From contig NZ_BBPQ01000035.1 of assembly GCF_000787855.1 (NCBI RefSeq), positions 1 to 33,503 on the forward strand: a stretch of DNA of 33,503 bases, in the 5' to 3' direction. Below are positions 1-33,503 of the stretch, piece after piece. The position numbers were made by a program, and so were the translations under genes. Below the pieces are notes generated by a model. The model had not been told where the DNA came from. It was given only the letters and a program-made list of their open reading frames with translations, and made no database searches. The stretch is from Streptacidiphilus anmyonensis. GTDB lineage: Bacteria > Actinomycetota > Actinomycetes > Streptomycetales > Streptomycetaceae. Numbering within the stretch: position 1 is the first letter of the stretch; each line of letters begins with the position of its first letter.

Positions 1-2019
1 GCGGCGGCCCGTGACGCCGCCAACGCCGCGGCCGACCACGCGGAGAAGGCGGCGGCCGCCGCCGACGACGCCGTGAAGTACGCGGGCAAGGCCATCGACT
101 TCGCCAACAAGTCCACCGCGTACGCCGCCGACGCCCAGACGGCGGCCGATGCCGCGGTCAAGGCCGTGCTGGACGCGCAGAAGGTGGAGCAGGACGCCGT
201 CGCGGCGGAACTCGCGAAGCTCGACGCCTACACCGACCAGGGCAAGGCCGAGGCCGCCGCGCTCGCCGCCCAGGAGGAGCAGGACCTCGCGGACTTCCGC
301 ACCCAGACGACCCAGCAGCAGGCCATCGACTCCGCCACGCAGCAACTGATCGCAGCCGCGGAGCAGGCATTCACGGCTGGCGACCGCCCGACCGCCGTCG
401 GCCACGGCCGCAGCGCCTGCCTCAACCTGCTGACGTCCCACGGCACCTGGACCCGCGAGGCGGCGGAGTTCGCGCTCGCCGCCGGTGAGGAGTCGGTGCT
501 GAACTGGATCGAGGCCGACCGGCTCATCGCGCAGCGGCAGGACGACCGCGAGAGCGTCGTGTTCATCGCCCAGGTCAGCACGCCCGACGTGGCGACGGCG
601 GCCCAGGCGGCCCTGCAGTCCACAGATCCGGGCGCGCCCGCCGCCTTCCTCACCACCGGCGCGACCGAGGCGGCCAGGACCGATCAGACCGCGGCGATCT
701 TCCGGATCCTCGGCGGGAACCCCGGCAGCGCGGTCAGGCAGGCCGCGACCGATGCCCTCGACGACGGCTCGGCCACGGCCGTGCACGACTTCTTCACCGT
801 CAAGTACGGGCCGGCGCAGGCGCAGGACGACAACGTGGCGGTCTTCGCCACCATCGACTCCGCGGGCCCGTACACCAGGACGGCTGCGGCGGTCGCGCTC
901 GAGGGCCCGAGCTGGATGCGTCGCAACTTCGTCACCACCGTCCACCCGCGGATGCTGCAGCTCGACTCGGACGCGGCCGCTCACGCCGCGGCCATGCAGG
1001 CCCTGCTCGCGCACGCCGCCAAGCTCGCCCAGGACGCGACGACCAACGCGGCCTCCGCGCAGAAGACCGCAGCGGACGCCCGCAAGGCGGCGGACGAGGC
1101 GCAGAAGTGGGCCGACGCCGCCACGAAGTCCGCTCTCAAGGCCCAGGGTTACAAGCAGCAGGCGGACAGCAACGCGGACGCTGCGGAGAAGTCCGCAGCG
1201 GACGCCCAGGCCTCCGCCGACAAGGCGAAGGCCGCGGCGCTCGCCGCGCGCGGTGCCAGCCGGCGCGCCAACTACTGCGCGAACCAGGCGACCGCCGCCG
1301 CGGACGCCGCGACTGCGTCCGCCGTCGACGCCCAGGCCTCCGCCAACTCGGCCGCATCCTCGGCCTTCCAGGCCGGCAAGGACGCCAAGGAGGCGGCGAA
1401 CGCTGCCTCCGAGGCGAAGCAGATCGCCGCCACGAAGCGCCAGCAGGAGCAGGTGGAAGCAGCCAGGCTTGCCGCGGAGGCGGCTGCGAAGGCGAAGCAG
1501 GACGGTGTCGACCAGGCCGACAACCCGGACAACGACGGGGCGAAGCAGTCGGGCACGTTCATGGGCGGCACCAAGGGTGACTGGCAGGACGCGGCCGATA
1601 CGCTCGGCACCGAGTCCACCACCATGGGCTACCTGGCCGCCGTTTCGCTGCTGGCCCCGCCGCCGGCGGGCGAGATCCTCTTCACGGCCTTCGGCGCGGG
1701 CTCCCTGCTCGCCGGAGTAGAGAGCACCGTCATCTACGGGTTCACCGACGGCCTCTCCTCCGCCCACTTCCTGCTGTCGACGTTCAGCCTGGCCGTCGGC
1801 ATCTACACCACCGGCGTGCCGTGGACCAGGTTCGGGGGAACGGTCGGCGCCATCGACGACGCGTACCACGGGATCGAAGGCGGCGTCCTGTCGATGGGTG
1901 TCCAGGCTCGGCGCGTCGGCGCGTCGGTCCTGTCGCCGGCCACCAGTGCCGTCGTCGATGCCGGCAAGACCGTCGGCGATGCCGTCAGCGACACCTGGCA
2001 CGACCTGACGCCGTGGTGA
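1..2019 (+). CDS. ALF-repeat secreted/surface protein, 5' end outside window
   Basis: The frame is open from base 1, so the true start lies upstream; the GTG at 73 is internal. The visible 672 residues are extremely Ala/Lys/Glu/Asp-rich. They begin with a coiled-coil-like stretch, followed by about four degenerate short ALF repeats (pattern xAAxxAL..G....FL) at roughly residues 150-315 counted from base 1. A second long alanine-rich coiled coil follows to about residue 520. The C-terminal part (after GTFMGGTKGDW) is less biased and has two or three hydrophobic stretches that could be membrane segments. ALF-repeat proteins are common large exported proteins of streptomycetes, usually next to trypsin-like/FG-GAP proteins as here; some are thought to be polymorphic-toxin carriers. 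No recognisable toxin domain is visible at this C-terminus, so function is unassigned. Confidence 0.8.
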   Translation, partial: AAARDAANAAADHAEKAAAAADDAVKYAGKAIDFANKSTAYAADAQTAADAAVKAVLDAQKVEQDAVAAELAKLDAYTDQGKAEAAALAAQEEQDLADFRTQTTQQQAIDSATQQLIAAAEQAFTAGDRPTAVGHGRSACLNLLTSHGTWTREAAEFALAAGEESVLNWIEADRLIAQRQDDRESVVFIAQVSTPDVATAAQAALQSTDPGAPAAFLTTGATEAARTDQTAAIFRILGGNPGSAVRQAATDALDDGSATAVHDFFTVKYGPAQAQDDNVAVFATIDSAGPYTRTAAAVALEGPSWMRRNFVTTVHPRMLQLDSDAAAHAAAMQALLAHAAKLAQDATTNAASAQKTAADARKAADEAQKWADAATKSALKAQGYKQQADSNADAAEKSAADAQASADKAKAAALAARGASRRANYCANQATAAADAATASAVDAQASANSAASSAFQAGKDAKEAANAASEAKQIAATKRQQEQVEAARLAAEAAAKAKQDGVDQADNPDNDGAKQSGTFMGGTKGDWQDAADTLGTESTTMGYLAAVSLLAPPPAGEILFTAFGAGSLLAGVESTVIYGFTDGLSSAHFLLSTFSLAVGIYTTGVPWTRFGGTVGAIDDAYHGIEGGVLSMGVQARRVGASVLSPATSAVVDAGKTVGDAVSDTWHDLTPW

Positions 2020-2064
2020 TCCGGCATCTCGTTCTTCCGACTTCCGAATACGACCGAAACGAGG

Positions 2065-2658
2065 GTGAGGACCGTGCTGGAGACGCGAACGGCAGTGGGT
2101 TCCCGGCCGCAGTGGCAGCGAGCCGCCCGGCGGGCACTGGGAACCGCGGCGGTGGCCGCGCTGGCCGTGTCGGCGGTGGTGGCGGGCTCGCAGGGCTCCC
2201 CGGGTTCGCAGGGTTCGCGGACCCGGGCGGCTGCGAGCGGTGGGGGCGGAAGTGCGGTGGCCCCCGTGGCCGATGAGGAGCCGGGGTACGCGGTGGAGGA
2301 CTTCAGCTACCCGGGGGCGGACAAGATCCTGGCGCAGCAGAACATCGTCCTCAAGCGCGGCGACGGGCACATCGTCCTCGCCGACTGTGCCAGCGCGACC
2401 GGGCTGCTGGAGGTCTGGTCCCGAAGCAGCGCGAAGATCTGCTTCAAGGTCACCAGCGCCTCGGGCTGGCTGACCCTGGAGATCCCCCGCGTCTACGGCA
2501 TCAAGGGCAGCGTCGACCAGTCCGCCCAGGTCGACATGACCACCGGCACCGAACAGCAGACCTACGACGTCGCCAAGAACGCCTTCACCGGGGTCGGCGA
2601 GAGCACGGACCCGCAGGGCCGCGACTTCACGCTCATGGAGATCCGAACCATCGCGTAG
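2065..2658 (+). CDS. small secreted protein of ALF-repeat neighbourhood
   Basis: About 197 residues, starting 45 bases after the ALF-repeat gene. The annotated start is GTG 2065; GTG 2074 is as likely because a GAGGG sits eight bases before it. The N-terminus has several Arg, then a hydrophobic stretch (GTAAVAALAVSAVVAG), which reads as a signal peptide or signal anchor. A Gly/Ser/Pro-rich low-complexity linker follows. The mature part contains two cysteines (LADCAS and KICFKV) that could form a disulfide, and is rich in beta-prone residues. I do not recognise a family. Its position between two exported proteins on the same strand suggests it is exported with them. Confidence 0.75.
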   Translation: MRTVLETRTAVGSRPQWQRAARRALGTAAVAALAVSAVVAGSQGSPGSQGSRTRAAASGGGGSAVAPVADEEPGYAVEDFSYPGADKILAQQNIVLKRGDGHIVLADCASATGLLEVWSRSSAKICFKVTSASGWLTLEIPRVYGIKGSVDQSAQVDMTTGTEQQTYDVAKNAFTGVGESTDPQGRDFTLMEIRTIA

Positions 2659-2707
2659 CCGCCGGCCCCGCATCCCACCCACAACCGTTCCCAGAGAAGG
2701 AAGTCGT

Positions 2708-4255
2708 ATGTCCACCAGCGCCGCTCGGGCCGTGTTCACGGCCGCAATACTGTCGACCGCGCTCACCGCGTCCGCGCTGACCATGTCGAACGCCTCCGCC
2801 CTCGCGGGCGACCCGGTCGCGGCCGGCGCCTACGCCTACAGCGCCAAGCTGGTGATCGGCGAGGGTGACACGCAGCGGGTGTGTTCGGGCACGCTGGTGG
2901 ACCCGCAGTGGGTGCTGACGGCGGCGAGCTGTTTCGCGGACACACCGGGCATGGCGGTGGCGGCCGGCCCGCCCAAGCTCAGCACGACCGTCACGGTGGG
3001 GCGCACCGACCTGTCCACCAGCGCGGGCGCGGTCACCACCGTGACGGAGCTGGTCCCGCGCGCGGACCGCGATGTCGTCATGGCCAAGCTGGCGCACCGC
3101 GTTCTGGACGTGGCTCCGGCCAGGATCGCGGCCACCGCTCCGAGCCCGGGGGAGCAACTGCGGGCCACCGGCTTCGGCCGAACCAAGGACGAGTGGGTGC
3201 CCGACCTGCTGCACTCCTCGCTCTTCTCGGTGCAGAGCGTCAGCGGCTCCGACGTCGCGCTGGCCGCGGGCTCGCAGGGTGCGGTGATCTGCAAGGGCGA
3301 TGCCGGTGGTCCGCTGGTGCGGGAGCAGGGCGACAGCGTCGAGGTCGCCGCGGTCAACAGCCGCTCCTGGCAGGGCGGGTGCCTGGGGACGGCCGACACC
3401 GAGACACGTACGGATGCCGTGAGTTCCCGGGTGGACGACCTCGGTTCCTGGATCAAGGACACGGTGTTCGTCGCTCCCGGTGACCTGACCGGCGACGACA
3501 AGCCCGACCTCGTCGCGGTCGACGGCGCTGGTAATCTGCGCCTCTACCCCGGCGACGGCAAGGGCGGTCTCGGGTCCTACGTCGTCATCGGCACCGGCGG
3601 ATGGTCGGGAGCCTCGGTGACCCACCGCGGCGACTGGACCGGGGACGGGCTGGAGGACGTCGTCGCCATCGTCGGCGGCGAGCTGCGCGTCTACCCCAAC
3701 CGCGGCGACGGCTCACTCGCCGCGCCGATCAAGGTCGCCAGCGGTCTGCCCACCAGTTCCAAGGTCGTGGGCATCGGCGACGCCACCGGGGACGGACGCC
3801 CCGACCTGGTCATCTCGCACGACGACAAGCTGTGGCTGTACGCAGAGGGAACCGGCGCCACCCCGTCCGTCGCCGCACCCGTGCTGATCGGCAGCGGCGG
3901 CTGGACACCCATGACCATCACGGCCCCCGGCGACGCCAACCGGGACGGCCGGGTCGACCTGCTCGCCCGGGACACCCGCACCGGCGACCTGTGGCTCTAC
4001 CCGGGCAAGGCCGGTGGTGGCTTCGGCACCCGCACCCAGTACGGACACAGCTACAGCACCACCATCCGCCCACTGCTCGCCGGTGCGGCCGACGCCGACG
4101 GCAACGGCGTGGCCGACATGTGGGCCACCACCAACGACGGCACCGGCACCCTGCTGTTCTACGCAGGCGCCACCGACTCCACCGGCAACCCCGTCGACGG
4201 CCCCCGCACCACGGTCGGCACCGGCGGATGGAGCGGCATCCAGTCCATCAGCTGA
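2708..4255 (+). CDS. Secreted trypsin-fold pseudoprotease with FG-GAP/VCBS-like repeats
   Basis: 515 residues from an ATG with a GAGAAGGAAG ribosome site just upstream. Residues 1-33 are a signal peptide ending near ASALA. Residues 45-250 have the chymotrypsin/trypsin layout: LVDPQWVLTAASCF where active enzymes have TAAHC (His replaced by Ser74), Asp122 in RDVVMAKL, and CKGDAGGPL where active enzymes have GDSGGP (Ser replaced by Ala199). Two of three triad residues are therefore missing and hydrolysis is unlikely. Residues 255-515 carry FG-GAP/VCBS-type repeats with DxTGDxxPDL calcium-loop motifs (GDLTGDDKPDL, GDATGDGRPDL, GDANRDGRVDL, ADADGNGVADM), typical of beta-propeller adhesion modules. 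It is likely a secreted binding protein rather than an enzyme. Confidence 0.88.
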   Translation: MSTSAARAVFTAAILSTALTASALTMSNASALAGDPVAAGAYAYSAKLVIGEGDTQRVCSGTLVDPQWVLTAASCFADTPGMAVAAGPPKLSTTVTVGRTDLSTSAGAVTTVTELVPRADRDVVMAKLAHRVLDVAPARIAATAPSPGEQLRATGFGRTKDEWVPDLLHSSLFSVQSVSGSDVALAAGSQGAVICKGDAGGPLVREQGDSVEVAAVNSRSWQGGCLGTADTETRTDAVSSRVDDLGSWIKDTVFVAPGDLTGDDKPDLVAVDGAGNLRLYPGDGKGGLGSYVVIGTGGWSGASVTHRGDWTGDGLEDVVAIVGGELRVYPNRGDGSLAAPIKVASGLPTSSKVVGIGDATGDGRPDLVISHDDKLWLYAEGTGATPSVAAPVLIGSGGWTPMTITAPGDANRDGRVDLLARDTRTGDLWLYPGKAGGGFGTRTQYGHSYSTTIRPLLAGAADADGNGVADMWATTNDGTGTLLFYAGATDSTGNPVDGPRTTVGTGGWSGIQSIS

Positions 4256-4678
4256 CCGGGCGTCCGGTTCCCGGGGCAGCTCTTCGAGTTGACCGACGGT
4301 GCGTCACGAAGCACTGCTGTACCCGATGCGGCGACGGACGGCGGCGGGGCGCGACATCGCTCCGGCCCGGAGCCCGCCCTCGCCGCAGCCCGCTGTGGTA
4401 AGCCACGAGGCGCCGGCCACCACCAGGTGGTCGGCGTCCCGCGCTGTGCCTGCCGGCGGAGAGCGGTGAGGTCGGGGACCCGCTGCTCGGGCGGCAGCTT
4501 CTCCAGAATTGCTCGGGCGAGGCGATTCGACATCGGATCACTCCGCTTTCCGAGGTCAACTACCTTTCGCAGTAGGCCGATCACGGCCGGATTGGAGCGG
4601 ATTGGCGACATGGGACCCGTCCGTCCAACGGGGCTGGTCGGTGCCATCGCCCGTCGTCACGGACGGACGTCCCTGCCG
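4256..4678. other. Intergenic stretch without a convincing gene
   Basis: This 423-base gap separates the exported-protein group from a broken regulator. A minus-strand reading from ATG 4533 (beginning MSNRLARAILEKLPPEQR) has a weak GGAG upstream. It quickly becomes low-complexity and runs through the end of the preceding gene on the opposite strand, so I do not call it. An inverted repeat GTCCGTCC...GGACGGAC lies around 4618-4670 with a long loop and is probably incidental. Confidence 0.5.
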
Positions 4679-5250
4679 TCAGCTCACCTCGGGCCCGAAC
4701 CGGTGCCTGTACGCCGACGGAGTGATACCTGTCTCGCGACGCATGAGCGATGGCAGGCTGGTAGCCGTTCCCAGCCCGCTTCGGCGTGCGACGATCTCGC
4801 ATCGTGACTCGCCCCGCTCGATCAAGCGGCACGCCAAGGCGAGCCGCTCGCCCGTGAGCCACATCAAGGGAGTCGTTCCCAGTTGCGCCCGGAAGCGGCG
4901 GTGCAGTGTCGCCGGACTGACCGCCGCTCGCGCCGCGAGGTCGGAGACCGTGAGTGGTGCGTCGAGCCGCTCTTGGGCCCAGGCCAGGACGGGGGCCAGC
5001 GATTCGTCGAGGAGGTCGGGCATGGGACGCTCCACGAACTGCCGCTGTCCGCCGTCGCGGTGCGCCGCGAAGACCAGTCGCCGGCTCACGGAGTTGGCGA
5101 CCTCGGCGCCGTGGTCGCGCCGGACCACGTGCAGCCCGAGGTCGAGTGCGGCCGCGCTTCCCGCGGCGGTGAGGATGTCACCGTCGTCCACGAACAGCAC
5201 GGCTGATTCGACGTGGACAGCCAGGACGTGAAAGCGTTCGCCTGGATCGG
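4679..5250 (-). pseudogene. Truncated GlxA/AraC-family transcriptional regulator
   Basis: The C-terminal two-thirds of a DJ-1/PfpI-AraC fusion regulator is clear. The end of the DJ-1/PfpI domain is visible (VLFVDDGDILTAAGSAAALD, then HRDGGQRQFVERPMPD), followed by a complete AraC helix-turn-helix domain (LTVSDLAARAAVSPATLHRR, then TGITPSAYRHRFG). Family members are about 310-330 residues and have some 150 more residues upstream. Here the reading frame before about base 5250 becomes Arg/Gly/Pro-rich and unrelated to the family. No start with a ribosome site is visible, so the gene looks decapitated. The boundary is approximate. A short variant made from an internal start cannot be excluded. 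Confidence 0.7.
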
Positions 5251-5425
5251 ACGGCCGGAAGTCGCCCTGGTGTGGATCTGCGGAGCCACCGGCGCGGCGG
5301 CGATCGCGCTGGCTGTCGCCGGGCTGTCGGCTGCCGCGGTAGGCCTTGGTGTGGCCTCGGTCGCGACGCTGCGGCTTGCGGTGTTGTTCATGCGGGCCGG
5401 CGGGGCCCGCCACACCCGCGGCTGA
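5213..5425 (+). CDS. Possible small hydrophobic protein or gene tail
   Basis: A 70-residue reading (GTG 5213, or GTG 5228) whose middle is strongly hydrophobic with two candidate membrane helices (VALVWICGATGAAAIALAVA and AVGLGVASVATLRLAVLFM). It lies where the missing front of the neighbouring GlxA-like gene should be, on the opposite strand. It may be foreign DNA joined at that break, the 3' tail of a lost gene, or chance. No family is recognised and the ribosome site is poor. Confidence 0.25.
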   Translation: MDSQDVKAFAWIGRPEVALVWICGATGAAAIALAVAGLSAAAVGLGVASVATLRLAVLFMRAGGARHTRG

Positions 5426-5439
5426 CCGCGGTGCTCGTG

Positions 5440-6051
5440 CTACAGGTCGTCGAGCAGGCGACGGGCGTCCGAGAGCAGGCGGGCCACCTCCTGCCGCTTG
5501 TCCGCGGCGGGATCGTCCCGGCCGTCCGCGGCGCAGCCCGGGCAGCCGCTCACGGCGACCTGGAGTGCCGTCGCCGCCTGGCGAGCGAACAGCGAAAGGA
5601 GGTCCAGCTCCGGCAGGCTGGCCCGCGCCGCAGGGGCGGGATCCAGGACCTCCAGCACGCCCAGCACCTCCGCGCCGTGGATGAGGGGCGCGGCCATGAG
5701 CGCGTCGGGCACGTAGCGGGTGGACTCGGCGAGCAAACGGTCGAAGGCGGTGTTGCGGCGCAGGTCGTCGACGATCAGCGGCTCGCCGGAGGCGGCGACC
5801 CAGCCGGCGATGCCCTGACCGGCGGGAAAGCGCCTGCCGACCAGAAAGTCCTGCCCCTGGCCCGACACGGCACGGAAGACGAGCTCGTCGGTGGCCCGGT
5901 CCAGCAGCAGGATCGAGCCGGCCTCCGCGGCGAAGATGGCGCGGGCGACGTTGACCACCGACTGCAGGAGCTCCGCCGTCGCCGGCCCCAGCCGCGCGTC
6001 GGCGGAGGCGGAGGCGGAGGCGGGGGCGTGGGGGTACGTCGACTCGATCAC
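5440..6051 (-). CDS. GAF-domain sensor protein
   Basis: 203 residues from GTG 6051, which overlaps the TGA of the upstream subtilase gene as GTGA, so translation is probably coupled. AGAGGG precedes the start. Residues about 20-165 form a GAF domain: AIFAAEAGSILLLDRATDEL, GRRFPAGQGIAGWVAASGEP, LIVDDLRRNTAFDR, then AAPLIHGAEVLGVLEVL. A short Ala/Ser-rich head precedes it, and the tail has two cysteines close together (SGCPGCAADG) and a charged helix. GAF domains bind small ligands such as cyclic nucleotides. The gene is last in a run beginning with a nucleotide cyclase, so cyclic-nucleotide sensing is a reasonable but unproven guess. No kinase or output domain is present. Confidence 0.88.
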   Translation of the reverse strand: MIESTYPHAPASASASADARLGPATAELLQSVVNVARAIFAAEAGSILLLDRATDELVFRAVSGQGQDFLVGRRFPAGQGIAGWVAASGEPLIVDDLRRNTAFDRLLAESTRYVPDALMAAPLIHGAEVLGVLEVLDPAPAARASLPELDLLSLFARQAATALQVAVSGCPGCAADGRDDPAADKRQEVARLLSDARRLLDDL

Positions 6052-6950
6052 GGGATCGTTCCCTCTCGTGGAGACGGTTGCTGCGGGAGGTCGGAGACGC
6101 GGACGTTGGCCGCGGACAGGTACAGGACGCTCTTCAGCTGAAAGGTGGTCATCCGCGGGTGGCTCGACAGGATGCGCGCGCACATCCCCGCGACGAAGGG
6201 CGTGGCGAAGCTGTTTCCCGACGTCCGGATCGACGTGCCGCCGATCCAGGCGACCTCGACGTTCTGGCCGTGCGCGAAGAACTCCACGGGCGGCTGCGGG
6301 TTGTAGAGGTACAGGTCGGGGTCGGTCTCCTGGTGGCTGCCGACCGAGATGACCGAGGCGAAGCGCCAGGGGAAGCTCTCCACCTGCGCGTTGTGCGCGG
6401 AGGCGACGATGACCGTGCGTCCGAAGTAGGCGGCGTCGGCCAGGGCGTGCAGTTCCTCGGCGAAGCGGTTCTTGGTGGTGGACAGGCTCAGGTTCACCAC
6501 GTCGAAGCCCTGCTCGACGGCCCAGCGCAGGCCGGTCAGCAGCATCTCGCCGGAGCCGGAGAAGCGCTCCCCGAGCACCCGGACGCTGTGGAGCTCGCAG
6601 TCGGGGGCGATCCGGCGGATGATCCCCGCGCAGGCGGTGCCGTGGCCGCAACTGTCCGCGGCGGCGGACTCGGTGACGCGGACGCCCGCCTCGTCCTTGA
6701 CGACGGCCCAGGAGCCGTCGACCGGACCCACGCCCGGGTGCTCGCCCTCCACCCCGGAGTCCACCACGCAGACCCGGACCCCTCGGCCGGTGCCGCCCAC
6801 GAGGCCCGCGACGCCCGCCGCGGACGTCCCGGACGGCGTGGGAGGCGCTGGAGGCGGGCCGACGTCGGCGTGGACCGGCAGGTCCGCGGGCGTCCTGCCG
6901 CGCAGGCCCCAGGTCAGTCCGCGCGACGCGGTGGTGGCGGCGGTGGTCAT
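6048..6950 (-). CDS. S8 family serine peptidase (subtilase), no signal peptide
   Basis: 300 residues from ATG 6950, which overlaps the TGA of the upstream cyclase gene. The subtilisin triad is present: Asp64 in VCVVDSGVEGEHP, His103 in CGHGTACAG, and Ser247 in SGNSFATPFVAG, where Asn replaces the usual Thr before the Ser. Asn187 in SAHN is the probable oxyanion residue. No signal peptide, pro-domain or membrane anchor is seen; the N-terminus is a Pro/Ala-rich stretch of about 50 residues. It is probably cytosolic, unlike most actinobacterial subtilases. Cytosolic S8 enzymes in RiPP loci often trim leader peptides (LanP-like). That role is an inference from its position near the precursor genes; activity on them is not shown. 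Confidence 0.9.
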   Translation of the reverse strand: MTTAATTASRGLTWGLRGRTPADLPVHADVGPPPAPPTPSGTSAAGVAGLVGGTGRGVRVCVVDSGVEGEHPGVGPVDGSWAVVKDEAGVRVTESAAADSCGHGTACAGIIRRIAPDCELHSVRVLGERFSGSGEMLLTGLRWAVEQGFDVVNLSLSTTKNRFAEELHALADAAYFGRTVIVASAHNAQVESFPWRFASVISVGSHQETDPDLYLYNPQPPVEFFAHGQNVEVAWIGGTSIRTSGNSFATPFVAGMCARILSSHPRMTTFQLKSVLYLSAANVRVSDLPQQPSPREGTIP

Positions 6951-9900
6951 GGCATCGTTCCCTTTCCTTGCGCGTGTGCTGCGAGCATCTCGGCGGCGCG
7001 CGATCCCGGACGGTGCCCCTTGGCGGCGAACCGCTGCCTGGCCGCGTCCGCCGCACGTGCCGCCTCGCCGGGACGGCCGAGCAGGAGCGCGGTGCGGGCG
7101 TGGTCGAGCAGCGCCGTCGCCTGCACGATGGGGGAGTCCGTGGCGCCGGCCGCGGCCAGTGCCCTCGCCAGCAGCCGCTCGGCTGTCTCCCGGTGTCCGT
7201 ATCGGGCGGCGATCCGCCCGCGCAGGCCGTCGGCGTCGGCGGCCACGGCGGAGGGTCGGCGTTCTTCGGAGGGAGCGGCCGCGGGATCCGTTCCTGCCGT
7301 CCGGTCCGTTCCGGCCCCGGGGCTCCGGCCGGTCGGGTGTGCGCCGAGTTCGTCCAGGGCCGCCACGGCGGCCGCGGTCCGGCCGTGGTCCAGTCGGAGC
7401 CGGGCGGTGTCGAGCAGGACGCTGCGCAGCAGGCCGGTCTCGCCCAGCCGGCGGGCGGCGCCGGCGGCGGTGTCCAGCATCCGCTGGGCGCCGTGCCGGT
7501 CCCCGCCCAGGGACGCCACCGTCGCGGCGAAGAAGGGCAGGAAGACCTCCGCCTCCACGTAGCCGAGCCGTTCGGCGACGCGCTCGGCGTCGGCGAGGCT
7601 CCGCGCGGCCGCGTCGAGGTCGCCCTGGAGCGCCAGCAGCACGGCCAGCGGGCAGTTGATGGTCACCCGGACCGCGGGACGGCTGTTGCCGTGGGCGGCG
7701 AGCAGCGCGTTGCAGCGTGCCACCGCCGAGGTCACCGGCGCGGGGCCCCGCCACAGGGACACCGCCAGGGCGCCCAGGGCCGCGGCGAGTTCCTGCCCGC
7801 CGTCGGCCCGCACCGCGTGGTCGACGGCCCGGTCGAGGAGCGCGTGCGAGGCCTGGAACTGCCCGTCGGTCTGCTGCTGTTGGGCGAGCCGCAGGCAGGC
7901 CCGGGCCTGGCCGAGGTCGTCGGCGGCGCGTTCGAAGACCGGCAGGGCCGCCCGGGCTGCGGCGGCGGGCTGCTCGTCCTGGCCGAGCACCGCGAGGCTG
8001 AGCCTGGCATGCGCCGCCTCCACGGGGTTGGCGGTTCCGGCGGCGACGTCGGCCAGCAGCGTCCTGGCTTCCGCGCCCCGGCCGAGAGCGGACAGCGCCT
8101 CCCCGAGCCGCCGGGCAGCCGGTGTCCCGGCACTCTCCCCGGGGCGGTAGAGGTCCACCGCGCGGGCCAGGAGGTCGCTCGCCCAGGCGGGGTCGGTCCT
8201 GGCTGCCGCGCGGGCCCCGGCCTGGGCCAGTGTGTCGGCGGCGGCCAGACGCAGATCCCCTGTCCGTGGGCCCTGGAGGCCGAGGCCGGCCCGGTAACGG
8301 TAGGCACGTTCCAGATGGCCGCCGACGGCGGCCAGCCCCTGGCCGCGCACCGACGGGAGCCCGGCCGCCTGCTGGTGCCGGTCGGCGCGGGCCTGCTTGG
8401 CGAGGCAGGCGTAGGCGACCTCCTGGACGAGCCCGCTGGCGAAGCGCAGCGGGCGCTGGTCGGTCGCGATCAGACGCCTGCGGCCCAGCCGCGCGAGCGC
8501 CGCCCGCAGTTCGGCGGTGTCCGCGCGGTCCGCCCTGCCCGGGTCCGTTCCACGCGCCGCGTGCCGCGCTTCCGCCGGGCCCGCGCCGGGCGACGCCGCG
8601 ACGCCCGCGGCATCCGTGGCGTCGGCGGGGTCCGCGGAGTCCAGTGCGAGCAGGTCCTCCTGCGCGAACTCGCGGCCCAGGACGCAGGCCAGGTCCACGA
8701 CGCGGCGCTCCGCCGGATCCAGGGCGTCGAGCCGGGCGCCGATCAGCGCCTGAAGCGTCACCGGGACGTCGTCGGTGTCGAGTTCGCCACGGCAGGCCAG
8801 CAACTGCTCCAGGTGCAGGGGGTTGCCGCTGGCCCGTTCGACCAGCGCGGTCAGGCCTTCCGAGCCGTGGGCCGCGACCTCGGTCAGTTCGGTGGCCAGC
8901 TCCAGGCTCTCAGCCTCGGGCAGCCCGCCGAGGACGACGGCGCGTTCGGCCAGGCCCGGCCGCAGATCCATCAGCTCGGGTCGGCCGGCCAGCACGACCA
9001 GCACCGCGGTGCCGTCGAGGCCGTGCATGAGGCGTTCGAGGAACTCGACCAGCGCGGGGGCCGCCGAGTGGCAGTCGTCGAGGACCAGGAGTCCCGGCGC
9101 CGGGCCGCAGACGGCGGCGAGCAGGTCGACCAGCGCGGCGCAGGTGTCCTCCGGTGTGGGCGTCGGGGTGCCGTCGTGCAGCAGCCCCGCCCCGAGCAGG
9201 TCGACAGCCGCCTGTGGCGGCGGCGGCCCGTCCGGGCGCCGGGCCGTCAGCAGGGAACGCACCGCGTCGGCGAGGGGGTGCAGGCTGGCCTGTTCGCCCT
9301 GCGGGCGGCAGCGGCCGGTGCCGAGCACGGGCGTCGTCCCGAAGCCGGACAGCTTGCGCAGCCACTCGCGCAGCAACCGGGTCTTGCCCTGGCCTGCTTC
9401 GCCGCACAGCAGGAGCAGCTGCCCGCGCCGTTCGGTGCGAGCCAGGGCGAAAGCCCGGTCGAGCGCCCGTAGTTCGACGCCGCGGCCGACGAAGCGCCCG
9501 TCGGGCCGGTGCAGCCCCTCCTGGGCGTCGTCCCGCAGGGCCAGCAGCCGGTGGGCCGTGACGGGCTCGGTCTTGCCCTTCAGGTGCAGCGGGCCGACCT
9601 CGTCCGTCACGACTCCGGAGCCGGCGGCGCGCAGCGTGTCCGGTCCGATCAGGATCTCATCGGTCCCGGCGTTCTGCTCGAGCCGGGCGGCCACGTTGAC
9701 CACCTCGCCCGAGACCAGGGCCTGGCGGGTGGAGACGTCCGAGCCGGTGACCACACGGCCGGTGTTGACGCCGATGCGCGCGTGCAGCCTGACCCCGAGC
9801 GTCGGATACAGCTCGGCGTTCAGCCGGCGCAGCGCCTCCTTCATGCCCAGGGCTGCGGCGAGGGCCCGTCGCGCGTCGTCCTCACGTGCCGCGGGCACGC

Positions 9901-10177
9901 CGAACACCGCCATCACCGCGTCGCCGATGAACTTCTCCACGGTCCCGCCCCGGTCCTCGATCTGCTGGCGCATCAGCTCGAAGTAGCGGAGCGTCACCGA
10001 GCGCAGGATCTCCGGGTCGAGCGCGGCGGACAGGGCGGTGGACCCCACCAGATCGCAGAAGAGAAGCGTGACGATCTTCCGGCTCGCCGTCGTGCGGGTC
10101 GTGGTGCACGGCGCGCCGCAGGCGGGGCAGAAGTGTGCGTCGGGCGGGAGCGTGCGCCGACACGAGGGGCAGCACAT
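6947..10177 (-). CDS. Class III nucleotide cyclase fused to AAA/STAND-like ATPase and TPR region
   Basis: 1076 residues from ATG 10177, preceded by GAGG; GTG 10189 is an alternative four codons earlier. The N-terminus is a zinc-ribbon (CCPSC, CPAC). Residues 34-215 are a class III adenylate/guanylate cyclase domain with the metal aspartates in LLFCDLVGST (Asp42) and IGDAVMAVFG (Asp86), and HARIGVNTG. An ATPase module follows with Walker A CGEAGQGKTRLL and Walker B LLVLDDCHSA. The remaining 500 residues are helical, Ala/Leu-rich TPR-like repeats, interrupted by a low-complexity insert (around DPADATDAAGVAASPG). The layout matches large cyclase-ATPase-TPR regulators of actinobacteria, but there is no LuxR HTH at the end. 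It overlaps the downstream subtilase start by four bases. It probably acts as a signal-responsive ATPase or scaffold; actual cAMP production is untested. Confidence 0.88.
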   Translation of the reverse strand: MCCPSCRRTLPPDAHFCPACGAPCTTTRTTASRKIVTLLFCDLVGSTALSAALDPEILRSVTLRYFELMRQQIEDRGGTVEKFIGDAVMAVFGVPAAREDDARRALAAALGMKEALRRLNAELYPTLGVRLHARIGVNTGRVVTGSDVSTRQALVSGEVVNVAARLEQNAGTDEILIGPDTLRAAGSGVVTDEVGPLHLKGKTEPVTAHRLLALRDDAQEGLHRPDGRFVGRGVELRALDRAFALARTERRGQLLLLCGEAGQGKTRLLREWLRKLSGFGTTPVLGTGRCRPQGEQASLHPLADAVRSLLTARRPDGPPPPQAAVDLLGAGLLHDGTPTPTPEDTCAALVDLLAAVCGPAPGLLVLDDCHSAAPALVEFLERLMHGLDGTAVLVVLAGRPELMDLRPGLAERAVVLGGLPEAESLELATELTEVAAHGSEGLTALVERASGNPLHLEQLLACRGELDTDDVPVTLQALIGARLDALDPAERRVVDLACVLGREFAQEDLLALDSADPADATDAAGVAASPGAGPAEARHAARGTDPGRADRADTAELRAALARLGRRRLIATDQRPLRFASGLVQEVAYACLAKQARADRHQQAAGLPSVRGQGLAAVGGHLERAYRYRAGLGLQGPRTGDLRLAAADTLAQAGARAAARTDPAWASDLLARAVDLYRPGESAGTPAARRLGEALSALGRGAEARTLLADVAAGTANPVEAAHARLSLAVLGQDEQPAAAARAALPVFERAADDLGQARACLRLAQQQQTDGQFQASHALLDRAVDHAVRADGGQELAAALGALAVSLWRGPAPVTSAVARCNALLAAHGNSRPAVRVTINCPLAVLLALQGDLDAAARSLADAERVAERLGYVEAEVFLPFFAATVASLGGDRHGAQRMLDTAAGAARRLGETGLLRSVLLDTARLRLDHGRTAAAVAALDELGAHPTGRSPGAGTDRTAGTDPAAAPSEERRPSAVAADADGLRGRIAARYGHRETAERLLARALAAAGATDSPIVQATALLDHARTALLLGRPGEAARAADAARQRFAAKGHRPGSRAAEMLAAHAQGKGTMP

Positions 10178-10215
10178 GGGGGTCCTCACGGGTCGCGGGC
10201 CGGCATGGCGGACGG

Positions 10216-10422
10216 TCAGAAGAGGGCGCCACCGGCGACGTCGGCGTGGGCCTGGACCTCGGGGCCGACGTCGTCGAGTCGTCCCTTGATGTCCAGGAGC
10301 ACGGCCAGCTCCTCCCCGGTCAGGGAGCGGAGGACGGCGTGCTGTTCCTCGGTGAGCGCGTGGATGCCGAACCCGGCGGCCTCGAGCGCGGTCAGCGTGT
10401 CCTTGGACAGGTCAGATGACAT
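10216..10422 (-). CDS. Small protein of 'aroma-sacti cluster' type, Cys-free
   Basis: 68 residues, starting MSSDLSKDTLTALEAAGF, from ATG 10422. The start overlaps the end of the upstream putative diiron enzyme gene by eleven bases. The middle (LTEEQHAVLRSLTGEELAVLLDIKGRLDD is the core stretch, cut here for length at LTEEQHAVLRSLTGEELAVL) is helical and amphipathic. The end is Gly-rich (VAGGALF). The pattern LT.EQ..VL.SLT.EE...L..IK.RLD with a GG..F tail matches what I recall as the aroma-sacti cluster domain, found beside radical SAM genes. It contains no cysteine, so it cannot carry sactionine links; it may be a precursor of another RiPP type, a leader-like partner or a peptide chaperone. 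Family assignment is from memory. Confidence 0.75.
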   Translation of the reverse strand: MSSDLSKDTLTALEAAGFGIHALTEEQHAVLRSLTGEELAVLLDIKGRLDDVGPEVQAHADVAGGALF

Positions 10423-11191
10423 GGCGGTGCTCCTCCATCGGTTCCGGGTCCGAGACGGTTGTCGGCTTGCCCTGGGCGGTCGCCAGGTGGTCGAAGAGCC
10501 GGGTGAGGGTGTCGGCGGTGTGCACGGCGCAGGCGCAGACCTCCGAGAGCCGGCGCCGGGTCAGCGGCAGTGTGTCGAGCAGGTGGTGGAGCCCGGCCAG
10601 GTGGTCGGTGTCCAGGTCGGCGTGCTCCCGGACGGTGCGGAACGCCGCAGCGGGGTAGCCGGTCCGGGCCGCGAGCAGCTCGGCCAGGCCCGGCGCGGGG
10701 GCGTTCCCCTCCAGGACGGCGATGTAGCCCAGCAGGACGACGGGGTGCCGGTGCTCGATCCGGTAGTACTGCGCTCCCACGAGTTCGACGACCAGGGCGT
10801 GCGGCACCGCGGCCGCGACCCGGTGGGCGGGGGCGCCGACGGCTGCCAGGTCCTCCAGGATCCAGTCGTCGTGGCCGCGTTCCTCCTGCGCGCGGTCCCG
10901 GAACCAGTCGGGGAGCATCGCGGCCAGGGGGTCCTCGAGCTGCGCGCAGCGCTGGACGGCCCGTTCCAGCAGCGGCACCGAGGCGGCGACCAGGGCGTGC
11001 ATGGCCGTCAGATAGCCGAGATAGCGCACGGGGAGGTCGTCGGCGGACCAGAGCCTGCGGGCGGCCCGCTCGATGCCCGGCCGGGTCAGGGCCAGCATGG
11101 TGCCCAGCCACGCGGAGGCCGGCCGGTCGGACGCCTTCGAGTCGGCGGTCTGCCCGGTGGGGGTGTGCCTGCCGCCGGCCTCGCGGATCAC
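10412..11191 (-). CDS. Heme-oxygenase-like putative diiron enzyme (iron-containing redox enzyme family)
   Basis: 259 residues from GTG 11191, overlapping the radical SAM stop as GTGA. The all-helical sequence fits the TenA/PqqC/heme-oxygenase-like fold. Candidate metal ligands are Glu103/Glu104-His107 in AQEERGHDDWILEDL, His65 in LTAMHALVA, Glu189-His190 and Asp193...His197 in REHADLDTDHLAGLHH. The ExxH and HxxD...H spacing fits the HDO diiron oxidase pattern. Such enzymes carry out oxidative C-C or C-N chemistry, and some occur in RiPP clusters. The substrate here is unknown; the small protein gene immediately downstream and the radical SAM gene immediately upstream suggest all three work together. 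Confidence 0.85.
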   Translation of the reverse strand: MIREAGGRHTPTGQTADSKASDRPASAWLGTMLALTRPGIERAARRLWSADDLPVRYLGYLTAMHALVAASVPLLERAVQRCAQLEDPLAAMLPDWFRDRAQEERGHDDWILEDLAAVGAPAHRVAAAVPHALVVELVGAQYYRIEHRHPVVLLGYIAVLEGNAPAPGLAELLAARTGYPAAAFRTVREHADLDTDHLAGLHHLLDTLPLTRRRLSEVCACAVHTADTLTRLFDHLATAQGKPTTVSDPEPMEEHRHVI

Positions 11192-12312
11192 CTGGTCCTC
11201 CCCGGGCGGTAACCGGCGTCGCCACCCGGGGCCACCAGGTGCGCGTAGGGGGCGCAGCCGTAGGCACGGACCAGGGCGGCGGGGCCCGCCGCGCGTGCCT
11301 GCCGGGCCGCCGCCTGGTCGAGCAGGGACCCGACCGGGCCCGCGGCGTCGCGGGCGGCCCCGGCGTGGACGGCTGGGTCGCGGTGCAGGGTGCGGCAGGC
11401 CGCACACGGGCCGGCGGTGTCCGCGCCGCCGCGGGTCCGCTCGGCGGCGAGGGCGCGTTGCGCGTAGCGGTCGCGAACGCGGAGCGGGCCGACGGCACGG
11501 ACGAGCCGCAGTTCCGGCGAGGCCAGGGAGCGGCGGCGCACCGTCGGCCAGTCGGCGGCGTCCACGTGGCCGAGCGAGAGGTGGGCGGGCACGGGCCGGC
11601 GGTCCACCGTGTGCTGGTTGCAGCAGGCGACCACGGCCCCGTCGAAGGCCACCACGGGCCACGCCGCCATGGCGCAGGGCATCGCGGGCGCCGCCTGGCC
11701 CGGTGGTGGCGCGGCGTGCGCCCAGCCTGCCGCGCGGCCCACCTGGCGGACCTCGTTGACCAGCATCGGGGCGCGGTCGCCGAAGGTCCGGCGGACGGCG
11801 GCGATGACGTCGGCCAGGTAGGGGTCCTCCGCGCTGCTGCCCGCGAGGTGGAAGCTCACGGCGACTCCGGCGTCCAGAACGCCGCGCACGACGCGGAACA
11901 CGTGCTCGCGCGGGACCTCGCGTTCGTGGTACTCGTCGAGGCTGGCGGAGAAGTGGTCGACTGCGGTGATCGCCTGCCGGATCGGGCCCGGAACACGCTC
12001 GCCTCGGGCGAAGAACATGCCGCTCAGCAGCGCCACACGGGTGCCGACGGCCTGGGCCGCGCGGGTCAGGCCGATGACCAGGTCCGGATGCAGCAGCGGT
12101 TCGCCGCCGGTCAGCAGCATCACCTCCGGCCGGTCCTCGCAACGGAAGGAGCGGACGAACCCGAGCAGCCGCCCGGGGTCCGGGCGCTCGGCCGCCTCGG
12201 GGCCGGAGCCGGCGGAGCAGTGCGCGCAGCGCAGCGGGCAGCGGCGGGTCACCGCGACCAGCAGTCCCGCGCACGGCTCGGGCCGCAGCCCCATGATCTC
12301 CGCCAGTTCCAT
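11188..12312 (-). CDS. Radical SAM protein with SPASM/twitch-like Cys-rich C-terminus
   Basis: 374 residues from ATG 12312, with GGAGG upstream. The radical SAM cluster motif is VTRRCPLRCAHC (Cys25, Cys29, Cys32), followed by LTGGEP (residues 68-72) for SAM binding and SASLDEYHE (residues 122-130), typical of the barrel. The C-terminal third has further cysteines: Cys213 (MPCAMA), Cys230/231 (VACCNQ) and Cys303/306 (GPCAAC). This fits an auxiliary iron-sulfur cluster of SPASM or twitch type, as in peptide-modifying radical SAM enzymes. No RRE domain is obvious at the N-terminus. It is coupled to the HO-like gene by a GTGA overlap. The likely role is post-translational peptide modification; the small downstream protein or the divergently encoded lanthipeptide precursors are candidate substrates. 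Confidence 0.9.
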   Translation of the reverse strand: MELAEIMGLRPEPCAGLLVAVTRRCPLRCAHCSAGSGPEAAERPDPGRLLGFVRSFRCEDRPEVMLLTGGEPLLHPDLVIGLTRAAQAVGTRVALLSGMFFARGERVPGPIRQAITAVDHFSASLDEYHEREVPREHVFRVVRGVLDAGVAVSFHLAGSSAEDPYLADVIAAVRRTFGDRAPMLVNEVRQVGRAAGWAHAAPPPGQAAPAMPCAMAAWPVVAFDGAVVACCNQHTVDRRPVPAHLSLGHVDAADWPTVRRRSLASPELRLVRAVGPLRVRDRYAQRALAAERTRGGADTAGPCAACRTLHRDPAVHAGAARDAAGPVGSLLDQAAARQARAAGPAALVRAYGCAPYAHLVAPGGDAGYRPGRTR

Positions 12313-12377
12313 GCTGTCGCCTCCTTGGCGGCGGTGTCTCCCCGTCCCCGGTCCGTGACGGGGACCGGACGGCGTGA

Positions 12378-12403
12378 CCGCCGGGCACCACGGTGCCGGG
12401 CGG
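12378..12403. terminator. GC-rich hairpin between SARP and radical SAM genes
   Basis: CCGCC-G-GGCACC pairs with GGTGCC-G-GGCGG around an AC turn, with one internal G-G mismatch. It lies 50 bases after the SARP stop on the minus strand. A second shorter stem (CCCCGTC, 12340-12346, with GACGGGG, 12357-12363) follows before the radical SAM start. These could terminate or attenuate transcription from SARP into the radical SAM run; there is no clear T-run. Confidence 0.4.
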
Positions 12404-12454
12404 GGGTTGCTTTCCGGTTCGGGCGGGCTTCGCCGCCGGTATGGACGCAGGTGG

Positions 12455-14335
12455 TCAGACGCGTTCGCGCGCGTACACGTGCGTCAGCGGAGGCAGGACG
12501 TAGCGCGCCGCGTGCGCGGAGACCTCGTCGACGGGCGAGACGACGACCCCGGCCGCGATGAGCCGTTCCACCTCCCGCAGGGCGTGCCGGTGGTCGCGTC
12601 CCATCAGGTCCGCCGCCTGGTCGAGGGTGAAGGGGACGCTCAGCGGCAGCGGTCCCAGTTGGGCGAGCGCGGCCCGCTCGGGGACGTCGAGGGCGTTCCA
12701 CTGGTCCCCGAGCGGGAGGCGGACCGCGACCGGGCCCACCGCCAGCTCGTCCAGCAGGCCGTGGGGGTCGGTGAGTCGGTCGGCGAACTCGGCCAGCGGG
12801 ACGTGCCGCAGCACCGACAGCTTGTGCGCGGCGACGGAGACGGCGAGAGGAAGCAGCCCGCAGGAGGTCACGATCGCCTCGGCCGCGGCCGGGTCGCAGC
12901 ACACCCGGCGTCGGCCGATGACGGCGGCCAGGAGGTCCAGCGCCTCCTGCGGGGTGAAGGGGGGAAGCTCGAAGCGTGCGGCGGCCCCGGCGGTGACCAG
13001 GGGCGCACGGCTCGTCAGCACGACCGAGGCCGGACCCTGTTCGGGCAGCAGCGCGCGCACGGACTCGACGTCGCGGGCGTCGTCGAGGACCAGCAGCAGG
13101 CGACGGGTCCCGAGCCAGGTCCGCCAGGCGGAGAGCGCGTCCTCGGCGCTGGCCGGCGCGGGTTCGTCTGAGGTCGTGTCGCGCCCGAGCTCCGCCACGA
13201 CCTCGGCGGGGGTGCGCACCGTCCCGTCCGGGCGGGCGAGCCGGACGAAGAGCTGTCCGTCGGGGAAGTCGTCGCGCAGCCAGTGTGCGGCCTGCACGGC
13301 CAGCGTGGTCTTGCCGATGCCGACCGGCCCGGTCACCGCGACCAGACGTCGGCCGGACCGGACGGTGGCGACCAGGTCGTCCAGTTCCTCGGCCCGTCCG
13401 GTGAATCCGGCGGGAACCTGCGGCAGCCGGTTCGTGCACGGCTGCGGCCGCGGGGCCCGGGTGGCGGCGCGGGCGAGGCGCTCACCGTTCGGGCCCTCGC
13501 CTGCGTCGGCGGCGGCGCGGGCCGGCGGACGAGGGGAGCGGGCGGCTGAGCCCTGGTCGGTCAGGACGGCGCGGTAACAGGCGTCCAGTTCGGGGCTGGG
13601 GGAGAGTCCGAGCTCGCGTGAGAGCTGTTGGCGCAGTTCGGAGTAGACGGCCAGGGCCTCCGTGCGGCGTCCGGCCTGGTGCAGCGCCGTCAGCTGCAGG
13701 GCGCGCAGCCGCTCGCGCAGCGGGTGCTGCTCGGCAAGGTCGGCCAGCGCGTTGACCACCGGCCGCGGGTTGTCCAGCCGCAGTTGGACCTCCGCCCAGT
13801 CCTCGACGGCGCTGACGTGCGCCGCCCCGAGACGCTCGGCGGCTGCCCGGACGAGGGGTGAGTGCCCCAGTTCCGCCAGCGGCGGACCGGACCACAGGTG
13901 CAGCGCCTCGGCGAACAGGGCCCCGGCCCGCTCGTGCGCCGCCTCGTCGCAGGCGTCCGCCGCCGCCTCGCGTCCGGCGCGCAGCAGGCTCTGGAACCGG
14001 AGCGTGTCCAGCTCCGACTCGTCGACCCGGATCAGGTAGCCGCCGGGCCGGTGGACGAGCCACTCGCGACCGGCGTCGACGGACGCGAAGAGCCGTCGCA
14101 GCGTGGACACGTACACCTGGAGGTTCTTACGCGCGGTGCGCGGCGGTTCGTCCTGCCACACCACCTCGGTGAGCGTGTCGACCGAGACCGGTGTGTTGGG
14201 CCGGCAGAGCAGGAAGGCCAGGACCAGACGCTGCTTGAGCGGGCCCAGGTCCAGCGGTCGGTCCTGCGCCTCGGCGCCGAGGGGACCGAGCAGGCGGAAT
14301 CGCAATCGGGCACTGCTGCCTGTGGAGCCGAGCAC
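12455..14335 (-). CDS. SARP-family transcriptional activator with NB-ARC-type ATPase
   Basis: 626 residues when started at GTG 14335, chosen because GGGAAGGGG precedes it; starts further upstream (ATG 14410, 14374) lack a ribosome site. Residues about 8-85 are the winged-helix DNA-binding domain (RFRLLGPLGAEA, LGPLKQRLVLAFLL, NLQVYVSTLRRLF). Residues 92-240 are the bacterial transcriptional activation (BTAD) TPR-like domain (QHPLRERLRALQLTALHQAG, SRELGLSPSPELD). A linker follows, then an NB-ARC-like ATPase with P-loop VTGPVGIGKTTLA, LLLVLDDARD, and GLLPLAV. The layout is that of large AfsR/RedD-class activators but without the long TPR end. It is placed between the leftward radical SAM run and the rightward lanthipeptide genes and is the probable activator of one or both. 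Confidence 0.92.
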   Translation of the reverse strand: MLGSTGSSARLRFRLLGPLGAEAQDRPLDLGPLKQRLVLAFLLCRPNTPVSVDTLTEVVWQDEPPRTARKNLQVYVSTLRRLFASVDAGREWLVHRPGGYLIRVDESELDTLRFQSLLRAGREAAADACDEAAHERAGALFAEALHLWSGPPLAELGHSPLVRAAAERLGAAHVSAVEDWAEVQLRLDNPRPVVNALADLAEQHPLRERLRALQLTALHQAGRRTEALAVYSELRQQLSRELGLSPSPELDACYRAVLTDQGSAARSPRPPARAAADAGEGPNGERLARAATRAPRPQPCTNRLPQVPAGFTGRAEELDDLVATVRSGRRLVAVTGPVGIGKTTLAVQAAHWLRDDFPDGQLFVRLARPDGTVRTPAEVVAELGRDTTSDEPAPASAEDALSAWRTWLGTRRLLLVLDDARDVESVRALLPEQGPASVVLTSRAPLVTAGAAARFELPPFTPQEALDLLAAVIGRRRVCCDPAAAEAIVTSCGLLPLAVSVAAHKLSVLRHVPLAEFADRLTDPHGLLDELAVGPVAVRLPLGDQWNALDVPERAALAQLGPLPLSVPFTLDQAADLMGRDHRHALREVERLIAAGVVVSPVDEVSAHAARYVLPPLTHVYARERV

Positions 14336-14379
14336 GAGACCCCTTCCCTGTGAGGTGCGGCCGTGGAGTGGCATCAGCC

Positions 14380-14427
14380 AGGATGAATGCCGAAGACGGC
14401 TAGGATTCATCTCAGTTGACGCTGAGA
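14380..14427. promoter_or_regulatory. Candidate operator of the SARP gene side
   Basis: Two AGGAT elements (14380-14384 and 14402-14406, in the contexts AGGATGAAT and AGGATTCAT) are 22 bases apart, two helical turns, a spacing typical of direct repeats bound by SARPs. An inverted repeat TCTCAG-TTGACG-CTGAGA follows at 14410-14427. Both lie just upstream of the SARP start, so autoregulation or repression is plausible. Inferred from pattern only. Confidence 0.35.
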
Positions 14428-14555
14428 CAGTATGAAGGCGTTCGTCCGAAGGCAGTCAAGATGCCGACCACCGCGCAAACCAGCCAACTCCGGTGCTGCT
14501 CACCGGGAGTGAGCCGAGCGCGGCCCGGTCCGGCAAGCCCGGTCGGCCTGCGCCG

Positions 14556-14608
14556 ATACCGGCGGCATACCGGCGCCGAACCGAGTTCGAGGCGGCGCCC
14601 CCTAGGTT
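14556..14608 (+). promoter_or_regulatory. Candidate SARP box and -10 for the lanthipeptide operon
   Basis: Two near-identical 11-base units, ATACCGGCGGC (14556-14566) and ATACCGGCGCC (14567-14577), are followed by a weaker third, GAACCGAGTTC (14578-14588), keeping an ACCG core every 11 bases. Tandem repeats with 11-bp period upstream of a -10 are the known signature of SARP targets. A TAGGTT element at 14603-14608 could be the -10; the ribosome site of the first precursor follows at 14640. Spacing to the -10 is longer than in the best-studied SARP promoters, so this is a candidate only. Confidence 0.4.
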
Positions 14609-14649
14609 CACCACCGCACCACTCGTCAGCCCCGGCACGAGGAGCACAG

Positions 14650-14799
14650 ATGAGCTCGCAGCCCACAGCGGACCAGGACGAGGCGGAACCCGAGGCGGTG
14701 CTCTCCCTCCAGGAGACACCCGCCGTCGAGACCCGGAGCAGCGAAGTCCAGGCCCACATCAGTGGATTGAGCGTCGCCGTCTGCGGCGCGAACCAGTGA
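14650..14799 (+). CDS. Class III lanthipeptide precursor 1
   Basis: 49 residues from ATG 14650 with AGGAG at 14640-14644. The acidic leader contains EAVLSLQETPA, matching the (I/L/V)LxLQ motif recognised by class III synthetases. The C-terminal part reads VQAHISGLSVAVCGANQ. SGLSVAVC is a full labionin motif, SxxSxxxC, in which both serines would be dehydrated and joined with the single Cys. It is the first of five paralogues sharing VLSLQ, an AH before the core, and a four- to six-residue tail after the Cys. One ring per peptide differs from SapB-like peptides, which have two. The likely modifying enzyme is the LanKC encoded at 15804. Confidence 0.9.
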   Translation: MSSQPTADQDEAEPEAVLSLQETPAVETRSSEVQAHISGLSVAVCGANQ

Positions 14800-14866
14800 C
14801 CTCGCCCTCGCGTCGTCGCACAGCACGTCACCCGCACAAGTGACCCGACCCAACAGGAGGAACGCC

Positions 14867-15022
14867 ATGAGCACCAACGAGCCCGTCGCCGAGAACACCA
14901 ACGTCGAGACCGAGGCCGTGCTGTCGCTCCAGGAGACCCCGGCCGCCGAGGCCGAGGCGCAGGACGACGTCCAGGCCCACAACAGCGGCCTCAGCGTCCT
15001 GGTGTGCATGAGCCAGCAGTGA
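14867..15022 (+). CDS. Class III lanthipeptide precursor 2
   Basis: 51 residues from ATG 14867, with a perfect AGGAGG at 14855-14860. Leader motif EAVLSLQETPAAEAEAQDD; core region AHNSGLSVLVCMSQQ. SGLSVLVC is the labionin motif SxxSxxxC and resembles one half of SapB/AmfS-type peptides. Its leader-coding DNA is nearly identical to that of precursor 3 (71 of 73 bases), showing recent duplication or conversion. A strong hairpin follows directly at 15036. Confidence 0.92.
   Translation: MSTNEPVAENTNVETEAVLSLQETPAAEAEAQDDVQAHNSGLSVLVCMSQQ
14909..14981 (+). repeat. Leader-coding direct repeat, copy in precursor 2
   Basis: Bases 14909-14981 match 15171-15243 (precursor 3) at 71 of 73 positions; both differences are G to C. 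The match spans TEAVLSLQETPA through the AH just before the core and then stops. The leader DNA is therefore homogenised while the core DNA is free to differ. Confidence 0.85.
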
Positions 15023-15035
15023 CCTTGCTGCGCGA

Positions 15036-15068
15036 GGGGTGCGCCGGCCGCTTCGGCCGGCGCACCCC
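15036..15068 (+). terminator. Perfect 15-bp hairpin after precursor 2
   Basis: GGGGTGCGCCGGCCG (15036-15050) is the exact reverse complement of 15054-15068, around a three-base CTT loop. It begins 13 bases after the precursor 2 stop. Without a T-run it resembles the U-less hairpin terminators of streptomycetes; it may also protect upstream mRNA. It would lower expression of precursors 3-5 and downstream genes relative to 1-2 unless another promoter lies after it. Confidence 0.7.
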
Positions 15069-15092
15069 GCCACCTCACCACGGACAAGCGAC

Positions 15093-15293
15093 GTGAGCAC
15101 CAACCGGCCCGGCTCCCACAGCGCGGCGCCCGCCTGGACCGCGACGGCCGAAAACAGGGACGCCGGGACCACCGAGGCCGTGCTGTCGCTCCAGGAGACC
15201 CCGGCCGCCGAGGCCGAGGCGCACGACGACGTCCACGCCCACATCGCCATGAGCGCGATGAGCCTGGCCGCGCGCTGCGCCGAACGGAACTGA
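15093..15293 (+). CDS. Class III lanthipeptide precursor 3, divergent core
   Basis: 66 residues from GTG 15093 (VSTNRPG, matching the MSTNEP start of precursor 2); an earlier ATG at 15039 lies inside the hairpin and is unlikely. The ribosome site is weak (GGACAAG). The leader has EAVLSLQETPAAEAEAHDD, almost the same as precursor 2. The core differs: HIAMSAMSLAARCAERN lacks the SGLSV signature, and the labionin motif is SAMSLAARC, SxxSxxxxC, one residue longer before Cys and shifted two residues. This suggests a distinct ring size. It keeps AH before the core and a Glu/Arg/Asn tail. Confidence 0.88.
   Translation: MSTNRPGSHSAAPAWTATAENRDAGTTEAVLSLQETPAAEAEAHDDVHAHIAMSAMSLAARCAERN
15171..15243 (+). 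repeat. Leader-coding direct repeat, copy in precursor 3
   Basis: Partner of 14909-14981 with two mismatches in 73 bases. Similarity ends exactly at the start of the predicted core, consistent with duplication followed by core diversification or with gene conversion limited to the leader. Confidence 0.85.
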
Positions 15294-15306
15294 CGGAGGC
15301 AAGGAA

Positions 15307-15468
15307 GTGGACGCCACGGATCCGAACGCGGACCCGGCCGAGGTCGAGACCCAGGCCGTGCTCTCGCTGCAGCAGGCCCCCGCGGCCCAGACCGCGGACG
15401 ACGGCGAGGACGACGTCCTCGCGCACAACAGCGGCCTCAGCGTCTACCGCTGCATCGAGACGAACTGA
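15307..15468 (+). CDS. Class III lanthipeptide precursor 4 (GTG start)
   Basis: 53 residues from GTG 15307 with GGAGG at 15295-15299, only 13 bases after the precursor 3 stop. Leader: VDATDPNADPAEVE, then TQAVLSLQQAPAAQ, in which Gln replaces Glu after LQ and Ala replaces Thr before Pro. Core: AHNSGLSVYRCIETN with labionin motif SGLSVYRC. Its GTG start and small size make it easy to miss by gene callers. The Tyr-Arg inside the ring distinguishes it from the hydrophobic rings of precursors 1, 2 and 5. Confidence 0.9.
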   Translation: MDATDPNADPAEVETQAVLSLQQAPAAQTADDGEDDVLAHNSGLSVYRCIETN

Positions 15469-15553
15469 GGCCACCCGCGAGGCGGCGCCGACCCCGCCAG
15501 GCGGCGCCCCCCGCATGTCATCCCCGCTGTCATCCCAGGAAGGCAGGCCTACC

Positions 15554-15706
15554 ATGATCGGCGCACCCACCCCCGACGAGAGCTCCGAGACCCTTCCCGA
15601 GACCGTGCTCTCCCTCCAGGAGACGCCCGCCGAGACCGACCCGGAAGCCGAGGTCGTCGCACACTTCAGCGGTGGCAGCTTCCTGGTCTGCACCGGCCAG
15701 AACTGA
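15554..15706 (+). CDS. Class III lanthipeptide precursor 5
   Basis: 50 residues from ATG 15554, preceded by AGGAAGG at 15537-15543; the in-frame ATG 15515 has no ribosome site. Leader: PETVLSLQETPAETDPEAEV. Core: AHFSGGSFLVCTGQN with labionin motif SGGSFLVC, in which Gly and Phe replace the Leu and Val of precursors 1, 2 and 4. It is followed by a perfect 21-bp hairpin and then the synthetase gene. Confidence 0.92.
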   Translation: MIGAPTPDESSETLPETVLSLQETPAETDPEAEVVAHFSGGSFLVCTGQN

Positions 15707-15726
15707 CCGACCGCGCCCCGCGGCGC

Positions 15727-15774
15727 GCGCGTGAGTGCGCCCGCGCCCCTCGTGGCGCGGGCGCACTCACGCGC
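15727..15774 (+). terminator. Perfect 21-bp hairpin between precursor 5 and lanKC
   Basis: Bases 15727-15747 are the exact reverse complement of 15754-15774 around a six-base loop (CCTCGT). The hairpin starts 20 bases after the precursor 5 stop and ends 29 bases before the synthetase ATG. Its place between many-copy substrate genes and the enzyme gene is typical of a partial terminator that keeps synthetase lower than precursor. Confidence 0.75.
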
Positions 15775-15803
15775 TGCGCCGCCCTAGTTGACGGGAGCCC
15801 TGC

Positions 15804-18422
15804 ATGGCCGACACAGCGTCCGAGTTCGCCGTGGCCGACCGGGAGTTCTACGCACCGCTGGCCGCCACCGCGGCGCCGCGCGGTCCCCTCACACCCAGCC
15901 GCACCGCAGCGGGCTGGCGCGCCACCACCTCCGGCATCTGGGTCATGTGGCACCGCGACGGCCTGCTCGTCCCGAAGGACGGGTGGAAGGTCCACGTCTC
16001 CGCCCGTCGTTCCCGGCTGGCCCCGGTGCTCGACACCGTGGCCGGAATCTGCTTCGCCCACGACGTGGCGTTCAAGCACATCGCCTCCGACGAGTTCTAC
16101 TGGTGGGTCCACCACAAGCACGCGTCCCGCGCCCAGAGCGGCAAGTTCATCGCCGTGTACCCGCCCGGTCCCGCGGCGGCCCGCCGGCTGATGGAGGACC
16201 TCTGCGCGGCGCTCGACGGCGAGAGCGGCCCCTACATCCTCTCCGACCGGCGGTACCGGCCCAGCGCGCCGGTGTCCTACCGCTACGGGGCGTTCGCACC
16301 CCGGGAACGCCTGGAGGCGGACGGCACCGGCACGCCGCTCGTCCTCGACGGGCACGGCCGAGCCGTCCCCGACCGGCGCGACATCGCCTTCCGGCTGCCC
16401 TCGGGCGTGACCGACCCCTTCGTCGGGCCCCGCGCGAACCGGGCGTCCGCCACCGCGGACACCTCGCTCCACGGCTTCGCGGTCGGGGCGGCGGTCCGGC
16501 ACTCCAACGGCGGCGGGGCCTACCTCGGACGCGAGGTCGCCACCGGGCGCAAGGTCTTCATCAAGGAAGCCCGCCCCCACCACGGCCTGGGCGAAGGCGA
16601 GAGAGACGCCGTCGCCCAACTGGACGGCGAGTGGCGCACGCTCACCGCCCTGCAGGCCGCCGCCCCGGGCCTGGCCCCCGAACCGATCGCCCGATTCCGG
16701 GTGTGGGAGCACGAGTTCCTGGTCACCGAGTTCATCGAGGGCATCGCCCTGAACAAGCTCGTGGCCACCACCCACCCGCTGATCATCGCCGGATCCGCTC
16801 CCGAGGACTTCGACGCCTACTACGCCCGCTGCGAGCGGGTCCTCACCGCCATCGAGGAAGCCCTGGCGCGGCTGCACGCGCTCGGCTACGTCTTCGTCGA
16901 CGTGAGCCCCGGCAACGTGCTGGTCGCGCCCGACGACACCGTGCGGCTCGTCGACTTCGAGGCCGCCCGAGGCCCCGGCGTCGAGCCGACACTGCTGGGC
17001 ACACCCGGCTACTCGCCCCCCGCAGACCTCGTGGAACGCCACGGCCCCACCGTGTACGACGACTACGGGGTCAGCGCGCTGACCCAGCTGCTGGTCGGCC
17101 CCCTGCACCACACCGTCGCACGCCACGCCGCCGCCCTGCGCCACCTCCACCGCGACGTCACGGAACAGGCGCCCCTGCCGTCGACGCTGTGGCAGCGGGT
17201 CGTGCGCCACCACGCACTCGACGACGCGCCCGAGCTCCCGAGCCCGCAGGAGGTGGCCGAGGATCCGCTGCGTCACCTGAGCGCGCTGCGGGACGCGGTG
17301 GCCGACGCCCTGGAGGCCATGGCCGATCCCGACCACCCGGACCGGGTCTTCCCGTCGGTGCCGCGCGGCTACCGGACCAACACCGTCTGCGTCGCCTACG
17401 GAACCGCCGGCGTCGTCCACGCCCTCACGCGCGCCGGGCGCGCACTGCCGGGCGGTGTCCTGGACCGGCTGCGGCGCGAGGCCACCGACGCGGCCGACCG
17501 GATCGGGCCCGGCCTCTACGTCGGCTCGGCGGGCCTCGCCTGGGTGCTGGCCGACCAGGGACTGCTCGACGAGGCCGAACACCTGCTCGCCAAGGCCGAC
17601 CGGCATCCGCTCACCGAGGCGAGTGCGACGCTGTTCGGCGGCGCGGCAGGAGTGGCCCTGGGCCATCTCGCCCTCCACCGGCACACCGGAGACGAACGCC
17701 ACCTCGACCGGGCCCGCGCGCTGCTGACCGCCCTGCCCGTCGGCGACGCGCTCACGCCCCGGCTCGGCGACAACGACGCGACCGGCCTGCTGCACGGACG
17801 CTGCGGCGTGGCGCTTGCCCTGCAGCAACTGGCCACGGTCACCGGGGAGGACGAACACCTGCACCGGGCCGTGGCACTGCTCCACGCCGAACTGGACCGG
17901 GCGATCGACCCGCTCGCGCCCGGGCTGGTGTTCCCGGTGTCGGACACCGACCGGCGGGCCATGCCCTACCTGTACTGCGGATCGGCCGGGCTGGTCCACG
18001 TCGCGAGCCGCTGCCTGCGCGCCGCCCCCGACGCGCGGCTCACGGCCGCGATGCCGCGCCTCCTCGCCCCGCTGCGCGGCACCTTCACCGTGATGCCCTC
18101 GCTGTTCCCCGGGATGGGCGGGCTCGCCTTCGTCCTGGCCGAACACGCCCGGCTGACCGGTGACGCCACCTCGCACACCGCCTCCCTGCGCGCCGCGCAG
18201 GCGCTGTTCAAGCATGCCGTCCCGCACCCGACCGGGGTGCGGTTCCTCGGCGAGGGCCTGCTGCGCTACAGCGCGGAGCTGTGGAGCGGCTCCGCCGGCG
18301 TGCTCCTGGCCCTCGACCAGGTGCTGACGCCGCGCGCGGACCGGCTCTTCACCCTCGACACCCCGGACCCGGAGCCGGCGACGTCCACGCCGCCTCCCTC
18401 TCACGCCGGGGTGCCGAGGTGA
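15804..18422 (+). CDS. lanKC: Class III lanthipeptide synthetase (LanKC)
   Basis: 872 residues from ATG 15804 (GGGAG upstream). Residues 1-215 are the phosphoSer/Thr lyase domain with family motifs GWKVHVSAR, SGKFIAVYP and GPYILSDRRY...YRYGAF. Residues 225-480 are a kinase domain: Lys254 in VFIKEARPHH, catalytic loop FVDVSPGN (Asp366, Asn371), metal Asp384 in LVDFEAA, and GTPGYSPP. Residues 500-860 are the LanC-like cyclase with repeated GxxG turns (YGTAGVVH, FGGAAGVAL, LLHGRCGVAL, YCGSAGL, WSGSAGVLL). The CHG and WC zinc-site pairs of class I/II/IV cyclases are not evident, although single cysteines occur in HGRCG and LYCGS; so class III rather than IV. It should phosphorylate and eliminate core serines and form lanthionine/labionin in the five upstream precursors. 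It overlaps the exporter start by GTGA. Confidence 0.95.
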   Translation: MADTASEFAVADREFYAPLAATAAPRGPLTPSRTAAGWRATTSGIWVMWHRDGLLVPKDGWKVHVSARRSRLAPVLDTVAGICFAHDVAFKHIASDEFYWWVHHKHASRAQSGKFIAVYPPGPAAARRLMEDLCAALDGESGPYILSDRRYRPSAPVSYRYGAFAPRERLEADGTGTPLVLDGHGRAVPDRRDIAFRLPSGVTDPFVGPRANRASATADTSLHGFAVGAAVRHSNGGGAYLGREVATGRKVFIKEARPHHGLGEGERDAVAQLDGEWRTLTALQAAAPGLAPEPIARFRVWEHEFLVTEFIEGIALNKLVATTHPLIIAGSAPEDFDAYYARCERVLTAIEEALARLHALGYVFVDVSPGNVLVAPDDTVRLVDFEAARGPGVEPTLLGTPGYSPPADLVERHGPTVYDDYGVSALTQLLVGPLHHTVARHAAALRHLHRDVTEQAPLPSTLWQRVVRHHALDDAPELPSPQEVAEDPLRHLSALRDAVADALEAMADPDHPDRVFPSVPRGYRTNTVCVAYGTAGVVHALTRAGRALPGGVLDRLRREATDAADRIGPGLYVGSAGLAWVLADQGLLDEAEHLLAKADRHPLTEASATLFGGAAGVALGHLALHRHTGDERHLDRARALLTALPVGDALTPRLGDNDATGLLHGRCGVALALQQLATVTGEDEHLHRAVALLHAELDRAIDPLAPGLVFPVSDTDRRAMPYLYCGSAGLVHVASRCLRAAPDARLTAAMPRLLAPLRGTFTVMPSLFPGMGGLAFVLAEHARLTGDATSHTASLRAAQALFKHAVPHPTGVRFLGEGLLRYSAELWSGSAGVLLALDQVLTPRADRLFTLDTPDPEPATSTPPPSHAGVPR

Positions 18423-19807
18423 ACGCCGCGCCCCGGGATCTGACGCTGTACTGGTGGGGCCAGACGGCCTCCGCGTTCGGCTCCGTCTTCACCGCGGTCG
18501 CGCTCCCCGTCGTCGCCGTGGTGCAACTGGGGGCCTCACCGGCCCAGGTCGCGCAGGTGAGCGCGGCCGCGACCCTGCCCGTCCTGCTCCTCGGGCTGCC
18601 CGTGGGCGTGCTGGTGGACCGGATCGCCCGGCCACGACGGGCGTTGCTGACCCTGGACACCGTCTCCGCCGCCGCGGTGGGCGTGGTGGCGCTGGGCCTG
18701 GCCGGTCACCTGGTGACGATCGGGTGGCTGGTGCTGCTGGCCCTGGTGCAAGGCGCCGTCACCGTGGTGACCGAGGTCGTCTACTTCGTGCATCTGCGTC
18801 AGCTCACCGAGAGCACCGACGGCGGCGGCACCAGCCCTCTCGCCCGGGCCCGCGCGCGGCTCCAGGCGGGCGAGTTCGGTGCCGGCCTGGTCGGCCGGCT
18901 GCTGGCCGGCCCGACCATCGTCGTGCTCGGCGCCGCGGCGGCGCTCGCCGTGGACGGGCTCAGCTACCTGCTGAGTCTCGCCGCACTGCTCACCATGCGG
19001 CGTGCGGCGGCCGCGCCGCGCACACCGGCTGCCGGGCGCGCCGCCCGGCCGCGTGACGCGTTCGCCGGGCTGCGCCTCCTTGTCGGCGACGACTTCCGCC
19101 GGGCGCTGACCGTGTTCCTGGTCGCGCCGGTCTTCGCCGCCGCCGGGGTCACCGCGCTCACCGCACCCTTCCTGCTGCGGGTGCTGCACGTCCCGGCCGC
19201 CGTCTACGGCGTCACCGGAGCGGCCGCCGGGCTGCTGGGGATGGTGGGATCGATCGTCGCCAGTCGTGTGCTCGCGCCGCACCGGGACGCACGCCGGATC
19301 ATGGCGGGCGCCTTCACCTGCGCCATCGGCGCGGCGCTCCTGCTTCCGCTGGCGGGCGGCCCGCTGCCGGTGGCGCTGTGCTGCGCGGCACTGGGGATCG
19401 GGGTGCCGATCTTCTTCGGCTCGATCGCCAATGTTGCCCTGGGCCCGGTCCTGGTCTGCGACGTCGCCGAGGAGGCGACCGGCCGCGTCATCGCCACCCT
19501 CCAGGTGGTCGCGGCGGCGGCGACGACACTCGGCGCGATCACCGGCGGCGCGCTGGGGGAGTGGCTCGGCGTGCGCTCGGCGATGTGGGGGCTGGATCTG
19601 GGGGCGCTGGCCGCCGTCCTCCTGGCGCTGCCGACCCTGCTGCGCTCCGGCCGACCCGGCTCAACGCCCGCCGGCCGGCGGGGGACAGGGGACGCCGCCG
19701 ATGCCACCGACGTCACCGCTGTCATGGAGGCGGCGGCGGAACTCGACGGCCACCTGGGCGAGCCGGCGCACCTCGGAGTCGAGGGACACGGTCCCGCCGT
19801 GCAGTGA
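18419..19807 (+). CDS. MFS transporter, probable lanthipeptide exporter
   Basis: 462 residues from GTG 18419, which overlaps the lanKC stop (GTGA), so the two are translationally coupled. The sequence has about 12 hydrophobic helices; the MFS loop 2-3 signature appears as GVLVDRIARPRRALL. The pattern resembles Bcr/enterobactin-exporter-like MFS proteins (TIGR00900/MFS_3 type). ABC exporters are more usual for lanthipeptides, but MFS proteins in synthetase operons do occur. Export of the mature or leader-bearing peptides or self-protection is inferred from the operon. The last 49 codons overlap the tail of the convergent membrane-protein gene; the C-terminal tail after about residue 415 (GSTPAGRRGTGDAADATD) is polar and low complexity. 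Confidence 0.9.
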   Translation: MNAAPRDLTLYWWGQTASAFGSVFTAVALPVVAVVQLGASPAQVAQVSAAATLPVLLLGLPVGVLVDRIARPRRALLTLDTVSAAAVGVVALGLAGHLVTIGWLVLLALVQGAVTVVTEVVYFVHLRQLTESTDGGGTSPLARARARLQAGEFGAGLVGRLLAGPTIVVLGAAAALAVDGLSYLLSLAALLTMRRAAAAPRTPAAGRAARPRDAFAGLRLLVGDDFRRALTVFLVAPVFAAAGVTALTAPFLLRVLHVPAAVYGVTGAAAGLLGMVGSIVASRVLAPHRDARRIMAGAFTCAIGAALLLPLAGGPLPVALCCAALGIGVPIFFGSIANVALGPVLVCDVAEEATGRVIATLQVVAAAATTLGAITGGALGEWLGVRSAMWGLDLGALAAVLLALPTLLRSGRPGSTPAGRRGTGDAADATDVTAVMEAAAELDGHLGEPAHLGVEGHGPAVQ

Positions 19808-21031
19808 CGCCGCCGGGCCCTGGCGTCCACTCGGGCGCGGGCCCTGGCGCGGACCCGGAAGGGCCGCGGCGCCCGGGCCGGGACGCCGCCCCGCCCGGAA
19901 GTTCGCCAGGGCCTGCGCCAGCAGCGCGGCCTCGGCGACAGCGTCGACCTCCGGGGCATCGCCGCACTCCATGGGGGAGCAGCCGTCGGCGTCGTCCACG
20001 ATCCCCGAGCCGTCGCGCGGTGGGGTGTCGCGCCGGGCTGTGGATGCGGGCGTGGGCGTGTAGGGGCGCAGCAGGAGCACCGCGTCGCGGATCTCGATGA
20101 CCCGCCGGTACAGCGCGAACTCCGCCCGCCAGGGCAGCACGTGCGGACCGGAGCGCACCGGCTGCAGCGCGATCTGCGGGAGCTCCGCGTGGAGCGCCGC
20201 CCACAGCGGATGGATGGCCCGGTGGCTGCGGCAGGCACGCAGCCAGCGGACCGGAGCCAGCAGGTGGAAACCCCAGAGCGTCGCTGTGGCGCCCCCCGTG
20301 GTCAGCACCGCGCACAGGGCGCCGAACAGCATCGACACCGGGTCGTCGCTGCCGCCCTGCGTCCCGTTGCGCAGCACGTCCAGCACGTCGTCCAGCGACC
20401 AGGCGGTCCACAGCATGCCGACGGCCACCGCCCCGGCCAGCAGCCGCAGCCCGACCCGGACCGGACCCGGCCCGGTGCCGCGGCCGTGCGCTTTCAGCGA
20501 GCGGACCAGCAGCGCGAGACACGCGAGCGCGTAGCCCGTGAACAACGCGTTGTAGGCGATCAGCAGCCACTGGCCGGCGCCGTGCACCACCAGCAGCCCG
20601 GACCTCTCGACGCTGGGGTGCGCCAGGAAAAGCAGCAGGCAGGACGTCAGCTGCACCGCGACGGCGACGGCCAGATGCGGGGTCTCACGTAACCGTCGTT
20701 GCCCCCGGGGCGCCCAGGCGGACGGTCGGGGCCGGGCACCCGGGTCCGCGCCGAGCCACAGCGAGGTCAGGGCGAGGAAGGTGAGGCTGGCCCGGCGCAG
20801 GCCGTCCCCGACCAGCATCGCCACCGTGCTCGAGGACGACCTGGTCACCAGTGCCCAGGCGGCCGGGGAGAGCACGACGAACGACAGCGCCAGGCAGACC
20901 GCGAAGCCGCAGACATAGAACTGCGCGGTGGCGTTCGCGGAGTTGGCCTCCTTGAGCCGCCACCGGGCGAGGCGACGGACCCCGAACATGAACAGCAGGA
21001 CGGCGGTGATCCACGCCAGCGCCTCAGTCAC
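19661..21031 (-). CDS. MAB_1171c-type polytopic membrane protein
   Basis: 456 residues; its start overlaps the stop of the ImmA/IrrE gene by eight bases. About seven hydrophobic helices occupy residues 1-265 (for example ALAWITAVLLFMFGVRRLA, FYVCGFAVCLALSFVVLS, MLFGALCAVLTTGGATATLW). A cytosolic C-terminal half follows with RSHRAIHPLWAALHAELPQI and an RRVIEIRDAVLLLRPY segment. This layout and the XRE-ImmA-membrane gene order fit what I recall as the MAB_1171c putative transporter family. The sequence between about residues 330 and 420 is a Pro/Arg-rich insert, and the end (SLDSEVRRLAQVAVEFRRRL) overlaps the MFS gene on the other strand by 147 bases. Function unknown; probably a membrane partner of the peptidase-repressor pair. 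Confidence 0.8.
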   Translation of the reverse strand: MTEALAWITAVLLFMFGVRRLARWRLKEANSANATAQFYVCGFAVCLALSFVVLSPAAWALVTRSSSSTVAMLVGDGLRRASLTFLALTSLWLGADPGARPRPSAWAPRGQRRLRETPHLAVAVAVQLTSCLLLFLAHPSVERSGLLVVHGAGQWLLIAYNALFTGYALACLALLVRSLKAHGRGTGPGPVRVGLRLLAGAVAVGMLWTAWSLDDVLDVLRNGTQGGSDDPVSMLFGALCAVLTTGGATATLWGFHLLAPVRWLRACRSHRAIHPLWAALHAELPQIALQPVRSGPHVLPWRAEFALYRRVIEIRDAVLLLRPYTPTPASTARRDTPPRDGSGIVDDADGCSPMECGDAPEVDAVAEAALLAQALANFRAGRRPGPGAAALPGPRQGPRPSGRQGPAASLHGGTVSLDSEVRRLAQVAVEFRRRLHDSGDVGGIGGVPCPPPAGGR

Positions 21032-21575
21032 GGCGCGAGCGGACGCGGGGCGGAGCCAGCAACGACCCCAACCGGGTGTCGCCGGGCTCGGCGAGGCTTC
21101 GCCGCTCGTCCTCCAGGGCGGCCCGGCAGCGGATCAGCGTGGCGATCAACTCCGCCTCCCGCTCCTGCGGTTCGCTGTACGCGGAGCGCCCGAGGACCCG
21201 GTGGACGAGCGCAGGCGGAAGGTTGGGGAACAGCAGCTGAGCCGTCGACTCCCGGGTGGCGGAGCTCTGGTGGTGCCCGCAGATCAGATGGGCCACCTCG
21301 TGGAGCAGGATGTGCTGCTGGTGCAGGGCCGTCGTGTCGGCGGAGTAGGAGATGTAGTCGGCGTCGTCGGTACTGGCGAGCAGACCGCACGGGACGTTCG
21401 GCCGGGCCGCCATCGGCAGCAGCCGGATGGGGCGGCCACGGCGCCGCTCCAGCGTCGCGACGAAGTCGACGACGTCGAACGGGCTGGGGAGGGCGAGCGC
21501 GTCGACGGTCCGTCGGCAACGCTCCATCAGTTCCCTGGTCTCCCGGTCGGCGAAGCGACGCGGTCGTCCGAACAT
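21024..21575 (-). CDS. ImmA/IrrE-family metallopeptidase
   Basis: 183 residues from ATG 21575 (MFGRPRRFADRETREL), chosen because AGAGGG precedes it; upstream in-frame codons are unlikely to be translated. The zinc motif HEVAHLICGHH (HExxH) lies near residue 93, after the segment CGLLASTDDADYISYSAD, where a substrate strand is usual. ImmA/IrrE peptidases cleave XRE-type repressors to induce their targets; the XRE gene lies 211 bases upstream on the same strand. The natural target and signal are unknown. Confidence 0.9.
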   Translation of the reverse strand: MFGRPRRFADRETRELMERCRRTVDALALPSPFDVVDFVATLERRRGRPIRLLPMAARPNVPCGLLASTDDADYISYSADTTALHQQHILLHEVAHLICGHHQSSATRESTAQLLFPNLPPALVHRVLGRSAYSEPQEREAELIATLIRCRAALEDERRSLAEPGDTRLGSLLAPPRVRSRRD

Positions 21576-21786
21576 GCTGTGCCCTCTCGCAGGTGCGGCC
21601 GTGGGAGAGCCGTGATCGACGCTGGACCGTGCCGTCACATTCTGCGAGACCGTGGCCCTGCGCGGAAGAGTACGGTCCTCATCTCGGTCCGCCCCCGTTC
21701 GCGCCCGAGCCCCGCCGGATGCCCGGGCGGTTCTCCTCGGGCCCGCTCCTCCACCGCCAGGGCGCGCCGGGAACGATCAGCGGGGA

Positions 21787-22242
21787 TCAGTCCACCCCGG
21801 ACGTACTGCCGCCCGGGGCCCCCTCGCGGTGGGCGAGCATGTCGATGAGGTCGCTGATCGCGACCATGCCCTCGGGGGACAGGTTCACCGCGCGCAGGGC
21901 CATGTTGCGCACCCCGGCATGGCGCAGCGCCCCCAGCAGGGCGAGGTCGTCGAAGACGGCCCGTCCCTGCTCGTCGTCGAAGAAGTACGCCACCGGCACC
22001 TGGAAGAAGGCAGCCAGAGCCTCCAGATGACGCTTCGTCGGATTGTCGCGGCGGCCGGTCCGCAGCTGCCACAGGTAGGTGGTCGAGAAGCTCTCGCCCG
22101 TCGCCTCGCGGCAGCTGCGGGCGACCTCCTCGTTGCTGAACTGACGCTGGCCCGGCCCGCGGACCACCTGGAACAGGGTCTCGATCCGCTCTGCCAGCGC
22201 GCCCGCCGCTCCTGTCGTCGGCTCCGCGATCTCCTCTGGCAT
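21787..22242 (-). CDS. XRE-family transcriptional regulator
   Basis: 151 residues from ATG 22242 (MPEEIAEPTT) with GGGGAGG five bases upstream; the longer reading frame upstream is Arg/Pro-rich and has no support. The N-terminal half contains an HTH (SNEEVARSCREATGESFSTT, then YLWQLRTGRRDNPTKRHLEA) followed by LAAFFQVPVAYFFDD, typical of the XRE domain of streptomycete regulators near ImmA genes. The C-terminal part (ALLGALRHAGVRNMALRAV, LSPEGMVAISDLIDML) is the usual dimer/tail region of this type. It is the likely target of the ImmA-like peptidase encoded downstream. Confidence 0.9.
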   Translation of the reverse strand: MPEEIAEPTTGAAGALAERIETLFQVVRGPGQRQFSNEEVARSCREATGESFSTTYLWQLRTGRRDNPTKRHLEALAAFFQVPVAYFFDDEQGRAVFDDLALLGALRHAGVRNMALRAVNLSPEGMVAISDLIDMLAHREGAPGGSTSGVD

Positions 22243-22717
22243 CGTCACCTCCCCGGCCGGGTTCTCCCCGTCGCCCTGGCCGGCCCGAATGCCGCGACGA
22301 GTCACACGGAGGTCCCAACCTACTACAGCGAAAGGCACGCCAGACGAACCGGGGCGCAGCACCTGAGGGAGTGCGGGCGCTGTGCCGGGACCGGCGCAAG
22401 CGCGGGTATCTCGCCGGATCGGGGCGTGGTCGATTCCGCAGGCGGATACGATCGCGTGCGAACACCTGTCACCTGGCACGTGTTTTCCTGAAGTGTCATG
22501 AAAGAGGGGGAATCGCAGCAGGGGCCTCACCCTGGTTCGACGACTCGCCACCACCAGCGAAACCCATCGCACCCCTGGCGGCACACACGCATGGGCCCAG
22601 CGCGTCCTCACCGACGGTGAACTGACGTCGGCTGTTTCCGAACCCGCGTCCACGCATGTCTGAAGTCGCCTGCGCGGGGCAGTTCACCGCAGTGCGCCAA
22701 CGGCAGTGGGCGGCGGC
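22243..22717. other. Intergenic stretch upstream of the XRE gene
   Basis: No gene with a ribosome site and plausible codon use is seen on either strand. It must hold the XRE promoter. A CACGTG palindrome lies near 22479, and on the minus strand GTGACA followed 18 bases later by TATCCG (around 22445-22474) is a possible weak -35/-10 pair. Base composition is lower in GC around 22480-22520 than in neighbouring genes. Confidence 0.4.
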
Positions 22718-23533
22718 CTATCCCTCCGAGTGGCCCGTAACATCCTGGATCTTCTGGTCAAAGGTCACGCTTACCACAACCCGGTACGGCACGATGTGCA
22801 CGGATCCTTCTGGCAGCAACACGCGTGCCTCACCGCACTGCCAGATGCGCTTCCAACCCAGCACGATTCGCACTGCGGCACGTTCTGGGACCGTGACGCT
22901 GATTTCCTCCTCGAACAAGTGCGTACTGCCGATCGAGTGGGTGAGCGTGCGCTGAAGTTCGGCTTCAATGCTTCCCTTGGCCGAGAGCCACAGAAGGTTG
23001 GCGTTCACCTCACCGCTGACGGTCTGGCTATGGCTTGCGCCCAGAGTCAGGGTTCGGGTCCACTCGCGACTGGCCTTCAAGCTGCGGGTGACAGGGGCAG
23101 GACTGGCGCTGTTGTCGATCAGCCGCACGTCCTCACCGAGCCATTCCTCGATGCGTTTCGTCTCCGTCACCCCCAGGACCCGGGCGTCTCCAGCCCCGGA
23201 AACAGAAGGTGGGGGAGCTGGTGGGTCGTCGAGGCGTTGCAGCAGGATTCCGCCGGCCTTGTATTGGGATTCGAAGCGGATGACCTGATGGGGTTCTACA
23301 TGGAAGCGCAGTATCTCGCTGGGCTTGTCGCCAAAGTTGAGCCTGTCGATCAGCGGCGCATAGCGCAGTTGGATGTGATGGTCGCCGAGTGGCACTGGGA
23401 TGGTGGCTTCTGTCCCGTGGCGCAGCCGGGCCACCTGAACGTCGTCGATCCACACGAAGTAGGACTCCAGCTTGTACCAGCCCACTCGGCGTATTACTAC
23501 TGTCCCGCCAGAAATGTCCAGACGCTCCGTCAT
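22718..23533 (-). CDS. Two-domain beta-rich protein of unknown function
   Basis: 271 residues from ATG 23533, whose A overlaps the TGA of the upstream HTH gene (TGATG). The N-terminal 100 residues look like a small PEGA-like or immunoglobulin-like domain (VVIRRVGWYKLESYFVWIDD, VARLRHGTEATIPVPLGDHH, SEILRFHVEP). A Pro-rich linker follows, with a short ETKRIEEWLGEDVRLIDN segment. The C-terminal 120 residues are Ser/Thr-rich with alternating strands (SREWTRTLTLGASHSQTVSG, EEEISVTVPERAAVRIVL, GWKRIWQCGEARV). Similar 'REW.RT.T' plus 'W+.IWQ.G' patterns occur in uncharacterised actinobacterial proteins, and the strand pattern recalls aerolysin-like beta-pore folds, but I cannot assign it. There is no signal peptide. 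Confidence 0.7.
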   Translation of the reverse strand: MTERLDISGGTVVIRRVGWYKLESYFVWIDDVQVARLRHGTEATIPVPLGDHHIQLRYAPLIDRLNFGDKPSEILRFHVEPHQVIRFESQYKAGGILLQRLDDPPAPPPSVSGAGDARVLGVTETKRIEEWLGEDVRLIDNSASPAPVTRSLKASREWTRTLTLGASHSQTVSGEVNANLLWLSAKGSIEAELQRTLTHSIGSTHLFEEEISVTVPERAAVRIVLGWKRIWQCGEARVLLPEGSVHIVPYRVVVSVTFDQKIQDVTGHSEG

Positions 23534-23895
23534 CAACGCACTCCGGCTGGCTCGTAGGCGGCGTCCCACCCGATCAGGTAGCGCTGCAGGGAGGTCTTGG
23601 GGATACCGTTTTTTGCGGCGATCTCGCCGAGACTGCTTCCCTGCTGCTTCCGGCGAGCGCCTCGTCCGCCGCTGGAACGGCCCGGGAGAAGGTCCGACAC
23701 CACCCCCTCGCCCGCACACCACCGCCCGAGCGGCACGTACACCTGACGCCGGGTTATCCCCAGCATCGCGGCGACCTCGTCCGCGTTCGCCAGGCCCACC
23801 CTGCCCTTCTCGGCGAGCGGCCCGATTACCTCGGCCTGCCGTACCGCGGCATCCCACACCTCGGCCGGAGCGGTCAGCACCCCACGCTCGGCCAT
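23533..23895 (-). CDS. HTH protein resembling a truncated Mu-type transposase N-terminus
   Basis: 120 residues from ATG 23895 with GGAGGGG upstream; ATG 24027 is an alternative giving 44 more residues but has no ribosome site. Residues 15-85 (EVWDAAVRQAEVIGPLAEKG, ADEVAAMLGITRRQVYVPLG, SDLLPGRSSGGRGARR) closely follow the start of Mu/TniA-type transposases of streptomycetes. Instead of the integrase core, the sequence then has a second HTH-like stretch (SLGEIAAKNGIPKTSLQRYL) and ends. It overlaps the start of the 271-residue protein gene by one base. Either a transposase remnant captured as a regulator or a small two-HTH protein; the coupling favours a functional gene. Confidence 0.6.
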   Translation of the reverse strand: MAERGVLTAPAEVWDAAVRQAEVIGPLAEKGRVGLANADEVAAMLGITRRQVYVPLGRWCAGEGVVSDLLPGRSSGGRGARRKQQGSSLGEIAAKNGIPKTSLQRYLIGWDAAYEPAGVR

Positions 23896-24177
23896 CGGCC
23901 CCTCCGCCAACCAGGCCCCCTCCGTAACGCGCACACGACTACGAACCAGCTCGACCGTAGTGCAGGCGACTTCGGCCTGTCCGCCGGTTCGCAGATCCTT
24001 GCACGCAGTGACGGAACCCCAACTCATCAGTTCACGTGACTGCGAACATTCACAGCTTTCTTGGACGGTCGTCAGAAGACGTTGGCTTCTTGACGAGCAC
24101 CTGGCCGCGCCGGAAGGGGCAGCTGGCGTGCCGTGCCATCGGGCCTTGGCCGATGGCCGTCCCGGGCGTGACGAGCG

Positions 24178-24324
24178 CGCGGGGACCAGGTCGTGGTCGA
24201 CCTGACGCCGGGCCCGCGAGGCCGCACCGGGCAGATCATCGTGCTCGACCACGAGCCGAGATTCGGCGCCGACCTCTTCGCCGAGTCCCTCACCGACCTG
24301 GTGCTCAATCCTGACCGCAACTGA
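24178..24324 (+). pseudogene. SMI1/KNR4-like gene tail remnant
   Basis: A 48-codon stretch ending at TGA 24322-24324 reads GDQVVVDLTPGPRGRTGQII then VLDHEPRFGADLF, which fits the C-terminal part of SMI1/KNR4-type (often immunity) proteins. A TGA blocks this frame just upstream; the preceding bases in the +1 frame (PWPMAVPGVTSARG) look like its continuation, suggesting a one-base frameshift in the GGGG run near 24180. No start is recognisable. Assignment is from motif memory and is tentative. Confidence 0.4.
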
Positions 24325-24664
24325 TACTCCGGCCGGAGCCGGGACCAGCCGCGGCGCGCGGCCCTCGACACGCCCGGCTGTCCGGTCGGCGGCTCAGTTC
24401 AGCGTGTCCGGGCGGGCTGCGCTGCGGTCGCCTGGGTCCGGCCGGTCGGAGCCAGTCGTTCCTGGTGTGCTCGAAGGGCCACTTCGGTCCGGAGTGTCGG
24501 CCGGGTGGGACCAGGGTGAGGATCCCGTATACGAGGGCTGGGGCTATGAGGACGACTTGCTCGGGTCCGTGGCCGTGACGCGGCTCGGTGACGGACACCC
24601 TCGCGCAGAAGGCGAAGAGGCCCGCGAGCACCACGACGCCCGTCCTGTTCCTGTCCCGCGCCAT
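24305..24664 (-). CDS. Possible small membrane protein
   Basis: 119 residues from ATG 24664 with GGAGGGG four bases upstream. The N-terminus (NRTGVVVLAGLFAFCARVSV) and a second hydrophobic stretch (VVLIAPALVYGILTLVPPG) could be membrane helices. The rest is Arg/Pro/Gly-rich and may be noncoding. No family is recognised. Kept because of the good ribosome site and hydrophobic start. Confidence 0.3.
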   Translation of the reverse strand: MARDRNRTGVVVLAGLFAFCARVSVTEPRHGHGPEQVVLIAPALVYGILTLVPPGRHSGPKWPFEHTRNDWLRPAGPRRPQRSPPGHAELSRRPDSRACRGPRAAAGPGSGRSISCGQD

Positions 24665-25128
24665 CGCGCCCCTCCGCCCTTCTCGTACCAGCCGACCGCG
24701 CGCACGGGTGCCTCCGGGGCAGCGCAGTCTGCCTTGGGCCCCGGGGCGCGGGCATGAGCCCGCGTACTCAGGTCGGCTTCCGCCAGCCTGCCCGTTCGCC
24801 CCTTTTCGCCTGTTCGGGGGACTGCTGGCCCGCTGTGACTGAGCGCCTCAGTTGGCGAGTTGAGTGTTGGCCGGGTGCGTTGGCCGGGCAGGCCATCGCT
24901 GGCGCTGGGCCTGTGAGCCTGCTTTGAGCGGTCGCCCGCTCATCCACAAGGTGCTGTGTCCTGAGTGCTGTGGACGGCGTGCATAGTCGGGGCGCTGGTG
25001 CGGGCCCGGTCTGGTCGCGTCGGGGCGGTCGCATCCGGACGCGACCGCCCGGGGGTTCACCGCTTCGACGCGGTCTGTTGCACCGCCAGTCGACGTCGTA
25101 CGGTGTTTTGCTGGGAGAGGGGGCGGAG
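24665..25128. other. Gene-poor stretch before a membrane-protein gene
   Basis: No convincing gene. It includes one copy of a 35-base degenerate repeat at 24832-24866 and a region rich in short TTGG/CCGG and GTG runs. The promoter of the gene starting at 25129 should lie in its last 150 bases, but no clear -35/-10 is seen. Confidence 0.4.
24832..24866 (+). repeat. Degenerate direct repeat, left copy
   Basis: GCTG-GACTGAGCG--TCAG-TGGC--GTTGAG pattern, matching 25858-25892 at 28 of 35 positions. The two copies flank the membrane-protein gene at 25129 and its hairpin about 1 kb apart. It may be ends of a lost small element or a shared regulatory sequence. Confidence 0.4.
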
Positions 25129-25797
25129 TTGGACACACCGCAACGGATCATTCGGCGCAACTGGATCTTCTGGCAGTTTCTGATCTGCCTGGCCGGCGTG
25201 GCTGGCCTGCTCTTCGTTTATGCGATCGTCCAGCAGAACCTTGCGGCGACGCACCCCAGCGCCGCGCCGATCCAGCTTCTCGATATCCAGAGTGCGACTG
25301 CGGCAGTGCTGGCAACCGGTGGTGCACTGCTCGCCCGGGCGCAGTATGCCACCGCAACACGCCCGATGATCGGGTTCGACGGACAAGTGGTCCGTATATC
25401 GCCGGACGCGGACGAGTTGGTCTGGGGCTGCAAAATCCGCAACGGCGCGCAGGATGCAGCGACCATTTGGGACGTCAAGTACTCCGTGCGGTTCCTCGGA
25501 CACAATCAGCCAGCTGCCGAGTCATGGCTCGATCACGACGCACTGACAGACGAGTTGAAGCGCGTCGGGCTACGCGCGGACATCGACTACGTGATCAAGC
25601 TGTGGACGCGCGGGGCACCACTGGCCGGGCAGGAACGTTCCATGCTCGGCTGGTTCAGCCCGCACGCGCTCAGCGTGATCGACAGGATCAGCGTTCGCGT
25701 CCAGGTGGTCGACCGCGTCGGCGACCTGCACGAACGCTCGAACAACCTGCTCAAAGCCGTGATTCGCAAACCGCGGCGGGCCACTCCGGACTGGTGA
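25129..25797 (+). CDS. Membrane-anchored hypothetical protein
   Basis: 222 residues if started at TTG 25129, chosen because GGGAGAGGGGGCGGAG precedes it and the upstream frame is Arg/Gly-rich; starts from 24970 onward are possible. After IIRRNWIFWQ comes a clear membrane helix (FLICLAGVAGLLFVYAIV) and a second weaker one (SATAAVLATGGALLARA). The rest is soluble, with WGCKIRNGAQDAATIWDVKY, then a beta-rich part ending in IDRISVRVQVVDRVGDLHER. It resembles two-helix membrane proteins with a C-terminal cytosolic beta domain. No function is recognised. GC and codon use are lower than in the central cluster (more A/T third positions), suggesting a different origin. Confidence 0.65.
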   Translation: MDTPQRIIRRNWIFWQFLICLAGVAGLLFVYAIVQQNLAATHPSAAPIQLLDIQSATAAVLATGGALLARAQYATATRPMIGFDGQVVRISPDADELVWGCKIRNGAQDAATIWDVKYSVRFLGHNQPAAESWLDHDALTDELKRVGLRADIDYVIKLWTRGAPLAGQERSMLGWFSPHALSVIDRISVRVQVVDRVGDLHERSNNLLKAVIRKPRRATPDW

Positions 25798-25800
25798 CAC

Positions 25801-25858
25801 CCCATGTGGTCGGGTAGCCGGGCCACGGCAACGTGGCCCGGCTACCCGACCACATGGG
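25801..25858 (+). terminator. Perfect 27-bp hairpin with GCAA tetraloop
   Basis: Bases 25801-25827 are the exact reverse complement of 25832-25858, with a GCAA loop (a GNRA tetraloop closed by G-C). The stem starts three bases after the TGA of the membrane-protein gene. Unusually long for a terminator; no T-run follows. It probably terminates the gene; it could also be a recombination or structured-RNA element. Confidence 0.85.
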
Positions 25859-25892
25859 CTGCGACTGAGCGTTTCAGCTGGCACGTTGAGCG
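25858..25892 (+). repeat. Degenerate direct repeat, right copy
   Basis: Partner of 24832-24866 with 28 of 35 matching bases. It begins at the last base of the 27-bp hairpin. The following bases to 26080 hold no gene that I can support. Confidence 0.4.
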
Positions 25893-26080
25893 AGTCGCCG
25901 ACCATCGATGCTGTGCACAGCCGTTCCCGGAGGAACGGATCTTGGCGCTTCGCGCCGCGCTGACCAGACAGAGCGCTGGATTTCGGGCGGGGGTCGATGG
26001 TCGCGGTACTTGTCACCGGATGGTCGGCCTTGTTGTCACCTGCTCCGACTAATCAGTCACCGCAAGGGTTCTGCCGACGG

Positions 26081-26533
26081 TCAGTAGGTCCAGGCGTAGA
26101 GGCCCCCGCCTTTACTCGCCGCCAACGTCGCGAGTCGGGCTACGCCCTGGAGTACCGCCAGCAGATCATCATCGGTCATGTCGTCTCCATCGGCTGACCG
26201 AAGCCTCGCGGTCCAGCGGCCTGCCAGCTCCTCCAGGTCGGTGGAGCTGGCGTTGGCCAACGCCCGGGTCAACCGCCTGGGGAAAGCAAAGACCTGGATC
26301 CCATCATTCAAGGGGGCCGTGACCCATTCCGGCCACACCCACCCGTAGAGCTGTTCCTGCGATGGAGGCTCGGCAGAAGGCTCCTCGAAGTACATGTCCC
26401 ACTCTGCGATGGCACTGTCCGGATCAACGAAGCGGCAGAACACGGACGGAATGCTGGGACCGGGGCCCCGCAGTCGCGTGCCAGCGGCAGTCTCGTCGTC
26501 GGGAGCGAGGAAGAACAATATGTCGTGGGCCAC
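26081..26533 (-). CDS. Hypothetical small acidic protein
   Basis: 150 residues from ATG 26533. It begins MAHDILFFLAPDDETAAGTR, then has GPSIPSVFCRFVDPDSAIAE, WDMYFEEP and LYGWVWPEWV. The C-terminal half is helical (LEELAGRWTARLRSADGDD, LLAVLQGVARLATLA). Balanced codon use and the acidic, Trp-rich sequence support a real gene. Similar stand-alone cytosolic proteins in streptomycetes sometimes act as immunity-like proteins, but no family is recognised. The ribosome site upstream is weak. Confidence 0.6.
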   Translation of the reverse strand: MAHDILFFLAPDDETAAGTRLRGPGPSIPSVFCRFVDPDSAIAEWDMYFEEPSAEPPSQEQLYGWVWPEWVTAPLNDGIQVFAFPRRLTRALANASSTDLEELAGRWTARLRSADGDDMTDDDLLAVLQGVARLATLAASKGGGLYAWTY

Positions 26534-26730
26534 CGCAGCATGATCGCAGTCCGCCGAGCTGGCGTTGGTGACAGATGCCGCGACCAGTCAGAGCGGGCTG
26601 TCCCGCTGCTAGCCTGCTGCCCTCACTCTATTAGCTCACTTGTTTGATTAAGGTCTACGCTGAGGGGAGACACAACAGGGGAGCGAGGGGAGACCCGGCA
26701 CGTCACGAGCAGCAAGGAGGCGGCATCGCG

Positions 26731-27179
26731 ATGGGCTTCACCCACTTGCGCGCCTACTCCGGCTACTCGGCGCGGTTCGGCGCGTCGTTGCCGGACGTGC
26801 TGGCGGAGCGGGCGGCCGAGCGGGGCCTGGACGCGCTTGCGGTCACCGACCGGGACACGGTCGCCGGGGTGGTGCGGTTCGCGAAGGCCTGTGCCCGGGT
26901 GGGGGTGCGGCCGCTGTTCGGGGTGGACCTGGCCGTGCCGGAGTACCTGGACCCCGCCGCGGCGGTGGGGGAGCGGCGCCGGTCCCCGGTCCGCGGGGGT
27001 GCGTTCGTGGACGAGTCGGCGCCGCGGGTGCGGTTCCCGGCCCGGAACCGCGTGGGGTGGGCGGCGGTGTGCCGGCTGATCACCGCCGCGCACGCCGATC
27101 CGGACGCGAAGCCGGCCCTGTCCTGAGCGGACCTCGAGCACGCTGCCGGGGGCGACGTGTATGTGCTGCTGGGGCCGGA
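26731..27179 (+). pseudogene. DNA polymerase III alpha (DnaE-type) fragment: PHP domain only
   Basis: From ATG 26731, after AAGGAGG, the sequence reads MGFTHLRAYSGYSARFGASL, LAERAAERGLDALAVTDRDT and GVRPLFGVDLAV. This is the PHP-domain start of DnaE-type polymerases, normally over 1,000 residues. It stops at TGA 27124-27126 after 131 residues. The same frame continues after that stop with ADLEHAAGGDVYVLLGPETP, which fits the family, so the TGA is probably a nonsense mutation (for example from TGG). Homology ends at about 27180, where a Y-family polymerase tail begins in another frame. It is a dead remnant, although the 131-residue fragment could still be translated. Confidence 0.8.
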
Positions 27180-27404
27180 GACGCCGCCTACCGCCTCTAC
27201 ACCACGCTCGGCCTGCAACGCGCCCGGGTCCGCGCCTTCACCCTCAATGCCGACGGCATCCGCGCTGCGGAGCACGTCACCCGGCAGCTCACCTTCGACC
27301 CGGTCGACGAGCGGCTGCGCCGGGTCGAGGCCGTCGCCGACCGCGCCCGCAGACGCTTCGGCCCGGACAGCATCGGCCCCGCCAGCCTCTACGGAGCCGC
27401 ATGA
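27180..27404 (+). pseudogene. Y-family DNA polymerase (DinB/ImuB-like) C-terminal fragment
   Basis: Frame from about 27180 to TGA 27402 reads DAAYRLYTTLGLQRARVRAF, TLNADGIRAAEHVTRQL, TFDPVDERLRRVEAVADRA, RRRFGPDSIGPASLYGAA. This is the little-finger end of actinobacterial Y-family translesion polymerases. The first 80% of the gene is missing and the fragment is joined directly to the DnaE remnant. One deletion from within dnaE to within dinB would explain both. An ATG at 27401 overlaps its stop. Confidence 0.75.
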
Positions 27405-27501
27405 CCACCACAACCTGCCGGCCGGTGGGCGGCCGTCGCCGGCCAGCCGCACACCGGGTAGCCTCACCGCCACGAACACGCACACCAGGGAGGACCCGCT
27501 G

Positions 27502-28199
27502 ATGGAGGAGCACCCCTCGCCCGGCCGCCCCGCCGGAACCGCCCGCAGCGCCCGGGGCCTGACCCCACGCCAGGAAGCGGTCCTGGACGCCATCGGCGCC
27601 TGGTCCACCGAACACGGTGACCCGCCCTCGCTGCGCGAGATCGGCGCAGTCGTCGGACTGGCCTCCACCTCTCGGTCTCCCACCAGGTCCACTCCCTCGA
27701 ACGAGCCGGCTACCTGCGCAAGGACCCCCACCGGCCCAGCTGCTACGCACTGACCCGCTTCGCCCGCGACGAAGGGGAACCCCTCCTCGCCGGCCACGAG
27801 GACGAGGCTGCGGAGGGCACGCCGGTGCCGGTGCCGCTCATCGGGCGGATCGCCGCCGGTGCCCCCATTACCGCCGAGGAGCACGTCGAGGAGTACCTGC
27901 CGCTGCCGCCCGCGATGCTCCCGCCCGGCGGGGAGTTCTTCGCGCTGCGCGTGGTCGGCGACTCCATGACCGGCGCGCGGATCCTCGACGGCGACACCGT
28001 CGTCGTCCGTGCCGCCCGGGCGGCCGACCACGGCGACATCGTCGCCGCCCTCATCGATGACGAGGTCACCGTCAAACGCCTCCACCACGGCGGCCGCGCG
28101 GGAGCCTGGCTCATGCCCGCGAACGACGCCTACGAGCCCATCTCCGCAACCAACGCCCGGATCCTCGGCAAGGTCGTCGCCGTCCTGCGGAGCGTGTAG
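27502..28199 (+). pseudogene. lexA: LexA-family repressor with a -1 frameshift
   Basis: ATG 27502 follows AGGGAGG. The N-terminal HTH (LTPRQEAVLDAIGAWSTEHG, DPPSLREIGAVVGLASTS) is canonical. At about 27670 the frame breaks; restoring one base gives SVSHQVHSLERAGYLRKD then PHRPSCYALTRFARDEG, continuing to the intact C-terminal domain. That has the cleavage site IAAG (in LIGRIAAGAPITAEEH), the catalytic Ser in VVGDSMTGARILDGD and Lys in DEVTVKRLHH, ending at TAG 28199. All autoproteolysis residues are kept, so the damage is recent, or it is a base-call error. As read, the repressor would end at about residue 83. A second start at GTG/ATG near 27825 could give the isolated peptidase domain. Confidence 0.85.
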
Positions 28200-28228
28200 C
28201 TCGAGGCGCGACCTGATGAGCGCCCGTA

Positions 28229-28285
28229 GTGACGAGGCGGCCGATGGGCGTGACGGCGATGTGCGGATGGTCTGTCACGTGGCGC
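28229..28285. repeat. SDR gene fragment, copy 1 (direct repeat)
   Basis: 57 bases match 31218-31274 at 54 positions. On the minus strand both encode the SDR segment VTDHPHIAVTP(I/V)GRLVT. Outside this block the similarity drops quickly. Copy 1 lies between the lexA stop and the TMEM175-like gene; copy 2 lies beyond the TetR gene. Confidence 0.8.
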
Positions 28286-28286
28286 G

Positions 28287-28877
28287 TTAGGTAAAGCGGC
28301 GTTCCGGGATGAACCACATGACTGCGACGCCGGCGTAGAGGGTGTAGCCGAGCCAGGGCTCGACCCAGGCCAATGCGGCTCCGAGTGCATAGAGGCAGAT
28401 AGCGGTCAGTCCCTTGCGATCGGCCCCCACCGAAGTAGCCAGTGCGGACCCCGGTCCGGCGGCCTTGATGATCGTCTGGATCAGCACAGCGTAGGCAGCG
28501 GCCGATCCTGCCGCGACGATGCCGTACGCACAGGCCGGCAGACTGGCTTGGTAGTGCGAGCCGACCCATTCGGTGGCGATCGGAACTAGTGAGAGCCAGA
28601 ACAGCGAGTGGAGGTTGGCCCACATCACTGCCGGGCTGACGGTCTGGACCGCACGGAATAGTTGGTGGTGGTGATTCCAAGCCATGCCGATGGCGGTGAA
28701 GCTCAGCACGTAGATCAGCAGGGCGGGCAGCCGGTGGCCGAGGGCCTGCATGGAGGGTCCGTCGGGAGCACGGACGTTCAGTGCCATGATCGTGATGATC
28801 ACCGCCATGACGCCGTCGCTGAAAGCCTCGATGCGCCGGCTGTCCGTCGAGTCGGCCGGGGAGGCGGTCTCGGTCAC
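28287..28877 (-). CDS. TMEM175-family (DUF1211) membrane protein, putative K+ channel
   Basis: 196 residues from GTG 28877, overlapping the aldo-keto reductase stop as GTGA. The signature RIEAFSDGVMAVIITIM (RxxxFSDG) is the pore-lining motif of TMEM175 potassium channels. Further helices are LLIYVLSFTAIGMAWNHHHQ, LHSLFWLSLVPIATEWV and LTAICLYALGAALAWVEPWL. About six helices are expected, the usual bacterial size. It shares an operon with the aldo-keto reductase and is probably controlled by the same TetR-type repressor. Confidence 0.9.
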   Translation of the reverse strand: MTETASPADSTDSRRIEAFSDGVMAVIITIMALNVRAPDGPSMQALGHRLPALLIYVLSFTAIGMAWNHHHQLFRAVQTVSPAVMWANLHSLFWLSLVPIATEWVGSHYQASLPACAYGIVAAGSAAAYAVLIQTIIKAAGPGSALATSVGADRKGLTAICLYALGAALAWVEPWLGYTLYAGVAVMWFIPERRFT

Positions 28878-29767
28878 GGAAGTCGGGGCATGAGGTCGGT
28901 GATGGCTTTCACGTCCTCGGCCGTGAGTTCGATCGAGGCGGCTGCCAGGTTCTCATCGAGGTGACTCGGGCTGGAGGTGCCGGGGATCGGAAGCATGATC
29001 GGTGAGTTGTGCAGGAGCCAGGCGAGGGCGAGTTGTGGCACGGTCGCGTGGTACTTGGCGCACAGCGAGTCGAGTGCTGCGCCGATGCCGGCCGCGTTCG
29101 GGCCTGTGTTGGGCACGGTCGTCGGGTGCCATGGAGAGAACACAGCACCGGTCTGCTCTGCGGCGGCTAGCAGTTCGGCGCCAGTGCGCTCGCCGATGTT
29201 GTAGAGCGCGGTGACGGCGGCGATCTCGACGATCTGGCTCGCCGCGTGGAACTGCTCGACGCTGACGTTGGACAAGCCGATGTGCCGGATCAGTCCCTCC
29301 TCGCGCAGCTCGGCGAGGGTCGCGACCTGGTCGATGAACGGCACGTCGGTCGCGTTCGGACTGTGGAGGTAGTAGAGGTCGAGGCGATCGACGCCGAGAC
29401 GGCGGGCGCTCAGGTAGGCGCACTGGCGCAGGTACTCGCGATTGCCGACCGCACCGAAGTCGGCGTAGTCCGGTCCGCCTCGGATGAACCCGCCCTTGGT
29501 AGCGATCACCAGGTCGTTGGGGTAGGGGTGCAGCGCGTCCCGGATGAGGCTTTCGTTGGTGTGGGGGCCGTAGGCGTCCGCAGTGTCGATGAATTGGACG
29601 CCGCTGTCCACGACCTTCCTGAGCAGGGCGATACCTCCAGCAAGGTCGGGGGTCTCGCCCCACATGCCAGGGCCGGTCAGACGCATCGCACCGTACCCGA
29701 GCCGGTTGACGACCAGATCGCGGCCGACCGTGACGGTGGTGGGGTGGAGTTCCTGATCTTGTCGCAT
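28874..29767 (-). CDS. Aldo/keto reductase
   Basis: 297 residues from ATG 29767; longer readings upstream run through the palindromic operator and are rejected. AKR motifs: RLGYGAMRLTGPGMWG, QFIDTADAYGPHTNESLIRD (catalytic Asp and Tyr), VIATKGGF (Lys), LYYLHSPNATD (His), IGLSNVSVEQF, and PIPGTSSPSHLDENLAA. This matches NADPH-dependent AKRs of the YajO/Tas-like oxidoreductase group. The substrate is unknown. It is divergent from a TetR-family gene, with a perfect palindrome 22 bases upstream of its start. Confidence 0.93.
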   Translation of the reverse strand: MRQDQELHPTTVTVGRDLVVNRLGYGAMRLTGPGMWGETPDLAGGIALLRKVVDSGVQFIDTADAYGPHTNESLIRDALHPYPNDLVIATKGGFIRGGPDYADFGAVGNREYLRQCAYLSARRLGVDRLDLYYLHSPNATDVPFIDQVATLAELREEGLIRHIGLSNVSVEQFHAASQIVEIAAVTALYNIGERTGAELLAAAEQTGAVFSPWHPTTVPNTGPNAAGIGAALDSLCAKYHATVPQLALAWLLHNSPIMLPIPGTSSPSHLDENLAAASIELTAEDVKAITDLMPRLP

Positions 29768-29788
29768 GACGTGCTCCGCGATCGATCG

Positions 29789-29812
29789 ACAATACACGAC
29801 GTCGTGTATTGT
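29789..29812. promoter_or_regulatory. Perfect 24-bp palindrome, probable TetR operator
   Basis: Half-site ACAATACACGAC (29789-29800) is followed directly by its reverse complement. On the minus strand TACAAT (29813-29808) could be the -10 of the aldo-keto reductase promoter and overlaps the palindrome, so a bound dimer would block it. It lies 22 bases before the reductase start and 173 bases before the TetR start. Confidence 0.85.
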
Positions 29813-29985
29813 ATCTCTCGACCCGGCCGGTCGGCGATAGCACCGACTGGCTGCACTAATCTGGGCTGGGCCATCCGATACCGGCGGCCGGTCGCGGAGT
29901 ACATGCCGGCTGCGGACGCTCAAGCAACACCTGCAAGCGGCGTGCCCGCGGCGCCCTAACAGCGACCGGCACGGAAAGGACACGC

Positions 29986-30660
29986 ATGGCCGACCTGCCA
30001 ACGAGGGCCGTGCGACGTCCGCGGGCCACGGCGACAGCCGTCCGGCGCGACACGTTGATTCTCGATGCGCTCGAACGGCTGCTGGCCAGCACTCCGCTCA
30101 GCGAGTTGGACGTCGAGCAGATCGCCGCCGAAGCGGGGATCACGCGGACCCGCTTCTACGCGTACTACAGCTCCAAGCACGACGCCCTGGCCGCACTGCT
30201 GCGGCGCCTTATCGCCGTCCGCACCGAGGTGTACGAGCAACCCGGAAGCTGGTTCATCGACCGGGCTCCTGACGTGCGCCCACGAGAGGCTCTGCGCGAG
30301 ACAATCGAAGCGGTCACCCGGCGATGGTGGGCACATCGATTCGTTCTGCGTGAGGCATGCGACCTGTGGACCGTGGCGCCGCAGGTGCGCGAAGTCTGGC
30401 TGGACGCCATCGACATCGCCACCACGCGCATCGAGACCGCGATCCAGCGCGAACGCGACCGAGGCATAGCACCGCCCGGACTCGATGCCCGCACCACCGC
30501 ACAGGCATTGGCTTGGCAGGCTGAACGGCTCAACTTCCGCGCCTGGGCACAACTGCCGCAGTCCCTGTCGCAGAGCGAACTGTGCGAGGTATGCCTCACC
30601 GCCTTTATGCGCATGATCTACCTGGCCGACGATCCCGACCCCGAACACGTCACCAAGTAG
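29986..30660 (+). CDS. TetR-family transcriptional regulator (EthR-like)
   Basis: 224 residues from ATG 29986 with AAAGGA upstream. The N-terminal HTH (LILDALERLLASTPLSELDV, EQIAAEAGITRTRFYAYYSS, KHDALAALL) is typical of TetR proteins, and the C-terminal part resembles the EthR-like ligand domain (RREALRET-type helix, LREACDLWTVAPQVREVW, TTAQALAWQAERLNFRAW). It is divergent from the aldo-keto reductase-TMEM175 operon, with the 24-bp palindrome between them, and so is its probable repressor. The inducer is unknown. Confidence 0.92.
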   Translation: MADLPTRAVRRPRATATAVRRDTLILDALERLLASTPLSELDVEQIAAEAGITRTRFYAYYSSKHDALAALLRRLIAVRTEVYEQPGSWFIDRAPDVRPREALRETIEAVTRRWWAHRFVLREACDLWTVAPQVREVWLDAIDIATTRIETAIQRERDRGIAPPGLDARTTAQALAWQAERLNFRAWAQLPQSLSQSELCEVCLTAFMRMIYLADDPDPEHVTK

Positions 30661-31120
30661 CGGACCGAAGTCGTATGCGGCTCCGGGGAGCCGGGCGCAG
30701 CCACCGCCTAGCTCTGTGACCACGCAGATGAACCATCCGTGCCCGTGATCGATATCGAACCCCGTCGCGCTGGACCGCTCGTCGGCTGATCGCACGTGCA
30801 CCGCCGGCTCGCCTTCGACTGCAAGGCCCGATCCCGGCGGCCCGCCCGGCTGACGACCTGAGGCAAGCGCACTCCGCCCCGGCACGCGGCAAGACCTGCG
30901 CCCGGAACGGACATGACGTTCTGCGTCAATGCCGTCGACCACGTCCGCGCTGTCACCCAGCGCACCAACCTGCAGCGGATGGCCCGCGGGGCGCGGCCGC
31001 CCGCGCCCACCACGGGCTCGCCGACCTGCGCGGCGCACTCGGCCGGGCCCGGGCCCTCCAGGTCGCGCTGCGCGAAGGCCTCAACCGAACGGATGCTGTG
31101 GCAAGCCCAGTCGTGGCGAC
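30661..31120. other. Gene-poor stretch with possible remnants
   Basis: No intact gene seen. On the minus strand around 30700-30830 a short reading (FDIDHGHGWFICVVTELGGG) vaguely recalls the ATP-binding end of small streptomycete anti-sigma-like proteins. On the plus strand at about 31000-31130 a helical reading (ADLRGALGRARALQVALREG) ends at TGA near 31135. Neither has a start or enough length to call. Confidence 0.35.
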
Positions 31121-31360
31121 CTATTTGATCAGCTGACCTCCGTCGACATGGAGGTCGTGGGCGTTCATTGCGGTGTTGCGCAGGAGGAACTCGGTGGCGT
31201 CGGCGACGTCCGCCATCGTGACGAGGCGGCCGACGGGCGTGACGGCGATGTGCGGATGGTCCGTCACGCGGCGCCACTTGGGGCTGTCCCCGATCACGCC
31301 GGGGTTCAGGGCGTTGACACCGTGGGGAGCTATCTCAGCGGCTGTCTGCCGTGTCCTCTG
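31121..31360 (-). pseudogene. Short-chain dehydrogenase/reductase C-terminal fragment
   Basis: The minus-strand frame ending at TAG 31121-31123 reads APHGVNALNPGVIGDSPKW, RRVTDHPHIAVTPVGRLVTM, ADVADATEFLLRNTAMNAHD, LHVDGGQLIK. This is the PG-loop to C-terminal end of a classical SDR (NPGVI, GRLVTMADVADATEFLL, LHVDGGQL). The Rossmann part with the TGxxxGIG motif and the catalytic YxxxK is missing; upstream the frame runs into unrelated sequence. Part of it (31218-31274) is duplicated at 28229-28285. Confidence 0.75.
31218..31274. repeat. SDR gene fragment, copy 2 (direct repeat)
   Basis: Matches 28229-28285 in the same orientation with three mismatches in 57 bases. The two copies bracket the TMEM175-like, aldo-keto reductase and TetR genes (about 2.9 kb). 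Confidence 0.8.
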
Positions 31361-31895
31361 ACAAGCGCGGTCAGGTGCAGCCCCTCGGTGCAGCGCCCCC
31401 GCGGGCACGCCCTTGTCGTGCGGACGTTTCAGAACGGCCAGGGTCTCCCACTGTCGGTCGGTTGTCTGGAGCTGGTGCGCGGCTTCTCGGCCACGGACCC
31501 GATCCTATGTAGGGCTCCGACAGGCAGGGCGAAAGGCCCCTTCGGCCCGGCGGGAAGGGCGGGGACGGCGTTCAGGTACCCCGCCGCAGCAGTCCGCGCA
31601 CAAGTCGCGATCCAACATATGACCGGTGCAGAGGTTCAAGACCAGTGACGCGCCCGCGGCCGTCCCATGCGTTCGCTCGGGCGGGTGCTGCCCCTGTCGA
31701 GTCGGCGTCGGGTGTACGGACTTGTACGGGAAACGGGACCCCGGACGATCAACCGGGCAGCCTGGTCGCAATGGTTCAGGCACGGCTGGTCCAAGCAGCG
31801 AACTGGCAGGAGAACGGCGGCATAACGTCGTTCATCGGCTGCCCACGCACATGCATGCTGGTTGGACTGTCCGCGGAGCGACAAGGGAGAAGAGT
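31361..31895. other. Gene-poor stretch upstream of a secreted-protein gene
   Basis: No gene supported. It contains small GC-rich stems (for example near 31540-31560) and, at 31712-31767, an element resembling one upstream of the second secreted-protein gene. The promoter of the gene at 31896 should lie in its last 180 bases. Confidence 0.4.
31712..31767 (+). promoter_or_regulatory. Shared upstream element, copy 1
   Basis: Pattern GxGTACGGAxTxGTxxGGGAAACGxGACxCC followed by a weaker match ending in CTGGTC. It lies about 185 bases before the first secreted-protein start; copy 2 lies about 200 bases before the second. The position suggests common regulation or a shared origin of the two genes. 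Confidence 0.4.
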
Positions 31896-32297
31896 GTGAA
31901 GAAGGTCGCCCGGATAGCGTCGCTGGCGACGTCGCTCAGCATTGCAGCGGTCATCGGGTCCACCGGTGTAGCCCATGCCAACACCGACTCCTACACCTAC
32001 GACCACGTAGAGATCGGCGCGGCCAACAACGGCGCGTCACCGACCGTGTGGATCTGCAACCAACAGTCCTCGGCCAACTGGCTCAAGTTCTGGGTTCACT
32101 CCGTGGGAACCGGCGGAAACCTTGACCTGAGTCCGGGGACAATGGGTTGGATCACCCTCGGCAACAACCAGTACGAGACGTACCTGAACCCGGGGGAGTG
32201 CCGCTGGGCCTACATCGGAACGCAATACACGGTCCAGGTATACGGCGGTTCAGGCAGCCTCAGTTGGGGCACTGACCCGATCCCGTGGACCCCGTGA
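31896..32297 (+). CDS. Small secreted protein 1
   Basis: 133 residues from GTG 31896 with AAGGGAGA upstream; the longer frame upstream is not protein-like. Residues 1-28 form a signal peptide (KKVARIASLATSLSIAAVIG, cut after AHA). The mature 105 residues are Asn/Trp/Tyr/Gly-rich with two cysteines (VWICNQQ and GECRWA) that could pair, and read like a small beta-sandwich (SANWLKFWVHSVGTGGNLDL). No family is recognised. It is paired with another small secreted gene 300 bases downstream. Confidence 0.8.
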   Translation: MKKVARIASLATSLSIAAVIGSTGVAHANTDSYTYDHVEIGAANNGASPTVWICNQQSSANWLKFWVHSVGTGGNLDLSPGTMGWITLGNNQYETYLNPGECRWAYIGTQYTVQVYGGSGSLSWGTDPIPWTP

Positions 32298-32396
32298 AGT
32301 CACGACCGCACAAAGTGGCTTAGTGCGCGCCTGACCGGCCGGGAGGCCGCGGAAACAAGGTGGTGCCAGCACGAACACGGCCGAGGAAGTCTACGG

Positions 32397-32453
32397 GAGT
32401 ACGGATTCGTGAGGGAAACGAGACTCCACCCAGCCGTCCCGAGCAATCTGGTC
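32397..32453 (+). promoter_or_regulatory. Shared upstream element, copy 2
   Basis: GAGTACGGATTCGTGAGGGA begins the copy, which continues AACGAGACTCC and ends CTGGTC. It matches 31712-31767 with one single-base gap. It lies between the two secreted-protein genes. Confidence 0.4.
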
Positions 32454-32491
32454 CCGCCACTTCGCGCAGGGGCCTCGGTCGACTGAAAACC

Positions 32492-32505
32492 GGGTCGTAC
32501 GACCC
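32492..32505. promoter_or_regulatory. 14-bp perfect palindrome upstream of secreted protein 2
   Basis: GGGTCGTACGACCC is fully self-complementary and lies 91 bases before the ATG at 32597. It could bind a dimeric regulator; no regulator gene is adjacent. Confidence 0.4.
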
Positions 32506-32596
32506 AAAGACCGCTGCGGCGCGTACGGGCTCGCACCACAGAGCCTAGTGGATCCGCCCGACGCTCGCAGATATTCCTAGGATTTGAGGAGAACTC

Positions 32597-33079
32597 ATGC
32601 TCAAGCGCATTGTCGCCACCGTTGCCGCGCTGGGCGCCGCCGGGGCAGGTGTCTTGTTCATCGCCCCGTCGGCCTCCGCACAGGAAAGCGGCTACGCGTG
32701 CCGGTCCGACAACACCCCCAACCACTCGTGGGCCAACTGGAGCGGCTCGAACGTGGATTCCTGCATCAGCCTCAGCCCCACAGATAGTGCCTCGGTTGTG
32801 GCGGGCATCGGAATCAACAGCCTCTTCCCGACCGACCCCTGCGCCCAACTCGTGGATTCCGTCACTCACGCCCGGGTGTGGGACTACGGCTGCTACGACA
32901 CGTTCAGCGGCACCGGCAACTGGGTCCCCGGCTCCTCGGGGAATCACTACTTCAACCTTCCGTCGGAAGACCTCCGCAAGACCGGACACAAGGTCTACGT
33001 GCAGGTGGGCTTCTGGGCGAACTTCGGATCCGGACTGCAGTACTACATGAACGTGCAGAGCCCGGAGATCCAGTTCTAG
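32597..33079 (+). CDS. Small secreted protein 2
   Basis: 160 residues from ATG 32597 with GAGGAG seven bases upstream. The signal peptide is residues 1-28 (LKRIVATVAALGAAGAGVLF, cut after ASA). The mature 132 residues contain four cysteines (positions 35, 56, 82, 99), enough for two disulfides, and many Asn/Ser/Trp (NHSWANWSGSNVDSCISL, VWDYGCYDTFSGTGNWVPG). No catalytic motif is seen. Such small extracellular proteins are frequent in streptomycetes and mostly uncharacterised. Confidence 0.85.
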   Translation: MLKRIVATVAALGAAGAGVLFIAPSASAQESGYACRSDNTPNHSWANWSGSNVDSCISLSPTDSASVVAGIGINSLFPTDPCAQLVDSVTHARVWDYGCYDTFSGTGNWVPGSSGNHYFNLPSEDLRKTGHKVYVQVGFWANFGSGLQYYMNVQSPEIQF

Positions 33080-33503
33080 CGGCAAGCCCCCACGAGGGCT
33101 CGCCGGGCCCACCAGACCGATGACGCTGTCGCGCCCCCGTGTGCCCGGCTGACCGGACCATCGGTGCCGGCCGGGAGAGTCAGGCGTCGGCAAGGGCCTC
33201 CATAGTCTCCAGATCGACTGCGATCGCTGGTTCGTCGAGACGGCAGGCCTGTTCCAGGCTGAGGTTGAGCCGGTCGTCGTGCAGAGGGGTGCCTCGCCGC
33301 GGGCAGCGCTGCGCCTGTCCCTCGCCGCCGACTTGGCCGGTGTCCCATCAGGAGCCGCCGCGAACGTCCGGAACGCCGAAGTGTCCAGCGCGCAGGCCCT
33401 GGGCACTTCGGCGTCCCTCCACAGTTATCCAGTGGCGGTGCGCAGCGCATTGGCGGACACCGGAGGGGTGGCTGCGCCGAGCACCGCGGTCGTGGTGCGG
33501 CCG
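33080..33503. other. Right-end stretch with a short reading and a hairpin
   Basis: On the minus strand a stop-to-stop reading of about 55 codons ends at TGA 33181-33183 with HDDRLNLSLEQACRLDEPAI then AVDLETMEALADA. Its composition is protein-like but no start is seen before an in-frame stop near 33354, so it may be a remnant. A hairpin lies at 33373-33414. No other gene is supported. Confidence 0.35.
33373..33414. terminator. 16-bp hairpin near the right edge
   Basis: ACGCCGAAGTGTCCAG (33373-33388) pairs with CTGGGCACTTCGGCGT (33399-33414), with one G-T wobble and a ten-base loop. It could terminate a gene entering from outside the window. Confidence 0.5.

Follow-up and report, generated by a model that had tools for sequence, protein, structure and literature searches.

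The window, the whole stretch of 33,503 nucleotides from Streptacidiphilus anmyonensis analysed here, carries five tandem precursor genes (14650-15706) followed by a gene for a full LanKC (Table 1). Both lie where the original prediction had placed them, but the interval that it delimited, 14650..18422, holds only part of the cluster, which reaches as far as about 5440 and contains a conserved divergent cassette.

Table 1. Position, strand and properties of the features of the cluster
Feature	Position	Strand	Properties
GAF-domain protein	5440..6051	-	
S8 subtilase	6048..6950	-	300 aa; best named model QhpE, under cut-off
Nucleotide-cyclase/AAA regulator	6947..10189	-	1080 aa; start codon uncertain
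Small peptide, aroma_sacti domain	10216..10422	-	ends GPEVQAHADVAGGALF; tag as in lanthipeptide leaders
Heme-oxygenase-like protein (PF14518)	10412..11191	-	
Radical SAM enzyme	11188..12312	-	extra conserved Cys; nearest solved relatives EpeE (YydG) epimerase, by profile and fold
SARP-family regulator	12455..14410	-	BTAD and NB-ARC
Precursor 1	14650..14799	+	49 aa; core ISGLSVAVCGANQ; leader elements LSLQ and EVQAH
Precursor 2	14867..15022	+	51 aa; core NSGLSVLVCMSQQ
Perfect inverted repeat	15036..15068		15-bp arms; gap between precursors 2 and 3
Precursor 3	15093..15293	+	66 aa; GTG start; core IAMSAMSLAARCAERN
Precursor 4	15307..15468	+	53 aa; GTG start; core NSGLSVYRCIETN
Precursor 5	15554..15706	+	50 aa; core FSGGSFLVCTGQN
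Perfect inverted repeat	15727..15774		possible attenuator; 21-bp arms; precursor 5/LanKC gap
LanKC (lyase, kinase, LanC-like cyclase)	15804..18422	+	872 aa
MFS transporter, probable exporter	18419..19807	+	first 4 nt overlap the end of LanKC

The five leaders combine an AVLSLQ-type motif with a VxAH element, and each precedes one SxxSx3-4C core (SGLSVAVC, SGLSVLVC, SAMSLAARC, SGLSVYRC and SGGSFLVC; 5/5 also fit SxxSx2-5C). The VLSLQ leader and the single ring motif per peptide, both predicted from the outset, were confirmed, with one Cys in each precursor; VLSLQ is moreover invariant across 17 aligned precursors. The predicted AH directly before the core is likewise present in all five, but it belongs to a leader element that in related loci sits on the opposite side of LxLQ. 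A 73-nt leader block forms a five-copy direct repeat across the array, and this repeat, together with the motif counts among homologues given below, indicates that the array is not a product of chance. Shine-Dalgarno-like purine-rich stretches are visible by eye at four of the five precursor starts, that of precursor 3 being weak. Hairpins with perfect arms of at least 11 bp lie no more than 200 nt from LanKC in 5/15 loci; conservation of the hairpin that separates LanKC from the array has only partial support. Four residues follow the Cys in each window precursor, and on this ground the lipolanthines were rejected as a model. In that group, the ring Cys is C-terminal and is decarboxylated to avionin.

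The LanKC matches RamC_N, Pkinase and LANC_like domains and scores 751 bits against NF038151 (cut-off 575), while its score with the class IV model falls under that model's own cut-off. A plain motif scan finds no CHG or WC motif in its cyclase region. The LanKC score, the LxLQ leaders and the core motifs together support assignment of the locus to class III with one-ring cores, as had been proposed, the ring chemistry itself being predicted. A single enzyme probably closes all five peptides into one ring each. The accompanying premise, that two rings are the rule in known class III peptides, does not hold in general. The cited passages describe one labionin in andalusicin, whose cluster has seven near-identical precursors (PMC10604976), in each of the two LanIII-6 products (PMC9576775), in paenithopeptin (PMC8960859) and, with one histidinobutyrine, in noursin (PMC10206099).

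A search with precursor 2 alone returned few matches and a profile many: 82 homologous proteins elsewhere, many from Kitasatospora, annotated as 'hypothetical protein' or without a name. All 82 have an LxLQ-type motif and 77/82 a [ST]xx[ST]x1-6C core; one Cys follows the leader in 75 and two in 7. A row of six such precursor genes in one Kitasatospora genome (locus L051) shows that the array is not unique. The window groups with L049-L051 in both the LanKC and radical SAM trees (SH-aLRT 100 and 95, respectively), although the orientation of its cassette differs from theirs. No relative was found in viral contigs scanned with LanKC; plasmid records yielded only distant LanKCs (<60% identity) and no radical SAM relative.

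Within the cassette, the catalytic residues of the S8 protein (Asp64, His103 and Ser247) are invariant in 7 aligned sequences. It scores 113.1 bits against the QhpE model NF049966, below the cut-off of 165. An S8 gene is present in 32/36 loci, and two of the four exceptions stop at a contig edge. The radical SAM enzyme scores 37.3 bits against TIGR04078 (EpeE/YydG; cut-off 300) and is identical to EpeE at 13-15% of positions across the fold, with the sequence match limited to the SAM domain; the fold match indicates similarity rather than family membership. The small peptide exceeds the aroma-sacti cut-off (NF045560, 77.0 bits; cut-off 30), lacks Cys and scores only 24.2 bits with the StsA-type sactipeptide model (NF045559; cut-off 75). 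Its AGGALF end is invariant, and the (E/D)VxAH tag present, in 30/30 copies listed. Elsewhere the cassette adjoins precursors of different types; LanKC is missing beside some of these, and the tag is present on nearly all. The 20 radical SAM loci in this survey are the best-scoring additional ones among 53 genomes with a match, not a random draw.

A precursor combining the tag, an acidic leader and a later Cys occurs in 26/32 cassette loci, in 4/4 loci picked by LanKC whose surroundings show a partial cassette or none, and in 0/10 LanKC loci without a cassette in the stretch examined (9 distinct loci, L002 and L070 being the same). The tag is visible by eye in four of the six missed cassette loci (L049, L108, L110 and L118); in L106 and L112 the cassette is present and a tagged precursor was not found. 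Conversely, L052 and L061 have tagged precursors and no cassette in the flanks examined, one L052 flank being a contig end, and the tag is absent from 8/82 family homologues and from one of the six L051 precursors. In repeat-type precursors (L104, L105, L108, L110, L114 and L118) it recurs ahead of each core. Composition alone produces it in 1.4% of shuffled small-peptide sequences, and it occurs in 5/1153 background small ORFs. Such single-locus statistics are weak, so that the argument depends on the tag recurring from locus to locus, and these loci are themselves related by descent. In a sister group, comprising 11 LanKC loci, the tag precedes LxLQ; cutting there alone would keep LxLQ on the core, a point against cleavage at the tag. 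Because AH moves beyond LxLQ in this group, a noursin-like crosslink involving its conserved His was rejected as the main reading. Most likely, the cassette, namely its protease, is addressed by (E/D)VxAH and LanKC by LxLQ. The original prediction did not connect this second leader element with the neighbouring radical SAM/S8 genes. A search of the open-licence literature found nothing on 'aroma-sacti' or on VEAH with leader peptide.

From these genes and motifs, their conservation and their co-occurrence, we infer ring type, cleavage site, export and all enzyme-substrate pairings as follows. LanKC would bind the LxLQ leader element, dehydrate both Ser of each SxxSx3-4C core and close one labionin (or lanthionine) ring. 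The divergent cassette would use the (E/D)VxAH element as its address, in the simplest case as the region that the cytoplasmic S8 protease recognises or cleaves; this protease would free cores of 13 to 16 residues for export by the MFS protein. Regulation would involve the SARP, cyclase/AAA and GAF proteins. The radical SAM and heme-oxygenase-like proteins would act at least on the tagged small AGGALF peptide and may also act on the lanthipeptides. The favoured reading, with a probability of about 0.62, is a class III cluster in which five one-ring peptides are made together and which is coupled to a conserved cassette for regulation and processing. The five peptides may constitute a multi-component or multi-product set.

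Other arrangements of the same parts can be envisaged. The AGGALF peptide might be turned by the divergent operon into a conserved signal or cofactor of its own that only switches on the lanthipeptide genes, the tag being a common protease site. The invariance of the small-peptide end beside variable cores elsewhere, and the cyclase/AAA, GAF and often SARP regulators of the operon, give this view an appreciable, if minor, chance; it leaves the tag before each core of the repeat-type precursors unexplained unless the protease acts there. It is unlikely that the tag is instead a docking site at which the radical SAM/heme-oxygenase pair modifies lanthipeptides, other tagged precursors and the small peptide: the match to EpeE is distant and confined to the SAM domain, the AGGALF core and the lanthipeptide cores have no obvious common target residue, and the S8 linkage is as strict as that of the radical SAM enzyme. 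Products of such docking would be hybrid radical SAM class III lanthipeptides, carrying, for example, L-to-D epimerisation as by EpeE. The wider proposal that (E/D)VxAH is a portable address of one radical SAM/heme-oxygenase/S8 cassette serving several unrelated Streptomycetaceae RiPP types, with the five peptides themselves radical-SAM-tailored (e.g. with D-residues), is viewed with considerable doubt.

The natural library of the original prediction is improbable. In prochlorosins, the leader is kept and the cores are free to vary. Precursors 2 and 3 resemble this pattern, with 70/72 nt identical in the leader block and 11/39 nt in the core, and 15 or more core types occur among relatives. 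However, cores 2, 4 and 5 keep 13/13, 11/13 and 10/13 residues in another lineage, where their leaders keep 27/38, 17/40 and 21/38, and the precursor 2 orthologs P0007 and P0008 have an identical core. Three of five cores thus outlast their leaders, contrary to a kept leader with a freely drifting core. Several cores in three Kitasatospora strains also match at 77-96%, against some members without a counterpart (8/22, 13/23 and 11/22). Peptides 1 and 3 likewise lack clear counterparts, their best core matches being 5/16 for peptide 3 and, against an ortholog of peptide 2, 8/13 for peptide 1. A plain SapB/AmfS-type morphogen cluster is very improbable: the weak scores of peptides 1 and 2 (13.8 and 19.2 bits) with the SapB_AmfS model NF033212 lie under its 25-bit cut-off, peptides 3-5 have no match, the cores have one ring motif against two, and a separate two-ring AmfS-like locus (L006) exists in the same genome.

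Actinomycete class III clusters usually lack a clustered leader protease, according to the cited passage (PMC7268733). The clustered candidate S8 protease and its putative motif could be tested on five natural substrates as well as on repeat-type precursors. Should the tag prove to be a shared address, families of precursors with different primary enzymes would converge on a single processing platform. This would account for how streptomycetes exchange RiPP chemistries, and the tag would then also offer a search handle for precursors unnamed by any family model.

As far as the cited descriptions go, parts of this organisation recur in known systems. The andalusicin (Thur) system of Bacillus also has several precursors, one LanKC and one labionin per product, but its precursors are near-identical and it has many extra dehydrations, an N-methyltransferase and unclustered M16B proteases (PMC10604976), whereas the window has five distinct cores and an S8 and radical SAM cassette. 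Bacinapeptin/paenithopeptin and LanIII-6 share multiple precursors with one labionin per product; they differ in their Firmicutes hosts, M16 proteases and QAAD motif, and the cited parts of their descriptions mention no radical SAM cassette (PMC8960859, PMC9576775). Noursin is a streptomycete class III product with one labionin and, as a further likeness, S9 peptidase-type maturation nearby, but it derives from a single precursor and its His-butyrine crosslink requires a core Thr and His (PMC10206099). AmyP, which by its description in a review speaks for the protease reading, is a class III S8 protease that reportedly needs a (T/S/A)EVE leader motif (PMC10885120), in place of which the window has (E/D)VxAH; the tag contexts SEVQ, DDVQ, DDVH, DDVL and AEVV include no exact match to it. 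EpeE/YydG (PDB 8ai1-8ai6), to which the radical SAM enzyme comes closest in both fold and profile, is set apart by its low identity and different precursors. Thiovarsolin pairs the heme-oxygenase-like VarO with the repeating precursor VarA, as the cassette adjoins repeat-type precursors, but in a YcaO/TfuA thioamidation pathway (PMC6511847). Finally, although the product of QhpD/QhpE is an enzyme subunit, of quinohemoprotein amine dehydrogenase, that operon, like the window, joins a radical SAM enzyme to a cytoplasmic subtilisin-like leader protease (PMC7876137).

All five tandem precursors have the same layout: VLSLQ, an acidic stretch, an (E/D)VxAH element (the tag) and a core with a single SxxSx3-4C motif. 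The original observation of VLSLQ in the leader, AH before the core and one ring motif is borne out in every precursor, and re-location of the ORFs in the window showed that the five genes and the LanKC had been correctly placed. Peptide 3 is the most divergent (GTG start, longer N-terminus, SAMSLAARC) and has a weak Shine-Dalgarno-like stretch. Its leader block is identical to that of peptide 2 at 70/72 nt, whereas the cores agree at 11/39 nt; recent copying or conversion of a leader has thus taken place between the two.

RamC_N, kinase and LanC-like domains are all matched in the LanKC, which scores 751 bits with the class III model, above its cut-off of 575, and 406 bits with the class IV model, below its cut-off of 650; its solved relatives are class III synthetases. 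Its stop codon is overlapped by an MFS gene, a relative of which is present in all 15 tagged relatives of this LanKC (L049-L053, L055-L061, L066-L068). The MAB_1171c-family and 204-aa genes recur at both tagged (L055, L056, L058, L059, L060) and untagged (L001, L054) LanKC loci. The same genome carries a second LanKC at another one-ring-like class III locus (L005, G000:C100, 4232-4600) with two tandem precursors that contain SVTSSLSNCC and SVTSSSSDCC, and a third (L006, G000:C123, 1183-1323) with a two-ring SapB/AmfS-like precursor.

Genes of the adjacent cassette and other genes in the window
Feature	Coordinates	Strand	Remark
Trypsin domain, then FG-GAP repeats	2708-4255
GAF protein	5440-6051	-	left of SARP gene
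S8 subtilase	6048-6950	-	left of SARP gene
Cyclase/AAA protein	6947-10189	-	left of SARP gene
68-aa peptide with aroma_sacti domain	10216-10422	-	77 bits, cut-off 30
Heme-oxygenase-like gene	10412-11191	-	left of SARP gene
Radical SAM gene	11188-12312	-	left of SARP gene
MAB_1171c-family protein and 204-aa gene	19661-21638

In the 68-aa peptide of the cassette, the aroma_sacti match stops at His59 of ...GPEVQAH, leaving ADVAGGALF. LanKC loci with tagged precursors number 16 (the window plus the 15 relatives). In 12 of these the radical SAM gene, at >50% identity, lies inside the stretch fetched; L067 holds a diverged piece, the contig ends at L068, and none was found in the flanks fetched for L052 and L061, the L052 genome having the gene elsewhere. 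No cassette was found in the fetched 17.5-18.6 kb around LanKC loci whose precursors are untagged and mostly of two-ring type (L001, L003, L054, L062-L065, L069, L070). The genomes holding L065 (G010) and L064 (G004) have a cassette about 12-14 kb away; the one in G010 adjoins precursors that carry the tag but differ in type (L120). Of 297 family genomes, 53 have the radical SAM gene; of 296 genomes drawn from the phylum, 3 have it, and these three all belong to the same family and include the genome of the window. The 32 cassette loci were selected on the similarity of their LanKC or radical SAM protein, without regard to the tag. An ORF with the tag, an acidic leader, a Cys after the tag and 30-130 aa was present in 26 of them, in 4/4 tagged loci with a partial or no nearby cassette, and in 0/10 LanKC loci without cassette (9 distinct, L002 and L070 being one place). 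At L049, L108, L110 and L118 a tag is visible outside these limits; none was found at cassette loci L106 and L112.

Quick trees group the window with L049-L051 for both LanKC (SH-aLRT 100) and the radical SAM protein (SH-aLRT 95, with a long window branch). The cassette operon lies on the same strand in L049-L051 and downstream in L066, and the window and many sister loci have it in divergent orientation; the linkage has thus outlived rearrangement.

A survey of 20 cassette loci revealed other precursor types. L111, L115, L116, L117 and L119 each have a LanKC of their own, different from that of the window, and class III precursors that combine tag, LDLQ and a CxSxxS core in reverse order; L113 is similar but has another core. 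Tagged EAGCIVN cores with an S9 peptidase occur at L102 and L103, and precursors with several cores, built of repeated VVAHSGEDTPWC-type units, together with an S9 peptidase at L104, L105, L108, L109, L110, L114 and L118; no LanKC was found at the former two or near the latter seven. L120 has four small tagged genes, and L107 and L121 single forms of precursor. The LanKCs of the five reverse-core loci show 33-38% identity, and a P450 match is present in 7/7 repeat-type loci.

With a profile built from 17 precursors and an E-value limit of 1, 87 proteins were matched, including the five from the window. None of the other 82 has a name beyond 'hypothetical'; Kitasatospora contributes many of them and Amorphoplanes digitatis one. 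The LxLQ-type motif is present in all 82, the tag in 74 and a [ST]xx[ST]x1-6C core in 77, and 75 have just one Cys downstream of the leader. The eight untagged homologues (P0039, P0047, P0051, P0052, P0059, P0062, P0065, P0073) keep VLSLQ, or close to it, and a one-ring core; seven are named Kitasatospora or linked to Kitasatospora contigs. Arrays at the nearest LanKC relatives hold two precursors (L049, L050) or six (L051).

The core of peptide 2 is identical (13/13) in P0007 and P0008, with leaders at 26/38 and 27/38, respectively. That of peptide 4 matches P0046 at 11/13 (leader 17/40) and P0041 at 9/13, and peptide 5 matches P0038 at 10/13 (leader 21/38); none of the homologues compared clearly corresponds to peptide 1 or peptide 3. 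For P0008, P0036, P0038 and P0041 alike, the longest contig is listed at 91412 bases among 9 contigs, which suggests a single array. In three Kitasatospora strains, compared through the five proteins per strain returned by the search, several cores match at 77-96% and others lack a good partner. The set is best read as products that are each retained, with some turnover.

No description of a dual-element leader tied to this cassette was found in the literature searched. Neither a single ring nor the presence of several precursors is novel by itself: in a survey, 57% of the class III precursors stand alone in their cluster and 13 identical ones occur together in one Bacillus cluster (PMC7268733), and single-cysteine class III precursors, including CxSxxS forms, have already been noted computationally (PMC11251773).
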